64,000 nucleotides of DNA from Burkholderiales bacterium (GTDB taxonomy: Bacteria > Pseudomonadota > Gammaproteobacteria > Burkholderiales > Burkholderiaceae_C): contig JACPOI010000009.1 of the NCBI GenBank assembly GCA_016185015.1, positions 1 through 64,000 of the forward strand. The letters run 5' to 3'. Below, one piece after another: positions 1 through 64,000 of this stretch (position 1 is the first letter of the stretch; every line of letters starts with the position of its first letter). A program made the position numbers and the translations under genes. Under the pieces are notes generated by a model that saw nothing but the letters and a program-made list of their open reading frames with translations, was not told the DNA's origin and made no database searches.

Positions 1-141
1 GCCGCGCGCGGGCACAGGCCGCTACGGGCTACGCCCTTCGCAGCCTGTGCCCGCAGCTGCATCCTCATGTCCATCGTGATCTTGCACAGGGGACATCTCT
101 AATTTGGACATCAGGGGACATTTCTAATTTGGGTTGACAGT
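1..141. mobile_element. Probable end of an insertion sequence beside ihfB
   Basis: No complete gene is visible here. Two near-identical 20-bp direct repeats, aggggacatctctaatttgg (88-107) and aggggacatttctaatttgg (113-132), are followed by a terminal-looking gttgaca at 133-139, two bases before the ihfB stop codon. Read on the minus strand the end would start TGTCAAC. Several spaced copies of a sub-terminal repeat are known for IS21-like and related transposons, so I infer an IS end whose body lies left of the window. A 12-bp inverted repeat (8-19 with 43-54) could be a hairpin. The element family is not proven. Confidence 0.45.
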
Positions 142-456
142 TCAAACTTTGGGTTCGTTGGCCTGCATTTCGCTGGTGCGCTGGTCCACCGCTTCGCGCA
201 GGGCCTTGCCCGGCTTGAAGTGGGGTACGCGCTTTTCGGGAATGGCCACGCTTTCACCGCTACGGGGGTTGCGCCCCATGCGCGGCGGCCGGCGGTTGAT
301 GGAGAAGCTGCCGAAGCCGCGGATCTCGATGCGGTGCCCACGCACCAGCGCATCGTTCATCGCGTCCAGGATGGCCTTGACCGCGAACTCGGCGTCGCGG
401 TGGGTCAGCTGCCCGAAACGGGCGGCCAGTTCTTCAACCAGGTCGGAGCGGGTCAT
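142..456 (-). CDS. ihfB: Integration host factor subunit beta (IhfB)
   Basis: 104-residue HU/IHF-family DNA-bending protein; with IhfA it bends DNA sharply for recombination, replication and sigma-54 promoter activation. The start [12 protein letters not shown] is the family start, so in-frame upstream codons are excluded. The DNA-binding arm appears as [22 protein letters not shown] with the intercalating proline region, and the length fits the family (about 94-107). It is the distal gene after rpsA, 67 bp away, the usual betaproteobacterial order. The C-terminal tail ([10 protein letters not shown]) ends two bases from an apparent IS end, so the last residues could have been altered by that insertion. 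Confidence 0.95.
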
Positions 457-523
457 GTCAGGGTGACGTTCGCGTGTTTGGCAGGGGCACACCGCCGCTC
501 AGCAGCGGCGTGCCCCATGCACA

Positions 524-2209
524 TCACTTCTCGGACGTGTCCAGCTTGGCGCGCAGCAGGGCGCCCAGGCTGGTGGTGCCGGCGCTTTCGCGAGCCGACT
601 GCTGGTTCAGGTTGGCCATGGCACCCTGCTCGTCAGCCAGGTCCTTGGCCTTGATCGACAGCTGGATGTTGCGGGTCTTGCGATCCACGTTGACCACCAC
701 AGCGGTGACTTCGTCGCCTTCCTTCAGCACGTTGCGGGCGTCTTCCACGCGGTCACGCGAGATTTCGCTGGCGCGCAGGTAGCCCAGGATGTCCTGACCC
801 AGATCGATCTCGGCGCCACGGGCGTCGACGGTCTTGACCTTGCCGGTCACCGAGGAGCCCTTGTCGTTCACCGACACGAAGGTGGTGAAGGGGTCCTGGT
901 CCAGCTGCTTGATGCCCAGGGAGATGCGCTCGCGGTCCACGTCCACGGCCAGCACGAGTGCTTCCACTTCCTGGCCCTTCTTGTAGTTGCGCACCGCGGC
1001 TTCGCCCGGCTCGTTCCAGGACAGGTCGGACAGGTGCACCAGGCCGTCGATGCCGGCAGCCAGGCCCACGAACACGCCGAAGTCGGTGATCGACTTGATC
1101 GGGCCCTTGACGCGGTCACCGCGCTTGGTGTTCTGCGCGAATTCCTGCCACGGGTTGGCCTTGCACTGCTTCATGCCCAGGCTGATGCGGCGCTTGTCTT
1201 CGTCGATCTCGAGGACCATGACTTCGACTTCGTCACCCAGCGACACGATCTTGGACGGGGCCACGTTCTTGTTGGTCCAATCCATTTCGGAAACGTGCAC
1301 CAGACCTTCGATGCCCGGCTCGAGTTCCACGAACGCGCCGTAGTCGGCGATGTTGGTGATCTTGCCGAACAGGCGGGTGGCGGTGGGGTAACGGCGCGAA
1401 ACGCCCATCCACGGGTCGTCGCCCATCTGCTTGAGACCCAGGGAGACACGGTTCTTCTCGGTGTCGAACTTCAGGATCTTGGCGGTGATTTCCTGGCCAG
1501 CGGTCACCACTTCGGAGGGGTGACGCACACGGCGCCAGGCCATGTCGGTGATGTGCAGCAGGCCGTCGATGCCGCCCAGGTCCACGAAGGCACCGTATTC
1601 GGTGATGTTCTTGACCACGCCCTGCACCACGGAACCTTCTTTCAGGTTCTGCATGAGCTTGGCGCGCTCTTCGCCCATGGAGGCTTCCACCACGGCGCGG
1701 CGGCTCAGCACCACGTTGTTGCGCTTGCGGTCGAGCTTGATGACCTTGAATTCCAGGGTCTTGTTCTCGTAGGGGGTCAGGTCCTTGGTCGGACGGGTGT
1801 CGACCAGCGAGCCCGGCAGGAAGGCACGGATGCCGTTGACCAGCACGGTCAGGCCGCCCTTGACCTTGCCACTGGTGGTGCCAGTGACGAATTCGCCGGT
1901 TTCCAGGGCCTTTTCCAGGCTCATCCAGGAAGCCAGACGCTTGGCGGTGTCGCGCGACAGGATGGTGTCACCGTAGCCGTTTTCGATGGAGCCGATGGCC
2001 ACCGACACGAAGTCGCCCACTTGGACTTCGAGCACGCCCTGGTCGTTCTTGAATTCCTCGATCGGCACGTAGGCTTCGGACTTGAGGCCAGCATTCACGA
2101 CGACGAAGCCGTGTTCGAGACGAACGACTTCAGCGGTGATCACTTCGCCCGGACGCATTTCAGTGCGTGTCAGGGATTCTTCAAACAGGGCGGCAAAAGA
2201 TTCAGACAT
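524..2209 (-). CDS. rpsA: 30S ribosomal protein S1
   Basis: 561 residues, the normal length. It binds mRNA on the 30S subunit and helps start translation of structured messages. The chosen start [12 protein letters not shown] matches the family; the reading frame is open further upstream but that part is not S1-like. Six S1/OB-fold repeats can be read, each with the pattern G.V..I..YGAFV.L...DGL.H.S, for example [20 protein letters not shown] and [21 protein letters not shown]. The tail after the sixth repeat is short and polar. It lies between aroA-cmk and ihfB. A small inverted repeat just upstream (2235-2254) may act in leader control. Confidence 0.97.
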
Positions 2210-2234
2210 GTAAGTTCCTAGACCATCTGGGCGT

Positions 2235-2254
2235 CCATGGCTTGAAGGCCATGG
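2235..2254 (-). promoter_or_regulatory. Inverted repeat in the rpsA leader
   Basis: A perfect 7-bp inverted repeat, ccatggc/gccatgg with a 6-base loop, sits about 25-45 bases upstream of the rpsA start codon. In E. coli the rpsA leader folds into hairpins that S1 binds to repress its own translation; this hairpin could serve a similar role. The rest of the 181-bp aroA-cmk to rpsA gap shows no gene. Confidence 0.3.
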
Positions 2255-2390
2255 CGTGACAGCCGCACCATTGCGACTGGGGGGTAGCTTTCGACGGCGA
2301 TTTTTGCGGATGATCCGCGGGGTTGCGTTGTTGAACCGCTCGGCCGAAGCGCTTGCTGCGCGAGGGGAGCCGGGCGGGCCTCTTGGCCGA

Positions 2391-4388
2391 TCAGACGGGT
2401 CCGAACGGCTGTTTGCCCTGCCACCAGTCCAGCACGAGATCCACCGACTCTTCAATCGACAGATCCGAGTTGTCCAGCAACCGGGCGTCCTGTGCCGGTT
2501 CGAGAGGTGCAACGCTGCGGGACATGTCCCGGGCATCACGCGCTTCCAGATCGGCACGAAGGGTTTCAATTGTAGTCGAAATTCCCTTTGAAATCAACTG
2601 CTTATGACGCCGTTCGGCCCGTTTCGCGGCGTTGGCGGTCAAAAACACCTTCAGGGGGGCGTCCGGGAAGATCACCGTGCCCATGTCGCGGCCGTCGGCC
2701 ACCAGGCCGGGCAGGCGGGCAAAGCTGTGCTGCAGGGCCACCAGGGCGGTGCGCACGGCCGGCAGGGCCGAGACCCTGGAGGCGTTCATGCCGCCCTGCT
2801 CGCTGCGGATGATGGCGCTGACGTCTTCGCCGTCCAGGAGCACGCGCTCACCTTCGAAGCGCACCGGCAGGCGCTGGGCCAGGGCGGCGATGGCCACTTC
2901 GTTCTGCGGCTCCAGAGCCAGGCCTGCGCGCAGGGCGGCCTGCGCGGTCACGCGGTAGAGGGCGCCGGAATCCAGCAGGTGGTAGCCCAGGCGTTCGGCC
3001 AGGCGTGCGGCCAGCGTGCCCTTGCCCGAAGCCGTGGGGCCGTCCACGCAGAGCACCGGCACGGCGCCGGTGGCCGGGGTGGTGACCGAGAACAGGGCTT
3101 CAAAGTAGTCGGGGAAGGTCTTGGCCACGCACTTGGGGTCCAGGATGCGTACCGGCAGCCCGGCCGGGTTGAAGGCGGCCAGCGAAAAACACATGGCGAC
3201 GCGGTGGTCGTCGTAGGTATGGATGCTGGCCGGCTTCCAGCCGGAGGTGACCAGGGGCGTGATGCGGATGAAGTCCGCGCCTTCTTCCACCGTGGCGCCG
3301 AGCTTGCGCAGCTCGGTGGCCATGGCCGCGATGCGGTCGGTTTCCTTGACGCGCCAGCTGGCGATATTGCGCAGGGTGCTGGGGCCGTCGGCATACAGCG
3401 CCATCACCGCCAGGGTCATGGCGGCGTCGGGGATGTGGTTGCAGTCCAGGTCGATCGCCTTCAGGGGCCAGTTGCCCCGGGAGATTTCGAGCCAGTTGGG
3501 GCCGCCCGTCACGCGCGCACCCATCTGGCGGGCCGCGTCGACGAACTTGATGTCGCCCTGGATGGAGCTTTCCCCCACGCCCTCGATGCGCACCGGCGCC
3601 GCAGCATCGGCAGCGATGGCGCCCAGGGCGATGAAATAACTGGCCGAGGAGGCGTCGGCCTCCACGTGCAATACGCCGGGCGACTGGTAGCGGCTGCCGG
3701 CGGGGATGGTGAAGCGGGCCCAGCCCTCGCGCCGGACGGTGATGCCGTACTGTGAGAGCAAGTTGAGCGTGATCTCGATATAGGGCTTGGAGATGAGTTC
3801 GCCGACCACCTCGATCACGATGTCCTTGCGCGCGACCAGCGGCAGGGCCATCAGCAAGGCGGTCAGGAACTGGCTGGAGACGTCACCGCGCACCTTGATC
3901 GGGGCGTCGAGCTGCAGGTTCTGGCGGCCGATGCGCAGCGGCGGGTAGCCGTCGTTGCCCAGGTAATCGATGGTGCAGCCCAGCGGGCGCAGCGCATCGA
4001 CCAGGTCGCCGATGGGGCGCTCGTGCATGCGCGGCACACCCGAGAGTTCGAAGTCACCACCCAGCACGGCCAGTGCTGCGGTCAGCGGGCGCATGGCGGT
4101 GCCGGCATTGCCCATGAAGAACTTCAGCGCGGTGGCGGGCAACTGGCCGTCCAGGCCGTCGATGACGACGGTGCTGCCGTCCTGCTGTACGCCGCAACCC
4201 AGCTGGCGCAGGGCGGCCAGCATGACGCGGGTGTCGTCGGAGTCGAGCAGGTCGTGCAGGGTGGTGCGGCCGCGGCACAGGGCCGAGAGCAGCAGCACGC
4301 GGTTGGAAATGCTCTTGGAGCCGGGCAGTAGTACCCGGCCGTGCGCGCCGGTCAGCGGCGGCAGGTCGATAAAGGCGGTGGAATACAT
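2391..4388 (-). CDS. aroA-cmk: Fused EPSP synthase / cytidylate kinase (AroA-Cmk)
   Basis: A 665-residue two-enzyme fusion. Residues about 1-440 are 3-phosphoshikimate 1-carboxyvinyltransferase (shikimate pathway step 6): the PEP/S3P motif [18 protein letters not shown] is at 21-38, with [14 protein letters not shown] and later [14 protein letters not shown]. Residues about 445-665 are CMP/dCMP kinase: the P-loop is [15 protein letters not shown], followed by DSGALYR and the core [21 protein letters not shown]. The join ([20 protein letters not shown]) has no stop or frameshift. Fusions of these neighbouring genes are known in some Burkholderiales. It lies between tyrA (19-bp gap) and rpsA and is probably co-transcribed with the aromatic genes. 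Confidence 0.95.
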
Positions 4389-4407
4389 CGGCGCGGAGGA
4401 GGGCGTC

Positions 4408-5283
4408 TCAGCGGCGGTTCTTGTTCATGCTCCAGTTGGCGCGGGCCTGGCTGGCCTGGCCGATCAGCTCTTCGAGCGCGTCGGCGTTGCCATTGGAGAT
4501 CATGAGTTCGAGCGCCTGCAGATTGCGCTGGAAGAGCTTGGACTGGGTCAGCAATTCTTCTCGGTTGGAGATCATGATGTCGCGCCACATGTGCGGGTCG
4601 CTGGCAGCGATGCGCGTGAAATCACGGAAGCCCGGGCCGGCCAGGGACAGGAAGTCCTTGCCCTGGTTCTGGCCGGTGATGGAGTTCATCAGCGCGAAGG
4701 CGATCAGGTGGGGCAGGTGGCTCACCGAGGCAAAGGCCGCGTCGTGCGACTCCGGCGTCATCTTGAGCACATTGCAGCCCAGGGCGGACCAGATGTCGAT
4801 GGCCTGCTGCACCTGCGGGGCGTGGGTGCGCTCGATGGGGGTCAGGATGATCTGCTTGCCGGAGTACAGGTCGGGGTCGGCATGCTCGACGCCCGAGACT
4901 TCCTTGCCGGCGATGGGATGGGCCGGCACGAAAGAGCCGATCTGCTCACGCAGCGCGCGGCGTGCGGCATCAACCACGTCACGCTTGGTCGAGCCGACGT
5001 CCATGATGAGCATCTGCGGCGTGACCAGGTGCTTGATGGCCTTGAAGGTGGCCTCGGTGGCCGAGACCGGTACGGCGATCAGCACGATGTCGGCGCCCGA
5101 GACGGCCAGCAGGGCCGAGGGGGCCTCGACGTCGATCACGCCCATGGCGCGGGCGCGCTCGGTGGTGGAGGGCGACTTGCTGTAGCCGACCACTCGCTTG
5201 ACCAGACCGGCGCGTTTGAGCGCCAGGGCAAAAGAACCGCCCATGAGGCCGCAACCGATCAGACCCAACTGTTCAAACATCAT
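4408..5283 (-). CDS. tyrA: Prephenate dehydrogenase (TyrA)
   Basis: 291 residues. Oxidatively decarboxylates prephenate to 4-hydroxyphenylpyruvate for tyrosine synthesis, using NAD(P). The N-terminal Rossmann fold is [18 protein letters not shown]; further marks are MDVGSTK and the catalytic-histidine block [16 protein letters not shown], then [10 protein letters not shown] and [21 protein letters not shown]. The start overlaps the pheA stop by four bases (ATGA), implying translational coupling; a second ATG follows at once. No ACT domain is present. Confidence 0.95.
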
Positions 5284-6362
5284 TCACTCACCGGGTAGGT
5301 GCCCAACACCTTGTAGAACGCGCACAGGCTTTGTAGCTCTTGAAGCGCGGCGACGACATGGGGCTGCGAGGTGTGGCCCTGGATGTCGATGTAGAAATAG
5401 TATTCCCATTGGCCGGAGCGCGCCGGGCGCGACTCGAAGCGCGTCATGGACACACCGTGTTTTTTCAACGGAACCAGCAGGTCGTGCACCGCACCCGGGC
5501 GGTTGGGGACCGAGACGATCAGGCTCACGCAGTCCTTGCCCGAGGCTTCCGGCGTGGGCAGGGTCTGCGGCAGGCAGACCACGGCAAAACGGGTGCGGTT
5601 GTAGGCGTCGTCCTGGATGGCGTGGGCCACCACGTGCAGGCCGAACTCGCTGCCGGCGCGCTCGCTGGCGATGCCGGCCCAGGCCGGGTTGGTCGACGCC
5701 AGGCGCGCGCCTTCGGCGTTGCTGGCCGCGGCGTGGCGCTCGGCGTGCGGCAGGTGGGCGTTGAGCCAATGCTGGCACTGGGCCAGCGCCTGCGGGTGGG
5801 CGTAGACGGCGGTGATGCCTTCGAGGGAGTCGGACAGGCGCAGCAGGTTGTGGCGCACCAGCAGGCTGGTTTCGCCGATCACGTGCAGGGGCGAGGCGAG
5901 GAAGAGGTCGAGCGAACGCGAGACCATGCCCTCGGTGGAGTTCTCCATGGGCACCACGCCGAACTGCGCCGCACCCGCCGCGGTGGCGCGGAAGACTTCG
6001 TCGATGCTGCCGCAGGGCATGCGTTCGATGCTGGAGCCGAAGAACTGCTCGGCAGCCTGTTCGCTGAAGGTGCCGGCCGGACCGAGGTAGGCCACGCGTT
6101 GCGGTGCCTCCAGGGCGCGGCAGGCCGACATGATCTCGCGCCAGATGGTGGCCACGCTCTCACGCTTGAGCGGCCCGGGGTTGCCGGCCTGCAGGCCGGT
6201 GATGACCTGGGTTTCGCGTTCGGGGCGAAAGACGGGTGAGCCTTCGACCTTCTTGATCTCGCCCACTTCATGGGCCAGGGCGGCGCGCCGGTTCAGCAGG
6301 GCGAGCAGCTCCTGGTCCAGGGCGTCGATCTGGGTGCGCAGTTCGGGCAGGGTCTTGGCCAT
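5280..6362 (-). CDS. pheA: Chorismate mutase / prephenate dehydratase (P-protein)
   Basis: 360-residue bifunctional enzyme leading to phenylpyruvate. Residues about 1-90 form an AroQ-class chorismate mutase (LRTQIDALDQELLALLNRRA and the KREV-like helix). Residues about 95-270 form the dehydratase, with YLGPAGTFSEQA, the substrate-binding ENSTEGMVSRSLDLF and TRFAVV. The C-terminal ACT domain (SLIVSVPNRPGAVHDLLVPL, then the ESRP-type motif FESRPARSGQWEYYFYIDI) gives feedback inhibition by phenylalanine in this family. Its start is 7 bp from the serC stop, and its end overlaps tyrA. Confidence 0.96.
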   Translation of the reverse strand: MAKTLPELRTQIDALDQELLALLNRRAALAHEVGEIKKVEGSPVFRPERETQVITGLQAGNPGPLKRESVATIWREIMSACRALEAPQRVAYLGPAGTFSEQAAEQFFGSSIERMPCGSIDEVFRATAAGAAQFGVVPMENSTEGMVSRSLDLFLASPLHVIGETSLLVRHNLLRLSDSLEGITAVYAHPQALAQCQHWLNAHLPHAERHAAASNAEGARLASTNPAWAGIASERAGSEFGLHVVAHAIQDDAYNRTRFAVVCLPQTLPTPEASGKDCVSLIVSVPNRPGAVHDLLVPLKKHGVSMTRFESRPARSGQWEYYFYIDIQGHTSQPHVVAALQELQSLCAFYKVLGTYPVSE

Positions 6363-6369
6363 CGGCGGA

Positions 6370-7460
6370 TCAGCTATGTGTACGTTCGAATTCTCGCATG
6401 TACTCGACCAGGGTCTGCACCCCCTCGAGCGGCATGGCGTTGTAGATGCTGGCGCGCATGCCGCCGACCGACTTGTGACCCTTGAGTTGCAGCAGGCCGG
6501 CGGCCTTGGCGCCGGCGAGGAAGGCGTCGTTGCGCGACTCGTCGCGCAGGAAGAAGGGCACGTTCATGCGCGAGCGGCAGTCTTTCGCCACCCGGTTCAC
6601 GTAGAACTGCGAGCGGTCGATCGCCTCGTACAGCAGCCGGGCCTTGGCGATGTTGCGCGCCTCCATGGCCGGCACACCACCCAGCTTTTTCAGCCACTGG
6701 AAGATCAGGCCGGCCATGTAGATGGCGTAGGTCGGCGGGGTGTTGAACATGGAGTCGTTGTCGGCCACGGTCTTGTAGTCGAAGGCGCTGGGGCAGGCGG
6801 CTTGGGCGTGACCCAGCAGGTCCTCGCGCACGATCACCAGGGTCAGGCCGGCCGGGCCGATGTTCTTCTGCGCGCCGCCAAAGGCCAGGCCCACGCGCGA
6901 CCAGTCCACCGGGCGCGAGGCGACCTGGGATGAGAAGTCGATCACCAGCGGCGCCTTCGAACCCAGCGCCTTCAGGTCGGGCAGCTCATGGAATTCGACG
7001 CCGTGGATGGTCTCATTCGAACAGATATGCACGTAACTGGCATCCGGGCTCAGCTGCCAGCTGGACGGGGCGGGCAGCCGGGTGTAGTTGTTGGCCTCGT
7101 CGGTAGCGGCCACGTTCACCTTGCAGTATTTGCGCGCTTCCTTGATGGACTTCTGGCTCCAGGTGCCGGTCAGCACGAAATCGACCGTGCCGCCGCGTGA
7201 GAGGTTGAGCGGCACGATGGCGTTTTCCGCCAGGCCACCGCCCTGCATGAAGAGGATGTGGAAGTTCTTCGGGACGGCCAGCAGTTCGCGCAGGTCGGCC
7301 TGGGCCTGCTCATAGATGCTGATGAACTCCTTGCCGCGATGGCTCATCTCCATCACGCCCATGCCGCTGCCGTGCCAGTCCAGCATTTCGCTGGCGGCTT
7401 GCTGCAGCACCTCGGGCGCGATGGTGGCCGGGCCGGCCGAGAAGTTGTAGGGGCGCTGCA

Positions 7461-7461
<1 letters not shown>
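6370..7461 (-). CDS. serC: Phosphoserine aminotransferase (SerC)
   Basis: 363-residue PLP-dependent enzyme (class V fold). It transaminates 3-phosphohydroxypyruvate in serine synthesis and a 4-phosphohydroxythreonine precursor in PLP synthesis. The N-terminus [20 protein letters not shown] and the PLP-lysine region [23 protein letters not shown] are diagnostic; the end has [16 protein letters not shown]. Its ATG overlaps the gyrA stop codon (ATGA), so it is coupled to gyrA. A gyrA-serC-pheA order is usual in this group. Confidence 0.97.
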
Positions 7462-10088
<2,627 letters not shown>

Positions 10089-10205
10089 GGGAGAGATGAG
10101 CTCGGGCGTGGGCAATCCACGATTCTAAAGTGCCGGCCATGTGGCATGTCTGCAACAGACCGTCGGCAAGCCTAGCAGGCATGCGCCCGCGTCGCGTCGC
10201 TCCGG

Positions 10206-10233
10206 TTGACCACCGGGTTTGATATGGCACAAT
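10206..10233 (+). promoter_or_regulatory. Probable sigma-70 promoter for the OmpA-domain lipoprotein
   Basis: A -35 box ttgacc (10206-10211) and a -10-like cacaat (10228-10233) are separated by 16 bp, about 90 bp before the start codon at 10324. It lies in the 235-bp divergent gap between gyrA and the lipoprotein gene; the gyrA promoter must lie in the same gap but I could not place it confidently. Confidence 0.45.
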
Positions 10234-10323
10234 GCATCAGACCGTCGGGTGGCGCTCATAACAAGTGAATGCCTTCCATTTAACCGCCGTGCCGCTCTGG
10301 CCCCAATCCGTTAGAGGAGAACC

Positions 10324-10872
10324 ATGAAAAAACTGAATTCCGTGGCAGCCCTGTTTGCTGCAGTCGCACTGGTGATGGCCGGTTGTGCTTCCACCCCCGA
10401 ACCCGAGCCGGCACCGAAGGCTGCCCCGGCTGCTCCGGCACCCGCTCCGGCCCCTGCCCCGGCACCCGCTCCGGCCGCCGCTCCGAAGCCCGCTGCTCCG
10501 CCGCCCGCCGCTGCCGTCAAGGTGACCTATGCCGCCGACACCTTCTTCGACTTCGACAAGTCGGTGATCAAGGCTGACGCCAAGGCCAAGCTGGATGACC
10601 TGGCCGAGAAGGTCAAGGGCATCAACCTGGAAGTCATCATCGCCGTGGGTCACGCTGACTCCATCGGTACCGATGAGTACAACCAGAAGCTGTCCGTGCG
10701 TCGCGCCGAAGCCGTGAAGGCCTATCTGACCTCCAAGGGCATCGACAAGAACCGCGTCTACACCGAAGGCAAGGGCGAGAAGCAGCCTGTGGCTGACAAC
10801 CGCACGACCGAAGGCCGCGCCAAGAACCGTCGCGTGGAAATCGAAGTCGTCGGCACCCGCGCCAACAAGTAA
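10324..10872 (+). CDS. OmpA-family peptidoglycan-binding lipoprotein
   Basis: 182 residues. Signal peptide with lipobox (LVMAGC, Cys21) points to an outer-membrane lipoprotein. Residues about 25-65 are an Ala-Pro repeat linker, probably spanning the periplasm. The C-terminal OmpA domain (about 75-178) has TFFDFDKSVIKADAK, the peptidoglycan-binding GHADSIGTDEYNQKLSVRRAEAV and the end block GRAKNRRVEIEV. There is no beta-barrel, so this is a Pal-like anchor rather than a porin. A strong Shine-Dalgarno (agaggagaac) precedes the ATG and a terminator follows, so it is probably a single-gene unit with high expression. Confidence 0.92.
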   Translation: MKKLNSVAALFAAVALVMAGCASTPEPEPAPKAAPAAPAPAPAPAPAPAPAAAPKPAAPPPAAAVKVTYAADTFFDFDKSVIKADAKAKLDDLAEKVKGINLEVIIAVGHADSIGTDEYNQKLSVRRAEAVKAYLTSKGIDKNRVYTEGKGEKQPVADNRTTEGRAKNRRVEIEVVGTRANK

Positions 10873-10890
10873 TCTTCTGATTCCTTGAAA

Positions 10891-10914
10891 CAAACCCCGC
10901 TTCGGCGGGGTTTG
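10891..10914 (+). terminator. Rho-independent terminator after the OmpA-domain gene
   Basis: Perfect stem caaaccccgc/gcggggtttg around a ttcg tetraloop, 18 bp after the stop codon, followed by a short T-rich stretch. Confidence 0.9.
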
Positions 10915-10960
10915 TCGTTTCTGGGGCCGTGATCTTTGCGAGCTGTCGGATAATCAAGGC

Positions 10961-11674
10961 ATGACGACCACCGTGAATGCAGATCCGGCCGAACTGGCCA
11001 AGTTTTCCGAGCTGGCCCACCGCTGGTGGGACCCCGAAAGCGAATTTCGCCCCCTGCACCAGATCAACCCCCTGCGCCTGGACTGGATCAACGGCCTGGT
11101 GCCGCTGGCCGGCCAGCAAGTGCTTGATATCGGCTGTGGCGGCGGCATCCTGTCCGACTCGATGGCGCGCAAGGGTGCCCAGGTCACTGGCATCGACCTG
11201 TCGACCAAGGCGCTCAAGGTGGCCCAGCTGCATGCGCTGGAGGCCGGCACGCCCAACGTGAACTACCGCGAGATCAGCGCCGAGGCCCTGGCGAGCGAAA
11301 AGCCGGCCAGTTTCGATGTGGTGACCTGCATGGAGATGCTGGAGCACGTGCCGGACCCGGCGTCCGTGGTCCAGGCCTGCGCCACGCTGGTCAAGCCCGG
11401 TGGCTGGGTGTTCTTCTCCACCATCAACCGCAACCCCAAGTCCTTCCTGTTTGCCATCGTTGGCGCCGAGTACATCCTCAAGCTGCTGCCGCGTGGCACG
11501 CACGAGTACGCCAAGATGATCCGCCCCAGCGAACTGGCGCGTTACTGCCGCCAGGCCGGCCTGGAACTGGGCCCCACGCGCGGCATGGAATACAACCCGC
11601 TGACCCGGCGCTATTGGCTCAGCGCTGGCACCAGCGTCAACTACCTGCTGGCCACGCGCAAGCCGGAATTGTGA
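10961..11674 (+). CDS. ubiG: Ubiquinone biosynthesis O-methyltransferase (UbiG)
   Basis: 237 residues, SAM-dependent methyltransferase performing both O-methylations in ubiquinone synthesis. Family hallmarks are [29 protein letters not shown] near the N-terminus, the SAM motif [16 protein letters not shown], and the membrane-associating loop region after [13 protein letters not shown]. The C-terminus has [14 protein letters not shown]. The stop shares a base with the next start (TGATG), so ubiG and gph are co-translated; this pair is common in betaproteobacteria. Confidence 0.96.
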
Positions 11675-12345
11675 TGAGGTCTTTTGCCGGTATCGAGGCC
11701 GTCCTGTTCGACCTGGACGGCACCCTGATCGACAGCGCGCCCGACCTGGGCGCCGCTGCCGACCAGATGCGCACCACCCGCGGCCTGCCGCCCCTGCCTC
11801 TGGAGCAGTACCGACCCATGGCGGGCGCGGGCGCGCGCGGCATGATCGGCGTGGCCTTCGGCCTGACGCCGGACGCTCCGAACTACAACGAGCTGCGCGA
11901 GGAGTTCATGGCCAACTATGAGCGCTGCATGACGGTGCGCACCTACGCTTTTGCCGGCGTGGCCGAGCTGATCGAGGCGCTGCTGCAGCGAGAACTCGCG
12001 TGGGGCGTGGTGACCAACAAGATCGAGCGCTTTGCCCTGCCGTTGACGGGCGCCATGCCCCTGTTTGCCAGCGCACGGGCCATCATAGGCGGCGATACCA
12101 CGCCGCATCCCAAGCCGCACCCGGCGCCCTTGTTCGAGGCCGCGCGCCGCCTGGACCTGGACCCGCAGCGCTGCCTGTACGTGGGCGACGACGAGCGCGA
12201 TATCGTGGCGGGCCTGGCGGCCGGCATGGGCACGGTGGCCGCCACCTATGGCTACCTGGGCCAGAAGTCCGATGTGGCCAGCTGGGGCGCCCACGCCTTG
12301 ATTAATTCTCCGATCGAGCTCTTGCAATTGCTGGGACAGGCCTAA
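11674..12345 (+). CDS. gph: Phosphoglycolate phosphatase-type HAD hydrolase (Gph)
   Basis: 223 residues, HAD superfamily with an alpha-helical cap. Motif I is VLFDLDGTLIDSAPDLG (nucleophile Asp in DLDGT), motif II GVVTNK, and motif III-IV HPKPHPAPLF and CLYVGDDERDIVAGLAAGM. In this position after ubiG the family dephosphorylates 2-phosphoglycolate released during DNA repair, but HAD specificity cannot be proven by sequence. The start is at the ubiG TGATG overlap, which excludes an upstream in-frame extension. It ends 12 bp before the tmRNA. Confidence 0.92.
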   Translation: MRSFAGIEAVLFDLDGTLIDSAPDLGAAADQMRTTRGLPPLPLEQYRPMAGAGARGMIGVAFGLTPDAPNYNELREEFMANYERCMTVRTYAFAGVAELIEALLQRELAWGVVTNKIERFALPLTGAMPLFASARAIIGGDTTPHPKPHPAPLFEAARRLDLDPQRCLYVGDDERDIVAGLAAGMGTVAATYGYLGQKSDVASWGAHALINSPIELLQLLGQA

Positions 12346-12357
12346 AATGGAGGTCTT

Positions 12358-12732
12358 GGGGCTGCATTGGTTTCGACGTGGGTTCGGACGCGATGTGGTG
12401 CATGTCGAGCTGAATGTGCTCGTAAAACTGATTCAAAAAACCTAACTGCAAACGACGAACGTTTCGCACTCGCTGCTTAATTGCCAGTGAGCTTTACAAC
12501 AGCAGGCCGATGGGCTGGGCAAGGGGGCGCAAGCCTCCCGGCTGTAAAGATAATTTCATCGGCTGGTCCGGGGCTGGGTACCTTAGCAACGGACGAGAAA
12601 ATAGGGTGCTGGCGGCTGGCATAGCGTGCGACTGCGCGATGTCAGTGGCGAGATCCAAATCAGACCGCTAAACATGTAGATCTGCTCGAACAAGGCTTGC
12701 GGACGGGGGTTCAAATCCCCCCAGCTCCACCA
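12358..12732 (+). ncRNA. ssrA: Transfer-messenger RNA (tmRNA)
   Basis: About 375 nt. The 5' end ggggctgcattggtttcgac and the 3' end with the T arm ggggttcaaatcccc, ccagctccacca pair into the alanyl-tRNA-like domain. The tag reading frame at 12448-12480 encodes ANDERFALAA followed by TAA, a proteolysis tag ending in ALAA. It rescues stalled ribosomes together with SmpB. tmRNA genes are common integration sites, but no island is attached to this one. Confidence 0.97.
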
Positions 12733-12738
12733 AACACA

Positions 12739-12770
12739 AAACCCCGGCCGGTAACGGTCGGGGTTTTTTT
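12739..12770 (+). terminator. Terminator after tmRNA
   Basis: Stem aaaccccggccg/cggtcggggttt with loop gtaa and a run of seven T, directly after the mature tmRNA 3' end. Confidence 0.9.
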
Positions 12771-12795
12771 CATGTCCGGCCTGAGGGCCGGTCGT

Positions 12796-13548
12796 TCAAC
12801 GGCCTTCGGTGAGTTCGCCAGTCCGGCTGTCCAGCGGAGCGACGAAGGAGTCGTGCTTCCAGGTGGTGGAGAGCTGGCTTTCGTAGGCGTCGTGGCTGTG
12901 CGGGTCGGTGGACATCAGGGCTTCCAGCCGAGCGAAGTCGCTGGCGGTCGGCTGGTTGTTGCGCTGACGGATCAGCGCCGCCTTGAGGTTGGCGCGCGTC
13001 TGGTTGAACTCGGTCTCGGTGCGCACGCGCTCCAGTTCCTCTTTCATCACGGCCTGTTCGCCGAGGAAGGCGGCGCGGATCGTGCTGACGCTGGGCAGGT
13101 GCTCGGGATCGACCACCCAGTAGCGCACGTTGCATTGGGAGAGCAGGGTGTGCTTGAGGGTCTGGTTGCTCAGCGACAGGCCCTGCGGACCCGGTACATC
13201 GACGCAGCCGACCACCTGACCATCGCTATTGCAGACGGTGAAGGTGCAATAGACGCCACCGAGGATCTGGAACCAGTGCTGGCCTTCTTCGCGGACCTGC
13301 GGCATGGTGAAGCGCGTGACCGGCAGCTTGATCATGACGTGATGGTCCTGGAAGGCGCGCAGCATCCAGCGCCAGACGAGCCGCTCCCGGCTGTTCACCA
13401 TGGCGCGCACGACCAGAGGCCATTTACGCGGGATACGACGTTTGGCCTGCTCCTGCTTTTTCAGGCGTGTGGCATAGGCGTACGCACCCAGTGCGCCGCT
13501 AGCAGCCATCAGTCCTGCGACTATCATCCACCCTGTGTACCCGTTCAT
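12796..13548 (-). CDS. Membrane-anchored protein of unknown function, DUF2726-like
   Basis: 250 residues. One N-terminal transmembrane helix (YTGWMIVAGLMAASGALGAYAY) is followed by a basic stretch, so the rest is probably cytoplasmic. The central part (about 55-160) has the feel of a DUF2726 / restriction-endonuclease-like fold: FQILGGVYCTFTVCNSDGQVVGCVDVPG, then KHTLLSQCNVRYWVVDPEHLPS. I do not see the full set of nuclease acidic residues. The C-terminal part is charged and helical. It faces the tmRNA terminator and shares no operon. Function is not assigned. Confidence 0.7.
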   Translation of the reverse strand: MNGYTGWMIVAGLMAASGALGAYAYATRLKKQEQAKRRIPRKWPLVVRAMVNSRERLVWRWMLRAFQDHHVMIKLPVTRFTMPQVREEGQHWFQILGGVYCTFTVCNSDGQVVGCVDVPGPQGLSLSNQTLKHTLLSQCNVRYWVVDPEHLPSVSTIRAAFLGEQAVMKEELERVRTETEFNQTRANLKAALIRQRNNQPTASDFARLEALMSTDPHSHDAYESQLSTTWKHDSFVAPLDSRTGELTEGR

Positions 13549-13748
13549 ATGCGTAGGTATCGTTGTTTGAGAAAAGTGTAAGGTCTACGGTCGCTATCCT
13601 GAACCGGATCAGCGAAGTTGGAGCAAGTTAGAGGGGCTTTGGGCTGCACTTTTGCACGGAATCCGGCCCTGATTCCAGAGTCAGCGTGCTGATTCGCTAC
13701 AGTTTTTGTATTCCACGGCCTTGCCAGCCGTGCCCTTGAGACCTTTTC

Positions 13749-14471
13749 ATGCAGTTGCAGGACATTCTTTACGCCCAGGGTTTTGGCACGCGCCGGGTTT
13801 GCGCCGGCCTGATCCAGCAGGGGCACGTGAGCGTTGATGGGGCCGTGTGCCTCGATGCCACGGCCCAGTTCGATGACGAAGGCCTGCACCTGCGCGTGCA
13901 GGGGCTGGAATGGGTCTGCCACCGGCAGGCCTGCATCATGCTGAACAAGCCAGCCGGCATCGAGTGCTCGCAAAAGCCTTCGGCCTGGCCCAGCGTCTAT
14001 ACCCTGCTGCCCGCGCCGCTGCGTCAGCGCCCCAACAAGAGCGCCGTGCAGGGCGTGCAGGCCATCGGCCGGCTGGACCAGGACACCACGGGTCTGCTGC
14101 TGCTGACCGACGATGGCCAGCTCATCCACCGCCTGGCCTCGCCGCGCCATGCGGTGCCCAAGGTCTACGAGGTGACGCTCAAGCACCCGGCGGGCGAGCG
14201 TGAACTGCAGCAGCTGCTGGCGGGCGTGGTGCTGGACGACGATCCCCGGCCGGTGCGCGCGGCGGCCTGTGAACTCACGGACCCGCAGCATCTGCGGCTG
14301 ACGCTGACGGGCGGCAAGTACCATCAGGTCAAGCGCATGGTCGCGGCCGTGGGCAACCGGGTCGAGGCCTTGCACCGTTCGCAGATTGGCGGCCTCACCT
14401 TGCCGGCGGATCTGGCGCCGGGCCAGTGGCGCTGGCTGGAAACGGCGGACCTGGCGCTGATCCAGCCCTGA
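13749..14471 (+). CDS. RsuA-family 16S rRNA pseudouridine synthase
   Basis: 240 residues. An N-terminal S4-like RNA-binding region (residues 1-55, YAQGFGTRRVCAGLIQQGHVSVDG) precedes the catalytic domain. The active-site motif is AIGRLDQDTTGLLLLTDDG, whose Asp attacks the uridine, and GGKYHQVKRMVAAVGNRVEALHR is the family's C-terminal motif. KPAGIECSQKP resembles RsuA, which makes pseudouridine 516 in 16S rRNA. RluB/E/F paralogues share these motifs, so the exact target is inferred. About 200 bp without a gene lie upstream. Confidence 0.9.
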   Translation: MQLQDILYAQGFGTRRVCAGLIQQGHVSVDGAVCLDATAQFDDEGLHLRVQGLEWVCHRQACIMLNKPAGIECSQKPSAWPSVYTLLPAPLRQRPNKSAVQGVQAIGRLDQDTTGLLLLTDDGQLIHRLASPRHAVPKVYEVTLKHPAGERELQQLLAGVVLDDDPRPVRAAACELTDPQHLRLTLTGGKYHQVKRMVAAVGNRVEALHRSQIGGLTLPADLAPGQWRWLETADLALIQP

Positions 14472-14569
14472 GGCCGGTCTGGCGCGGGGACTTGATGTGC
14501 CTCAAACCCTGGCCACTGGCGGGCGGATCGTGGCCGCTACACTTGCTGCTCCATAGCCGCGAGTGTTCC

Positions 14570-15553
14570 ATGCCGAAGTTTTTCCCCCGTGTCCTCGTTC
14601 TCTGGCTGGCCCTGACGGCCGGCTGGGCCTTGGCGCAGCCGCAGCCGGCACCCATTTTTGTGCTCAACTCCAAGGACGCCGATGTCAGCGTGATCGACCC
14701 GGCGAGCTGGAAGGTCATCAAGCGCTTTGCCACCGGCAAGGAACCGCACCACCTCTATCTGACGCCCGACGAGAAGTCGCTGATCATTGCCAATGCCTTC
14801 AGCGACTCGCTGACCTTTGTCGATCCGCGGACGGCCGAGGTGCAGCGAACCGTGCGCGGCATCCTCGACCCCTACCAGCTGCGTTTCTCTCCCGACATGC
14901 AATGGTTCGTGACGGCGGCCAACCGGCTCAACCACGTTGACATTTACCGCTGGGATGGTCGTGACCTGACGCTGGCCAAACGCATCCCAACGGGCAAGAC
15001 GCCCAGCCACATCTGGATCGACAGCAAGAGCACCACGGCGTACGTGACCATGCAGGACAGCGATGAACTGGTGGCCATCGACCTGCCGCAACAGGTGCTC
15101 AAGTGGCGCATCAAGACCGGCCCCTTGCCGGCCGACGTGTTCGGTACGCCGGATGACCGCTTCCTGCTGGTGGGCCTGACGGGGGGCGAGGGCGTGGAGG
15201 TCTACGACCTGGCCATGCCGGTGCCGGCCGCCGTGCAGTTGATCCCGACCGGCAAGGGGGCGCACGCCTTTCGCGCCGTGGGCGACCGGCGCCACGTGCT
15301 GGTGAGCAACCGCGTGGCCAACACCATCAGCAAGATCGACTACAAGACCATGACCGTGGTCGACGAGTACCCCGGCCCGAGCGGGCCCGATTGCATGGAC
15401 CTGACGGCCGATGGCAAGTACATCCTGCTGGCTTCGCGCTGGGCCGGCAAGCTCAGCGTCATCGACACCGGCACGCGCCAGGTGGTGCGCCAGATCCGGG
15501 TCGGCAAATCGCCCCACGGGGTCTGGACGTTGGACCATGCGCCGCGCCAGTAG
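14570..15553 (+). CDS. Secreted YncE-like beta-propeller protein
   Basis: 327 residues with a signal peptide (FFPRVLVLWLALTAGWALAQ). Seven or so YVTN-type repeats are visible, with motifs such as FVLNSKDADVSVIDPASWKV, LTPDEKSLIIANAFSDSLTFVD and LVSNRVANTISKIDYKTMTV. Such propellers are periplasmic or surface proteins; some bind DNA or substrates, and no catalytic residues are obvious. It overlaps the following polysaccharide deacetylase by 17 bp, suggesting a shared role at the envelope. The start was chosen at the ATG opening the signal peptide. Confidence 0.85.
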   Translation: MPKFFPRVLVLWLALTAGWALAQPQPAPIFVLNSKDADVSVIDPASWKVIKRFATGKEPHHLYLTPDEKSLIIANAFSDSLTFVDPRTAEVQRTVRGILDPYQLRFSPDMQWFVTAANRLNHVDIYRWDGRDLTLAKRIPTGKTPSHIWIDSKSTTAYVTMQDSDELVAIDLPQQVLKWRIKTGPLPADVFGTPDDRFLLVGLTGGEGVEVYDLAMPVPAAVQLIPTGKGAHAFRAVGDRRHVLVSNRVANTISKIDYKTMTVVDEYPGPSGPDCMDLTADGKYILLASRWAGKLSVIDTGTRQVVRQIRVGKSPHGVWTLDHAPRQ

Positions 15554-16358
15554 CCGCATCGTTTTCCTTGCGCTCGCACTGCTGGCGCTGACGGCCTCGG
15601 CCAAGGGCCCTGCGACCGAGGGTTGCAGCAAACCGGTCTACCTGACCTTCGACACCGGGCACATGGGCGTGGCCGACCGGATCGCCGAGGTGCTGCAACG
15701 CCAGCAGGTGCGTGTCACCTTCTTCGCCGCCGATGAGCGCACCCAGGCGGGCGATGGCAGTCTGGGCACGCACTGGGCGGCCTGGTGGCGCGCCCGCGCG
15801 GGCGAGGGGCATGAATTCGCCTCCCACACGCTGGACCATGTCTACTGGCGCGCCGATGTGCCCCATGCGGGCGGGGCGCCGCGCTTTCGCGTGCGGCCTT
15901 CGGCCGGGGCACAGCAGGGGCGTGACATGGTCTGGGATGCGTCGTCCTACTGTGCGCAGCTTGATGCTGCCTCGGCCCGCCTGCAGCAGCACACGGGCCA
16001 GGCGCCGTTGCCCTTGTTCCGCGCCCCCGGCGGCAAGACCTCGCCGGCGCTGCTGGCGGCCGCAAGCCAGTGCGGCTACCGGCACGTGGGCTGGGCGCCT
16101 GCCGGCTTCCTGGGGGATGAGCTGCCCAGCGACAAATACCCCAACGACATGTTGCTCAAGAAGGCGCTGCGAGACATCCGCCCCGGCGACGTGATGGTGG
16201 CGCACCTGGGCATCTGGTCGCGCCAGGACCCCTGGGCCCCGGCAGTGCTGGAGCCGCTGATCACCGGGCTCAAGCAGCAGGGTTATTGTTTCCGTACCCT
16301 GCGCGAGCATCCGGACTATCAGGGCTGGATCGCAAAGCGCGAAGCCCGTGGGAAGTGA
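15537..16358 (+). CDS. Exported polysaccharide deacetylase (NodB fold)
   Basis: 273 residues with an N-terminal signal or anchor (RIVFLALALLALTASAKG). NodB motifs: MT1 VYLTFDTGHMG (catalytic Asp), MT2 FASHTLDHVYW (metal-binding H..(S)H..H type), MT3 LFRAPGGKTSPALL, and a late catalytic-His motif in VMVAHLGIWSRQDP. These carbohydrate esterases (CE4) remove N- or O-acetyl groups from peptidoglycan or other glycans. MT1 has DTGHM rather than the usual DDGP, so metal coordination may differ slightly. Start lies inside the 3' end of the propeller gene. Confidence 0.87.
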   Translation: MRRASSRIVFLALALLALTASAKGPATEGCSKPVYLTFDTGHMGVADRIAEVLQRQQVRVTFFAADERTQAGDGSLGTHWAAWWRARAGEGHEFASHTLDHVYWRADVPHAGGAPRFRVRPSAGAQQGRDMVWDASSYCAQLDAASARLQQHTGQAPLPLFRAPGGKTSPALLAAASQCGYRHVGWAPAGFLGDELPSDKYPNDMLLKKALRDIRPGDVMVAHLGIWSRQDPWAPAVLEPLITGLKQQGYCFRTLREHPDYQGWIAKREARGK

Positions 16359-16365
16359 TGGAGTC

Positions 16366-17418
16366 ATGGAGCATCTGGTGAACGCCTTTGACGCCTTGCA
16401 GCAGTGGCTCTTCGAGTTGCTGGTGCAACCCGTGGCGTTTGCCATCGGCCTGGGCAACCGGCTGGAAGACGCCTACAGCGGCACAGGCTGGCTGCTGGTC
16501 GGGCTGCTGCAACTGGTGGTCATGCTGGTGGTCATGGCGCCGCTGCAGCGCTGGCGTCCGGTCGAGCCGGTGGCCGATCGGGCGGCCATCCGCACCGACG
16601 TGCTCTATACCCTGATCCATCGCCTGGGCCTGTTCCGGTTGGTGCTCTTCTTCACGCTCACGCCGCTGATGGACGACTTCTTCGGCATGCTGCGCGCGGC
16701 CGGCCTGCCGACCTTCCACCTGGACGACCTGTGGCCCGGTGTGACCGATCTGCCGCTGGTCAGCCTGCTGATCTACCTGGTCGTGATGGATTTCTTCGAC
16801 TACTGGCTGCATCGCGGCCAGCACCACTTCGAATGGTGGTGGCGCCTGCATGCGCTGCATCACTCGCAGCGCCAGATGACGATGTGGAGCGACAACCGCA
16901 ACCACCTGCTCGACGACCTGCTCCGCGACGTGCTGTTGGTCACGCTGGCACAGCTCATCGGCGTGGCGCCGGGGCAGTTCGTGGCCATCGTCGCTTTTAC
17001 CCAGCTCAGTGAAAGCTTCCAGCACGCCAATCTTCGCCTGTCTTTCGGGCGCTGGGGCGAGCGGCTGTGGATCAGCCCACGCTTTCACCGGGTGCACCAT
17101 AGCATTGGCATCGGTCACGAATCGCCCATCAAGCCGGGCAAGGAGGCCTTGAGCGCCGCCGGGCCGTCCCAAGGCGCGAGGGCCCCCTTGGGGGGCAGCG
17201 AGGACACGTCAGTGCCGAGCGTGGGGGCTGTCAAACTCGGAGGGCACAACTTTGGCGTGCTGCTGCCCTGGTGGGACATGCTGTTCGGCACGGCCAACTT
17301 CGAGCTTCGATACGACCCGACCGGCATCCGCGACCAGGTGGAGCAGAGACGCGACTACGGGCGCGGCTTCTGGTCCCAGCAATGGCTGGGCCTCAAGCGA
17401 CTGGTGGGGCGGGCCTGA
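16366..17418 (+). CDS. Sterol desaturase / fatty-acid hydroxylase family membrane protein
   Basis: 350 residues with several membrane helices (for example LLVGLLQLVVMLVVMAPL). The di-iron histidine boxes are present: HRGQHHFEWWWRLHALHHSQRQM and RFHRVHHSIGIGHESPIK, with HNFGVLLPWWDMLFGT near the end. Family members hydroxylate or desaturate lipids using O2. Between HESPIKP and GGHNFG there is a Gly/Ala/Ser-rich insert of about 36 residues encoded by a REP-like DNA element (17134-17246); other members join these motifs almost directly. The frame is preserved through it. ATG 16366 was preferred to an upstream in-frame GTG overlapping the deacetylase. Confidence 0.88.
   Translation: MEHLVNAFDALQQWLFELLVQPVAFAIGLGNRLEDAYSGTGWLLVGLLQLVVMLVVMAPLQRWRPVEPVADRAAIRTDVLYTLIHRLGLFRLVLFFTLTPLMDDFFGMLRAAGLPTFHLDDLWPGVTDLPLVSLLIYLVVMDFFDYWLHRGQHHFEWWWRLHALHHSQRQMTMWSDNRNHLLDDLLRDVLLVTLAQLIGVAPGQFVAIVAFTQLSESFQHANLRLSFGRWGERLWISPRFHRVHHSIGIGHESPIKPGKEALSAAGPSQGARAPLGGSEDTSVPSVGAVKLGGHNFGVLLPWWDMLFGTANFELRYDPTGIRDQVEQRRDYGRGFWSQQWLGLKRLVGRA
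17134..17246. repeat. REP-like sequence inserted inside a coding region
   Basis: Contains the palindromic core ggcccccttgggggg followed by cagcgaggac and gagcgtgggggctgt, a layout I associate with dispersed intergenic REP-type repeats of Comamonadaceae. Here it is in frame within the sterol-desaturase-like gene and adds about 36 low-complexity residues. Confidence 0.6.
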
Positions 17419-17455
17419 AACAGGTTTGAAACATGTGCCAAGGTATGCTTGGAGC

Positions 17456-18289
17456 ATGACACTTTTCCTGGACTCCTTCTGGCGTGCGCTGGCCTATTGC
17501 CTGCAGCCGCGCGTGATTGCCTTGTCCTTCCTGCCCCTGGTGCTGCTTGCCGCCTTGAGCGTGGGGCTGTTCTGGCTGTTCTGGGACCCGGCCGTGCTGG
17601 GCCTGCAGACCTGGCTGGCCGACTGGGCACTGATGGAAAGCCTGTTTCGCTGGCTCGACAGCATGGCCATGGGGCATCTGCGCATGGTGCTCCCCCCCCT
17701 GTTGCTTATCTCGCTGGTCCTGCCGCTGATGATCGTGCTGTCCCTGCTGGCGGTGGCCTGGCTGGCGACGCCAGCCCTCGTCAAGTTGGTGGCCGAGCGC
17801 CGTTTCAGCGCGCTGGCACAACGGCGCGGAGGCAGCTTTGCGGGCAGTCTGCTGCAAGGTCTGGGCTCGGCGCTGCTGGCTTTGCTGGCGCTGGTCCTGA
17901 CCCTGCCGCTGTGGCTGATCCCCCCGCTGGTGATCGTTGTGCCGCCCCTGATCTGGGGCTGGCTGACCTCGCGCGTGATGGTCTACGACGTGCTGGCCCT
18001 GCACGCCAGCGAGCCGGAGCGCGAGGAGTTGATGCGCCGTCACCGCTACTGGCTGCTGGCCATCGGCGTGATCAGCGGCTATATGGGCGCGGCGCCCGGC
18101 CTGATCTGGGCGGTTGGCGCCATGGCCGTCGTCCTGGCGCCGCTGCTGGTGCCCTTGGCGATCTGGATCTATACCTTCGTGTTCATCTTTGCGGCGCTCT
18201 GGTTCAGTCACTACAGCCTGGCGGCACTCGCCGCGCTGCGCGCCGCCCCTCTGCCGGACGCCGGCGCCACGGACCCTACCCATGCCTGA
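17456..18289 (+). CDS. EI24-domain integral membrane protein
   Basis: 277 residues with about six hydrophobic helices. The EI24/CysZ-like pattern is seen in FWRALAYCLQPRVIALSFLPL at the N-terminus and in PPLIWGWLTSRVMVYDVLALHASEPERE, followed by LMRRHRYWLLAIG. CysZ proteins carry sulfate, but this branch is annotated only as EI24 and its substrate is unknown. It overlaps the following molybdopterin-binding gene by 8 bp, so the two are translated together. Confidence 0.85.
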   Translation: MTLFLDSFWRALAYCLQPRVIALSFLPLVLLAALSVGLFWLFWDPAVLGLQTWLADWALMESLFRWLDSMAMGHLRMVLPPLLLISLVLPLMIVLSLLAVAWLATPALVKLVAERRFSALAQRRGGSFAGSLLQGLGSALLALLALVLTLPLWLIPPLVIVVPPLIWGWLTSRVMVYDVLALHASEPEREELMRRHRYWLLAIGVISGYMGAAPGLIWAVGAMAVVLAPLLVPLAIWIYTFVFIFAALWFSHYSLAALAALRAAPLPDAGATDPTHA

Positions 18290-19115
18290 CACCACCGTTT
18301 CCTTCGGCCTGATCATCATCGGCGACGAAATCCTGTCGGGCAAACGCGCCGACAAGCATTTGCCCAAGGTCATCGAACTGCTGCAGGCACGCGGCCTGCC
18401 GCTCGCACATGCCGACTACGTGGGCGACGACCCGCAGCGCATCACGGCCACGCTGGCGCGTGCCTTCGCCTCGGGCGAGGTGGTGTTCTCCTGTGGCGGT
18501 ATCGGTGCCACGCCGGATGACCACACGCGACTGTGCGCGGCGCGCGCCCTGGATGTGGAGCTCGCGCTGCATCCCCAGGCCGACCTGCTGATCCGCGAGC
18601 GCATGCAGGACGTGGCGCGCGAACAGGGCGTGCCCTATGTGCCGGACCGTGCGGACAACGTGCACCGGCTCAATATGGGGGTCTTTCCTGTAGGGGCGCA
18701 GATCATTCCCAATCCCTACAACAAGATCCCGGGCTTCAGCTGTGCATCTCCTGGCGGCCGGGGCGCCGTGCATTTCGTGCCGGGCTTTCCCGTGATGGCC
18801 TGGCCGATGATCGAATGGGTGCTGGACACCCATTACGCGGGGCAGTTCCGCCGCAATGCCTGGTGTGAGCAGTCCGTCATCGTCTACGGCGCCATGGAGG
18901 CCACGTTGACGCCGCTGATGGAGGCCATCGAGGCGCGGCATGCCGGCGTCAAGGTCTTCAGCCTGCCCAGCGTCGATCATCCTCAGCATGGCCGGCACAT
19001 TGAACTCGGGGTCAAGGGCGGTCCCGATCTGATCCCGCCGGCTTATGCGGCGCTGCTTCATGGCCTGAGCCAGTTGGGCGCCAAGCTCGGCCCCGAATTG
19101 GTGCGTAAAAATTGA
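18282..19115 (+). CDS. MoaB/CinA-type molybdopterin-binding-domain protein
   Basis: 277 residues. The N-terminal 180 residues form a MoCF-biosynthesis fold: GLIIIGDEILSGKRADKHLP, EVVFSCGGIGATPDDHT and GFPVMAWPMIEWVLDTHY. Similar stand-alone proteins occur as competence/damage-inducible CinA N-domains; no amidohydrolase (PncC) domain follows here. The biochemical role is uncertain; pterin or nucleotide binding is the family inference. It is last in the run with the EI24 gene, and a large inverted repeat lies 5 bp after its stop. Confidence 0.85.
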   Translation: MPDTTVSFGLIIIGDEILSGKRADKHLPKVIELLQARGLPLAHADYVGDDPQRITATLARAFASGEVVFSCGGIGATPDDHTRLCAARALDVELALHPQADLLIRERMQDVAREQGVPYVPDRADNVHRLNMGVFPVGAQIIPNPYNKIPGFSCASPGGRGAVHFVPGFPVMAWPMIEWVLDTHYAGQFRRNAWCEQSVIVYGAMEATLTPLMEAIEARHAGVKVFSLPSVDHPQHGRHIELGVKGGPDLIPPAYAALLHGLSQLGAKLGPELVRKN

Positions 19116-19119
19116 TTTA

Positions 19120-19152
19120 CCAATTTGGTGCATTTTTATTGCACCAAATTGG
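19120..19152. promoter_or_regulatory. Perfect 13-bp inverted repeat upstream of glnA
   Basis: ccaatttggtgca and tgcaccaaattgg are separated by tttttat; an outer ttgat/atcaa pair extends the symmetry. The half-sites tggtgca/tgcacca match NtrC half-sites, and the distance (about 110-140 bp from the sigma-54 promoter) is right for an enhancer. The half-site order is, however, reversed relative to the classical NtrC dyad, so it could instead be a hairpin ending the upstream gene. Confidence 0.45.
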
Positions 19153-19257
19153 ATCAATTTGGCAAAAAGTTTCTGCCTTGGTGTGCATCCGATCGCTGGA
19201 AGGCACTGAAACTCAAGGCAAAATACCGACTTTGACGCAAGCCGGCGCAAGCTGGAT

Positions 19258-19273
19258 TGGCACAGAACCTGCA
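19258..19273 (+). promoter_or_regulatory. Sigma-54 promoter of glnA
   Basis: tggcacagaacctgca has the -24 GG and -12 GC spaced by exactly 10 bases, matching TGGCAC-N5-TTGC closely. It lies 50 bp before the glnA start. Nitrogen control through the NtrB/NtrC pair encoded just downstream is the natural inference. Confidence 0.8.
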
Positions 19274-19322
19274 TTCATGTGTCTGCGTAACTTTTAACAA
19301 CCCTTCCTACCAGGAGTACCAG

Positions 19323-20738
19323 ATGGCCAAGACCGTCGCAGACGTGATGAAGATGGTGAAGGAAAACGAGGTCAAGTTCGTTGACTTCCGCTTCACCGAC
19401 ACCCGTGGCAAGGAACAGCACGTGACCGTGCCGGTTTCCCACTTCGATGAAGACAAGTTCAGCTCGGGCCACGCCTTCGACGGTTCGTCCATCGCCGGCT
19501 GGAAGGGTATCGAGGCTTCGGACATGCAGCTCATGCCCGACCCGAACACCGCCAACATCGACCCCTTCTTCGAAGAAACCACCCTGTTCCTGCAGTGTGA
19601 CGTGGTCGAGCCCAGCGACGGCAAGTCCTATGACCGTGACCCGCGCTCCATCGCCAAGCGCGCCGAGGCCTACCTGAAGGCTTCCGGCATCGGCGACACC
19701 GCCTACTTCGGTCCCGAGCCCGAATTCTTCATCTTCGACGGCGTGCGCTGGTCCAACGAACCCGGCAATGTGATGTTCGCCATCGACGAGTACGAAGCTC
19801 CTTGGAACAGCGGCAAGCAGCTCGAAGGTGGCAACCGCGGCCACCGTCCCACCACCAAGGGCGGTTATTTCCCGGTGCCCCCGGTCGACAGCACGCAGGA
19901 CATGCGCGCCGAGATGTCCCTGATCCTCGAATCCCTGGGCATCCCGGTCGAAGTGTTCCACCACGAGGTGGCCGGCGCCGGCCAGAACGAGATCGGTACC
20001 AAGTTCAGCACCCTGGTGCAGCGCGCCGACTGGACCCAGGTCCTGAAGTACGTGGTCTGGAACGTGGCCAACGCCTACGGCAAGACCGCCACCTTCATGC
20101 CCAAGCCCTACGCTGGTGACAACGGTTCCGGCATGCACGTGCACCAGTCCATCTGGAAGGACGGCAAGAACCTGTTCGCCGGCGACGGCTACGCCGGCCT
20201 GAGCGATTTCGCCCTGTACTACATCGGCGGCATCATCAAGCACGCCCGTGCCCTGAACGCCATCACCAACCCCGGCACCAACAGCTACAAGCGCCTGGTG
20301 CCCGGTTTCGAAGCCCCGGTGAAGCTGGCCTACAGCTCGCGCAACCGTTCCGCTTCCATCCGCATCCCCTTCGTGGCCAACCCCAAGGGTCGCCGCATCG
20401 AGGCGCGTTTCCCCGATCCGTCCGCCAACCCCTATCTGTGCTTCTCGGCCCTGATGATGGCCGGTCTGGACGGCGTGGAAAACAAGATCCATCCGGGCGA
20501 AGCCGCCACCAAGGACCTGTACCACCTGCCCCCGGAAGAGGACAAGCTGGTGCCGACCGTCTGCCACAGCCTGGACCAGGCCCTGGACTATTTGGACAAG
20601 GACCGCTCCTTCCTGACCAAGGGCGGCGTGTTCACCGACTCCATGCTGGATGCCTACATCGAGCTGAAGATGGGCGAAGTCACGCGCTTCCGCATGGCGC
20701 CGCACCCGGTCGAGTACGACATGTACTACTCCCTGTAA
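19323..20738 (+). CDS. glnA: Glutamine synthetase type I (GlnA)
   Basis: 471 residues, the standard GSI-beta length. Makes glutamine from glutamate, ammonia and ATP; dodecamer in the cytoplasm. Motifs: [34 protein letters not shown], the metal/glutamate region [14 protein letters not shown], the ATP region [19 protein letters not shown], and the adenylylation-tyrosine segment [12 protein letters not shown] (Tyr equivalent to 397), so activity is probably controlled by GlnE. A good ribosome site (ccaggag) precedes the ATG. It stands under a sigma-54 promoter and is closed by a terminator, with glnL and glnG further down. Confidence 0.98.
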
Positions 20739-20777
20739 AGGGGCGCCCGCAGGCTGTGATTCGTTACAGCTTGTCGC

Positions 20778-20807
20778 AAAAAAAGGACGGCTTCGGCCGT
20801 CCTTTTT
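20778..20807 (+). terminator. Rho-independent terminator after glnA
   Basis: Stem aaaggacggc/gccgtccttt with loop ttcg, flanked by A and T runs, 40 bp past the glnA stop. Confidence 0.93.
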
Positions 20808-20896
20808 GTTTTCCGTGAACTTTCGGGGTTTGATTTTTGGTACGAATAGTTGATACTCTCAGACCGCCCCTGCATTTTCGATGCGCGGAGAACCCT

Positions 20897-21391
20897 ATGA
20901 AGAAGCCTTTACTGATGTCGTTAGCAGCTACGCTTTTCGTAGCAGGCCTGACCGTGGCCGATCTGGCCCAGGCCCAGGGCCGCATCTACCGTTGCGGCAA
21001 TGAGTACACCAATACCGTGCAACCCGGCCAGAAGGGCTGCAAGCTGCTCGAAGGCGGCAACGTGACCGTGGTGCAACGCCCGCGCGCGACGGAGTCGGTC
21101 CGCCTGGCTTCGGCCGGGCAGGCTGGTACTCGGGTGGATGGCGAGCAGCAGCGCCAGCGCGACGTTGGCGCCCGCCAGATCCTCGAGGCCGAACTGCGCA
21201 AGGCCGAAGCTCGCCAGACTGAACTGCTCCAGGAATACAACAACGGCGAGCCCGAAAAAATGGGCCCCGAATTCCGCAACCACCAGAAGTACCTGGACCG
21301 CGTGAGCGAGCTCAAGGCCAGCATCGAGCGCAATGAAAATGACCAGGCCGGCCTGCGCCGCGAACTCGATCGCCTTCCTGAGTCAAAATAG
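20897..21391 (+). CDS. Periplasmic hypothetical protein, DUF4124-like
   Basis: 164 residues. Signal peptide (PLLMSLAATLFVAGLTVADLAQAQ) is followed by a short cysteine pair domain, GRIYRCGNEYTNTVQPGQKGCKLLEGG, typical of DUF4124-like proteins. The second half (about 85-160) is charged and strongly helical, probably a coiled coil (ARQILEAELRKAEARQTELL). It is the first gene after the glnA terminator and lies 5 bp before glnL, so it may be co-transcribed with the nitrogen sensor kinase; its function is unknown. Confidence 0.75.
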   Translation: MKKPLLMSLAATLFVAGLTVADLAQAQGRIYRCGNEYTNTVQPGQKGCKLLEGGNVTVVQRPRATESVRLASAGQAGTRVDGEQQRQRDVGARQILEAELRKAEARQTELLQEYNNGEPEKMGPEFRNHQKYLDRVSELKASIERNENDQAGLRRELDRLPESK

Positions 21392-21396
21392 GCGGC

Positions 21397-22467
21397 TTGA
21401 AACCGACCGCCATCCCCTCCGTCAGCCGCTTCCAGCCTTTTGACCTTCTGGCCACGCTCGTCGCCGTCGTGCACGGGGACGCAGCGGTGGTCTATGCCAA
21501 TGCTGCCCTCGAGGATGCGCTGGGCATGTCCCGGCGCAGCATCGAAGGTTCGGATCTGGCCGAACACTACACCGAGCCTGCGACCCTGGCGGCTGCCCTT
21601 GGCGGTTTGCGTGACAACGAATTTGCGGCCCTGCGCTACGACGCCTGGCTGAAACGTCCCGGGCGTGACCCCCTGCCCGTGCACGTGATCCTGACCCAGA
21701 CCGACCAGCCGGGCGACATCCTGATCGAGATGCTGCCGCTGGAGCAGCAGGCCCGCCAGGAACGCGAAGAGCGCCTGATAGACCAGGCCCAGGCCAACAA
21801 GGAACTGATCCGCAACCTCGCGCACGAGATCAAGAACCCGCTAGGGGGCATCCGTGGTGCGGCCCAGCTGCTGGAGATGGAGATCGACAGCCAGTTGACC
21901 GAGTACACGCGCGTGATCATCCACGAGGCGGACCGCCTGCAGACCCTGGTGGACCGCCTGCTGGCGCCGCACCGCCGCCCGCATGTGGTGGGGGATGTCA
22001 ACATGCACGAGGTCTGTGAGCGGGTGCGCTCGCTGATCCTGGCCGAATTCCCCAAGGGCCTGCGCGTGGTGCGCGATTACGACACCTCCATCCCCGAGTT
22101 TCGCGGCGACCGCGAGCAGCTGATCCAGGCTGTTCTGAATATTGCGCACAACGCTTGCCAGGCCCTGGCCGAGCGCATCTCTGCCGGTGATGCGCGCCTG
22201 ACCTTCCGCACCCGGATCGCCCGCCAGATCACTTTCGGCAAACAACGCTACAAGCTGGCATTGGAATTGCATGTCATCGACAACGGGCCCGGTGTGCCGG
22301 ACTCGATCAAGGACCGTATCTTTTTCCCGCTGGTGTCGGGACGGGAAGGCGGCTCCGGCCTGGGGCTGACGTTGGCGCAAACCTTCGTGCAGCAGCACCA
22401 TGGCCTGATCGAGTGCGACAGCGAGCCCGGCCGGACCGATTTCAAAATATTGATACCGCTGCCCTGA
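21397..22467 (+). CDS. glnL: Nitrogen sensor histidine kinase NtrB (GlnL)
   Basis: 356 residues. An N-terminal PAS domain (about 10-120) is followed by the dimerisation helix with the phospho-acceptor histidine in NLAHEIKNPLGGIRGAAQLLEME, then the ATPase domain: N-box EQLIQAVLNIAHNACQA, G1 HVIDNGPGVP and G2 GREGGSGLGLTLAQTFV. With PII it phosphorylates NtrC under nitrogen limitation. No transmembrane segment is present, as expected. The start appears to be TTG, with aggcgg close upstream; no ATG fits. glnG follows 33 bp later. Confidence 0.95.
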   Translation: MKPTAIPSVSRFQPFDLLATLVAVVHGDAAVVYANAALEDALGMSRRSIEGSDLAEHYTEPATLAAALGGLRDNEFAALRYDAWLKRPGRDPLPVHVILTQTDQPGDILIEMLPLEQQARQEREERLIDQAQANKELIRNLAHEIKNPLGGIRGAAQLLEMEIDSQLTEYTRVIIHEADRLQTLVDRLLAPHRRPHVVGDVNMHEVCERVRSLILAEFPKGLRVVRDYDTSIPEFRGDREQLIQAVLNIAHNACQALAERISAGDARLTFRTRIARQITFGKQRYKLALELHVIDNGPGVPDSIKDRIFFPLVSGREGGSGLGLTLAQTFVQQHHGLIECDSEPGRTDFKILIPLP

Positions 22468-22500
22468 GAATGGCAGCATGACCTAAGGGTGTAGCCGCAC

Positions 22501-23979
22501 ATGAAGCCGATTTGGATCGCCGACGATGACCAGTCCATACGCTTCGTGCTGGAGAAGGCGCTGCAACGCGAGCAGATGCCCACACGCAGCTTCACCAACC
22601 CGCGCGAGGTGCTGGCGGCCCTGGACGAGGAGGGCGAGGGCCCCCAGGTGCTGGTGAGCGACATCCGCATGCCGGGCGGCTCTGGCCTGGAACTGCTGGA
22701 GAAGGTCAAGGCCCGCCATCCCGGCCTGCCGGTCATCATCATGACGGCCTTCTCCGACCTGGACAGTGCGGTCTCCGCCTTCCAGGGCGGCGCCTTCGAG
22801 TACCTGCCCAAGCCTTTCGACCTGCCCAAGGCGGTGGAGTTGATCCGTCGCGCCGTCGAGGAAAGCCAGCGCGAAGAGGTGGCGCAGGAGTCCATCGACG
22901 AAGCTCCCGAGATGCTGGGCCAGGCCCCGGCCATGCAGGACGTGTTCCGTGCCATCGGCCGCCTTTCGCAGAGCAATGTCACCGTGCTGATCACGGGCGA
23001 ATCGGGTTCGGGCAAGGAACTGGTGGCGCGTGCCCTGCACAAGCATTCACCGCGTGCCAACGGGCCTTTCGTGGCCATCAACACCGCTGCGATCCCGAAG
23101 GATCTGCTGGAGAGCGAGCTGTTCGGCCATGAGCGCGGCGCCTTCACCGGCGCGCAGACCATGCGCCGTGGCCGTTTCGAGCAGGCCGATGGCGGCACGC
23201 TCTTCCTCGACGAGATCGGCGACATGCCTTTCGACCTGCAGACACGGCTGCTGCGTGTGCTGTCCGACGGCCACTTCTACCGTGTGGGCGGGCACAGTGC
23301 GGTCAAGGCCAATGTGCGCGTGATCGCCGCCACGCACCAGGACCTGGAGCAACGCGTCAAGGAAGGCGTGTTCCGCGAAGACCTGTTCCACCGCCTCAAC
23401 GTCATCCGCCTGCGTCTGCCGGCCCTGCGCGAGCGGCGCGAGGACGTGCCCATGCTCACACGCCACTTCCTGCAGCAGAGCGCACGCCAGCTCGGCGTCG
23501 AGCCCAAGCGCATCTCGGATGCGGCGCTGGAGCGACTGGGGCGCTTCGGCTTTCCTGGCAACGTGCGCCAGCTGGAGAACATCTGCCATTGGCTGACGGT
23601 CATGGCACCGGCCCAGGTGATTGAGGCCAAGGACCTGCCCCCCGAGATCGGTCAGACGCCTGGTGAGGCCGTTGCTGTCGCCGCCCCATCTGCTGCTGCG
23701 GCAACAGGGGCGCCGGAGGCCGTGGCCCTGGTCTCGCCGGTGGCCGGCATGTCGCCGTCTTCCGGTGACTGGGAAAGCGGCTTGCAGGCCGAGGCCATGG
23801 CCCTGCTGCTCAGCGGTCGCCTGGACGTCTGGGATGAACTGACGAAGCGGTTCGAGCGCAAGCTCATCCTGACGGCGCTGGACAGCACCCGCGGCCGGCG
23901 CATCGAGGCCGCCCACAAGCTGGGTATCGGCCGCAACACCATCACGCGCAAGATCCAGGAACTGGGGCTGGAAGAGTAG
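22501..23979 (+). CDS. glnG: Nitrogen regulator NtrC (GlnG), sigma-54 activator
   Basis: 492 residues. Receiver domain (1-120) has WIADDDQSIRFVLE and the phospho-Asp in VLVSDIRMPGGSGLEL. The AAA+ domain has Walker A GESGSGKELVARALH, the sigma-54-contact GAFTGA loop (HERGAFTGAQ) and Walker B GGTLFLDEIGDMP. The C-terminal Fis-like helix-turn-helix is GRRIEAAHKLGIGRNTITRKIQEL. A variable Ala/Pro/Val-rich linker (about 385-425) joins AAA+ to DNA-binding domain. It is expected to act at the glnA sigma-54 promoter upstream. Confidence 0.96.
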   Translation: MKPIWIADDDQSIRFVLEKALQREQMPTRSFTNPREVLAALDEEGEGPQVLVSDIRMPGGSGLELLEKVKARHPGLPVIIMTAFSDLDSAVSAFQGGAFEYLPKPFDLPKAVELIRRAVEESQREEVAQESIDEAPEMLGQAPAMQDVFRAIGRLSQSNVTVLITGESGSGKELVARALHKHSPRANGPFVAINTAAIPKDLLESELFGHERGAFTGAQTMRRGRFEQADGGTLFLDEIGDMPFDLQTRLLRVLSDGHFYRVGGHSAVKANVRVIAATHQDLEQRVKEGVFREDLFHRLNVIRLRLPALRERREDVPMLTRHFLQQSARQLGVEPKRISDAALERLGRFGFPGNVRQLENICHWLTVMAPAQVIEAKDLPPEIGQTPGEAVAVAAPSAAAATGAPEAVALVSPVAGMSPSSGDWESGLQAEAMALLLSGRLDVWDELTKRFERKLILTALDSTRGRRIEAAHKLGIGRNTITRKIQELGLEE

Positions 23980-23981
23980 GA

Positions 23982-24061
23982 CGCCCCCTGAAGCGGCCTC
24001 TGGCCGCCTCCCCCCACTGGGGGGCGACGCCAGCGGCCGGGCGGAGCCCGATCCACGGCGT
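23982..24061. repeat. REP-like intergenic repeat
   Basis: Sequence of the type cgccccctgaagcggc, cctccccccactgggggg, ccgggcggagcccga, ccacggcg. It forms nested palindromes and matches in style a dispersed repeat I know from Comamonadaceae genomes. It separates the convergent glnG and ogt genes and may also terminate transcription. Confidence 0.6.
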
Positions 24062-24100
24062 CCTCGAATGAATACCGGATTTTGGTTTGGTAGTTGGGTC

Positions 24101-24649
24101 TCAGTCGAAGAGCCCCGGGCCACCGAAGCGCGCGCCCTCGATCTCCAGCATCTTCAGCTTGGTCTGCAGCCCGCCATGGGCCGAGAAGCCGCCTGTGCCC
24201 GTCTGGGCGCCCAGCACGCGGTGGCAGGGCACCACGGGCGCAAAGGGGTTGGCCCCCAGGGCCTGGCCCACGGCGCGGGCCGCGCCCGGTTCGCCCAGGC
24301 GCTGCGCCACTTCACCATAGGTCAGGGTTTCGCCCGGCGGGATGCTTCGTGCGAGTTCGTAGACGCGCTGATGAAAGGGTGGCACGCCGGCCATGTCCAG
24401 TGGCAGGTGCGTGAGGTCATGCGGTTCGGGGGGATGGCCTTCGAGCAAGGCCGTGATGGCGGTGATGGCCTCCTGCACAAAAGGCGGGGGCGGGCCTTCA
24501 GTCAGTTCCGGCGAACGGCGTGCCATGCGCGCCAGCAGGGAGGCCTGGTCCCGCTCCGGCAGATACACACCCGTCAGGGCCTGAGCATTCCAGCTGATAC
24601 CGCAGGTGCCCAGCGGGGTGGTGAAGAGGGCGTAGGCCAGTGTGGACAT
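24101..24649 (-). CDS. ogt: Methylated-DNA-protein cysteine methyltransferase
   Basis: 182 residues. Removes alkyl groups from O6-alkylguanine by suicidal transfer to a cysteine. The active site is in NPFAPVVPCHRVLGA (Cys of PCHRV), preceded by the helix-turn-helix GETLTYGEVAQRLGEPGAARAVGQALGANP. The N-terminal domain is Ogt-like and no AraC (Ada) domain is present. Start MSTLAYALFTTPLG was chosen; the frame is open 42 codons upstream into xth but without family similarity. It follows xth by 19 bp, forming a DNA-repair pair. Confidence 0.93.
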   Translation of the reverse strand: MSTLAYALFTTPLGTCGISWNAQALTGVYLPERDQASLLARMARRSPELTEGPPPPFVQEAITAITALLEGHPPEPHDLTHLPLDMAGVPPFHQRVYELARSIPPGETLTYGEVAQRLGEPGAARAVGQALGANPFAPVVPCHRVLGAQTGTGGFSAHGGLQTKLKMLEIEGARFGGPGLFD

Positions 24650-24668
24650 GCGGCGCGCCCGGCGGGGC

Positions 24669-25439
24669 TCACAACCCCTGCAGTTCCAGCACCACTGGGG
24701 CGTGGTCGCTGGGCCGCTCGTTCTTGCGCGGCGTAGGGTCCACGGCGCAGGCCGTGGCCAGGGGTTTGAGCGCATCGCTGATCAGGATGTGATCGATGCG
24801 CAGGCCCTGCTTGCGGCGGAAGGCCATGTTGCGATAGTCCCACCACGAATAGTTCTTCTCGGGCTGCGGGAACAGGCGCACCGAATCTGTCAGGCCCAGA
24901 TCGATCAGCGCGCGCAGGTGGGTGCGTTCCTCGACGGTGCAGTGGATGGTGTCCTTGAGGCCCACCGGGTCCCAGACGTCGGCGTCGTCGAAGGTGATGT
25001 TGTAGTCACCCATGAGCACCAGCTTCGGGTGCTGCTGCAGTTCGCCGCGCAGCCACTCGCGCAGGGCGTCGAGCCAGCGCATCTTGTAGGCGAACTTGTC
25101 CGAACCCGGCTCCTGGCCATTGGGGAAATAGGCGCCGACGACCCGCACGCCGTTCACCGTGGCGCTGATCACGCGCGCCATGTCATCCTCGAAACCCGGG
25201 ATGTTGCGCACCACGCCTTCCATCGGCGTGCGCGTGAGCAGGGCCACGCCGTTATAGGTCTTCTGGCCAAAACTCTCGGCCTGGTAACCCGCGGCCTTGA
25301 ACGCTTCGAAGGGAAACTTGTCGTCGGTGAGCTTGAGTTCCTGGAGCGCCAGCACGTCCACCGGATGGGCGTCCAGCCAGTCCAGCACCTGCGGCAGGCG
25401 CACGGTCAGCGAGTTGACGTTCCAGGTCGCAAGGCGCAT
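24669..25439 (-). CDS. xth: Exodeoxyribonuclease III, 5' end rebuilt by an integrated element
   Basis: 256 residues, AP endonuclease and 3'-5' exonuclease of base excision repair. Motifs: MRLATWNVNSLTVRLPQVLDWL, LALQELKLTD (metal Glu), GDYNITFDDADVWDP, TDSVRLFPQPEKNYSWWDYRNMAFRRKQGLRIDHIL and the final SDHAPV (catalytic His). A chromosomal element has integrated at codons 3-8: the first codons and everything upstream now belong to the element, changing MKFATWNVN to MRLATWNVN but keeping the frame. An in-frame TTG exists five codons upstream; ATG 25439 fits the family. Expression should now come from the element's own promoter (25463-25492). Confidence 0.95.
   Translation of the reverse strand: MRLATWNVNSLTVRLPQVLDWLDAHPVDVLALQELKLTDDKFPFEAFKAAGYQAESFGQKTYNGVALLTRTPMEGVVRNIPGFEDDMARVISATVNGVRVVGAYFPNGQEPGSDKFAYKMRWLDALREWLRGELQQHPKLVLMGDYNITFDDADVWDPVGLKDTIHCTVEERTHLRALIDLGLTDSVRLFPQPEKNYSWWDYRNMAFRRKQGLRIDHILISDALKPLATACAVDPTPRKNERPSDHAPVVLELQGL
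25417..25432. repeat. attL: left copy of 16-bp attachment core
   Basis: acgttccaggtcgcaa, identical to 49116-49131. It lies in codons 3-8 of xth (read TTGCGACCTGGAACGT on the coding strand). The flanking bases diverge immediately on the element side. Confidence 0.88.
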
Positions 25440-25462
25440 TGTTTTGTTAACCAATTGAATCT

Positions 25463-25492
25463 ATTAGATTTTCTAAAAATTTAGGTTATCAA
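25463..25492 (-). promoter_or_regulatory. Element-borne sigma-70 promoter reading into xth
   Basis: On the minus strand TTGATA (25492-25487) and TCTAAT (25468-25463) each match consensus in five of six bases with 18-bp spacing; the start of transcription would fall 15-20 bp before the xth ATG. The -10 overlaps the palindrome aatctattagatt, a possible operator. Confidence 0.6.
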
Positions 25493-25499
25493 CACCCCC

Positions 25500-25905
25500 A
25501 AAGGTGCCCCCAAGGAAACTGGGCTCCTCGGATACCTATTTTTGTCTTTGCCGAGCAGCTCAGTCGGGGCGTTCTCGATCGCGAGATGTCTTAGGTTCAA
25601 CGCCCTTCGAGAGGCGCGGCCATGACCGCCAAGGCGGCATTGAGAGTGGAGAACGCGATAGGCATCAGTTTAGCTGCCCCTAGGCATAGTCGGCAGACTA
25701 CCTGGTCGTAACTGATGCAGTTGGTATCCGAGTCGCTGTGGGACTACCTGGATTGGCCTGACTCGTGAAATTCCGTGTACTCCCGTGAATTCCAGTGAAT
25801 ACCGTGTGCTCCTCACGGGAAAAATCTTGCTGAGTCAGATGTCTATGCCTGGTCGTGACGAAATACTCATGTCCGCGCCGGTCTTTTTCGGCGATGGAGA
25901 AATCA
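25500..25905. other. Left-end non-coding region with integrase-arm-like repeats
   Basis: No supported gene. At 25764-25798 short related repeats occur (cgtgaaattccgtg, then ccgtgaattccagtga), and similar words (ccgtgaatttcc, gtccagtgatg) occur at the right end at 49081-49108. Repeats shared by both ends of an element, 50-350 bp from the cores, are typical of tyrosine-integrase arm sites. The promoter of the alpA-like gene should also lie here. Confidence 0.5.
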
Positions 25906-26127
25906 ATGACCACCGAGACGATCAGCAAAACAGCAGTGCAGGTGCAGGCAGCAATGCACTGTCCCGACACACACCTTCGAATCGAAACTGTCCAGGTGCT
26001 TACAGGTCGCGGGCGTGCTTGGGTGTACGCACGCGCGGCAGCGGGTGAGTTTCCCAGGCCAGTTATTCGGGGACGTTGGCGAGCTGGAGATGTGCTCAAT
26101 TGGCTATCGGCCCAGTGGGGTGGCTGA
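25906..26127 (+). CDS. AlpA-family DNA-binding regulator
   Basis: 73 residues. The winged helix-turn-helix core is ETVQVLTGRGRAWVYARAAAGEFPRPV followed by RGRWRAGDVLNWLSAQ, the standard AlpA ending. In satellites and islands such proteins activate the integrase/excision genes or replication module. Start ATG at 25906 gives MTTETISKTAV; the longer frame upstream is not conserved in style. The stop overlaps the primase start (TGATG), so the two are co-translated. Confidence 0.85.
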   Translation: MTTETISKTAVQVQAAMHCPDTHLRIETVQVLTGRGRAWVYARAAAGEFPRPVIRGRWRAGDVLNWLSAQWGG

Positions 26128-28718
26128 TGACCACGATACAGCATGACGTCGCAAGTAGTGAGCGAATTCGCTCGGCTCTAAGCCACCTGAACTATTCCGA
26201 TCGGAATACATGGGTGCGCGCGGCGATGTGCATCAAGCACGAGTTGGGAGAAGAGGGGTTCGAGATCTGGGACGAGTGGGGGGCCCAGCATCACGGCTAC
26301 AACGCAAAAGATGCGCGCACTGTCTGGAAGTCCATCAAGGACGCGGGCAGCTGTGGCACCAAGACCATCGCAAGCCTGTTTTACGACGCCAAGCAGGCGG
26401 GCTGGAAAGACGGCAGTACCCACAAGAAACCTAACCACGCCGAGATCGATGAGCACCGCGCAGCTGCTGCGGCCCGCGCCGAGCAGGCGGCCGTGGAGGG
26501 CGCCCAGCGCCATGCCGCCGCTGCCGCCCGTGCCCAAGAGCTCTGGGACGCCGCCGAGCCCCTGGAGGGCGACGGCCACCCTTACCTGCAGCGCAAGGGC
26601 GTGCTTTCGCATGGCCTGCGCGTCGGCCGCTGGGAGCGTATTGACCCCGACACCGGCGAGGTGGTGGTGGTCACCACGAAGGGCCTGCTGATCCCTATTC
26701 GCGACCGCCAGTGCACCATCTGGGGTCTGCAGTGCATCCAACCGGATCCCGACAGGAAGAAGCTGTACCTCAAGGACTGCGCGAAGTCGGGCAACTTCTA
26801 CGTCATCGGCGCCAAGCCTAGGCAGCATGACGGCAAGCCCGTGTTTTGCCTGGCCGAGGGCTACGCCACCGGCGCCAGTGTGCACGAGGCCACCGGCCAT
26901 ATGGTGCTGGTGTGCTTCGACGTCTCCAACCTACTGCCCGTCGCCCGTCAGCTACGCGCGCGCATGCCCGAGGCCAGCATCCTGTTCCTGGCCGACAACG
27001 ACACCCAGACCGACGGCAACCCGGGCGTGACGGCGGCCCGGAAGGCAGCGGCCGAAGTCGCTGGCCTCGTGGCCGTGCCGCCTCCCGGCGACTTCAACGA
27101 CCTGCAGCAGGCTGAGGGGTATGAGGCTGTTTCAGCAGTCATCCAGGAGTTGCTTTGCGCAGCGTTGCTGTCGAGGGAGGAGCCAAAAAAGGAGCCGGCA
27201 GTAGAACCTACCCAGAACTTGCCGCAAAAACCCGAACAGGAGCCGCGGGGCGCAGACGGCGGGCTATGGCCGACGAGGACGCCTCATGACGAGGTTCGAC
27301 GGAGCCAGCAGCAGGAGGAGAACCAACGCATTCAAGAGGAGCAGAGGCCTGGTGCAATGATCCCCAGCAAGCTCAGCACCGAGGAGATGGTGGAGCATTG
27401 TGTTTGGATCGCCTCAGGTTCCCAGGTGGCCTACACCACCGACGATCGCAGCCTATTCCTTAAATTCAACGAGTTTTGTGCGTTAACTGCGACCTCGTTT
27501 ACCTACGTCGCATCGGAAGGCGCATCGACAAAAAAGAGGATGTTGAACGCCGTTCAGTGGAAAGTGGACGAGCGTCGCAAAGAGGTGATGACGGTCACGT
27601 TCTACCCGGGCAGGCCGAAGATCACAACAAACCTGGAGGGTGTGCGATGCGTCAATACGTGGCGCCCCATCAAACGCTGGCCGTCCAATGCCGATATTGG
27701 TCCCTTTCTTGATCAGGTCGAGTACCTGATTCCGGACAGGTCTGAACGTGAAGTGTTTCTTGACTGGCTGGCGCACATTGAACAAAAACCAGGGGAGCTT
27801 CCCCACTATGGTTGGTTGCACATCGCCGAAAAAACCGGAACCGGCCGTAACTGGTTAGCGTCGGTGCTGGCGCGCGTCTTTAAGGGCTACGTGGCGCCCA
27901 ACGTTGATCTGCCTGGCTTGCTCGACTCGGCCTACAACGGCGAGCTGAGCGCTCGCGTGTTGGCTATCGTCGACGAGGTGCAAGAAGGTGGCTCAGAGGG
28001 TAACTACCGTCACGCTGAGCGGCTGAAGTCGATGATCAACGCCGAGACTCTAACTGTTAACCATAAATACGGCCTGAAATACACAGAGGTCAATGCCTGT
28101 CGCTGGCTGGTTTTCAGCAATCACCAGAATGCGCTGCCTCTCAAAGATACCGATCGTCGTTTTCGTGTGCTGATGCATAGTGCAGAGCCGAGACCCGCGT
28201 CGGTTTACGCGCATCTTTATGCCCAGTTGCAGGACCTGGAGTTCATCAACGCCGTGGGTATGTTTCTTCGGCAGCGAGACATCAAAAATTTTAAGCCTGG
28301 CGAGCGTCCCCCGATGAGTGAGGCTAAGCTGAAAGCAATTGCCGCTTCAAAGCCTCTGTCAACTCAATACGCTCAAGATATTGTGAAGTATTGGCCAGCG
28401 GACGTGATCTGCTACTCGCACGCTGCGGCATTGCTGGCCGACGATGCTGAGAAGCGCGTCATTACCCCCAGCATGCGGCGTGCCCTCGAGGAGGCGGGTG
28501 CTATCACCTGGTCATACGAAGGGGTAGCTCGAATCAAGATCAATGGCGCTCCACACCGCATATGGATTCTGCGCAACCACGCGAAGTGGCTGGCTCAGAG
28601 AACGGACGCCGTGCGTGCCGAGGTGCGCCGGGCCAAGGTTGAGGACGACAGGCATGTATCGCAGATTTTGGCGGACGCCATCGAAAGGGAGGCTGGTAGT
28701 CAAGTGCCGCCCATATAG
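26127..28718 (+). CDS. Primase-helicase (PriCT-2, Toprim and helicase domains)
   Basis: 863 residues. Residues about 8-75 resemble a PriCT-2 domain (IRSALSHLNYSDRNTWVRAA, GYNAKDARTVWKSI). A Toprim region follows at about 235-315 (VFCLAEGYATGASVHEATGH and FLADNDTQTDGNPGV, giving the E and DxD metal ligands). A D5/NrS-1-polymerase-like helicase domain spans about 480-720: its P-loop equivalent reads AEKTGTGRNWLASVLA, with Arg-Asn replacing the usual Lys-Ser/Thr, and VLAIVDEVQEGG is the Walker B. It would prime and unwind the element's own replication origin. Between residues about 350 and 410 is a charged linker. Coupled to alpA. Confidence 0.88.
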   Translation: MTTIQHDVASSERIRSALSHLNYSDRNTWVRAAMCIKHELGEEGFEIWDEWGAQHHGYNAKDARTVWKSIKDAGSCGTKTIASLFYDAKQAGWKDGSTHKKPNHAEIDEHRAAAAARAEQAAVEGAQRHAAAAARAQELWDAAEPLEGDGHPYLQRKGVLSHGLRVGRWERIDPDTGEVVVVTTKGLLIPIRDRQCTIWGLQCIQPDPDRKKLYLKDCAKSGNFYVIGAKPRQHDGKPVFCLAEGYATGASVHEATGHMVLVCFDVSNLLPVARQLRARMPEASILFLADNDTQTDGNPGVTAARKAAAEVAGLVAVPPPGDFNDLQQAEGYEAVSAVIQELLCAALLSREEPKKEPAVEPTQNLPQKPEQEPRGADGGLWPTRTPHDEVRRSQQQEENQRIQEEQRPGAMIPSKLSTEEMVEHCVWIASGSQVAYTTDDRSLFLKFNEFCALTATSFTYVASEGASTKKRMLNAVQWKVDERRKEVMTVTFYPGRPKITTNLEGVRCVNTWRPIKRWPSNADIGPFLDQVEYLIPDRSEREVFLDWLAHIEQKPGELPHYGWLHIAEKTGTGRNWLASVLARVFKGYVAPNVDLPGLLDSAYNGELSARVLAIVDEVQEGGSEGNYRHAERLKSMINAETLTVNHKYGLKYTEVNACRWLVFSNHQNALPLKDTDRRFRVLMHSAEPRPASVYAHLYAQLQDLEFINAVGMFLRQRDIKNFKPGERPPMSEAKLKAIAASKPLSTQYAQDIVKYWPADVICYSHAAALLADDAEKRVITPSMRRALEEAGAITWSYEGVARIKINGAPHRIWILRNHAKWLAQRTDAVRAEVRRAKVEDDRHVSQILADAIEREAGSQVPPI

Positions 28719-28770
28719 CTTGGAGGGCCTTGCCGCAATGGACCGGCGTGGCGCGATGCCCTTCTGGAAG

Positions 28771-28868
28771 GGTACCGCGTACCGGAGGTACCTGTGTTTA
28801 TAAAAAGTCTGAAATCTGGATGGATTTCTGTAGTTTTGAGAACTGCAGTACCTCCGGTACTCGGTACC
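28771..28868. repeat. Long inverted repeat after the primase, candidate origin
   Basis: Arms at 28771-28794 and 28846-28868 share gtaccggaggtac/gtacctccggtac plus outer ggtacc units, with one mismatch and one single-base gap over about 24 bp. The 51-bp loop is A+T-rich and contains a smaller dyad (gaaatc/gatttc). It lies 52 bp after the primase stop in a 233-bp gene-free gap, the position expected of an origin recognised by that protein; a terminator or attenuator is the alternative. Confidence 0.5.
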
Positions 28869-28951
28869 GTTAGAAGAGCCGCAGACGATGTGCTGTTTGC
28901 TACGGATGCAGCACCAATTTCAAGCAAAACCCACTCTCACAGGAGCTTCAC

Positions 28952-29125
28952 ATGAAAAAACCAACGAACCAAAAACCGCCAAGGCATGGTGCGACACGCC
29001 ACCCAAATCCTAATTCCCCAGCCATGATGAACCGCGTTCGTGAACACTACCTCGCGGCTGGTGTGACCGAGCAAGAGTTCGCCGAGATCCAGCGTGGGGC
29101 GGTGATCGAGCGCGAACTGCACTGA
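28952..29125 (+). CDS. Small basic hypothetical protein
   Basis: 57 residues, MKKPTNQKPPRHGATRHPNP at the start then MMNRVREHYLAAGVTEQEFA. Basic, Pro-rich first half and a helical second half. A clear ribosome site (caggagc) precedes the ATG by seven bases, which supports translation. It lies between the inverted repeat and the Nudix gene. I do not recognise a family; small proteins of this kind are common in the replication part of satellites. The 217 bp that follow hold no gene that I can support, only a cgcgcgcgcg run. Confidence 0.55.
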   Translation: MKKPTNQKPPRHGATRHPNPNSPAMMNRVREHYLAAGVTEQEFAEIQRGAVIERELH

Positions 29126-29342
29126 TGATCGCGCTGGTCATGGCCAGTATGGAGGACGATGGTAGATTGAAACTTGGCGGTGCCAGCGCATGATTGAAAA
29201 CGTGACTGAGCGCTCAAGGCAGAGGTAAAGCTGGCTTTCAAAAAACGCGCGCGCGCGATAGTGTCTCGTCGCGTGGCATTATCAAGTGGGATTTGCTCAG
29301 ATAGAGTTTGTTAGAACGTAAAAAATCAGGGAAAGAGGCATC

Positions 29343-30389
29343 ATGTGGCTGCTTACGCCTATCGGATTTTTCAGCATCGTGCACAAGGCCAGCGACGTAG
29401 CGGCCGACACGCTGACAGTACGTGCCCGGGTCAAGGGTGACCTTCAGGCCCTGCGCGCGCAGTACCTTCCCGGCTTGGGCGAGATCACCGAGAGCAAGAC
29501 CAACGACTACCGTTTTAGGGCCGTGGCTTCGCGCGCCGATGTGATGGCGGCGATGGCGACCCTGGTGCAGGACTTGAGCTACAGCAATTTCAAGAACCAG
29601 GTGGCCAAGGTTCAGGGCGCGGCGCGTGCGGACCTGTACCACGATGTCTGGAGCGCACTGTACCGGCTGCAAGCCGAACCGGGGAAGTACAAACCGCCCG
29701 GGGGCAAGACGTCGGCGCCCGTCGGCCCAACCTACCACCCACGACTTGATGACAGCGGCCAGCGCTTCCAGATCAAGCAACCCAGCACGCCTACCCCGTT
29801 GGACACCTGGTCATGCCCCTCGGTGTCTGCCTGTGTCATTCCGGAGGGCCCCATGCCGGCTGTTCTCAACGGCGTGGCCTTCGCCCCGTGGAGGGAGGCG
29901 CCGACGGACGCCGCAGGCTGGGAAGCCCTGGCAGAGCAGGGCCGTATCGAGGAACCAGCCTTCGACGCGCCTGCTGGCTACAAGAAAGCCTGCGGTGTGG
30001 TGATCCGCGAAAAAGATGGGCGCATCTGGCTGGTGGCGCCCAGTAACGGATACGGAAACTACCAGGTGACATTTCCCAAGGGCGGAATGGACGGGCGTTC
30101 TACGCAGGCCACAGCCCTGGTGGAGGCTTTCGAGGAAAGCGGCCTACGCGTGCGCCTGGTACGCCATCTGGTGGACGTCAAGCGCAGCCAGAGCTACACG
30201 CGGTATTACCTGGCGGAGCGCACAGGTGGTCACCCTGGCGATATGGGCTGGGAAAGCCAGGCCACGTTGTTGATCCCGCAGGCGGAGCTCAAGAGCTGGC
30301 TCAACAGTCCCCATGACCAGGCCATCATCGAAGCACTGGGAACCAATCAGGAACCAGGGGGGAACCAGAAAGACGCAACGCGTCGGTGA
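29343..30389 (+). CDS. Nudix-fold protein with a conserved-looking N-terminal domain
   Basis: 348 residues. The first 120 residues form a separate globular unit (WLLTPIGFFSIVHKASD, SNFKNQVAKVQGAARADLYHDVWSALYRLQ) that I have seen as a free-standing phage/island protein. A Pro-rich linker follows, then a Nudix domain (about 215-340): CGVVIREKDGRIWLVAPSNG and PKGGMDGRSTQATALVEAFEESGL. In this Nudix box the EE pair is kept but the first Glu is Arg/Ser and the R of RE is Val, and it is one residue short, so hydrolase activity is doubtful. It converges on the defence operon, 52 bp apart. Possible roles are nucleotide-signal sensing or hydrolysis. Confidence 0.75.
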   Translation: MWLLTPIGFFSIVHKASDVAADTLTVRARVKGDLQALRAQYLPGLGEITESKTNDYRFRAVASRADVMAAMATLVQDLSYSNFKNQVAKVQGAARADLYHDVWSALYRLQAEPGKYKPPGGKTSAPVGPTYHPRLDDSGQRFQIKQPSTPTPLDTWSCPSVSACVIPEGPMPAVLNGVAFAPWREAPTDAAGWEALAEQGRIEEPAFDAPAGYKKACGVVIREKDGRIWLVAPSNGYGNYQVTFPKGGMDGRSTQATALVEAFEESGLRVRLVRHLVDVKRSQSYTRYYLAERTGGHPGDMGWESQATLLIPQAELKSWLNSPHDQAIIEALGTNQEPGGNQKDATRR

Positions 30390-30441
30390 CCGCGCTTTGG
30401 TGGCAGCTGAGCGCGAGCTGATCTGAGGGCTCGGACCACGG

Positions 30442-31218
30442 CTATCCTTTAGAGAAGCCCGCGAATCGATCCCTGTGGGCGCGCAAATAGGGCAGATGGT
30501 TCACAGATAACCAGCGCAAACTCATCCCTGGTACAACGCCTAGTAGCTGACGGTCTTTTGATGAAATTTGCTCAGCCACGACGAGTGCGCCTTGGTCAGT
30601 AAAGCTGATCATGAAACTGTCAAAAAGGGCGTCCAGGTTGGCGCTGAGCAAAAAGCCGTTGTACACATCCAGGCGCTCGGCATCGGTGTCGCAATCAGCC
30701 CAAGGCTTGGCATGGCTGGCGCGCAAGGCCTGAGGCGTGGACACACCTGTCACGGCGCAAGCCCCGCCCCAGTAGTCCAGCAGAGCCTGCCGGTAGGTCT
30801 GCTGGCCTACTCGCTGGCGGACCATGCGCAGCACCTCGGTGTTATTGGCCGTGGCCTGCGGCATGGTTTTCAGTTCGGCCTGCACCTGTTGCTCAAAGGC
30901 CGTGACGACCTGGTTAGGCAGGGCCTGCGCCAGCGCTGCAGCACGGCGCAGCCATTGCGCCAAGGCGGCCTCTGAGGGAAGCGAGAAAAGAGTCGCATCT
31001 GAACTGGTGGGTGGGAAGCTGCGCGCCAACTCCACGCCCAAGGGCGCGGGCCCCTGGGTCAGCTGCGCCTGGTAGCCTTGCGCGCCTACCGCCACGGAAA
31101 CCTGGGCGGGATGCCGGGCTGACGCCAGCGCCGCATGGGCGGCATCACCGGGCAGCACGTGCTCAAAGCCGTTGTCATGACCAGCTTTTTCAATGAGGGT
31201 GCGTTGCAGAGGGTTCAT
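30442..31218 (-). CDS. HNH endonuclease, last gene of the defence operon
   Basis: 258 residues. The C-terminal half (about 140-258) is an HNH nuclease of the restriction-associated type: YWGGACAVTGVSTPQALRASHAKPW, then YNGFLLSANLDALFDSFMISF; His169, Asn187/194 and Asp196/200 are candidate metal or catalytic residues, and only one Cys of the usual zinc pairs is present. The N-terminal half has no recognised domain. The start overlaps the RNA-ligase stop (ATGA), proving tight coupling. It would cut DNA, though HNH enzymes can also nick RNA:DNA. An upstream in-frame extension was rejected because it lies inside the ligase gene. Confidence 0.85.
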   Translation of the reverse strand: MNPLQRTLIEKAGHDNGFEHVLPGDAAHAALASARHPAQVSVAVGAQGYQAQLTQGPAPLGVELARSFPPTSSDATLFSLPSEAALAQWLRRAAALAQALPNQVVTAFEQQVQAELKTMPQATANNTEVLRMVRQRVGQQTYRQALLDYWGGACAVTGVSTPQALRASHAKPWADCDTDAERLDVYNGFLLSANLDALFDSFMISFTDQGALVVAEQISSKDRQLLGVVPGMSLRWLSVNHLPYLRAHRDRFAGFSKG

Positions 31219-31922
31219 ACCTGTTGGACAGACCAGTCCAGCCGGTTCCACTGAATTCGACGGCGGCTCCAATGTTCGGTAATGGTTTGCGTGAAATCAG
31301 GTCGCACCAGCTTTGCGCGCGCTTCGCACCAGTCCGCAGATTCACGTCGAATGACTACGCCCTCTAGCGGGCCTTCGCGAAACCGACTGTGTTCGGTGGT
31401 GAGTAATTCCTGGAGTTTTAGCAATTCGTATTGCCCTCGACGCAACTCTGGCGCCGTGGTTAGATTCAGAGTGACTGCGAACTCATTCCGACGGCGGGTG
31501 CTCCAGAAGCGTCCTCGGGCACGGTCGTACACATCGAAGAGTAAGAACCAGTCGGGTAAGTGGTCATAGTCTAGGGAGTGCCGTGCGGCACACCACTCAC
31601 CAAACAGCATCAGCCTAGAGGATTCCTGCTGCGCCAGTTCGACTCGAAGCTTTTCGCCATGCAAGGTCAACCAGTCTGGCAGGCGAGCAAATTGCCCGGC
31701 ATGAGGGGCATGCAGATATTGGCCACGATTTTGGGCGCGAAGTTCGCCTGCGGGAGATAGCGAGAGCCCGAGATTGGCTCCGTCCAGCTTTTCTTCAACC
31801 ACCACTTCCGCGTTCAGGAACTCTTGCGCCTCTTGAGGGGACAAGACCTTGTCATCGCGTGGCGCGCCTTGCGCCAGCCAAGCAAGGTGAGGAGTGTGGG
31901 GGAAGCGAAAGAAGTCAGTCAT
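31215..31922 (-). CDS. RNA ligase family protein (T4 Rnl2-like)
   Basis: 235 residues, a compact nucleotidyltransferase. All core motifs are in order: motif I EEKLDGAN with adenylated Lys45, motif III LFGEW (106-110), IIIa WFLLFDVYD (125-133), motif IV EGVVIRRE (187-194) and motif V KLVRP (204-208). Enzymes of this family seal 5'-phosphate to 3'-OH nicks in RNA. No polynucleotide kinase or OB domain is present. It overlaps the PIN gene by four bases upstream and the HNH gene by four bases downstream, which suggests RNA is cut and resealed, or a nicked nucleic acid is sealed, as part of the defence response. Confidence 0.88.
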   Translation of the reverse strand: MTDFFRFPHTPHLAWLAQGAPRDDKVLSPQEAQEFLNAEVVVEEKLDGANLGLSLSPAGELRAQNRGQYLHAPHAGQFARLPDWLTLHGEKLRVELAQQESSRLMLFGEWCAARHSLDYDHLPDWFLLFDVYDRARGRFWSTRRRNEFAVTLNLTTAPELRRGQYELLKLQELLTTEHSRFREGPLEGVVIRRESADWCEARAKLVRPDFTQTITEHWSRRRIQWNRLDWSVQQV

Positions 31923-32461
31923 TCCGCATTTTCAGGGACGGAGGGCGCGCCTTTGGCAGGAAATTTCTTAATATAAAACCGACACGCATCATCAGGGCAT
32001 AGAAAACGTACGCGAATACCTCGGGCTTCAAGGCGTTGCCACCAGTCCAGCCACTTGCAATCAACCGCCTGCAAAATCACCGGCCTGGCTGGGTGCGCAT
32101 TGGCCACAGCTGCAAACTTGCGATCCGGCGCGTCAAATGTCGTTTGTAACGCCGGGTCGGGAAACTCAGTGAATATATTTTCTGGTGTCTCTGTAATGGA
32201 CACCTGTTCAACGTGCTGAGGCTTGTCGGCATTTCGTAACAACCACTTCAGGAATACATCTCCCACACCCTTCGGCGGGTGCAACCTCGTCTTGTTCTGG
32301 TATTCCTTCAAGATACGGTATCCATCGTCAATGACCGTGATGCCTCGAACCTGCATATCTTGCAGCCGGCGCACACACTCGGCCACACACTCTGGAGAAG
32401 CATCTTCGTGCTGGTCATTGGCAACCAGCAAGACATTGGTGTCAATGACCGCCCGCATCAT
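31919..32461 (-). CDS. PIN-domain protein paired with the DUF3696 ATPase
   Basis: 180 residues. The N-terminal MMRAVIDTNVLLVANDQHED is the PIN first-acid motif (Asp7, then T-N); further acidic candidates are Asp46/47 (TVIDDGY), Glu53 and the later FDAPDRKFAAVANAHPA block with Asp in the usual third position. PIN domains are Mg-dependent RNases; this one would be the RNA-cutting partner of the ATPase. The gene overlaps the ATPase by four bases upstream and the RNA ligase by four bases downstream. It is not a VapC with VapB antitoxin, as no antitoxin gene is present. Confidence 0.8.
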   Translation of the reverse strand: MMRAVIDTNVLLVANDQHEDASPECVAECVRRLQDMQVRGITVIDDGYRILKEYQNKTRLHPPKGVGDVFLKWLLRNADKPQHVEQVSITETPENIFTEFPDPALQTTFDAPDRKFAAVANAHPARPVILQAVDCKWLDWWQRLEARGIRVRFLCPDDACRFYIKKFPAKGAPSVPENAE

Positions 32462-33852
32462 GGGGCATCTACCGTGCGCTGCCTCTTCTTGGTTTCCATA
32501 GCAGCTAAGGTACGGGCAGCAATATCGGCCATTTCATCCCCAAAGAAGTTCTCGGGCCAATTTTCGATTTCACCGAATGCGTTAAGTCGCAGGGGCTCTA
32601 GCTCCGTGGATGAACCAGACCGGCGGCAGAAATAAATGGCCACGTCATCTGTAGTCAACTGCCCCTCTGCGATGCGCCGTTGCAGGCGGTTGAGGAAGTG
32701 CTCAGAGTGGCTTTCGATGATTAGCTGAACATTGCGCTCTTTGCCGTCTTCACGCGCCTGGATGGCGGAGATGAAAACATCTGCCAATTCCGCCTGCACC
32801 TGGGGATGCAAATGAATCTCTGGCTGCTCCATCCACACCGTTGAATTCGGTGGACAGTAGAACGCCTGAACCAAAGCTGGCAGGACCTGGGATACCCCAA
32901 ACCCCACATCGGTGATCTTGACTTCCGGGGCGCCAAGGTGAGTCTTCAACAGGACTTCGTATTCCTTGCGGCCCTCGGCCACCGGCTTGACCGTAAAGCT
33001 ATGGATCACGCCCAGATCTTTCAACCATCCGGCAATAAAGGTCGTGAAAGCTTGTTTGGACTTTTTCGGACCTCGGTTCAGCATACGTTCTTCGTGCTGG
33101 GCCGCCAGAATTGCCGCCACAGTTGCCTCCCCTGTCTGCCCAACCCCTTCCGGCGTATCACCAGACCACTGGTAAGTACGCTGAGGGTGGTTCCTGAGCG
33201 GCCCCAAATAGGCAACGCTACCCAATAGGTTTTCGGTTGACAGCGCCAAGTCCGTCAAAAAACCTGCATTCTTAAAGCGTGCGATGCTCAGGTCGGACAC
33301 ACGATAGAACTTCTCAGGCTCATCCAAAGGCCACTTGCGACCGTCGGCCATCTTGAAGCGGTACTTGACCGATTTCAGGGAGAACTTACGATTTGTGCCA
33401 CGCACGAACTTCACGTCTAGTACAACACCGTTAGCGTCTTTCAGGTCGTATGCAATAGACGCCACCTCAGGCTGCCCGCTTTTTCCTGCAGACAAACGCA
33501 CCGCGAGTTCGATTTGATTTCCGCTGTAGCGCCGGGTGCTATCTAGAGGATCCTTCACCTCCATGGATTTGGGCAACTCCCAACCTAGTTCAAAGTCCAA
33601 GGGCTTGTTTAGATCATGGCCATTCAGACAGTCAGAGAAAGTACCCAGATCGATCAAAGAAGTGGTATCGCCTAGGTGAAGGGCACGCTTTCGATCTGTA
33701 GAAAGCGCAGTCTGCTTCAAGCCCAGCAACAGATGCCCAAGACTGCTTTTCCCAGCGCTGTTGGCGCCGAATATCACCGTCAGGGGGGCCAGGCGTACCG
33801 GCCCGGTGTCACGCCAAGCCTTGAAGTTTTTAATGCGAAGTGACGTCAGCAT
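32458..33852 (-). CDS. AAA/ABC-type ATPase with DUF3696 C-terminus
   Basis: 464 residues, related to the SMC-like/OLD ATPases of anti-phage systems. Walker A is FGANSAGKSSLGHLL (29-36), the signature/Walker B region is WMEQPEIHLHPQVQAELADVF and the H-loop is IESHSEHFLNRLQRRI. The C-terminal LRLNAFGEIENWPENFFGDEM is DUF3696-like. There is no Toprim nuclease domain as in OLD; the partner nuclease is the PIN protein coded next. Its start overlaps the methyltransferase 3' end by seven bases. Such ATPases usually sense phage products and switch on a linked nuclease. Confidence 0.87.
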   Translation of the reverse strand: MLTSLRIKNFKAWRDTGPVRLAPLTVIFGANSAGKSSLGHLLLGLKQTALSTDRKRALHLGDTTSLIDLGTFSDCLNGHDLNKPLDFELGWELPKSMEVKDPLDSTRRYSGNQIELAVRLSAGKSGQPEVASIAYDLKDANGVVLDVKFVRGTNRKFSLKSVKYRFKMADGRKWPLDEPEKFYRVSDLSIARFKNAGFLTDLALSTENLLGSVAYLGPLRNHPQRTYQWSGDTPEGVGQTGEATVAAILAAQHEERMLNRGPKKSKQAFTTFIAGWLKDLGVIHSFTVKPVAEGRKEYEVLLKTHLGAPEVKITDVGFGVSQVLPALVQAFYCPPNSTVWMEQPEIHLHPQVQAELADVFISAIQAREDGKERNVQLIIESHSEHFLNRLQRRIAEGQLTTDDVAIYFCRRSGSSTELEPLRLNAFGEIENWPENFFGDEMADIAARTLAAMETKKRQRTVDAP

Positions 33853-36800
33853 GTGTGCAAATCTCCAGTAGCCAGTCTATCCCACGCCGCCAGCACCAGC
33901 CGCTGTGTTCGGTACTCGCCAAACTCGCGAAGTTCACCGGTTTTGAGCACGCGGAAGGTTTCGCTGGGGTAGTCGGAGCCCAGCACGTCGGCTGGGTCGA
34001 GGATGTAGCGCAGCTCGTCACGGGTCAGGCCGTAGAGGCGGGCGTAGCAGGCGTCCAACTCGGCGCGCAGTTGGGCACGGCGCTCGGGGTTAAAAGAGAA
34101 CGGCGGGCCTTTGTGGCCCAGCGCCAGCGCCCAGCCAGCCAGGTCGTGCGCTGTGTAGGTCAGTTCGAGCACGCGCGGGACGATGAAGGCCAGGTCGGCT
34201 TCGGTGTAGCGGTCTGGGGGCAGCACCGGGAATTGCTTGAGGTAACCGTAAGTGAGGTGTGTACCGCCTACCTTAACGCGGGCGCAATAGTCCAAGACCA
34301 GCGAGCAAAAGTTGCCCAACAAGGCCGCGACTTTGGGGCCACGACCTTCCGTGAAGAACAAGGGCATCGTGTGGCCCACCCCCGCCAACGGCACCACCGA
34401 CGCAATCACCGTACGCTCGTTGGTGGCGTTCGTAATATCCCGCCACCCCATCAACCACTGAGGGCAAGACGCCTGCAGCCAGCGTTCGGCCAGGGCCAGC
34501 ACGTCGTCCGCGGTGTTGAGTGCAGCATCCGGAGCGGGCAGGTCGCGGTGGTGGGTGGTCCAGGCCAGTAGGGTTTGCACGGCCGCCGCGTCCACGGCGT
34601 ACCAGGCGGTGCTGGCGTGCTCGTTGGACATGGCCACTTCAAAGCTGCCCTCGGCCGGCAAGTAGTTGTCGTCCAGCGGCTTCAGGCTGGGCGGGTTGTC
34701 GCCGCACAGGCCCAGTGAAACGGGAGCCACGGCCTGGGCATAGGGGTGGCGCTGCACAAAGCTGAGCCAGGCGGCATAGACTCCCAGCTCCGGCTGGGCC
34801 CGGCGTTTGTCTGCCAGCCACCAGGCGAACAGTAGTTGGGTCACGCCCAGCAGCACGGGGGCCTCGTCCCGGTCGCGTAGGGCCTTGCGCAGGCCGTCCG
34901 GCAGGGTGGTGACGCGCAGCCAGACTTCGCGCGCCTCCACCCAGTAGCGTGGGGTGACGGTGGTGGCGGGGTTCTGCTTCTCGGTCAGCGTCATGTCCCG
35001 GCTGTCATCCTGCCCGGTGTAGGTAGCCCAGCGGTGGTCAAACTGGTGGATGAGCTTGGCTTCGTACAGGGGCAGGCGGGTGGGTGTGGGGGTGCCTTTG
35101 AACAGCTCGCTATCACCCGACATGTGAAACATCGCCGAAAACCGGATGCCCCACGGATTGACCTCGGGGGTAACTAGGCGGGCCGCCTTGCCTTCGCCTT
35201 GCCAGATAGCCTCCCGGATCAGCACGGGGGCGGCCGCGTAGAGCTTCTTGGTCAGCTCGGCATCACGGCTGCTGCGGAAGACCGGGCAGGTCAGCGTGTT
35301 GGGGTTGATGAGGCGGAACTCGTCGGGTGTGAGGGTGAAGCGGCGGCGCGGGTCGCTGAGTTGTATCACTTGTTCTGCAAAGCAAACAAATTCTGCCTTG
35401 GGGGTACTTCCCAATGTGATCAGGCAAAACTTCATGCGGCTGTCAACTGCAGGGAACAGCTTGGCGCGGTTCTCGATGTCGTACAGGCTGACGAGTCGGC
35501 CCTTTTGGGTGATGTGCCCAAAGTAGGCCTTGGTACTGTCGTCTGTGGCGATACCGGTGGGCACGATAAACCCGGCCCGGCCTTGCGGTGCAGTGATTTG
35601 CAGAATGGTTTCTGCAAACAGTGCGTAGGTGTTGACGTCGCCCACGCCGGTGAGCGGGTAGCGCCCGGCATCCTCTGCGTCCACGTGCATGAAAACGCTG
35701 GCGGCTTCTGCGGTGCGGCGGGCGCTGATGAACTCCGCATGCAGGCGTTGCTCGGCTGTACTTTCGGCCGGCGTATGGTGCGTCGCATCGTTAGGGTAGA
35801 CGTTCTGGCTCAGCGTCCCCTGGCTCAGCCACTGGATGCGCTGGCTGCGCTCGGCCTTGTTCTTTGCGGTGGCTACCGCAGGATGGCGGGTGGCGAAAAA
35901 CTCCTCCTCTTGCAGTTTGATGCGCTCCCACGGCGGGTTGCCCAGCACGCAGTCAAAGCCCCCTGTGGCAAACACCTGCGGAAAAGCCAGCGGCCAGTGA
36001 AACACCTGGGCTTGCTGGCAGGCGGCACGGGTCGCAGCCACAGCGGCAGCATGTGTGGTGCCCTGCTCTTGCAGGGCGTGTGGTGCGGTGAGTGCGGCGT
36101 GCAAGGTGGCGCTGGTGGGCACCAGGCCGGATGTATCGGCCGTCTTGGGCATCAGGAAGGCGCCAACCAAAAGGTCTGCCGCCAGGGCCAGGGGGCTGCG
36201 CTGGGTCTGAGCCAGGAGTTGGCGGTAGGCCTGCTCTTTGGCGGCCACCTCTTCCGGCGTTTCGGCGCTCATGGCCTCGATGACGCGCAGGGCTTGCAGG
36301 CCGGTGGCGTTGTCAAAGCCCAGCAGGGCCTGGCCGCCTTGCAGGTCTTTCGCGATTTGCTTGAGGCCGGCGGCATTCGACTTGGCCAAGACCTTACACA
36401 CCTCTTTGTCGTCGCCAGAGAGCGGCTTGAAGGCGTCTTTGGAAATGCCTTGCTCCAGCGCGTGCAGGTCGGTCAACCCCAGGAGGGCGTCGCCACACTG
36501 CAGGTGATGGTCCAGAAAACCCAGGGGACGACCTTCCTCAAAACCTTCGAGCCAGAGCGCGGTGCGGGCTAGCTCCACGGCCATGGGGTTGCGGTCTACC
36601 CCAAAGATGCAACGGGCAATCGTTTCGCGCAGGGCGTGGCGGTAGGCCTGCGGGGTGACGGCGCCATCGGGGGAGCGCAGAGCTGCCAGGCGTTCGGCCA
36701 GCCGGCGCGCGGCGGCCAACAAGAAGTGTCCGCTGCCGCAGGCGGGGTCTATCACGCGGATGGCCAGCAGCGCTTCCACCGGGTTGGCGGGGTTGGCGGC

Positions 36801-38336
36801 TAGGCGTTGCTCAATGACTGGATCCAGCGCGCTCTTGATGAGCTCTTGTACTAGGCTGTCCGGCGTGTAGTAGCTGCCTGTGAGTTTGCGGTCATTACCG
36901 GCCGTGCTGCCTTCACTGGTCAGGCCGACAAAGCCGAAGCGACGGGCATGCAAGTCCACCTCGGGCACGAGTTCCATCAGGCTTTCATAGACGCTGCCGA
37001 GTTCTTCGGTGTCCATGTTGCGGTAGTCGATGGGCGCGAGCTGCCCGCCCGGGCTCTTGGCCCAGCGCAGGCTTTGCATGGAGGCCAGCAAGTCGGCGTT
37101 GGTGAGCTGTGCTGAGTCCAAGGCCGGGCACTGGCTGGGGGCGAACAGGCCGCCCAGGGCGGGCAGGCCCAGCCGTGTTTCACCTTGGGCCAGGCCCTTG
37201 AAGACGATCTTGACGGCTTGCCACAGGTCGTCAAACCGAGTGCGTGCGCGGCGGCGAAGCGCCAGGTCTCGCAGGCGGGCTAGGGCATAGCCCTGGGCAT
37301 AGGCTTGGGCGGCGGCCAGCTTGGTGCGGGTGGTTTCGGGGGCATCCTCGGCCTGGGGGGCGTTGGGGATGAGGCCGCGCTCTTCCACGCTGAAGACAAA
37401 GATGAAGCGGTAGATGAGCCGCAGCAGCTGGGCAAAGTAGGCCTCTTTACTGAGGCTGCCGTCTTGCAGGGCCAGGCGCAGGGCCTCGTTGCCGGGGTGC
37501 TGCACAAAGCCCTGGCCCAGGGTGATAAGTGCTTCTGTGACGCCCAGGCGCAGGCCTTCGCGCACGCGGGTGCCTTCTTCCTGGCCAGCTTCGCGCCAGG
37601 CTTCCCACACCACGGGGGCTGCTTGTGCGGCCGTGCCGCCCAGCAAACCGGCGCGGCTGGCGTGCAGCAGGCGCCAGGCGTAAGCGAACTCAGCAAAGCG
37701 TTGGCCGCCGAGCAGGTCGGCCAGGTCAATGTCCAGGTAGCTGGGGCGGGTGAGGGTGGCGGCATCGCGCAGCAGGCGCAGGGTTTTGCCGTTGGTGACG
37801 AGAGCCCAATGGTGGTCTGGGCTGGCGTTGAGCAACTCCTGCGCCAACTGAAAGGCGCTCTTCTTGCGGCTACCGCTGCCCTGAATCGCAAAGCGCGGGT
37901 CAGGGTCGTCCAGCCCTAGAGTGTGCGGCGCCACCACGATGGGAAGTGCGCGGCCCGGGTGGTGCGGCGCGGTGCCCAGGTGGGTGATGGGGTAATGCCT
38001 GTCACCTACGGTGATGCCGGTGCTGGCACCCACCGCGGGATAAGCCAGGGCATCGCGCAGCAGCTCGGTGATGAAGGTTGAGGTGGCGTGTTGCGCGTCA
38101 TAGTCAGCGCGTTCCAGTAGCGGAGCAAAGCTGCGCCACTGGGCGCAGGCAATCTGGAAGGCGCGGCTGTATTCGTCTTTGAGCTTGAGGCCTTTGGGTA
38201 TGCCGTAGTCAGCTTCGGTTTGCAGGCGGCTTTGACCTAGAGCGGCTTTTCCCAGCACGTCGGGTAGGAAAAGACCACCTTCTAAGCGCAGGGTGGGTAG
38301 GTTCAACGCGGCAGCATGGTGACGGACGGATTTCAT
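33846..38336 (-). CDS. Eco57I-type adenine DNA methyltransferase (DrmMI/PglX-like)
   Basis: 1496 residues. SAM motif I IRVIDPACGSGHFLLAA (about 522) and motif IV NPPWERIKL (about 799) define an N6-adenine methyltransferase of the gamma type with target recognition in the C-terminal third. The first 350 residues resemble the non-catalytic N-domain of type IIG/PglX proteins (SPDHHWALVTNGKTLRLLRD); I see no clear PD-(D/E)xK site. It would methylate host DNA so that the two helicases and nucleases spare it, as DrmMI does in DISARM. The stop overlaps the ATPase gene; nine bases separate it from the SNF2 gene upstream. Confidence 0.88.
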   Translation of the reverse strand: MKSVRHHAAALNLPTLRLEGGLFLPDVLGKAALGQSRLQTEADYGIPKGLKLKDEYSRAFQIACAQWRSFAPLLERADYDAQHATSTFITELLRDALAYPAVGASTGITVGDRHYPITHLGTAPHHPGRALPIVVAPHTLGLDDPDPRFAIQGSGSRKKSAFQLAQELLNASPDHHWALVTNGKTLRLLRDAATLTRPSYLDIDLADLLGGQRFAEFAYAWRLLHASRAGLLGGTAAQAAPVVWEAWREAGQEEGTRVREGLRLGVTEALITLGQGFVQHPGNEALRLALQDGSLSKEAYFAQLLRLIYRFIFVFSVEERGLIPNAPQAEDAPETTRTKLAAAQAYAQGYALARLRDLALRRRARTRFDDLWQAVKIVFKGLAQGETRLGLPALGGLFAPSQCPALDSAQLTNADLLASMQSLRWAKSPGGQLAPIDYRNMDTEELGSVYESLMELVPEVDLHARRFGFVGLTSEGSTAGNDRKLTGSYYTPDSLVQELIKSALDPVIEQRLAANPANPVEALLAIRVIDPACGSGHFLLAAARRLAERLAALRSPDGAVTPQAYRHALRETIARCIFGVDRNPMAVELARTALWLEGFEEGRPLGFLDHHLQCGDALLGLTDLHALEQGISKDAFKPLSGDDKEVCKVLAKSNAAGLKQIAKDLQGGQALLGFDNATGLQALRVIEAMSAETPEEVAAKEQAYRQLLAQTQRSPLALAADLLVGAFLMPKTADTSGLVPTSATLHAALTAPHALQEQGTTHAAAVAATRAACQQAQVFHWPLAFPQVFATGGFDCVLGNPPWERIKLQEEEFFATRHPAVATAKNKAERSQRIQWLSQGTLSQNVYPNDATHHTPAESTAEQRLHAEFISARRTAEAASVFMHVDAEDAGRYPLTGVGDVNTYALFAETILQITAPQGRAGFIVPTGIATDDSTKAYFGHITQKGRLVSLYDIENRAKLFPAVDSRMKFCLITLGSTPKAEFVCFAEQVIQLSDPRRRFTLTPDEFRLINPNTLTCPVFRSSRDAELTKKLYAAAPVLIREAIWQGEGKAARLVTPEVNPWGIRFSAMFHMSGDSELFKGTPTPTRLPLYEAKLIHQFDHRWATYTGQDDSRDMTLTEKQNPATTVTPRYWVEAREVWLRVTTLPDGLRKALRDRDEAPVLLGVTQLLFAWWLADKRRAQPELGVYAAWLSFVQRHPYAQAVAPVSLGLCGDNPPSLKPLDDNYLPAEGSFEVAMSNEHASTAWYAVDAAAVQTLLAWTTHHRDLPAPDAALNTADDVLALAERWLQASCPQWLMGWRDITNATNERTVIASVVPLAGVGHTMPLFFTEGRGPKVAALLGNFCSLVLDYCARVKVGGTHLTYGYLKQFPVLPPDRYTEADLAFIVPRVLELTYTAHDLAGWALALGHKGPPFSFNPERRAQLRAELDACYARLYGLTRDELRYILDPADVLGSDYPSETFRVLKTGELREFGEYRTQRLVLAAWDRLATGDLHTC

Positions 38337-38345
38337 GGCGGTGGC

Positions 38346-41192
38346 TTACAGAGCGTCCGGCAGCAGGACATAGACGCCAATCACATCGACCGGCAAGCAG
38401 GGGTTAACGCTGTACTGACCCACGTCGCGGGCGGCTTCACGCACACGGCGGTGGTCGGCCAACAGAGATTGGGCGCGTTCATGGGCCAGGGCTTCAAGAC
38501 GCTGGGGGTGCGCCTGCAGAAAGCTCAGGGCCTGGGCGACTTCGCGACTCATGGCGTCGCGCGGCAAGTTGCCGGTGGGTTGGCACTCCAGCAGCCGGGC
38601 GGTGGCGTCGTCACTCAACCACTCGGGGGTACTGCGGCCTTTGACAGCCAGGGCCACAGTTTCCTCGGCCATCATCTGGAAGGGCTGGCGGCGGCGCACG
38701 TAGCCCAGCTGATGGCGCAGCCGCAGCAGGTAGAGGGTGGTGACCACGTCCACCGCGTCGGTGATAGTGGCGGCGCAGCGTGCGGTGATGGTGCTGGCGG
38801 GGTTGGCCTGGTCCTGCAAGGCAGTTTCCAGCAGGTGGTCTGCCAGGACCGTAACCAGCGGGTGGCTGCGGTGCAGCTCGGCAAAGTTCAGGTTGAGGAT
38901 GGGCTTGCTGGCATCCGGCACCAGGCCTTCATCGGCCAGGCGCTGGCGCAGGGCCTCCGGCAGGTGCTGGGTGGGCAGGCGATGGATCTGGCGGCGGGTG
39001 GCTTCCAGGGGGGCGTTCAGGCGCGCGCAGGCGCTTTGCACGAAGCGCTGCACATCTTCGCTGGAGCCCAGGGCGGCTTGCTGCTTCTGCCATTCGGGCA
39101 GCACTTCTTCTGGCCGGATACGGCGCTGGGCAAAGACGGTGCGGTTCGCCTTGGCTTTTTCCAGGGCATCGGTCCACTGGGTCTGCAGAGGGGCCAGGAC
39201 TTGCTCAGCTTCGGTGAAGTCAAAGCCAAGCTGCAGGTTGTCTGAGGCCACGCGCTTCATGAGTGCGGCTTTAACCATGGCCTGGTTGATACGCTGCTTG
39301 TCTTCTGGCATGGGCACCAGGATGCCGAGCTCTTTCTGGATGGCCTCGCCCTTGCGCAGGATGACGTTGAGCACAAAGCCATCAACCGGGTTGTCGTGGC
39401 CATACAGCATGGTGCAGCGCACCTCAGGAGCTTGCTGGCCGAAGCGGTCAACGCGGCCCTCGCGCTGTTCGTGGCGGGTGGGGTTCCAGGCCAGGTCGTA
39501 ATGCACGACAGCCGTGAACAGGTGTTGCAGGTTGATGCCTTCGGACAGGCAGTCGGTGGCGACGAGGATACGGGCCTCGTTCTCATCCATCTCCTCGACT
39601 CTGTCTCGGCGCTCTTCCGGGCTTAGCTCTCCTGTGACCACATCCACCAGTACCTTGGGGAAGTGCTTTTTCAGTTCGGCGGCCACATACTGGGCGGTGG
39701 CGACGTAGCGGCAGAACACCACGGTGGCGTAGCCGTCTTTGACCAGGCCCTCCAGGTGGTTGATGAGTGTGGTCAGCTTGGGGTCGCCCGCCCTACCAGA
39801 GAGGCGCTGAGCCTCTGCAATCAGGGCTTGCAGGCGGACGCTGTCTTGGGTGCGCTCCAGCACCTGGCCAGCGGGCTCCAGGTCATTGCTGCCCAGGTCG
39901 TCGGACTGGCCGTCGTGCAGGCGTTCGTCTTCAAGCAGTTCGTCTTCGTCAGCGCTGGCCAGGGCTTCGGTTTTGCCTTCCAGTCGCGTGGTCAGGGCCT
40001 TGACGGCGGCGGCGGGGCTGGAGGCCACGCAGCGCAACAGGGCGAGGGTGGCGTACCAGATCAGGCGTGCGCTGCCTTGCTGGCTTTGTTCCACCGATTC
40101 GGCCATTTCACGGCAGTAGGTCTGCACGGCATCGAAGAAGGCACCCCAGTCGCCCGTGAGCTTGTAGGTCAGCTCGGTTTTCATGCGGCGTGCAAAGCCT
40201 CGGCCGTCATGGGTCTCGGCTTGCCACTCCGCAATGTCTTTACGGCGGCGCTGCACAAAGTGCCGGGCCAGCAACTGGCGTAAAGGGTCATCCGCTGATG
40301 TGCGCGTCTGCAGATCCAGGAACGCGGGGTCCAGCAGGGACAGCAGGTTGTAAAAGGCCGCTTCATCGCCCGAATGGGGTGTGGCTGTCAGGAGGAGCAG
40401 GTGGCGGTTTTCGTCTTTGGTCAGGCGTTGCAGGAGCTCAAAGCGCAGCTGTTTGCCCGCGCCACTGCTGGCACAGGTGTGGGCCTCGTCCACGATGATG
40501 CATTCGGGGGCGATGGACAAGAAGTGCTCGCGGTGGCGTTCGCTCTTGATGTAGTCCAGGCTCACCACAACGATGGGGTGGTGGTCAAACAGGCCGACAC
40601 CGTGGGGCAGGTCGCGCTCCACACGGCTGGCGCTGGCGGAGGTCAGGGCTATGGCTTGCAGATTGAAACGGCTCAGTAATTCAGACTGCCATTGCTCCAC
40701 GAGATGGGGAGGGCAGAGCACAGCCAGGCGGGAGACTTCACCGCGGTCCATCAGCTCACGCACGATGAGACCAGCTTCCACGGTTTTTCCGATACCTACG
40801 TCGTCGGCAATCAGCAGGCGTACCGTGGTCAGGCGCAGAGCCATGAGCAGGGGCACAAGCTGGTAGGCACGCGGCTCAACGGCAATGTTGCCGAATGAGC
40901 GGAACGGACCGCCACCAGCGCGTAGCTTCAGGCGCAGAGCGTCGCGCAATAACAGGGCTGCTGCGTGGTTGCCGGGCTGCTCAGGGCTGGGCCAGGGGAA
41001 GGTCGCCGGCTCGACGGGGGCGAACTCCAGCTCCGGTATCAGTGTGACGATGTCTTCGTCTGCTCCACCCAGGGGACGCAGGCGCAAGAGCTGGCTGCCG
41101 TCGTCCTGCCGAGCGTCTGCTTGCACAACCCACTCTCGGCCGCGTGCGCGCACCAGGTTGCCAGGCATGAAATCGTGAGTGGCTTGTGTCAT
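38346..41192 (-). CDS. SNF2-family helicase, DrmD-like
   Basis: 948 residues. N-terminal SNF2 ATPase: Walker A DDVGIGKTVEAGLIV (about 129), DEAH box CIIVDEAHTCAS (about 234), and LLLLTATPHSGDEAAFYNLL. The helicase C domain has VATDCLSEGINLQHLF (about 544) and the arginine-finger block EQREGRVDRFGQ (about 577). A long C-terminal extension (about 620-948) has no recognised enzyme motif. The layout matches DrmD of DISARM class 1, a DNA translocase of the HepA/RapA group. The gap to the YprA-like gene is 18 bp, to the methyltransferase 9 bp. Confidence 0.88.
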   Translation of the reverse strand: MTQATHDFMPGNLVRARGREWVVQADARQDDGSQLLRLRPLGGADEDIVTLIPELEFAPVEPATFPWPSPEQPGNHAAALLLRDALRLKLRAGGGPFRSFGNIAVEPRAYQLVPLLMALRLTTVRLLIADDVGIGKTVEAGLIVRELMDRGEVSRLAVLCPPHLVEQWQSELLSRFNLQAIALTSASASRVERDLPHGVGLFDHHPIVVVSLDYIKSERHREHFLSIAPECIIVDEAHTCASSGAGKQLRFELLQRLTKDENRHLLLLTATPHSGDEAAFYNLLSLLDPAFLDLQTRTSADDPLRQLLARHFVQRRRKDIAEWQAETHDGRGFARRMKTELTYKLTGDWGAFFDAVQTYCREMAESVEQSQQGSARLIWYATLALLRCVASSPAAAVKALTTRLEGKTEALASADEDELLEDERLHDGQSDDLGSNDLEPAGQVLERTQDSVRLQALIAEAQRLSGRAGDPKLTTLINHLEGLVKDGYATVVFCRYVATAQYVAAELKKHFPKVLVDVVTGELSPEERRDRVEEMDENEARILVATDCLSEGINLQHLFTAVVHYDLAWNPTRHEQREGRVDRFGQQAPEVRCTMLYGHDNPVDGFVLNVILRKGEAIQKELGILVPMPEDKQRINQAMVKAALMKRVASDNLQLGFDFTEAEQVLAPLQTQWTDALEKAKANRTVFAQRRIRPEEVLPEWQKQQAALGSSEDVQRFVQSACARLNAPLEATRRQIHRLPTQHLPEALRQRLADEGLVPDASKPILNLNFAELHRSHPLVTVLADHLLETALQDQANPASTITARCAATITDAVDVVTTLYLLRLRHQLGYVRRRQPFQMMAEETVALAVKGRSTPEWLSDDATARLLECQPTGNLPRDAMSREVAQALSFLQAHPQRLEALAHERAQSLLADHRRVREAARDVGQYSVNPCLPVDVIGVYVLLPDAL

Positions 41193-41210
41193 GAGTAAAA
41201 CTGGAAAGAC

Positions 41211-44200
41211 CTAGCTGAAAACATGGCGGTGGGCGGCAAACTGCTCTTGCCACAGCGCGGGGTTGGACATGTCGAGGATTGACCAGCCCTTGTCTGCAAG
41301 CTCGGCTTGGTGGTCCGCTGCCACGGGCTGCAACACCACCAGGGTGCGGGCCGCCTTGTATTGGCCCGCCACGATGAGCCTGCCGCCCAGCACGGGCAGT
41401 TGGGCTTGGTCTGGCGCCTTATGCGCACCCGCTTGGAGTGCCTGTTGCCATTGGGGCCACAGCACATCTTTCGGGCCTGCAGGGGCGGCTGAGGCTGCTG
41501 ATGGGGGCGGCGGCGGTTGTCCAAGTTCCGGCTTGCCTGGAGTCACCTGGGCGTTGGCCAAGGCGACCAGCATTTCAGTGGCCTGCGTGTTGCGGCGGTT
41601 GATGTGGCCGTGATCGGGCTGGTTGAAATACGACAACAGGCACTGGTAGCAACCCGCTTCGCAGATGCTGTGGCCATCGACGGTCTTCTGCTCTAGCTCG
41701 GGCAGGCCATCGACCGTCCAGGGGCCTGTGGGGGCTCGATAGTGCATTACGCGCAGGGCCGCGGCCGCGACTTGGGCCATAGCCTGCGGCTCGGTAGCGA
41801 GGCGGGTCAGCACCCCAGCGCCGCCTTCGGAGGCCTCGTAAAACAGCAAGGCCTGGCGTTCGTCCTGCTTGGGCAGGGGCTCAGCCACCAGCTCGGACTC
41901 CTCAATCTGGAAGGTCATCTCAATGCCGCGCTTGAGTGCGGCTTGGAGCGTGGCCATGGCTTCCAAATCCATGGGCACGGTGGGTGCCAGGATGAGGATG
42001 TTGCGGTGGTCTTCGACGAAGGGGACGATTTGCTGGTTGGGCACCTTGTCCAGCAGGCTGTCGTCATTGCTGCCGTCATCTGTGGCGCCTGGCTCGTCTT
42101 TTTTGCTCCACTGGCCTGTGATGGGGTTGATGTAGAAGCCGAGTTGCTCTTTGTTCTTGCGCCGGCGCCAGCCGCGGTTAATCCGCCAGATTTGCGCTGC
42201 AGGAGCATAGGTCAGCGCGGCCAAAGTTGGAGCATCGTCAACGCTACCACCGCGGATCAATGATTTGTGTTGCGCCAGCTTGCCATCGGGCCCCGGCAGG
42301 AAGCGGTAGGTGGTTTGCAGCTCGAAGCCCTGGCGTTGGCGGTCCTCATCGTTAATGGAGATTCGCTCCACGGGGATGGTTTCTACCGTTTCGATGCGGT
42401 AGAGGTTGCGAACCCAGTCATGGTCTGTGAGCAAGGCGCCGCAGTTTTCGCAGCAGTTCTGGTGCGGCTCGGTGCCGCCTTCCTCGCCCATATGGGCATA
42501 ACCGCACTGGCTGCAAACACGGCTGGCGACTGTGGCGAGCGTGCTGTTCCCCGAGATGTGGTCTGCCGAGCCGACGTTGAGCTTGGCGCGCACCACCCGG
42601 TACATGCGCCCCTGGTGGTAGATGAGGCTGCGCGGGCCAAACTCGGATAACGCCAAAAAGCGCGGACGGCTGACCATGCTGCCTTCGTCATCCTTGCCTT
42701 TGGCCGCGGTACCGCCTTTGGCAGGGATCCAGGCCATGAGCGGCAAGCGCGGGAAGTTGTAGCCAGGTAGAAAGCCTTGGCTGGCGAGGTAGCGGTAGGT
42801 ATAGAAATCGGAGTTTTGGCCGTTGCCGGACTTGAGTAAGACGCTGTACTGGCGGGCGGCATCGCCATAGCGGCGCTGCGCATTTTGCTTTTCTGCGTGC
42901 GAGGTGGTGTAGCTCTTGACCACCTGGTCAGCCATGTCCATTTGCTTACGGGTGGCATCCACCAGGGCGCGCCAGCGCTCGAAAGCGGCATTGAAATCTT
43001 CGCCCGCTTTCTCAATCGTTTTGGTCACATGGTCGGCTGTAAACCAGGGACTGTTCTTGAGCACGGAAGTTAGTTGCGCCATAAAACCTTGAGAACTAGC
43101 CAGGGCACGGGCTGTGACCTCGGGCGCCATGAGTTTGTCGCGCAGGGCCGGCAGTAAGGGCTTGTCAGGCCGCTCCAGGTCAAGCATGGGAGCGATGCTG
43201 GTGTCCAGCTGAACTTGTGCTGCGGCCAGCCACACGGCATGCAGGTGGCTTTCAATCAAATCGCGGTTGGCCAGGTCCAGGGTGGGCGGCTTGACGATGC
43301 CGTGCACCATTTCGGTGGCGTGGTGGAAAAACCATTGGTCGTGCGGACTGAGGGCGGCGCAGTAGGTGATGACCAGTGCTTGTTGTCCTGAGCGACCGGC
43401 CCGTCCACTACGCTGGGCGTAGTTGGCGGGGGTGGGTGGGACGTTGCGCAAGTAAACAGTGTTCAGTGCAGAAATGTCCACGCCCAGCTCCATGGTGGGG
43501 GAGCAGAACATCACGGGCAGGCGCTTCAGCGGCGCCTCATGCGCGGGGTTATCCAGCCAGTCCTTGCGATCTTTCTCGGTATAGCGGAAGCGCTGTTCCA
43601 GCAACTGCCGGCGAGCGGCATCCACCTGCGCGGTGTGTTCCTGGGCCTCAAAGTCAAACAGGGGGTGTCCTTGTTGGCGTAGGGTCTGTGCAACCGCCTG
43701 GTAGAGGTTGCGGAAGAATTGATTGTGTTTGCTGTTTTCCTGGGCCTGTGTCTCATCGACTAACAGCCAGTCCATGGAGGAGGCGTTGAGGCGCCAGCCG
43801 ATGACTTGGGCGTCCACATCGGCCTTCTGGACGTAGCCGTAATTGGAGGCAGCCTGAAGCAGCTGCTCCACAAACTCGACCCACTGGGGGTCTTTCCAGC
43901 CACTGACTTGGCCTGCTGCCGCACTGTCTTTCCAGAATGCGGCAGCCTTGATGTCTTTCAACAGGCGGGAACGGGAGCCGCCGGGAATCAAATCGGGACG
44001 GGGCTTTCCTTTGTATTCTGGGCGCTTGGTCAGAATCAGATATTTGGCCGTTTCGAGGTTTTCGTCTGGCGCAAAAGCCCAGCGCTCGCTCAGGTACTGG
44101 TAGGCGGTTGTTTTGGCCTTGTCTTGCTCTACTGCGTCCAGGTAGCGCGATTCCATACACAGGCTGCGTCGCATGCTGTCGAACAGGATGCGGGCCAGCT

Positions 44201-46520
44201 CCACGCGCTGCGCGGGGGTGATTTTGGACAGCACCGGGCTGCCGCTGAACAAGGAGGACTCGGCCGAGAATTCGTCCAGCCCCCGATAGGCAATCGAGAG
44301 CAGGTTCAGCTGGTCCAGGTTGGGGTTGTTAAAGCGCCAGCCGCGACGCAGGTCCCGCAAGAGGCGGTAGCCGATGATGAAGCGCATGGTGCGCTGGGCA
44401 TCTTGGCGCGCCAAGCCCATGAGCTTGGGCGTGCGCAGATACTCGGCCAGCGTGCCGAAATCTGTTTTGTCAAAGCCCAGGGCTTTGAAGACGGCATCTG
44501 CCAAGGTTTCTTCTGACAGCAAGCCGTGGTTGTTTTGCAGAGCCCCAATCAACGCAGAGCGTAGGGTGAGCAAAAACAGGAAGTCATTGAAGTGCCCAGC
44601 TTGCAGGGCGGCATCTTGCCGGTTGTCGGTGAAGCCGAGCAACTTGCGTGGGTCTGGCTGATCCTGCGCAATGTCCTTGACATCGAATAGTTGTCGGATG
44701 GCTCCGAGCGTGAGCATGGTGGTGGCGGATGACCGACCCTCACCAGACAGGCTTGCCAGTCGGTTGATGTCTTTGCCGTGAACTTCATGGGTCTGGCCGC
44801 AGTTGAGGCAAAAACGAAATTTGCCGGGGATGTACCAGTAGGACTCACCACTGCCTTGCCAGCCTTGGGGGCTGACCTGCACGTCCGCGGGCACATGTTT
44901 GGCGTATGTGCTTTTGAGCTTGGGTTCGGCCTTGGTCAAGTCCAGCCAAGACTCCGGCAAATCTTCAATGTTGCCTTTGTAGGTCTGACGAGGGTTGGCC
45001 GGGCACAGGAAGCCGTAGCTGGCGTTTTCGTCGTCGTCGCCAGCGATATCGTCAATTTCGCGAGGGCTGTATTCCAGCTGGGCTTGGCCTGAGCGCCAGA
45101 CTGGGTGGTATTCCTGTCCGCAATCTCGGCAGAAGTGGACGGGATACAGCTGTGCCCCTTCGTCCTGGCGCCCAGGCGCATAGCGCTGGGCGTCTAGGGT
45201 GATGTGGCGCTTTTTAGCTGGCTCCAGCGTGGCTAGAACCTTGCCAGGGCCGCTGATGAACTGATGTAGTTTGAAGGCAAAGGGTGGGCGGCCTTGGGGG
45301 GTCTTGATGTCATTGGCGGCTACCAAGAATCGCTGCAAGCCTGCCATAGCTTCATCAGGGGAGCACTGCGCATCTTCCGCCAGCAGGCCGGCAGCATCTT
45401 TCAGCGTGATGGGCTTGGCGCGGCGTGGTGGCTCATCTGCCGGCAGCTCAATACCCAGGGTCAACTCCACCCAAATGGCCAGGGGGTGGTTGCTGAAGGC
45501 TTCAAAATCAGACCAGCCATGGTTTTCCGTCAGCAGCGAGGCCTTCAGCATGGGCTTGATGGACTGCACGTCTTTGCCAGGGTTTGTGACGCGCTGCAGC
45601 GTTTCGCCAATGACGTCGTGCTCAGTGATGGATGCGCCAAACAAAAGGCTCGCCACGCTTGCCACCGTTTGATTGCGGTCGGCCTGGGTGCCGGTGGAGG
45701 ACATGGTGGCGGAGGTGCCGATGCAGACCAGTTGCTCGGCCTTGAGCCGTTCGCGCAGGCGGCGGACCAGCAGGGCCACATCAGCTCCTTGACGACCTCG
45801 GTAGGTATGGAGCTCGTCCAGCACCAGAAATTCCAACCCCTGGCAGTGCTCGACGACCTGGCGATCAACCTCTTCAAAACGCGTCAGGATCAGCTCCAAC
45901 ATCATGAAGTTGGTGAGCAGGATGTCCGGCGGGTTGTTGGCAATGTCTTGCCGTTCGGTCGCGCTTTCTTGACCGGTGTAGCGGGCCACGGTGAAGGGGG
46001 CCTGGTCTGGCGCGTAGCCATGGAGGAATTTGTCTAGTTCCTCCAACTGGCTGTTGGCCAACGCGTTCATCGGGTAGATAACGATGGCGCGCGTGCGTTT
46101 CTGTGGATCGGCAGCCTTGGCTTTTACGATGCGGTCGATGATGGGGATAAAGAACGACAGCGACTTGCCCGACCCGGTGCCCGTCGTCACGACATAACTT
46201 TGCTGCTTTTGGGCCTTGGCCAGAGCCTGCAACTGGTGGACATAGAGATGCAGGTCTGCAGGCTTGCTCTCAGTTTTCCCCGTCTGGAAGATGTGCGCGC
46301 AGTCAGGGTGCAGCACGCCCTCTTTGGCCAACTGCTGGACGGTGCCGCTTCGCTTGTAGTTGGGGTTGATCTGGATCAGCGGCTCGGGCCAGTAGCGACC
46401 ATGGGCATATTCCTCTTCAACCTTGGCCAGGATGTCTGGTGCTGCTACTTTGGAAAAACTGCGAGAAAAGGTGCTGTACTCGCTGATGAGACGATTGCGA
46501 AACTGAAAGACGTCATCCAT
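41211..46520 (-). CDS. Giant YprA/DruE-like DEAD-box helicase with DUF1998 C-terminus
   Basis: 1769 residues, first gene of the operon. Motifs: HQLQALAKAQ (Q-motif-like), Walker A TTGTGSGKSLSF (114-120), motif II LVLDELHTYRGRQG (about 235), GTSATMSS, a central FTDNRQDAALQAGHFNDF, motif V CSPTMELGVDISALNTVYLRN and motif VI QRSGRAGRSGQQALV (about 1040). Zinc-knuckle cysteines appear at CRDCGQEYH, CLNCGQ, CSQCGYAHM and CCENCGALL, and the DUF1998-like end has CEAGCYQCLLSYFNQPDHG (about 1623). This architecture is that of YprA-family helicases central to DISARM (DrmA/B), Druantia (DruE) and Dpd systems. The start MDDVFQFRN follows aggga; 12 upstream in-frame residues are excluded. Confidence 0.88.
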   Translation of the reverse strand: MDDVFQFRNRLISEYSTFSRSFSKVAAPDILAKVEEEYAHGRYWPEPLIQINPNYKRSGTVQQLAKEGVLHPDCAHIFQTGKTESKPADLHLYVHQLQALAKAQKQQSYVVTTGTGSGKSLSFFIPIIDRIVKAKAADPQKRTRAIVIYPMNALANSQLEELDKFLHGYAPDQAPFTVARYTGQESATERQDIANNPPDILLTNFMMLELILTRFEEVDRQVVEHCQGLEFLVLDELHTYRGRQGADVALLVRRLRERLKAEQLVCIGTSATMSSTGTQADRNQTVASVASLLFGASITEHDVIGETLQRVTNPGKDVQSIKPMLKASLLTENHGWSDFEAFSNHPLAIWVELTLGIELPADEPPRRAKPITLKDAAGLLAEDAQCSPDEAMAGLQRFLVAANDIKTPQGRPPFAFKLHQFISGPGKVLATLEPAKKRHITLDAQRYAPGRQDEGAQLYPVHFCRDCGQEYHPVWRSGQAQLEYSPREIDDIAGDDDENASYGFLCPANPRQTYKGNIEDLPESWLDLTKAEPKLKSTYAKHVPADVQVSPQGWQGSGESYWYIPGKFRFCLNCGQTHEVHGKDINRLASLSGEGRSSATTMLTLGAIRQLFDVKDIAQDQPDPRKLLGFTDNRQDAALQAGHFNDFLFLLTLRSALIGALQNNHGLLSEETLADAVFKALGFDKTDFGTLAEYLRTPKLMGLARQDAQRTMRFIIGYRLLRDLRRGWRFNNPNLDQLNLLSIAYRGLDEFSAESSLFSGSPVLSKITPAQRVELARILFDSMRRSLCMESRYLDAVEQDKAKTTAYQYLSERWAFAPDENLETAKYLILTKRPEYKGKPRPDLIPGGSRSRLLKDIKAAAFWKDSAAAGQVSGWKDPQWVEFVEQLLQAASNYGYVQKADVDAQVIGWRLNASSMDWLLVDETQAQENSKHNQFFRNLYQAVAQTLRQQGHPLFDFEAQEHTAQVDAARRQLLEQRFRYTEKDRKDWLDNPAHEAPLKRLPVMFCSPTMELGVDISALNTVYLRNVPPTPANYAQRSGRAGRSGQQALVITYCAALSPHDQWFFHHATEMVHGIVKPPTLDLANRDLIESHLHAVWLAAAQVQLDTSIAPMLDLERPDKPLLPALRDKLMAPEVTARALASSQGFMAQLTSVLKNSPWFTADHVTKTIEKAGEDFNAAFERWRALVDATRKQMDMADQVVKSYTTSHAEKQNAQRRYGDAARQYSVLLKSGNGQNSDFYTYRYLASQGFLPGYNFPRLPLMAWIPAKGGTAAKGKDDEGSMVSRPRFLALSEFGPRSLIYHQGRMYRVVRAKLNVGSADHISGNSTLATVASRVCSQCGYAHMGEEGGTEPHQNCCENCGALLTDHDWVRNLYRIETVETIPVERISINDEDRQRQGFELQTTYRFLPGPDGKLAQHKSLIRGGSVDDAPTLAALTYAPAAQIWRINRGWRRRKNKEQLGFYINPITGQWSKKDEPGATDDGSNDDSLLDKVPNQQIVPFVEDHRNILILAPTVPMDLEAMATLQAALKRGIEMTFQIEESELVAEPLPKQDERQALLFYEASEGGAGVLTRLATEPQAMAQVAAAALRVMHYRAPTGPWTVDGLPELEQKTVDGHSICEAGCYQCLLSYFNQPDHGHINRRNTQATEMLVALANAQVTPGKPELGQPPPPPSAASAAPAGPKDVLWPQWQQALQAGAHKAPDQAQLPVLGGRLIVAGQYKAARTLVVLQPVAADHQAELADKGWSILDMSNPALWQEQFAAHRHVFS

Positions 46521-46648
46521 GCGGTTGTCCCTGAGTGTTGTCCGGGCACATGCCACCCGGTCTCATTTCATATGAGTTTTTCCCCATTCTATGGGGTGCT
46601 CTTGACCGTAGAAACGCCTATTGTCGAACAGTCGAACTGGACTCTGTG

Positions 46649-46871
46649 GACAACGCGCTGGCCGAGACTGTGGAGGGGCTGTACAAGACGAGCTGATCAA
46701 CCGCCGGGGCCCCTGGATGACCAGGGAGGCCGTGTAACTGGCCACCCTGCAATTGGTGCACTGGTTCAATCACACCCGACTAAGCCGATTGGGGCTATTC
46801 CTCTGGCAGAAGCTGAGGCAACCTGCCGGCGGCAACTCGCCTGTGGGACCATCCCCGTGGTCTCAGCTTAA
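46649..46871 (+). pseudogene. Remnant of an IS3-family transposase (OrfB C-terminus)
   Basis: Frame shifts are needed to read DNALAETVEGLYK, then ELINRRGPWMTREAV (TAA) LATLQLVHWFNHTRL, then KPIGAIPLAEAEATCRR and a stop. This is the familiar end of IS3-group integrases (LYKAELI..GPW....V..ATL..VHWFN..R...IG.IPPAEAE). At least two frameshifts and one nonsense codon make it dead. It lies upstream of the defence operon start, on the other strand; a G+C-rich tail after 46880 may include the old terminal repeat. Confidence 0.8.
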
Positions 46872-47012
46872 ACCAAGAGGCCTCCTCAAAACCCCGGGCC
46901 GCTTAGTTAGCCGACCTGGTGCTGGATTTGAACCAGAATTTTTGAAGGACTCTCGACACTGTGCTCCAGTGATGGCAAAGTGCACAAAAAGCTACCAGAA
47001 CAGGGAGTTCAA

Positions 47013-47675
47013 ATGCAGCAGGCGCCTTGCGATTCTTCGCTATCCCTGACGTGTACGGTCCTCGGAGGATTTGGTTTTGACTTTTCTCCGAACGAGACGG
47101 TCGATCTAAAGTTCAAACAAGAGTCTTTTGAGCTTCGTTCGGGTGAATTGCACCACCAGGAGATCTACTACCTCGAATTGGAAGAGGTGGAGATCGCCGG
47201 GCCCGGCACAGTCACAAAAGGCGGTGGATTTATTGGTGGTGGTTTTGGTATTGATGGCGCCATTCAAGGCATTGCTTTGGCGACAATTTTGAACGCGCTG
47301 ACTACGAAGTCAAAAGTCCACACGTTCTTGAAGTTGGTGACTAACTCAGGAGAGATTCATCTTCACTACGGTGGTATGGAGCCAGCCGCCCTTCGAATCG
47401 CCCTGTCTGAAGTTTTTGTTGTTTTACGACGGCAGGATCTCGGTTGGCTAGCGGCAAGGCGCGCGCTCCTGGACAGTAAAAAAGACGGCATGTCCAATGA
47501 GCAGTATGAGCTGCTTGTTAGTCGACTTCTCAAGCCTCCGACTCACAGGCCGCTCTCGGAGCGACAAGGTCGCTGCCCAAGCTGTGATGAAAGCATCCCA
47601 TTACTCTCTCCCACCTGTCCAAAGTGTCACGCTCAATTTGGAGCAGGCACCGCCTGGAGCGTCAAACCTATTTAA
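47013..47675 (+). CDS. Hypothetical protein with Gly-rich helix and C-terminal zinc ribbon
   Basis: 220 residues. The first part is beta-rich (CTVLGGFGFDFSPNETVDLKF), the middle has a Gly-rich hydrophobic segment GGGFIGGGFGIDGAIQGIAL followed by ATILNALTTKSK, and the end is a zinc ribbon GRCPSCDESIPLLSPTCPKCHAQFG with two CxxC pairs. A PH-like or short-membrane-anchored fold is possible but not established. The ATG at 47013 follows cagggag. It converges with the integrase, overlapping its 3' end by eight bases, and faces away from the defence operon; it is an orphan of unknown function in the element. Confidence 0.7.
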   Translation: MQQAPCDSSLSLTCTVLGGFGFDFSPNETVDLKFKQESFELRSGELHHQEIYYLELEEVEIAGPGTVTKGGGFIGGGFGIDGAIQGIALATILNALTTKSKVHTFLKLVTNSGEIHLHYGGMEPAALRIALSEVFVVLRRQDLGWLAARRALLDSKKDGMSNEQYELLVSRLLKPPTHRPLSERQGRCPSCDESIPLLSPTCPKCHAQFGAGTAWSVKPI

Positions 47676-48951
47676 TTTGAGGGCGGCCTTCACCCTTCTT
47701 GGTAAACGACGTTTTCTGCTGGCCAAACCCCAGGGGAGTCATGATCCCGTAGCCTCGCTGCTCATCTAGCCAGTCAGCCCACTCCTGGAGCAACAGGCGG
47801 CGCTGATCAAGGTACTGGGCGCGATTGTAGGCCGCCCTGACGGAGTTTCCGTGGACGTGTGTCAAGCATCGTTCAATGACATCTGGATTAACGCCTAACT
47901 CGTTGTATCTAGTCGAAAAAACTGAGCGGAAGCCGTGTACCGTCGCGTCGTCGTTGAAACCCAGGCGTTCAAGCACCGCATTTAAAGAGCGATTCGCCAT
48001 GGGCTGGCTCGGAGTCCGCCGGTTTGGGAAAAGGAATTCCCGTTCGGGGTGCACGATGGCGCGCAGACCGCGCAGCAAGGCGACAGCCTGCTGGGATAGC
48101 GGTACCAGGTGGTCCCGTTTGCCCTTCATCCTCGCGGCCGGAAAGATCCACTCCGCCTTGTCGAGGTCAATTTCGTCCCACTTGGCACCGATGATTTCCT
48201 CTTTCCGGCTAGCACATAGCAGGACCAGTAGCATGGCCACGCGGGTGCCGGGGGCGAGTTTTGAATCATCTATAGCTCGCAGAAATTTGCCAATCTTCTC
48301 TACCGGCATCGCTGGGTGGCTCGTCTGTTTGCGTTTGCCCATCAGCGACCTGGGTGGCGTCGGGTTGGCCATCACCAACCCCTTGTTGATGGCGTGCTCG
48401 AATATCGCCGACAAGTGGGTCCTGAGGTTCCTGGCGGTCTCTGGTGCGCGTTTCTTGACTTTCTCCAGCAAGGCTGACAACTCCAGGCGCGTGATGCTGT
48501 CTACCTGCCGGTCTTTGAGCGTTGGAAGCAGATCTTTGCTGAGTTCGCGTTCGCGCTGGCGTATGGACCCAGGGCGTAGATCCGAGTCTGAAAGAGCTCG
48601 CCAGGATTCAACCACCGCGCTAAACGCCCCCAAAGTTCTGCGCTGCTTAGACTGGTGCGCTTCTAACTTGGATTGCTTGCGAACGTGGTTTGGATTTTGC
48701 CCGGCGGTGACCAAGGCCCGCGCTTGGTTGTGGCGTTCGCGAGCATGGGCGAGGGTTACGCTTGGGTAAACGCCGATAGCGTGCTGACCCTCAACCCCAT
48801 GGACGCGGAATTTGTAGCGCCACAGTTTTGCGCCACTAGGCTGCACAAGAAGGTGCAGGCCGCCGCCATCGGCCAACTTGTACGGTCGTTCCTTGGGCTT
48901 GGCGACCTCAACTCGCTTGGCGCTAAGTGCGCGTCTGAATTCCTCAGTCAA
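47668..48951 (-). CDS. int: P4-type tyrosine integrase of the element
   Basis: About 427 residues. DUF4102-type N-domain (KERPYKLADGGGLHLLVQPSGAKLW), a core-binding domain in the middle and a catalytic domain with Arg in LLCASRKEEIIGAKW, His-x-x-Arg in VHGFRSVFSTRYNE, His in CLTHVHGNSVRAAYNRAQY and the nucleophile Tyr in AAYNR/AQYL. It lies beside attR and acts on the 16-bp core in xth. The exact start is unclear: TTG 48951 has a ggaagg ribosome site eight bases upstream, GTG 48960 and TTG 49011 are alternatives. Most P4-type integrases use tRNA ends; this one targets a protein gene. Confidence 0.92.
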   Translation of the reverse strand: MTEEFRRALSAKRVEVAKPKERPYKLADGGGLHLLVQPSGAKLWRYKFRVHGVEGQHAIGVYPSVTLAHARERHNQARALVTAGQNPNHVRKQSKLEAHQSKQRRTLGAFSAVVESWRALSDSDLRPGSIRQRERELSKDLLPTLKDRQVDSITRLELSALLEKVKKRAPETARNLRTHLSAIFEHAINKGLVMANPTPPRSLMGKRKQTSHPAMPVEKIGKFLRAIDDSKLAPGTRVAMLLVLLCASRKEEIIGAKWDEIDLDKAEWIFPAARMKGKRDHLVPLSQQAVALLRGLRAIVHPEREFLFPNRRTPSQPMANRSLNAVLERLGFNDDATVHGFRSVFSTRYNELGVNPDVIERCLTHVHGNSVRAAYNRAQYLDQRRLLLQEWADWLDEQRGYGIMTPLGFGQQKTSFTKKGEGRPQIK

Positions 48952-49004
48952 CGGGAACACCTTCCAAAATGTGCCCCCGATGATGCCCCCAGCTGAGGAA
49001 GATC

Positions 49005-49040
49005 GCAACACTCAAATTTGGACAAATTTGGAAATGTTGC
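49005..49040. promoter_or_regulatory. Inverted and direct repeats upstream of the integrase
   Basis: gcaaca (49005) and tgttgc (49035) form an inverted repeat around two copies of aaatttgg spaced by two bases. Its place just before the integrase suits an operator for AlpA, integrase autoregulation or an excision factor. Confidence 0.4.
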
Positions 49041-49069
49041 TCTCCTAAGTCATTGATTTGAATGAACTA

Positions 49070-49138
49070 TTATGGAAATCCCGTGAATTTCCGGGAAGTC
49101 CAGTGATGTAACTCCACGTTCCAGGTCGCAAATTTCAT
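49070..49138 (-). pseudogene. Stranded native 5' end of xth
   Basis: Reads MKFATWNV, then runs into element DNA (ELHHWTSRKFTGFP and stop). The first eight codons match the N-terminus of exonuclease III, and the ATG is 13 bp after the DUF4337 stop, so this is the original xth start left behind at attR. Confidence 0.85.
49081..49131. repeat. attR core (49116-49131) with arm-like repeats
   Basis: The core acgttccaggtcgcaa is identical to attL. Just inside the element are ccgtgaatttcc (49081-49092) and gtccagtgatg (49098-49108), related to words at the left end (25764-25798), suggesting integrase arm sites. Confidence 0.8.
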
Positions 49139-49151
49139 CGACGACTTGCTA

Positions 49152-49745
49152 TCAAATGTGAAGCACGGCCAGGCCACCCACGACCAGGCCCAGCGCTCCG
49201 GCCGCGAACATGGCGTATTCCAGCCACTTCTTGCGCGTCAGTAGGGCAATGGCAGCCAGCGCGATACAGACCTGCAGCACGGTGGTGGCCTGGGCCCAGC
49301 GGTGGTGCAGGTGCATCTGCTCATCGCTCTTCTTGTCCCAGTCGGTCGCATCGGCTTCCAGCTTCTCGGCGACCACCTTGATCTCGTTCTTTTCCTTCTC
49401 GTAGCGGTCGATCTTGGCCTGGTACTTTTCCTTCTCGGCGCCGCTGGAGGTCAGGTCGCGCGAGACCTCGGCCAGGGACTGCTTGGTGCTCTTGGACTGG
49501 AAGTAGTTCCACTGGTTGGACGCTTCGGTCTTCTTGATGGCTGCATTGTTCTTGTACAGACCGGCATTGGCCTGGGTGGCGCCGCCCATGTAGGCGAAGA
49601 TGGCGCCCACCGTGGCGATGATGGCCGTGAACATGGCGATCTGGTTGGTCATGCCGCCGCCGTGGTCACCATGGCCGCCGCCCTGTTGCGCGTGTTCGAG
49701 TTCGTGGTCGTGCGGGCCGTGCACGTGAAAACCGCCTCCGGACAT
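49152..49745 (-). CDS. DUF4337 membrane protein
   Basis: 197 residues. A His/Gly-rich start (HVHGPHDHELEHAQQ) is followed by a first transmembrane helix (QIAMFTAIIATVGAIFAYMGG), a periplasmic-sized charged coiled-coil (about 75-135, with KNNAAIKKTEASNQWNYFQSKSTK) and two C-terminal helices (TVLQVCIALAAIALL and AMFAAGALGLVVGGLAVLHI). This is the DUF4337 layout; function unknown. It starts one base after folA ends and was originally 13 bp upstream of xth, an operon now broken by the element. Confidence 0.88.
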   Translation of the reverse strand: MSGGGFHVHGPHDHELEHAQQGGGHGDHGGGMTNQIAMFTAIIATVGAIFAYMGGATQANAGLYKNNAAIKKTEASNQWNYFQSKSTKQSLAEVSRDLTSSGAEKEKYQAKIDRYEKEKNEIKVVAEKLEADATDWDKKSDEQMHLHHRWAQATTVLQVCIALAAIALLTRKKWLEYAMFAAGALGLVVGGLAVLHI

Positions 49746-49746
49746 A

Positions 49747-50241
49747 TCAGACTCCTTTTGTATTCGTGTAAGTTACAAAACTGAAATTCAGACCGGTGGA
49801 GGAGACGTGACGCTCACGTCGCATTTCCTTCCACTCGGGTCCGAATTGTGGCGCAAAAGCATCCCCTTCGAAGGATGCTTCGATCTCTGTTACCACTGCA
49901 GTACTGGCCAGAGGCAGGGCCTGTGCATAGATGTCGGCGCCGCCGATGATCCAGGCATCGCTCACCTCGCCGCATTGGGCCAGGGCCTCGGGCAGCGAAT
50001 GCGCTACGTGGGCGCCTTCGGCGTGCCAGCCTGGCTGGCGCGTCACCACCACGTTGGTGCGGCCGGGCAGGGGGCGAAAGCGCGCCGGGATCGATTCCCA
50101 GGTCTTGCGGCCCATGACAACCGGGCAGCCCAGCGTGGTGCGCTTGAAGTGGGCCAGGTCCTCGGGCAGGTGCCACGGCATCACGCCATCCTTGCCGATG
50201 GTGCCATTGGCTGCGCGGGCGAAGATGAGGTGCAGTTTCAT
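49747..50241 (-). CDS. folA: Dihydrofolate reductase
   Basis: 164 residues. Makes tetrahydrofolate with NADPH, replacing folate oxidised by thymidylate synthase coded nearby. Motifs: LIFARAANGTIGKDGVMPWHLPEDLAHFKRTTLG with the catalytic Asp-equivalent acid in the PEDL motif, VVMGRKTWESIP, and GGADIYAQAL. Its ATG overlaps the EamA stop (ATGA); in-frame upstream residues belong to that gene in another frame. Confidence 0.96.
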   Translation of the reverse strand: MKLHLIFARAANGTIGKDGVMPWHLPEDLAHFKRTTLGCPVVMGRKTWESIPARFRPLPGRTNVVVTRQPGWHAEGAHVAHSLPEALAQCGEVSDAWIIGGADIYAQALPLASTAVVTEIEASFEGDAFAPQFGPEWKEMRRERHVSSTGLNFSFVTYTNTKGV

Positions 50242-51125
50242 GCGGGTATTCTCCGGGAACGCGGCGGCAGCAGCACGGCGGCAATGGCCAGCATCACGAA
50301 GACGATGGCCACGTAATCCTGCCAATGCGGCCATTCGCCGACGATGAAGGTGGCGCTGAGCGTGCCCACCAGGGGGATGGCCATCACGCTCATGGCGCTG
50401 GTGGACGCTGGCAGGTGCCGCGCCAGGCTGGCCCACAGGGTCTGGGCAAAACCGTAGTTGATGAAGGCGCCGTAGGCCAGGCTGAGCCACATGGTGCCGC
50501 TGAACTGCCAGCTCGGCCAGGGTTCGCTGGCCAGGGCGATGAGCCAGAGGCAGGCGCTGGCCAGGATCATGGTCCAGATGGTGAGGGTCTCCACCGGCAG
50601 GGTGAGGGTGGCGCGCCGCACCATCAGCGTGCCGATGGCCCAGCAGATCGCTGCAATCTCCATCCACATCACACCCAATGGGCGGCCGCTGAGGTTGGTG
50701 AACTCGCTGGAAGTCAGCAGCGCGATGGCGATGGCCACGGCCACCGCCGCCACGCTCACCCGGCGCGTGAGCCGCTCGCCCATGAACAGCACGCCGATCA
50801 GCACTGTCCAGATCGGCATGGTGAAACCCAGGATGGCGGCACGGCCCGAGGCCAGCTCCCCTACGCCGAGGATGGCGAAGGTGTGCCAGCCCAGCATATT
50901 GGGCGCGCCGATGGCCAGGACCGTGCGCCATTCACGGCCCTGCGGCCACATGCGCAGGCCCTGGGTCCGGTACCAGCTGTAGAGAAAGAGCGCGCCCGCC
51001 GTCATCGTCAGCGCCCGGAAATACAGGGGCGAGAGCTCCCGCAGCGAGAACTTCATCATCGGCCAGTTGATGCCCCACATCAGCGTGAGGGCGATCAGGG
51101 TGATGAGCTGTTTGCGGCTGATCAC
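50238..51125 (-). CDS. EamA/DMT-family transporter
   Basis: 295 residues with ten predicted helices in two EamA repeats. Features are [29 protein letters not shown] in helix 1-2 and [22 protein letters not shown] near the end. Members export or import small metabolites, substrate unknown. The start is GTG, overlapping the thyA stop (GTGA), so it sits in the thyA-EamA-folA coupled run. Confidence 0.9.
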
Positions 51126-51934
51126 ACGGCCACCGGAGCCTTGATGGCCGGGTGGCACTGGTAGTCCAGCACCTCGAAGTCCTCGTACTGGTAATCGAAG
51201 ATCGAGTCCGGCCGGCGCTTGATGTGCAGCGTGGGGTAGGGGTAGGGCGCGCGGCCCAGCTGCAGTTCCACCTGCTCGTGGTGGTTGCTGTAGATGTGGC
51301 AATCGCCGCCGGTCCAGATGAAGTCGCCCACATCGAGATCGCACTGCTGCGCCAGCATGTGCGTGAGCAGCGCGTAGCTGGCGATGTTGAAGGGCACGCC
51401 CAGGAAGATGTCGGCACTGCGCTGGTAGAGCTGGCAGCTGAGCTTGCCCTCGGCCACGTAGAACTGGAAGAAGGCGTGGCAGGGCATGAGCGCCATCTTG
51501 CTGAGTTCGGCCACGTTCCAGGCGCTCACGATGATGCGGCGCGAGTCCGGGTTGGTCTTGAGTGTCTTGACAACTTCGGCGATCTGGTCGATGTGGCCGC
51601 CGTCGGGCGTGGGCCAACTGCGCCACTGCACACCGTAGACCGGGCCCAGGTCGCCATCGGGGCGGGCCCATTCGTCCCAGATGGACACACCGCGTTCCTT
51701 GAGCCAGTTGTTGTTGCTCGAGCCCGTGAGGAACCACAGCAGCTCCTGGATGATGGAGCGCAGGTGCACCTTCTTGGTCGTGACCAGGGGGAAGCCTTCC
51801 TTGAGGTCGAAGCGCATCTGGTGGCCGAACACGCTACGTGTGCCGGTGCCGGTGCGGTCGGTCTTGGGCACACCCGTGGTGTACACGTGGCGCATGAAGT
51901 CTTCGTACTGGGCGCGGACGGGGCGGGTGGTCAT
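51122..51934 (-). CDS. thyA: Thymidylate synthase
   Basis: 270 residues. Converts dUMP to dTMP using methylene-tetrahydrofolate. Motifs: [18 protein letters not shown], the active-site cysteine in [33 protein letters not shown] and [10 protein letters not shown]. The ATG at 51934 opens [17 protein letters not shown]; 13 upstream in-frame codons are not conserved. Together with folA it closes the dTMP/folate cycle. Confidence 0.97.
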
Positions 51935-51998
51935 GACCACGATTTTCCTACAAGTCCGGACTCGGTCCGGCACACCGGCGACAGCCTGCCGGGCGGGT

Positions 51999-52664
51999 TC
52001 AGGCAGGTTGTTCCAGACGCGCCAGCAGGCGGTCCCGGCCGGAGAGCACGTGGCGTTCGGCCAGGGTGCGGGCGCGCTTGGCGTCCCCCTTGGCGATGGC
52101 CTCGTAGATGGCGCGGTGTTCGGCGTTGGAGCGGCGCATATTGCCCGGGGCGTTGAAGTAGCTGCGCCGGAACAGGTGCAGCTCCTTGATGTAGTCGTCG
52201 TAGGCCTGGTGCGCGCGCTGGTTGCCGCAGAGCTCCAGGATCACGGTGTGAAAGCGCAGGTTGAGCTCGTAGTAACCCGTTCCGTCGCCGGCGTCGCAGG
52301 CCGTGTCCATGCGGTCGAGCAGTTGTTCGAGTTCGGTGCGGTGGCGGTCGTCCACGTGCACGCTGGCGCGTTCGGCGGCGAAGCCGAAGACCAGGGCGCG
52401 CAGCTCATAGATCTCCAGCATCTCGCGCACCGAGATCTGGCGCACGAAGACGCCGCGGTTGGGCACGGCCGTGACCAGGCCCAAGCCCGCCAGCATGCGG
52501 ATGGCTTCGCGGATGGGGCCGCGGCTGGTGCCCATGCGCAGGGCCAGCGCGGCCTCGTTCAGCCGGTCGCCGGGCTGGATTTCACCACTGTAGATGAGGC
52601 GCTTGAGTTCTTCCGCGATGGCGGGTGAGAGTCCCTGCTCGGTTTTTTCTTTGGCGGGTTCCAT
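51999..52664 (-). CDS. FadR-type GntR transcriptional regulator
   Basis: 221 residues. N-terminal winged [51 protein letters not shown], then [21 protein letters not shown], leading into the all-helical FCD effector domain with metal-type residues ([25 protein letters not shown]). Family members bind a small acid or acyl-CoA and repress a neighbouring operon. It is divergent from the CoA-transferase operon and a palindrome lies in between (52765-52778). Confidence 0.9.
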
Positions 52665-52764
52665 GGGGGAGGTGGGCGGTGGACGTCGGGGGTGGCTGGA
52701 TGGTAGCACCCGCGGCCGCGACGGGATTGGGGAAAACCATTAAAAGTGTCATCTATTTTTGTGA

Positions 52765-52778
52765 AAGTGTTGACACTT
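52765..52778. promoter_or_regulatory. Palindromic operator candidate for the GntR regulator
   Basis: aagtgttgacactt is a perfect palindrome apart from its tg centre, with a partial copy (aaagtgtca) at 52743-52751. It overlaps a -35-like ttgaca in the 168-bp divergent gap, so bound regulator could block the CoA-transferase promoter. Confidence 0.55.
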
Positions 52779-52832
52779 AAGGGCTTAAACGGGACACTGC
52801 CTTCCAGTTTGACTTGAAGCCACCAGCCCACC

Positions 52833-54023
52833 ATGCCCCATACCCCTGCTTCCTCCGCCCTGGCCCGTTTTCGCGTGATCGACCTGACCCAGGTGCGTGC
52901 CGGCCCGACCTGCTGCCGCCAGCTTGCCGACTGGGGCGCCGACGTCATCCAGGTCCAGATGCCCGAGCATATGCGCGGTGACGACACCTTGGGGGGCCAG
53001 GACGGCTCCGATTACCAGTACACCCACCGCAACAAGCGCTCGATCACGCTCAACCTGAAAGAGGCCGAAGGCATCGCCGTGCTCAAGCGCCTGATCGCCA
53101 CCGCCGACGTGGTGGTGGAGAACTTCCGTCCCGACGTGAAGTTCCGCCTGGGTATCGACTACGAGACGCTGGCGAAGGATCACCCGCGCCTGGTCTACGC
53201 CAGCATCTCGGGCTTCGGCCAGACCGGCCCGCTGGCCCAGCGCCCGGGCTTCGACCAGATCGCCCAGGGTATGAGCGGCCTGATGTCCGTGACGGGCAAG
53301 CCGGGCGACGGGCCCATGCGCGTGGGCATCCCGATCGCCGACCTCTGCGCCGGCATCTTCGCGGCCCAGGGCATCCTGGTCGCGCTGCTGGAGCGTGAGG
53401 CCTCGGGCAAGGGGCAGTTCCTGCACACCTCGCTGCTGGAGTCCATGGTCTACATGATGGACTTCCAGACTTCACGCGTGCTGATCGACGGCGAGGTGCC
53501 GACCCAGGCCGGCAACTACCACCCGACCAGCATCCCCACCGGCGTCTACAAGGCGCGCGACGGCTGGATGAACATCGCCGTCTTCGGCTCCAAGATCTGG
53601 GAGCGCTTCTGCGACATCCTGGGCGCACCCGAGTGGGTGACGGATGCGCGTTACCACGACAAGATGGGCCGCTCGGTCAACCGCGATTCGCTCAACGAAG
53701 AGATCAACCGCCGCCTGGCCGCGCAGGACCGTGCCTACTGGGTCCAGCGCTTCAACGAGGGTGGGGTGGCCTGCGGCCTGATCAACAACGTCAAGGAAGT
53801 GTTCGAGGAACCGCAGATCCAGCACCTGGGCATGGTCAAGGAAGTGGTCTCGGCGCATCATGGCGCGCAACGTCTGGTGGGCCAGCCGGTGCAGTTGGAG
53901 CGCACGCCCAGCACCATCGCGCGCGCGGCGCCCAAGCGCGGCGAGCACAGCGCAGAGATCCTGCACGAACTCGGCCTGGCCGATGATGAAATGAAGCGCC
54001 TGAAGGCACAAGGAGTCTATTGA
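52833..54023 (+). CDS. CaiB/BaiF (class III) CoA-transferase
   Basis: 396 residues. Moves CoA between carboxylic acids through a mixed anhydride on a catalytic aspartate (in the DQIAQGMSGLMSVTGKPGDGP region). Other marks: RVIDLTQVRAGPTCCRQLADWGADVIQVQ, NKRSITLNLKEAEGIAVLKRLIATADVVVENFRPDV and ASISGFGQTGPLAQRPGFD. It heads an operon with an enoyl-CoA hydratase, an oxidoreductase and two Bug receptors; the acid substrate is not evident. Confidence 0.93.
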   Translation: MPHTPASSALARFRVIDLTQVRAGPTCCRQLADWGADVIQVQMPEHMRGDDTLGGQDGSDYQYTHRNKRSITLNLKEAEGIAVLKRLIATADVVVENFRPDVKFRLGIDYETLAKDHPRLVYASISGFGQTGPLAQRPGFDQIAQGMSGLMSVTGKPGDGPMRVGIPIADLCAGIFAAQGILVALLEREASGKGQFLHTSLLESMVYMMDFQTSRVLIDGEVPTQAGNYHPTSIPTGVYKARDGWMNIAVFGSKIWERFCDILGAPEWVTDARYHDKMGRSVNRDSLNEEINRRLAAQDRAYWVQRFNEGGVACGLINNVKEVFEEPQIQHLGMVKEVVSAHHGAQRLVGQPVQLERTPSTIARAAPKRGEHSAEILHELGLADDEMKRLKAQGVY

Positions 54024-54024
54024 G

Positions 54025-54840
54025 ATGGCAGAGATCACTTACACCTCCCCCACCGAGCGGGTGCAGAGCTGGATGGATGATGACGGCAACACACTGCACA
54101 TTCGCTTCAACAACCCCGAGCGCCACAACGCGCTGTCGGTGGACATGTGGGAGGCGGTGCCCGTGCTGCTGGCCCAGGCCGAGACGGACGAGCGTGTGCG
54201 CCTGGTGGTCTTCTCCGGCGCGGGCGAGAAGGCCTTTGTTTCCGGCGCCGACATCTCGCAGTTCGAGGACATGCGCGCCGCGCGCGAAGCCGTGGCCCGC
54301 TACGAGCTCATGGCCGAGCAGGCGCTCATGGGCATCTACAACTTCAGCAAGCCCACGCTGGCTTGTATCCGTGGCTATTGCATCGGGGGCGGGGTCAACG
54401 TGGCCATGAGCTGCGACATCCGCATCGCCAGCAGCGACGCGGTGTTCTCCATCCCGGCCGCGCGCCTGGGCCTGGGCTACCGGTATTCGGCCATGAAGAA
54501 CCTGGTGGACCTGGTCGGCCCCGGTGTGGCCAAGGACCTGTTTTTCACCGCGCGCCGCATCAGTGCGCAGGAGGCCAAGGAGGTCGGCCTGATCTCGCGC
54601 GTGTGCGCGCCGGACCAGCTGCCCGCGTTGCTGGCCGAATACACCCAGGCCCTGGCCGCCAATGCGCCGCTGACGGTGCGCGCCGGCAAGGCCATCGTGG
54701 CCGAGATCCTCAAGCCCTCGCCCGAGGTGGACTTTGACAAGTGCAAGCAGCTCATCCAGGGCTGTTTCCAGAGCGAAGACTATGCCGAGGGCCGCAAGGC
54801 CTTCATGGAAAAACGCAAGCCCGTGTTCCGCGGCAAGTGA
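54025..54840 (+). CDS. Enoyl-CoA hydratase/isomerase family protein
   Basis: 271 residues, crotonase fold. Oxyanion-hole segments are SGAGEKAFVSGADISQFEDM and CIRGYCIGGGVNVAMSCDIRIAS; the later ARLGLGYRYSAMKNLVDLVGP lies where a catalytic Glu is common, so hydratase versus another crotonase activity is open. The start is one base after the CoA-transferase stop, and the product of the first enzyme is the likely substrate. Confidence 0.93.
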   Translation: MAEITYTSPTERVQSWMDDDGNTLHIRFNNPERHNALSVDMWEAVPVLLAQAETDERVRLVVFSGAGEKAFVSGADISQFEDMRAAREAVARYELMAEQALMGIYNFSKPTLACIRGYCIGGGVNVAMSCDIRIASSDAVFSIPAARLGLGYRYSAMKNLVDLVGPGVAKDLFFTARRISAQEAKEVGLISRVCAPDQLPALLAEYTQALAANAPLTVRAGKAIVAEILKPSPEVDFDKCKQLIQGCFQSEDYAEGRKAFMEKRKPVFRGK

Positions 54841-54858
54841 ACGACAGAGGAAAACAAG

Positions 54859-55836
54859 ATGAAGTCCTACTGGGCCAAGATCACCGGCGGCAAGATCGCC
54901 GTCGAGTTACGCGACATTCCCCGTCCTGAAGCCGGGCCGGGCCAGGTGCTGGTGCGCGTGCGTGCCGCCGGCCTGAACCGGGGTGAATTCATCATCGGCC
55001 ACAGCCTGCAGGCCGAAGGCAGCGACAAGGCTGCGGGCATGGAAGCGGCGGGCGAGGTGGTGGCCTGCGGGGCTGGCGTCACGGGCTTCAAGCCGGGTGA
55101 TGCCGTCATGGGCCGCTGCTCCGGTGGTTTTGCCGAGTTCGTGCTGATGGATGCGCGCGAGGCCATGCCCAAGCCTGATCGCCTGAGCTGGGAGCAGGCC
55201 TCGGCCGTGCCCCTGACCGGCCTGGTGGTGCACGACATGCTGGTGCTGCAGGGCCATCTGCAAGCGGGACAGTGGCTGTTGATCCCGGGTGTGTCCTCGG
55301 GCCTGGGCGTGACCGCGCTCACCATGTCCAAGGCCCTGGGCGCGAAGGTGATCGGTACTTCGGGCTCGCAGGCCAAGCTCGACCATCTCAAGACCCTGGG
55401 GCTGGACCTCGGCCTGTGTACCCGTGCGCCGGATTTCCATGACGCGGTCATGCAGGCCACCGGCGGCAAGGGCGTGAACCTCGTGGTCAACGCCGTAGGC
55501 GGCACGATGTTCGCCGAGAGCATGCGCTGCCTGGCCTTCCAGGGCCGGCTGGCGGTGGTGGGTTATGTCGATGGCTCGCTGCATGCCGAGATCGACCTCG
55601 ACGCCTTGCACGCCAAGCGCCTCACGCTCTTCGGTGTGTCCAACAAGCTGCGCAACGCCGACATGAAGGCCGAGGGCGTGCCGCCCTTCAAGGCGCAGAT
55701 CCTGCCCATGCTGGCCGATGGCCGCATCGTGCCGCTGGTCGACCGCGTGCTGCCCTTCGAGCAGCTGGCCGAAGCCAAGGCGGCCATGGAAGCCGCCCAG
55801 CACATGGGCAAGATCGTCCTGGCCGGCCTGCCCTGA
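54859..55836 (+). CDS. Zinc-type quinone oxidoreductase (MDR family)
   Basis: 325 residues. GroES-like N-domain (PRPEAGPGQVLVRVRAAGLNRGEF) and a Rossmann domain with LLIPGVSSGLGVTALTMSKALGAKVIGTSGSQAKL. No structural zinc cysteines are seen, so it belongs to the NADPH-dependent quinone-oxidoreductase branch. Probably reduces an enoyl or carbonyl intermediate of the operon's pathway. Confidence 0.9.
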   Translation: MKSYWAKITGGKIAVELRDIPRPEAGPGQVLVRVRAAGLNRGEFIIGHSLQAEGSDKAAGMEAAGEVVACGAGVTGFKPGDAVMGRCSGGFAEFVLMDAREAMPKPDRLSWEQASAVPLTGLVVHDMLVLQGHLQAGQWLLIPGVSSGLGVTALTMSKALGAKVIGTSGSQAKLDHLKTLGLDLGLCTRAPDFHDAVMQATGGKGVNLVVNAVGGTMFAESMRCLAFQGRLAVVGYVDGSLHAEIDLDALHAKRLTLFGVSNKLRNADMKAEGVPPFKAQILPMLADGRIVPLVDRVLPFEQLAEAKAAMEAAQHMGKIVLAGLP

Positions 55837-55885
55837 ATCTGTATTCCGTCACGTCAGCCATCCATAAACAACGAGGAGATACGAC

Positions 55886-56860
55886 ATGCACAAACGCAAA
55901 CTGCTGCTGGCTGCCCTGGTTCTGGGCGCCTGCTCCCAGGCCGCACTGGCCCAGGCGCCCGCCTACCCGGCCAAACCCGTGAAACTGGTGGTGGGTTTCG
56001 CCCCGGGCGGCGCTGCCGATTTTGTCGCCCGTGCGATTGGCGAGTCCTTGAGCCGCGCCCTGGGTCAGCCCATCGTGATCGAGAACAAGGCGGGTGCGGG
56101 CTCCAGCATCGCCGCCGAGGCCGTGGCCAAGTCCGCGCCCGATGGTTACACCCTGCTGATCGCCAGCCCGAGCAGCATCTCGGTCAACCCCGCGCTCAAT
56201 CCAAAGCTGGGTTACAAGGCTAGCGACCTGTTACCCGTTACCAAGCTGACGGCCTCGCCCCTGGTGATCGCAGCCAACCCGGCCACAGGCATCACCTCGG
56301 TCAAGGAGCTGATCGCCAAGGCCAAGGCGGCCCCCGGCACCCTGAATTACGCCACCTCGGGCAACGGCTCGGCGCCGCACCTGGGTGCGGCCCATTTCAG
56401 CCAGGTGGCTGGCGTGCAGATGCAGCACATCCCGTTTCGTGGCGGCGCCCCGGCCATCCAGTCGGTCATTGCGGGTGACACGCAGCTGACCTTCGGCACG
56501 CCGCCCTCGGTGCTGCCCATGATCCAGGCCGGCCGCCTGCGCGGGCTGGCCGTCAGCACGCTGGAGCGCACCGCGCTGTTCCCTGATCTGCCGGGTATGA
56601 AGGAAGCCGGCCTGCCGGAGTACAACCTGGACTTCTGGTACGGCTTTTTCGTGCCGGCCGGCACGCCCCCGGCCATCGTGCAGAAGCTGTTCGCCGCCAC
56701 GCAGACCGCGATGCAGGTGCCTAGCGTGAAGGCTGCGCTGGCGCGCGAAGGGACCGATGTGTCGGTGTCCAAGTCGCCGGCAGATTTCGCAGCCTTCCTG
56801 GCCAAGGACGAGAAGTTCTGGGTCAAGTTGGTGAAGGATGCTGACGTCAAGCTCGAGTGA
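55886..56860 (+). CDS. Bug/TctC-family tripartite tricarboxylate receptor (copy 1)
   Basis: 324 residues with a signal peptide (LLLAALVLGACSQAALAQ; a cysteine lies near the cleavage site). The Bug fold is clear: YPAKPVKLVVGFAPGGAADFVARAIGESLS and VIENKAGAGSSIAAEAVAKSAPDGYTLL. Periplasmic binding proteins for carboxylic acids. It is 52 bp from a near-copy and follows the CoA-ester genes, so it may deliver the substrate of the operon. No membrane partners (TctA/B) are encoded here. Confidence 0.92.
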   Translation: MHKRKLLLAALVLGACSQAALAQAPAYPAKPVKLVVGFAPGGAADFVARAIGESLSRALGQPIVIENKAGAGSSIAAEAVAKSAPDGYTLLIASPSSISVNPALNPKLGYKASDLLPVTKLTASPLVIAANPATGITSVKELIAKAKAAPGTLNYATSGNGSAPHLGAAHFSQVAGVQMQHIPFRGGAPAIQSVIAGDTQLTFGTPPSVLPMIQAGRLRGLAVSTLERTALFPDLPGMKEAGLPEYNLDFWYGFFVPAGTPPAIVQKLFAATQTAMQVPSVKAALAREGTDVSVSKSPADFAAFLAKDEKFWVKLVKDADVKLE

Positions 56861-56912
56861 TGCGGCCTGCGGTGCTGCAGGCCATGGCTTTCCAACGATG
56901 AGGAGACGAGAC

Positions 56913-57881
56913 ATGCAAAAGTGGTCTATCGTGCTGGCCGGCCTGCTGGCCCTGGGGGGCGCCTCGTCGGCCCTGGCGCAGGCTTACCCGGCCAAACCCA
57001 TCAAGCTGGTGGTCGGTTTTGCGCCCGGCGGCGCGGCCGACTATGTGGCGCGTGCCGTGGGCGAGGCCCTGGGTCGCGCCCTAGGCCAACCCATCGTGAT
57101 CGAGAACAAGGCCGGTGCCGGCTCCAGCATCGCCGCCGATCTGGTGGCCAAGTCGGCCCCCGACGGCTACACGCTGCTGATCGCCAGCCCTGCCGCCATC
57201 TCGGTCAATCCCGCGCTCAATCCCAAGCTCAGCTACAAGCCCAGCGACCTGTTGCCCGTGACCAAGCTCACCGCGTCGCCACTGGTGATTGCGGTCAACC
57301 CGAACGCCGGCATCAACTCGGTGCGCGAACTGGTGGCCAAGGCCAAGGCGGCCCCGGGTGCGCTCAACGTGGCCACCGCCGGCAACGGTTCGGCCACCCA
57401 TCTGGGCGCCGCGCAGTTTGCCCAGGTGGCCGGCGTCAAGTTCACGGAGATTCCCTACCGCGGGGGCGGGCCGGCCATGCAATCGCTGATCGCGGGTGAT
57501 ACGCAGATCTACTTCGGTACGCCACCGTCCACGCTGCCGCACATCCAGTCCGGCCGGGTGCGTGGCCTGGGGATCAGCGCGACCGAACGCAGCGCCCTGT
57601 TTCCCGATCTGCCGGGCATGAAGGACGCCGGCCTGCCGGACTACAACCTGGACTTCTGGTACGGCTTCTTCCTGCCTGCAGGTACGCCTCAGCCTGTTGT
57701 GCAGAAGATCTTCGAGGCTACGCGCACGGCCATGCAGCAGGAGTCGGTCAAGGCTGCGCTGGCGCGTGAGGGGACCGAGGTTTCGTTGTCGAAGTCGCCG
57801 GTTGACTATGCGGCTTTTCTGGTTCAGGATGAAAAGTTCTGGGTGAAGCTCGTCAAGGACGCTGGCGTCAAGCTGGATTGA
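56913..57881 (+). CDS. Bug/TctC-family tripartite tricarboxylate receptor (copy 2)
   Basis: 322 residues, signal peptide ending ASSALAQ, and a strong likeness to the preceding gene along its whole length (KLVVGFAPGGAADYVARAVGEALG, LIASPAAISVNPALNPKL, YNLDFWYGFFLPAG). A tandem duplication is the simple explanation. The two may differ in ligand. It ends at a hairpin shared with the convergent oxidase gene. Confidence 0.92.
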   Translation: MQKWSIVLAGLLALGGASSALAQAYPAKPIKLVVGFAPGGAADYVARAVGEALGRALGQPIVIENKAGAGSSIAADLVAKSAPDGYTLLIASPAAISVNPALNPKLSYKPSDLLPVTKLTASPLVIAVNPNAGINSVRELVAKAKAAPGALNVATAGNGSATHLGAAQFAQVAGVKFTEIPYRGGGPAMQSLIAGDTQIYFGTPPSTLPHIQSGRVRGLGISATERSALFPDLPGMKDAGLPDYNLDFWYGFFLPAGTPQPVVQKIFEATRTAMQQESVKAALAREGTEVSLSKSPVDYAAFLVQDEKFWVKLVKDAGVKLD

Positions 57882-57886
57882 CTCTT

Positions 57887-57922
57887 GCGTTGCAAGCCGG
57901 GGCGAGACCCGGCTTGCAACGC
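57887..57922. terminator. Hairpin between convergent genes
   Basis: gcgttgcaagccgg and ccggcttgcaacgc form a 14-bp stem with a short loop, filling the 42-bp gap between the Bug gene and the oxidase gene. There is no T-run, so it may be a bidirectional but weak terminator. Confidence 0.6.
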
Positions 57923-57923
57923 C

Positions 57924-59345
57924 TCAACCGCGAATCATCCGTCCCGGATTCATCAGATTCATCGGGTCCAGCGCCTGCTTGATGCTGCGCATCAGGCCCA
58001 GGGCCACCGGTGACTTGTGCTCCGGCAGCTTGTCCACCTTGAGGCTGCCGATGCCGTGTTCGGCCGAGATCGAGCCGCGGTAGCGGTCTACCACCTCGTA
58101 CACCACGGCATTCATGGGCGCCTCCTCTTCGTTGAGGAAACGCGCCTGGTCCGCACCTTCAGGTGCCTGCACGTTGTAGTGCAGATTGCCGTCGCCCAGA
58201 TGCCCATAGGTCACCAGGCGTGCGCCCGGGAACTTCTGCAGCAGCAGGGCATTGGTCTCGCGCACGAACTCGGGGATGCGCGAAACGTTGATCGAGATGT
58301 CGTGCTTGATGTTCAGGCCTTCCTGGGCCTGGGCCAGCGGGATGCTCTCGCGGATGTGCCACAGCGCCTTGGCCTGCGCCATGCTTTCGGCCACCACGGC
58401 GTCGGTGACGCAGCCGGCCTCCATGGCGGCTTCGAGCAGGCGCTCGAACTGCTCGCGCGCATGGGTCTCGGACTCGTTGTCCGAGTTCTCCAGCACCACG
58501 CACCAAGGCGACTCCTGCCAGAAGGGCACCCGCTGCTGCGGGAAGTGCTTGACCACCAGGCTCAGCGCAAACTGGCCCATGACCTCGAAGCCGGTGAGGC
58601 CCGCGCTCAGATATTCGTGTGCCAGGCCCAGCAGCTTGACGGCGTCCTCCAGCGAAGGCACAGCGGCGTAGGCCGTGAGCTGCGCCTTGGGCATGGGGTA
58701 AAGCTTCATCGTGGCGCCGGTGATCACGCCCAGCGTGCCCTCGGAGCCGATGAAGAGGTGGCGCAGGTCGTAACCCGTGTTGTCCTTGCGCAGGCCGGTC
58801 AGGCCGTCCCAGATCTCGCCCTGGGCCGTCACGACTTCCAGGCCCAGGCAGAGTTCGCGCGTGTTGCCGTAACGCACCACCTGCGTGCCGCCCGCGTTGG
58901 TGCCGAGGTTGCCGCCGATGGTGCAGCTGCCTTCCGAGGCCAGGCTCAGCGGGAACAGGAAACCGGCTTTTTCACACTCTTCCTGCAGGCTTTGCAGCAC
59001 GCAGCCGGCGTCCACCGTGATGGTCAGGTTGCCCGCGTCGAGCTTGCGCACTTTGTTCAAACGCGTGAGGCTGAGCACCACCTGGGTGCCGCTGGCGTCG
59101 GGCGTGGAGCCCACCACCATGCCGGTGTTGCCGCCCTGCGGCACCATGGACACACGCGCGTTGGCACAGGCCTTGACGACGGCCGCCACTTCGGGGGTGG
59201 AGGCGGGGCGCACCACGGCCAGGGCGCGGCCGCGCTCGCGTTGGCGCCAGTCGAGTTCCCAGGCGCTGAGATCGCCTTCGGTGAGGACGTTGGAGGCGCC
59301 GACGATCTGGCGCAGCTGGGTCAGCAATTCGGTGGGGGTCGTCAT
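57924..59345 (-). CDS. FAD-linked oxidase, GlcD / D-2-hydroxyacid dehydrogenase type
   Basis: 473 residues. FAD-binding-4 domain: RALAVVRPASTPEVAAVVKAC, MVPQGGNTGMVVGSTPD, LASEGSCTIGGNLGTNAGGTQVVRYGNTRELCLGLEVV and FIGSEGTLGVITGATMKLYP; the C-domain ends with TYGHLGDGNLHYNVQAP and SAEHGIGSLKVDKL. Substrates in the family are D-lactate, glycolate or D-2-hydroxyglutarate and cannot be told apart by sequence here. It overlaps the DUF2069 gene by four bases. Confidence 0.92.
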   Translation of the reverse strand: MTTPTELLTQLRQIVGASNVLTEGDLSAWELDWRQRERGRALAVVRPASTPEVAAVVKACANARVSMVPQGGNTGMVVGSTPDASGTQVVLSLTRLNKVRKLDAGNLTITVDAGCVLQSLQEECEKAGFLFPLSLASEGSCTIGGNLGTNAGGTQVVRYGNTRELCLGLEVVTAQGEIWDGLTGLRKDNTGYDLRHLFIGSEGTLGVITGATMKLYPMPKAQLTAYAAVPSLEDAVKLLGLAHEYLSAGLTGFEVMGQFALSLVVKHFPQQRVPFWQESPWCVVLENSDNESETHAREQFERLLEAAMEAGCVTDAVVAESMAQAKALWHIRESIPLAQAQEGLNIKHDISINVSRIPEFVRETNALLLQKFPGARLVTYGHLGDGNLHYNVQAPEGADQARFLNEEEAPMNAVVYEVVDRYRGSISAEHGIGSLKVDKLPEHKSPVALGLMRSIKQALDPMNLMNPGRMIRG

Positions 59346-59749
59346 GGTGTGGTGGTGTCGAGGTTCGAGGGAATGGCCTGGGCGGCCTTCTGGCGCAGGC
59401 GGATGTGCAGCACGCAGGCGGCAAACAGGGCCAGGCTCAGCAGCACTTCCAGCCCGGCCAGCCAGGCGCCGGGGGCGGGCTCACTGGTGGCGCGGACCAC
59501 CCCTTCGGTGAAGTAGAGCCAGAGCAGCAGGCTGAGCCAGCGGTAGGTGTACATGCGGTTCTTCAGCAGGCCGGCCAGCGGCAGGCACAGCGGCAGCACC
59601 TTCAGCGCCAGCCAGGAGCCGCCCGGGCGCAGCGGCGCCAGCCAGAGCTCCCAGGCCAGGCCCAGCACGATCAGGCCCAACAGGCTGGCCACGGCCAGTT
59701 GACGGCTGAGCCGGACGTGGGAGGGGATGGTGGTGTCGGTGGCTTGCAT
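59342..59749 (-). CDS. DUF2069 membrane protein
   Basis: 135 residues with four transmembrane helices and the family core WLALKVLPLCLPLAGLLKNRMYTYRWLSLLLWLYFTEGVVRA. Function unknown; conserved in beta- and gammaproteobacteria. Overlaps the oxidase start, so probably translated with it. Confidence 0.9.
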   Translation of the reverse strand: MQATDTTIPSHVRLSRQLAVASLLGLIVLGLAWELWLAPLRPGGSWLALKVLPLCLPLAGLLKNRMYTYRWLSLLLWLYFTEGVVRATSEPAPGAWLAGLEVLLSLALFAACVLHIRLRQKAAQAIPSNLDTTTP

Positions 59750-59769
59750 GGAGGTGGCATCATAGCGGG

Positions 59770-60978
59770 ATGAGTTTGTCCCTCCGCCTGCAAGCGTTGC
59801 TTGCCGACCTCTCGCACTTTCCCTGGAAAACCACGGCCCTCACCCTGCGCGAACGCTTTCGCGAGGATCGACTGGGCCTGTCCGCCAGCAGTCTGACCTT
59901 CACCACCACCATCGCCCGGGTGCCGCTGTTCACCGTGGCGCTGGCCCTGTTCACGGCCTTCCCCATGTTCGCCAAGTTCCAGGACGTGCTGCAGAAGTGG
60001 CTGGTGGAAAGTCTGGTGCCCGACAACATTGCGCGCCAGGTGCTGGGGTATCTGACACAGTTTGCCGGCCGGGCCGGTCGCCTGGGCTGGGCGGGTCTCA
60101 CGGTATTGTTTTTCACGGCCCTGAGCCTGGTCTTCACCATCGACCGCACGCTCAATGCCATCTGGCGCGTGCGCCGGCCGCGGCCGCTGGGGCAGCGCGT
60201 GTTGGTCTACTGGGTGGCCATCACCCTGGGCCCCCTGCTGCTGGCGGGCAGCCTGACCATCACCTCCTACATTGTCTCGGCCTCGCGCGGCATGGTGGGT
60301 GGCCTGCCCGGCGGCCTGCGCCTGCTGCTCGACGGCATCGAGTTCCTCATGATCGCCGGCGGCCTGGCAGCCACCTACCACTACGTGCCCAACACGGCCG
60401 TCAAATGGGGCCATGCCTGGACCGGCGGCATCTTCGCCGCTGCCGCCATCGAACTGGCCAAGAAGCTGCTGACGCTCTACATCGGCATGGTGCCCACCTA
60501 CTCGGCGGTCTACGGCGCCTTCGCCACGCTGCCCATCCTGCTGATCTGGATCTATGTGGCCTGGGCCATCGTGCTGCTGGGGGCGGTGATCGCGGCCTAT
60601 CTGCCCAGCCTGCTGGCGGGTGTGTCGCGGCGGGCCGTGGTGCCGGGCTGGCGTTTCCGGCTGTCAGTGGAAATGCTGCAGGCCCTGGTGAATGCGCGCC
60701 GCGGGCTCACGCTGATGCAGCTGGCCGAGCAGCTGCACGTCGACCCGTTGCAGCTCGAACCGCTGGTCGAGACCCTGGTGACGCTGGACTGGGTGGGACG
60801 GCTGGTCGACGACGGGCACGATGGCCTGCCGCGCCTGGTGCTGCTGGCCGAACCGGCACGCACACCGCTGGCGCCGCTGATGCAGACCATGCTGCTGCCG
60901 CGCGAAGCGAGCACCGACGGCTTCTGGGGCAGCGCCCGGCTGGACGAACTCAAGCTGGCGGATGCGCTATCGAAATAA
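59770..60978 (+). CDS. YihY-family inner-membrane protein
   Basis: 402 residues. About six helices over residues 30-290 with the family pieces LSASSLTFTTTIARVPLFTVALALF, RTLNAIWRVRRPRPLGQRVLVYWVAITLGP and YSAVYGAFATLPILLIWIYVAWAIVLLGAVIAAYLP. The C-terminal 110 residues form a winged-helix-like cytosolic domain (LTLMQLAEQLHVDPLQLEPLVETL). Once thought RNase BN; that function is now assigned elsewhere, so the role is unknown. Confidence 0.92.
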   Translation: MSLSLRLQALLADLSHFPWKTTALTLRERFREDRLGLSASSLTFTTTIARVPLFTVALALFTAFPMFAKFQDVLQKWLVESLVPDNIARQVLGYLTQFAGRAGRLGWAGLTVLFFTALSLVFTIDRTLNAIWRVRRPRPLGQRVLVYWVAITLGPLLLAGSLTITSYIVSASRGMVGGLPGGLRLLLDGIEFLMIAGGLAATYHYVPNTAVKWGHAWTGGIFAAAAIELAKKLLTLYIGMVPTYSAVYGAFATLPILLIWIYVAWAIVLLGAVIAAYLPSLLAGVSRRAVVPGWRFRLSVEMLQALVNARRGLTLMQLAEQLHVDPLQLEPLVETLVTLDWVGRLVDDGHDGLPRLVLLAEPARTPLAPLMQTMLLPREASTDGFWGSARLDELKLADALSK

Positions 60979-60990
60979 TAGCAATCCGGG

Positions 60991-61317
60991 TCAGAACGGA
61001 ATCTTGCCGGTCCAGATGTCCTTGTACATGACCCAGTCGCCCATGAAGCTGTAGAGCGGGCGCTTGAAGCTGGCGGGCTTGTTCTTCTCGAAGCCGAAGT
61101 GCCCCAGCCAGGCGAAGCCGTAACCGCACAGCAGGGCGTAGAGGAAGTACTGCGGCTGCGCCGTGACCACCAGCATGGCCAGGCAGGCCAGGCTCAGCGT
61201 GCTGCCGATGAAATGCAGGCGGCGGCAGGTGCGGTTGTTGTGCTCACCCAGGTAGAAGGGGTAGAAGTCGGCAAAGCGCGTGAAGCTGCGCGGATCGGTG
61301 GCGGCGGGGCTGCTCAT
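60991..61317 (-). CDS. DUF962 (Mpo1-like) protein
   Basis: 108 residues, with the family motif FYPFYLGEHNNRTCRRLHFIGSTL at the start and two helices, then HFGFEKNKPASFKRPLYSFMGDWVMYKDIWTGKIPF. Yeast Mpo1 is a dioxygenase in 2-hydroxy fatty-acid alpha-oxidation; the histidine residues are conserved here, but activity in bacteria is unproven. Confidence 0.9.
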   Translation of the reverse strand: MSSPAATDPRSFTRFADFYPFYLGEHNNRTCRRLHFIGSTLSLACLAMLVVTAQPQYFLYALLCGYGFAWLGHFGFEKNKPASFKRPLYSFMGDWVMYKDIWTGKIPF

Positions 61318-61429
61318 CTCAGGTCTCCTCTTGAGGTGTTCGATGCTGCAGTGTAGGGCGCGGGCCCCGGGCGCGGCAAGTGCTCCCGGTTATAGTGCCG
61401 CGATCACGAAACGCCGCAGGAGAGCCCGG

Positions 61430-61957
61430 ATGCCCAGCGCTGCCCTACGCCAGCTACGCATGCTCACGCGTTACAACGCCTGGGCCAATCACCGCCTCTT
61501 CGAGGCACTCGCTGCCTTGCCGGCAGGGGAGGTGACGGCACGGCGCAACCACGGCACCCACAGCATGGTCGGCACGCTGGGCCACGCCTGGGTGGTGGAC
61601 CGGATCTGGCAGGCCCATCTGCAGGGCCGCGCGCACGGCTGCAGTTCGCGCCAGCCCGAAAAAGAGCCCGCCCTGTCCCAGTTGCAGCAAGACCAGGTGC
61701 AGCTCGACCAGTGGTACATCGCCTATGCTGACGGCCTCGACGCGGCGGCGCATGCCGAGGTGGTGGATTTCCGTTTTGTCGACGGCGGTGCCGGCGCCAT
61801 GACACGCGGCGACATGCTGCTGCATGTCGTGAACCACAAGACCTACCACCGCGGCTATGTGGCCGACATGCTTTACCAGGCCGGCAGCCGCCCCCCCGTG
61901 ATGGACCTGCCGGTTTTCCTGCGGGACGTGCCGCAGCATCACGGCGCCAGGAGCTGA
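61430..61957 (+). CDS. DinB-family metal-binding protein
   Basis: 175 residues, four-helix bundle. LTRYNAWANHRLFEALAALP opens the family; the metal-binding histidines lie in TLGHAWVVDRIW (His of the second helix) and MLLHVVNHKTYHRGYVADML. DinB proteins are thought to be thiol-dependent S-transferases; the partner thiol is not known here. Followed 5 bp later by the YdjM-like gene. Confidence 0.9.
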   Translation: MPSAALRQLRMLTRYNAWANHRLFEALAALPAGEVTARRNHGTHSMVGTLGHAWVVDRIWQAHLQGRAHGCSSRQPEKEPALSQLQQDQVQLDQWYIAYADGLDAAAHAEVVDFRFVDGGAGAMTRGDMLLHVVNHKTYHRGYVADMLYQAGSRPPVMDLPVFLRDVPQHHGARS

Positions 61958-61962
61958 CCTCC

Positions 61963-62622
61963 ATGTTCATCGGCCACTTCGCCATCGGCTTTGCCGCCAA
62001 GACCGCAGCGCCCCGGGTGTCGCTGGGCACGCTGTTCCTGGCGGCCCAGTTCATCGACCTGTTGTGGCCCACCTTCCTGCTCATGGGGCTGGAACGGGTG
62101 CGCATCGAACCTGGCGCCACCGCGGTCACGCCCCTGATCTTCGAGCACTACCCCTGGTCGCACAGCCTGCTGGCCGTGCTGGGCTGGGCCGCCTTGCTGG
62201 CCGGCCTGCATTTCCTGTTGCGGCGCGACCGTCGCAGTGCCCTGATCGTGGCCGGCCTGGTCCTGAGCCACTGGTTGCTGGACCTGCTGGTGCACCGCCC
62301 GGACCTGCCCCTGTGGCCCTGGGGTGGGTCCGTGCTCGGCTTGCGCCTGTGGTCGTCTCTTGTGCTGACGCTGGCGCTGGAGGTGCCTCTTTTCATGCTG
62401 GGCGTGTGGCTTTACAGCCGCAGCACGCGTGCGCTGGACGGCGCCGGGCGCTGGGGCCTGGTGGGACTGGTGCTATTCCTCTTCGTGGTCTACGCCGGCA
62501 ATGTGCTGGGCAGCCCGCCGCCCAGCGTCGAGGCCATCGCCTGGATCGGCCAGCTGCAGTGGCTGCTGGTGCTCTGGGGTTATTGGGTGGACTGGCACCG
62601 GCGCGCCGTGGTGCCGACCTGA
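61963..62622 (+). CDS. YdjM-like membrane-bound metal-dependent hydrolase family protein
   Basis: 219 residues, several helices. Typical pieces are MFIGHFAIGFAAKTAAPRVSLGTLFLAAQFIDLLWPTFLL and FEHYPWSHSLLAVL, with conserved His/Asp pairs (GHFA, FIDLLW, WSHS, SHWLLDLLVHRPD) placed as metal ligands. Enzymatic activity is not established. Follows the DinB gene closely, probably one unit. Confidence 0.85.
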   Translation: MFIGHFAIGFAAKTAAPRVSLGTLFLAAQFIDLLWPTFLLMGLERVRIEPGATAVTPLIFEHYPWSHSLLAVLGWAALLAGLHFLLRRDRRSALIVAGLVLSHWLLDLLVHRPDLPLWPWGGSVLGLRLWSSLVLTLALEVPLFMLGVWLYSRSTRALDGAGRWGLVGLVLFLFVVYAGNVLGSPPPSVEAIAWIGQLQWLLVLWGYWVDWHRRAVVPT

Positions 62623-62689
62623 CACACAGGCGGCGGGCAAGCTGTTAACCTAGAACACACACCACGGCACACACCACTGAGGAGACAGC

Positions 62690-64000
62690 ATGGATCTGGG
62701 TCAGGCGCTGCAAGGGCGCAGTTCGCGCGCGGCATCCATCCTGCTGGCCATCGTGTCGGTGCTGCTGGTCACGCTGCTGTACTACAAGCAGAACACCTTT
62801 CTTGAGGGGTTCGAGGCGCGCACCTACGACCTGCGGTTCAAGAGCCTGCGCGGCCCGATCACGCCGCACCCCGACATCGCCATCATCACCATCGACGACC
62901 GCAGCATCGCCGAACTCGGGCGGTTCCCCTGGAGCCGCCAGCAGTACGTGCGCCTGCTGGAGCGGCTGGAGACGGCCAAGCCCAAGGCCATCCTGTTCGA
63001 CGTCTTTTTCCCCGAGGTCGAGAACGCCGAGACCGACCAGGCCCTGGCCGAGGCGATCCGGCGCGCCGGTAACGTGGTGCTGGCCACCACCTTCGAGTTC
63101 GACCGCCAGTTCCGCGTCAGCGGCAGCACCGGCAGCCTGCCGCAGCTGGAGCGGGCGGCGGCCGGCATCGGCCACATCAACCTGATCCCCGAGGAAGACG
63201 GCGTGAACCGCCGCAACCTGCTGCAGATCGAGCGTGATGGCAAGCCCGTGCCCTCGCTGGGCCTGATGGCGGCCATGCTGGCCCTGGGCGAGAAGCAGTT
63301 CAGCGTCGAATCCTTCCGGGTGCAGCTGGGCGAACGCAGCATCCCCGTGGGGCGCGACGGCGCTCTGTGGATCAACTACACCGGTGCGCCCGGCAACTAC
63401 CCGCGGTATGCCTTTGCCGACGTGGTCAATGGCCGGGTCGACCTGGCGCCGCTGCGCGGCAAGACGGTGTTCCTCGGGGCCACGGCCCTGGGCATCTACG
63501 ACATGCGCGTCACGCCCTTCCATCCCAACTCGCCCGGGGTCGAGGTGCACGCCGCCGTGGCCGACGACATCCTGAGTCAGCGCTACATCCAGCGCACCGG
63601 CCTGCAGTCCCTGTTCGACCTGGTGATGATCGTGCTCATCGGTGGGGTCAGCTTCTGGCTGACGGCCCGGGTTCGGCTGCAGCGCGCCATCCCCGCCGTG
63701 GTGGTGCTGGCCGCGGCTTATGTGGGCCTGAGCTACTGGCTGTTCCTGCAGGGCCAGTGGGTCAGCATGGTCTACCCGCCGCTGGCGGCCACGGTGGCCC
63801 TGCTGGTGGGCGGGGGCTTCCGTTACATGGTGCTGGAGCGCAGCGCGCGCGAGATGCGGGCCATGTTCTCCAGCTATCTGTCCAGCAAGCTGGTCAGCCA
63901 GCTCGAGAAGAACCCGGGCGCGGCGCGCATCGGCGGCGACAACCGCGAGGTGACCGTGATGTTCACCGACATCAAGGGCTTCACCGCCTTCAGCGAACGG
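62690..64000 (+). CDS. CHASE2-adenylate/guanylate cyclase (truncated by window end)
   Basis: 437 codons are visible. An N-terminal membrane helix (ASILLAIVSVLLVTLLYY) leads into an extracytoplasmic CHASE2 sensor domain (about 40-300: DLRFKSLRGPITPHPDIAIITIDD, LFDVFFPEVENAETDQ and HPNSPGVEVHAAVADDIL). Three more helices follow, then the start of a class III cyclase domain (EVTVMFTDIKGFTAFSER), where the metal-binding Asp is seen. Such proteins make cAMP or cGMP in response to an envelope signal. The start ATG has ggagac upstream. Confidence 0.9.
   Translation, partial: MDLGQALQGRSSRAASILLAIVSVLLVTLLYYKQNTFLEGFEARTYDLRFKSLRGPITPHPDIAIITIDDRSIAELGRFPWSRQQYVRLLERLETAKPKAILFDVFFPEVENAETDQALAEAIRRAGNVVLATTFEFDRQFRVSGSTGSLPQLERAAAGIGHINLIPEEDGVNRRNLLQIERDGKPVPSLGLMAAMLALGEKQFSVESFRVQLGERSIPVGRDGALWINYTGAPGNYPRYAFADVVNGRVDLAPLRGKTVFLGATALGIYDMRVTPFHPNSPGVEVHAAVADDILSQRYIQRTGLQSLFDLVMIVLIGGVSFWLTARVRLQRAIPAVVVLAAAYVGLSYWLFLQGQWVSMVYPPLAATVALLVGGGFRYMVLERSAREMRAMFSSYLSSKLVSQLEKNPGAARIGGDNREVTVMFTDIKGFTAFSER

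Follow-up and report, generated by a model that had tools for sequence, protein, structure and literature searches.

Seven co-directional reading frames on the minus strand of a Burkholderiales bacterium raise the question of whether they encode one defence system or two. They form an operon (30442-46520) within the window, by which we mean the whole stretch of DNA analysed (64,000 nt; GCA_016185015.1, contig JACPOI010000009.1, positions 1 to 64,000, forward strand; Table 1).

Operon and integrated element

In transcript order, from the YprA-type helicase through the SNF2 helicase, methylase, ATPase and PIN protein to the RNA ligase, the spacings are +18, +9, -7, -4, and -4. The junction of the ligase and HNH genes measures -58 if the HNH frame is taken from its first TTG (31272) and -4 from the ATG at 31218. 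We moved the HNH start from the former to the latter because homology in relatives mostly begins at residue 17-19 (six of seven whole-protein alignments: L013, L025, L031, L033, L091, and L109; L034 aligns from residue 1), and judging by these alignments ATG 31218 is most likely the true start. For the helicase, the reading frame begins with a GTG at 46556, and the in-frame ATG 46520 is an equally plausible start. An earlier note on this DNA had described a seven-gene minus-strand unit with gaps of at most 18 bp and four overlaps; all frames are present and the computed spacings agree, while of its gene starts the helicase ATG stands beside the GTG and the HNH start at 31272 gives way. Promoter and terminator scans gave signal no better than shuffled sequence.

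The seven-gene arrangement is more than chance, because locus L025 repeats all seven genes in identical order; the last four genes are thus not absent from all homologous operons, an outcome that the earlier note had named as damaging to its reading. The seven-gene minus-strand operon is real, yet it holds two systems rather than the single one first suggested: the HNH gene goes with the core, and the ATPase, PIN and ligase genes are a separate module.

The operon sits within a 23.7-kb integrated element, whose empty site is present in relatives and whose pair of attachment repeats was detected by comparing the element flanks. We rejected the tmRNA (12358-12732) as the integration site, since nothing elsewhere in the window matches its 3' region over 14 or more bases.

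Table 1. Features of the integrated element and its operon (window coordinates).
Feature	Position	Strand	Basis
16-bp direct repeat, left copy (attachment core)	25417..25432		Flank comparison; empty site in relatives
Replication-type protein of element, primase C-terminal/Toprim/DUF5906	26076..28718	+	Domain matches
HNH nuclease, closing gene of ARMADA-like core	30442..31218	-	HNH_2 3.3e-11; relatives without module
ATP-dependent RNA ligase, module gene 3	31215..31922	-	PF09414 8.4e-35
PIN-type RNase (PADLOC HEC-03A), module gene 2	31919..32461	-	4e-28
DUF3696 AAA-type ATPase (PADLOC HEC-03B), module gene 1	32458..33852	-	1.5e-127
PglX/DrmMI-like adenine methylase	33846..38336	-	Eco57I 1.7e-18; DrmMI 2e-71
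SNF2/RapA-type helicase (BrxHII/DrmD-like)	38346..41192	-	HMMs; identity to relatives
YprA/DruE-like helicase with MrfA Zn-binding domain	41211..46520	-	HMMs, tail alignments, profile match
Vsr-type nuclease domain, helicase C-terminus, eroded	41214-41594	-	DF...DGxxH residues missing
Tyrosine integrase of element	47668..49011	-	Phage_integrase and Arm-DNA-bind_3
16-bp direct repeat, right copy (attachment core)	49116..49131		Flank comparison; empty site in relatives

The ARMADA-like core and its nucleases

The first three genes run in the order YprA-like, BrxHII-like, PglX-like, which is the ARMADA Type I order as published and agrees with the idea voiced for them in the earlier note. The kinship to DISARM and Druantia YprA systems that it proposed is likewise seen in the model matches: among the matches listed, DruE is the top family model for the YprA-type helicase (319 bits), DpdE (712 bits) precedes DrmD for the SNF2 helicase and DrmMI leads for the methylase (the latter two in PADLOC). 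The SNF2 helicase is 72-81% identical in L013, L025, L031, L033, L034, and L109, and its tree groups the window with Vsr-positive loci sharing its gene order. Scores against the curated models, by contrast, stay below their cut-offs, both for DISARM (DrmD, 329.6 vs 610) and for Dpd (DpdE, 196.5 vs 500; DpdJ, 93.6 vs 800), and the PADLOC DpdE model that scores 712 likely contains ARMADA members. Neither DrmB nor DrmC, the latter already reported missing, is among the PADLOC matches listed for the seven proteins, and a drmA/drmB split as in DISARM is not seen in them; the Druantia matches listed are of DruE type, with none to other Dru proteins. From what is known of these families, both helicases would presumably locate and unwind foreign DNA, and the methylase would presumably label self DNA.

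In the main text of the ARMADA preprint (Bell et al., 2025; PMC12458937), Type I systems resemble the window in a helicase nearest to Druantia DruE models and in a satellite-like integrated element as carrier, and typically have a predicted active Vsr-type nuclease at the helicase C-terminus. In the window, by contrast, the fused nuclease is eroded, and a separate HNH gene and an embedded three-gene module are added; that main text has HNH only in a reference title. The helicase tail in the window is recognised by a profile of intact Vsr tails (98.8%, E 7.4e-17), the Vsr motif was not found in it in tail alignments, and a Pfam search of the region returned no match. Intact Vsr tails compared with the PDB had an endonuclease-like protein, 3hrl, as top match at an E of only 0.17.

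Among 32 ARMADA-I-like loci, 15 have an intact Vsr motif and no HNH found (a call limited in five of them by a downstream view under 4 kb), 14 have an eroded motif and an HNH gene, none has both and three have neither. This tally uses a relaxed Vsr rule: the original rule, requiring PDF, scored L139-L144 and L153 negative, whose tails read ADF or VDF...DGPHH, and was loosened after inspection of the tails, partly for L153 alone. A regular expression for the HNH motif also proved too strict (two of 18 rows) and was replaced by reading the rows by eye, whereupon LRASHxxPW...NGxLL was seen in 17 of the 18 printed (L115 being ambiguous). The Hydrogenimonas locus was first classed as eroded, and its annotated HNH gene was later seen at the other end of the circular record. 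Left out of the tally were L147 and L148 (truncated by contig ends, with Vsr-positive tails), L107 and L129 (not extended, Vsr-positive), L149 (helicase not in view), L103-L106, L108, and L118-L130 (short loci at, or shorter copies of, places already represented), and L030, L031, L033, and L034 (helicase partial or missing). The visible end of the L033 helicase tail appears eroded.

Because the HNH gene closes the core also in relatives without the ATPase-PIN-ligase tail, gene order assigns it to the ARMADA core and not to the module. The HNH/Vsr pattern may have as few as one origin. DNA cutting would have shifted from the helicase-fused Vsr-type domain to a separate HNH protein, which suggests that the DNA-cutting part of this recently described defence class is interchangeable and offers a testable criterion for when an ARMADA system requires a separate nuclease gene.

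The ATPase-PIN-ligase module

The earlier note had placed the tail of the operon outside any named system. This holds insofar as it contains no named ARMADA part, and fails for the ATPase and PIN protein, which PADLOC models identify as HEC-03B and HEC-03A, adjacent here with a 4-bp overlap. HEC-03 is reportedly a Hma-embedded candidate, defined in a 2024 preprint by Payne et al. The window adds the RNA ligase as a third gene; the HEC-03 models among the PADLOC matches listed are A and B only, with none for a ligase. Of the 78 module loci with room, 76 have the ligase next after PIN (the ATPase adjoins PIN in 76 of 76); the ligase is therefore probably the third component of HEC-03 and likely missing from this catalogued candidate. 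PIN-ATPase pairs with no adjoining ligase occur in distant (L018, L019, and L175) and nearer (L013, L080, L096, and L172) loci, and the ligase is therefore dispensable in some. No literature title or abstract opening compared, a set outside which the HEC-defining preprint falls, describes the three-gene combination.

Catalytic residues are conserved in all three families. All 87 ATPase relatives carry the Walker A pattern and 77 of them EQPE.HLHP, PIN relatives have E53, D110, D113, and D134 in 74 of 74 and D7 in 73, and K45, D47, G48, E109, E187, and K204 are invariant in 84 ligase relatives. The predicted PIN identity rests on these acidic residues and a confident AF2 model (pLDDT 94.4). The protein had no Pfam match and its model no significant Foldseek match (best E 0.083), the top matches including several PIN-type folds and, at rank 2, a RuvB-like helicase; the sole PDB sequence below 0.001 for the PIN profile was a designed TIM barrel. 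We rejected HARP as its identity, HARP structures being among the weak structural matches only. Neither the ligase by itself nor the ATPase gave anything decisive when searched against PDB sequences, and among the entries nearest the ligase profile are 3qwu (named DNA ligase, 1e-5) and 2vug (PAB1020, 3e-4). Rnl3 was rejected for the ligase (TIGR01209 score 18.4, NCBIfam cut-off 136.9). The ATPase matches the models of Menshen NsnB (3e-59) and PARIS AriA (2e-23), but is encoded here together with a PIN nuclease and an RNA ligase.

The three genes are a separate, portable module, found inside ARMADA, Type I, Type III and Hma operons, although the HEC-03 pair is named as Hma-embedded. The Type I embedding (L048 and L054) lies between hsdS and hsdR, resembling the position of prrC. 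On the ATPase tree, the 17 ARMADA-labelled rows imply no fewer than 11 changes of context. The restriction markers tested were absent nearby in 52 of 80 module loci, and a restriction trigger is therefore not general.

Proposed role and alternatives

From the gene content, the HNH/Vsr pattern, the modularity and the conserved catalytic residues, we propose a nested locus, a reading to which we give an even chance: an ARMADA-Type-I-like operon with a swapped nuclease, enclosing a PrrC-like RNase module with a ligase antidote, where sensing, RNA target and antidote role are drawn by analogy. The module would sit as cargo in a slot that separates the methylase gene from the HNH gene. The DUF3696 ATPase would keep the PIN RNase silent and sense either that the restriction system hosting it is disturbed or some other sign of infection, and the freed PIN would cleave essential RNA, most likely tRNA, halting translation. 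PIN enzymes leave 3'-OH/5'-phosphate ends, so the ligase could reseal the cuts directly, which would shield an uninfected cell or permit recovery. More speculatively, the module might be a mobile brake on translation that repairs its own damage: plugged into restriction-type operons (in ARMADA, into the methylase-nuclease gap), it would be tripped by anti-restriction proteins and make RNA-cleavage defence reversible. If the ligase truly reverses the RNase, bacteria possess reversible RNA-cleaving immunity.

In the passages on PrrC in PMC3874165 and PMC3506569, this RNase is embedded in a restriction enzyme, kept silent by it and freed from it, and its damage is mended by the kinase and ligase of phage T4; there the repair ligase is the phage's countermeasure, whereas our module has its own. 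PrrC in EcoprrI, as these passages present it, combines RNase and ATPase function inside a restriction operon, and the module is similarly embedded, but PrrC is an ABC-HEPN fusion, while the module has separate ATPase and PIN proteins of predicted activity and is not confined to Type I systems. Neither PrrC nor RloC is among the matches listed for PIN or the ATPase (for the latter, the best 25 of 66 in PADLOC). HARP, a PIN-superfamily RNase linked genetically to the RNA ligase Rnl3, differs from the module, in the sections of PMC12153264 used here, in having neither an ATPase nor a restriction operon.

The constancy of the ligase, in its residues and beside PIN, would also suit an RNA-repair unit, in which PIN trims the ends of tRNA damaged by ribotoxins of phages or competitors and the ligase seals them, with no toxin involved. 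Bacterial RNA-repair operons are known (Pnkp1-Rnl-Hen1, in the portions of that literature covered), but the window operon has no kinase, phosphatase or 2'-O-methyltransferase partner, a general repair unit is not expected inside restriction operons and ligase-less PIN-ATPase pairs occur, making this improbable. A second alternative, which we also consider unlikely, sees in the module chiefly an addiction or toxin-antitoxin system: it would act to stabilise the element, use the ligase as antidote and play no direct part against viruses. Full-length ATPase, PIN and ligase genes do persist beside ARMADA remnants (L010, L011, L042, L043, L056, and L086), and conjugative or mobilizable plasmids carry the module in Aeromonas and Azotobacter; against this, restriction-type operons have been entered repeatedly, including the hsdS/hsdR gap, and the ATPase is kin to the defence ATPases NsnB and AriA. 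That all seven genes form a single machine whose tail processes RNA for the core is very improbable despite the tight packing, the overlaps and the gene order shared with L025, as the core is found in loci that lack the module and vice versa, Acidithiobacillus keeps core and HNH with just a ligase remnant in the slot, and module GC lies below core GC in the window, though part of this dip is also present in relatives.

Against the nested reading, the slot between methylase and HNH is not the only site of insertion, the module of L099 being located behind the HNH gene. A scan of viral contigs found one module locus, L102.

The operon and its carrier element

The operon encodes an ARMADA-I-like system with its nuclease apparently in trans and an extended HEC-03 module, and the main new points are the exchange of HNH and Vsr-type nucleases and the near-constant RNA ligase of the module. 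All seven minus-strand frames claimed in the earlier note are open, and each protein matched the family named for it there. Neighbouring genes overlap or nearly overlap, and the starts of the HNH and helicase genes were adjusted. Genes 1 to 3 encode a YprA-like helicase, a BrxHII/SNF2-like helicase and a PglX-like methylase, the order published for ARMADA Type I in PMC12458937; DruE models lie closest to the window helicase, as that paper reports for ARMADA. Curated model cut-offs for DISARM and Dpd were not reached by the window proteins.

The operon is carried by an integrated element that also encodes a primase/Toprim protein, a Nudix protein and a tyrosine integrase. Among 11 same-genus loci, the flanks join at the repeat core, as an empty site, in six (L156-L161) and lie 40-55 bp further apart in three (L162-L164), while the right flank was unmatched in two (L165, L166). 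It is similar in kind to the satellite-like elements on which ARMADA is carried according to PMC12458937. GC content is 0.53-0.57 in the module versus 0.62 in HNH and 0.60-0.65 in the core's three large genes, but part of this dip may be intrinsic, because that of ATPase and PIN recurs in the related loci L025, L033 and L034.

Positions of features in the window and in related ARMADA-like loci
Feature	Record	Position	Detail
Operon	window	30442-46556	seven open frames, minus strand
HNH start, adjusted	window	31218	ATG; 4-bp overlap with ligase gene
Helicase start, adjusted	window	46520 or 46556	ATG or GTG, respectively
Integrated element	window	25417-49131	~23.7 kb
Direct repeat, left boundary	window	25417-25432	16 bp
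Direct repeat, right boundary	window	49116-49131	16 bp
Sequence upstream of operon	window	46600-46890	resembles end of IS3-type transposase (by eye); probably a remnant
Acidithiobacillus operon	L109	14818-19530	SNF2 helicase and methylase genes flank a Phd-VapC pair
Nocardioides operon	L117	17830-21739	AAA ATPase and McrC gene directly after
Cyanobacterial locus, two extra features	L030	8410-8613 and 11244-13322	methylase C-terminus duplicated ahead of ATPase; PsyrT-like helicase behind ligase

Apparent exchange of HNH and Vsr-type nucleases

ARMADA-like loci were collected from plasmids (62 records matched; 15 used, plus L013 found earlier) and from genomes of the class (7/369 at E 1e-100) and phylum (13/398 at E 1e-120), the window's own genome being counted in both; 17 places were extended, and profiles made from the proteins of the window served to annotate the loci. 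HNH is the core's final gene without the window's module in Acidithiobacillus, Paracoccus, Mesorhizobium, Agrobacterium, Croceicoccus and Sphingobium. The Vsr-type domain's DF...DGxxH residues are missing from the helicase tails in HNH loci and kept in most loci without HNH. By a motif rule loosened once tails had been inspected, 32 loci divide into 15 with the Vsr motif and no HNH, 14 with HNH and no motif, none with both and three with neither. The last are Kozakia, in which IS21 lies directly behind the methylase, and Chlorohelix and Streptomyces, whose tails partly keep the motif. Eight of the 15 Vsr-positive loci have the usual gene order and at least 6 kb beyond the methylase; in L116 and L153 the helicase follows the methylase, with little or nothing in view afterwards, and the sequence visible after the methylase is 3.7 kb in L144, 3.4 kb in L150, 2.6 kb in L143, 2.0 kb in L111 and none in L139. 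The Hydrogenimonas tail was judged eroded while the record start truncated the operon; an annotated HNH gene, behind a PDC-M25A/B-like pair, was found afterwards at the other end of this circular plasmid record.

By profile comparison, tails of the window type and intact tails share one domain (98.8%, E 7.4e-17), and a second, alphaproteobacterial group of eroded tails gave a weaker match (62%, E 7e-5). All four intact tails tested matched DUF559, which we take to be Vsr-like, and two of them matched MTES_1575 (REase), one weakly (E 0.12); the window tail had no domain match in the search in which intact tails matched DUF559. On the SNF2 protein tree the HNH/Vsr pattern needs three changes (bootstrap 2-3) versus a shuffled mean of ~10, and it may have a single origin.

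Among 19 HNH-type loci showing both the methylase end and HNH, the slot between them is filled in 15 (window, L013, L025, L031, L033, L034, L091, L099, L110/L154, L112-L115, L137 and L146), empty in three (L131, L133, L145) and reduced to a ligase remnant (residues 192-228, 76% identity) in L109. The cargo tested consists of LmuB-like SMC ATPases in L113, L114, L137 and L146, a UvrD-like helicase in L115, and PDC-M25A/B with a protein matching a TIR-effector in L154; the L112 slot protein gave no matches in these tests. The ATPase-PIN-ligase module of L099 sits after HNH, outside the slot.

Composition and contexts of the ATPase-PIN-ligase module

The ATPase and PIN proteins matched PADLOC HEC-03B and HEC-03A, respectively. 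Scanning genome contigs with a PIN alignment, we took the best 80 of 417 encoding stretches, a sample biased to close relatives, in which the ATPase adjoins PIN in 76/76 loci and the ligase does so in 76 of the 78 with room (exceptions L080, L096). The PIN family occurs in 9/399 genomes of the window's order (own counted), with the ligase adjacent in seven of these loci and an ARMADA methylase end upstream in five; this set and the best-80 sample share some places. The PADLOC model detected the family in 5/274 genomes (own counted); among the distant members so found, L020 and L021 have the ligase and L018 and L019 lack it, and in the A. soli locus L013 PIN is followed directly by HNH. Six catalytic positions of the ligase are kept in 84/84 sequences and four of PIN in 74/74 (D7 in 73/74); the ATPase keeps its Walker A pattern in 87/87 and EQPE.HLHP in 77/87. 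In three Aquabacterium loci (L069, L071, L077) that retain PIN and ligase, the upstream ATPase matches only at its ends (~residues 1-49 and 327-464).

Neighbourhoods scored in the same best 80 loci held a large ARMADA methylase in eight, an ARMADA remnant alone in six (L026 and L029 of these at contig ends), Type III mod and res in four, Type I M, S and R genes in three, an HmaB-like gene in two and single markers in five. The tested markers were absent nearby in at most 52, an upper bound because reference proteins were few and several contigs short. The module lies between hsdS and hsdR in L048 and L054 (hsdM-hsdS-ATPase-PIN-ligase-hsdR), follows mod and res in L053, L063 and L075, and separates an HmaB-like gene from an SNF2-type helicase in L021. 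In L010 (Azotobacter), L011 (Aeromonas), L042, L043, L056 and L086, the ATPase, PIN and ligase are all full-length, next to various remnants of the ARMADA methylase or helicase. On the ATPase tree, 17 ARMADA-labelled rows are scattered, forcing at least 11 changes. The rows nearest to the window's are L023, whose contig is too short for a call, L022 and L017, with no ARMADA in view, and L028, where the core is absent and an HNH remnant is 74% identical to the window's HNH. Five gammaproteobacterial modules (L061, L070, L073, L081, L083) share a non-defence site, between an Na+/H+ antiporter-like and an ATP-synthase alpha/beta-like gene (Pfam, one representative each).

A proposed backup role for the module

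The composition, modularity and conserved active sites of the module are established. We propose that the ATPase would act as sensor and silencer, PIN as the RNase and the ligase as the repair enzyme. Cleavage by metal-dependent PIN nucleases produces 3'-OH and 5'-phosphate ends, which an ATP-dependent ligase could join unaided. By contrast, according to PMC3506569, PrrC cleavage yields 2',3'-cyclic phosphate and 5'-OH ends, which T4 repairs with kinase and ligase. PrrC is also the precedent for an RNase embedded in, then released from, a restriction enzyme. The module might likewise be a backup acting on failure of an ARMADA-type system, and would then complement a direct, non-abortive defence such as that reported for ARMADA Type II in PMC12458937. 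Because most module loci have no tested restriction gene nearby, a strict restriction trigger is disfavoured, and the ATPase may sense other cues.
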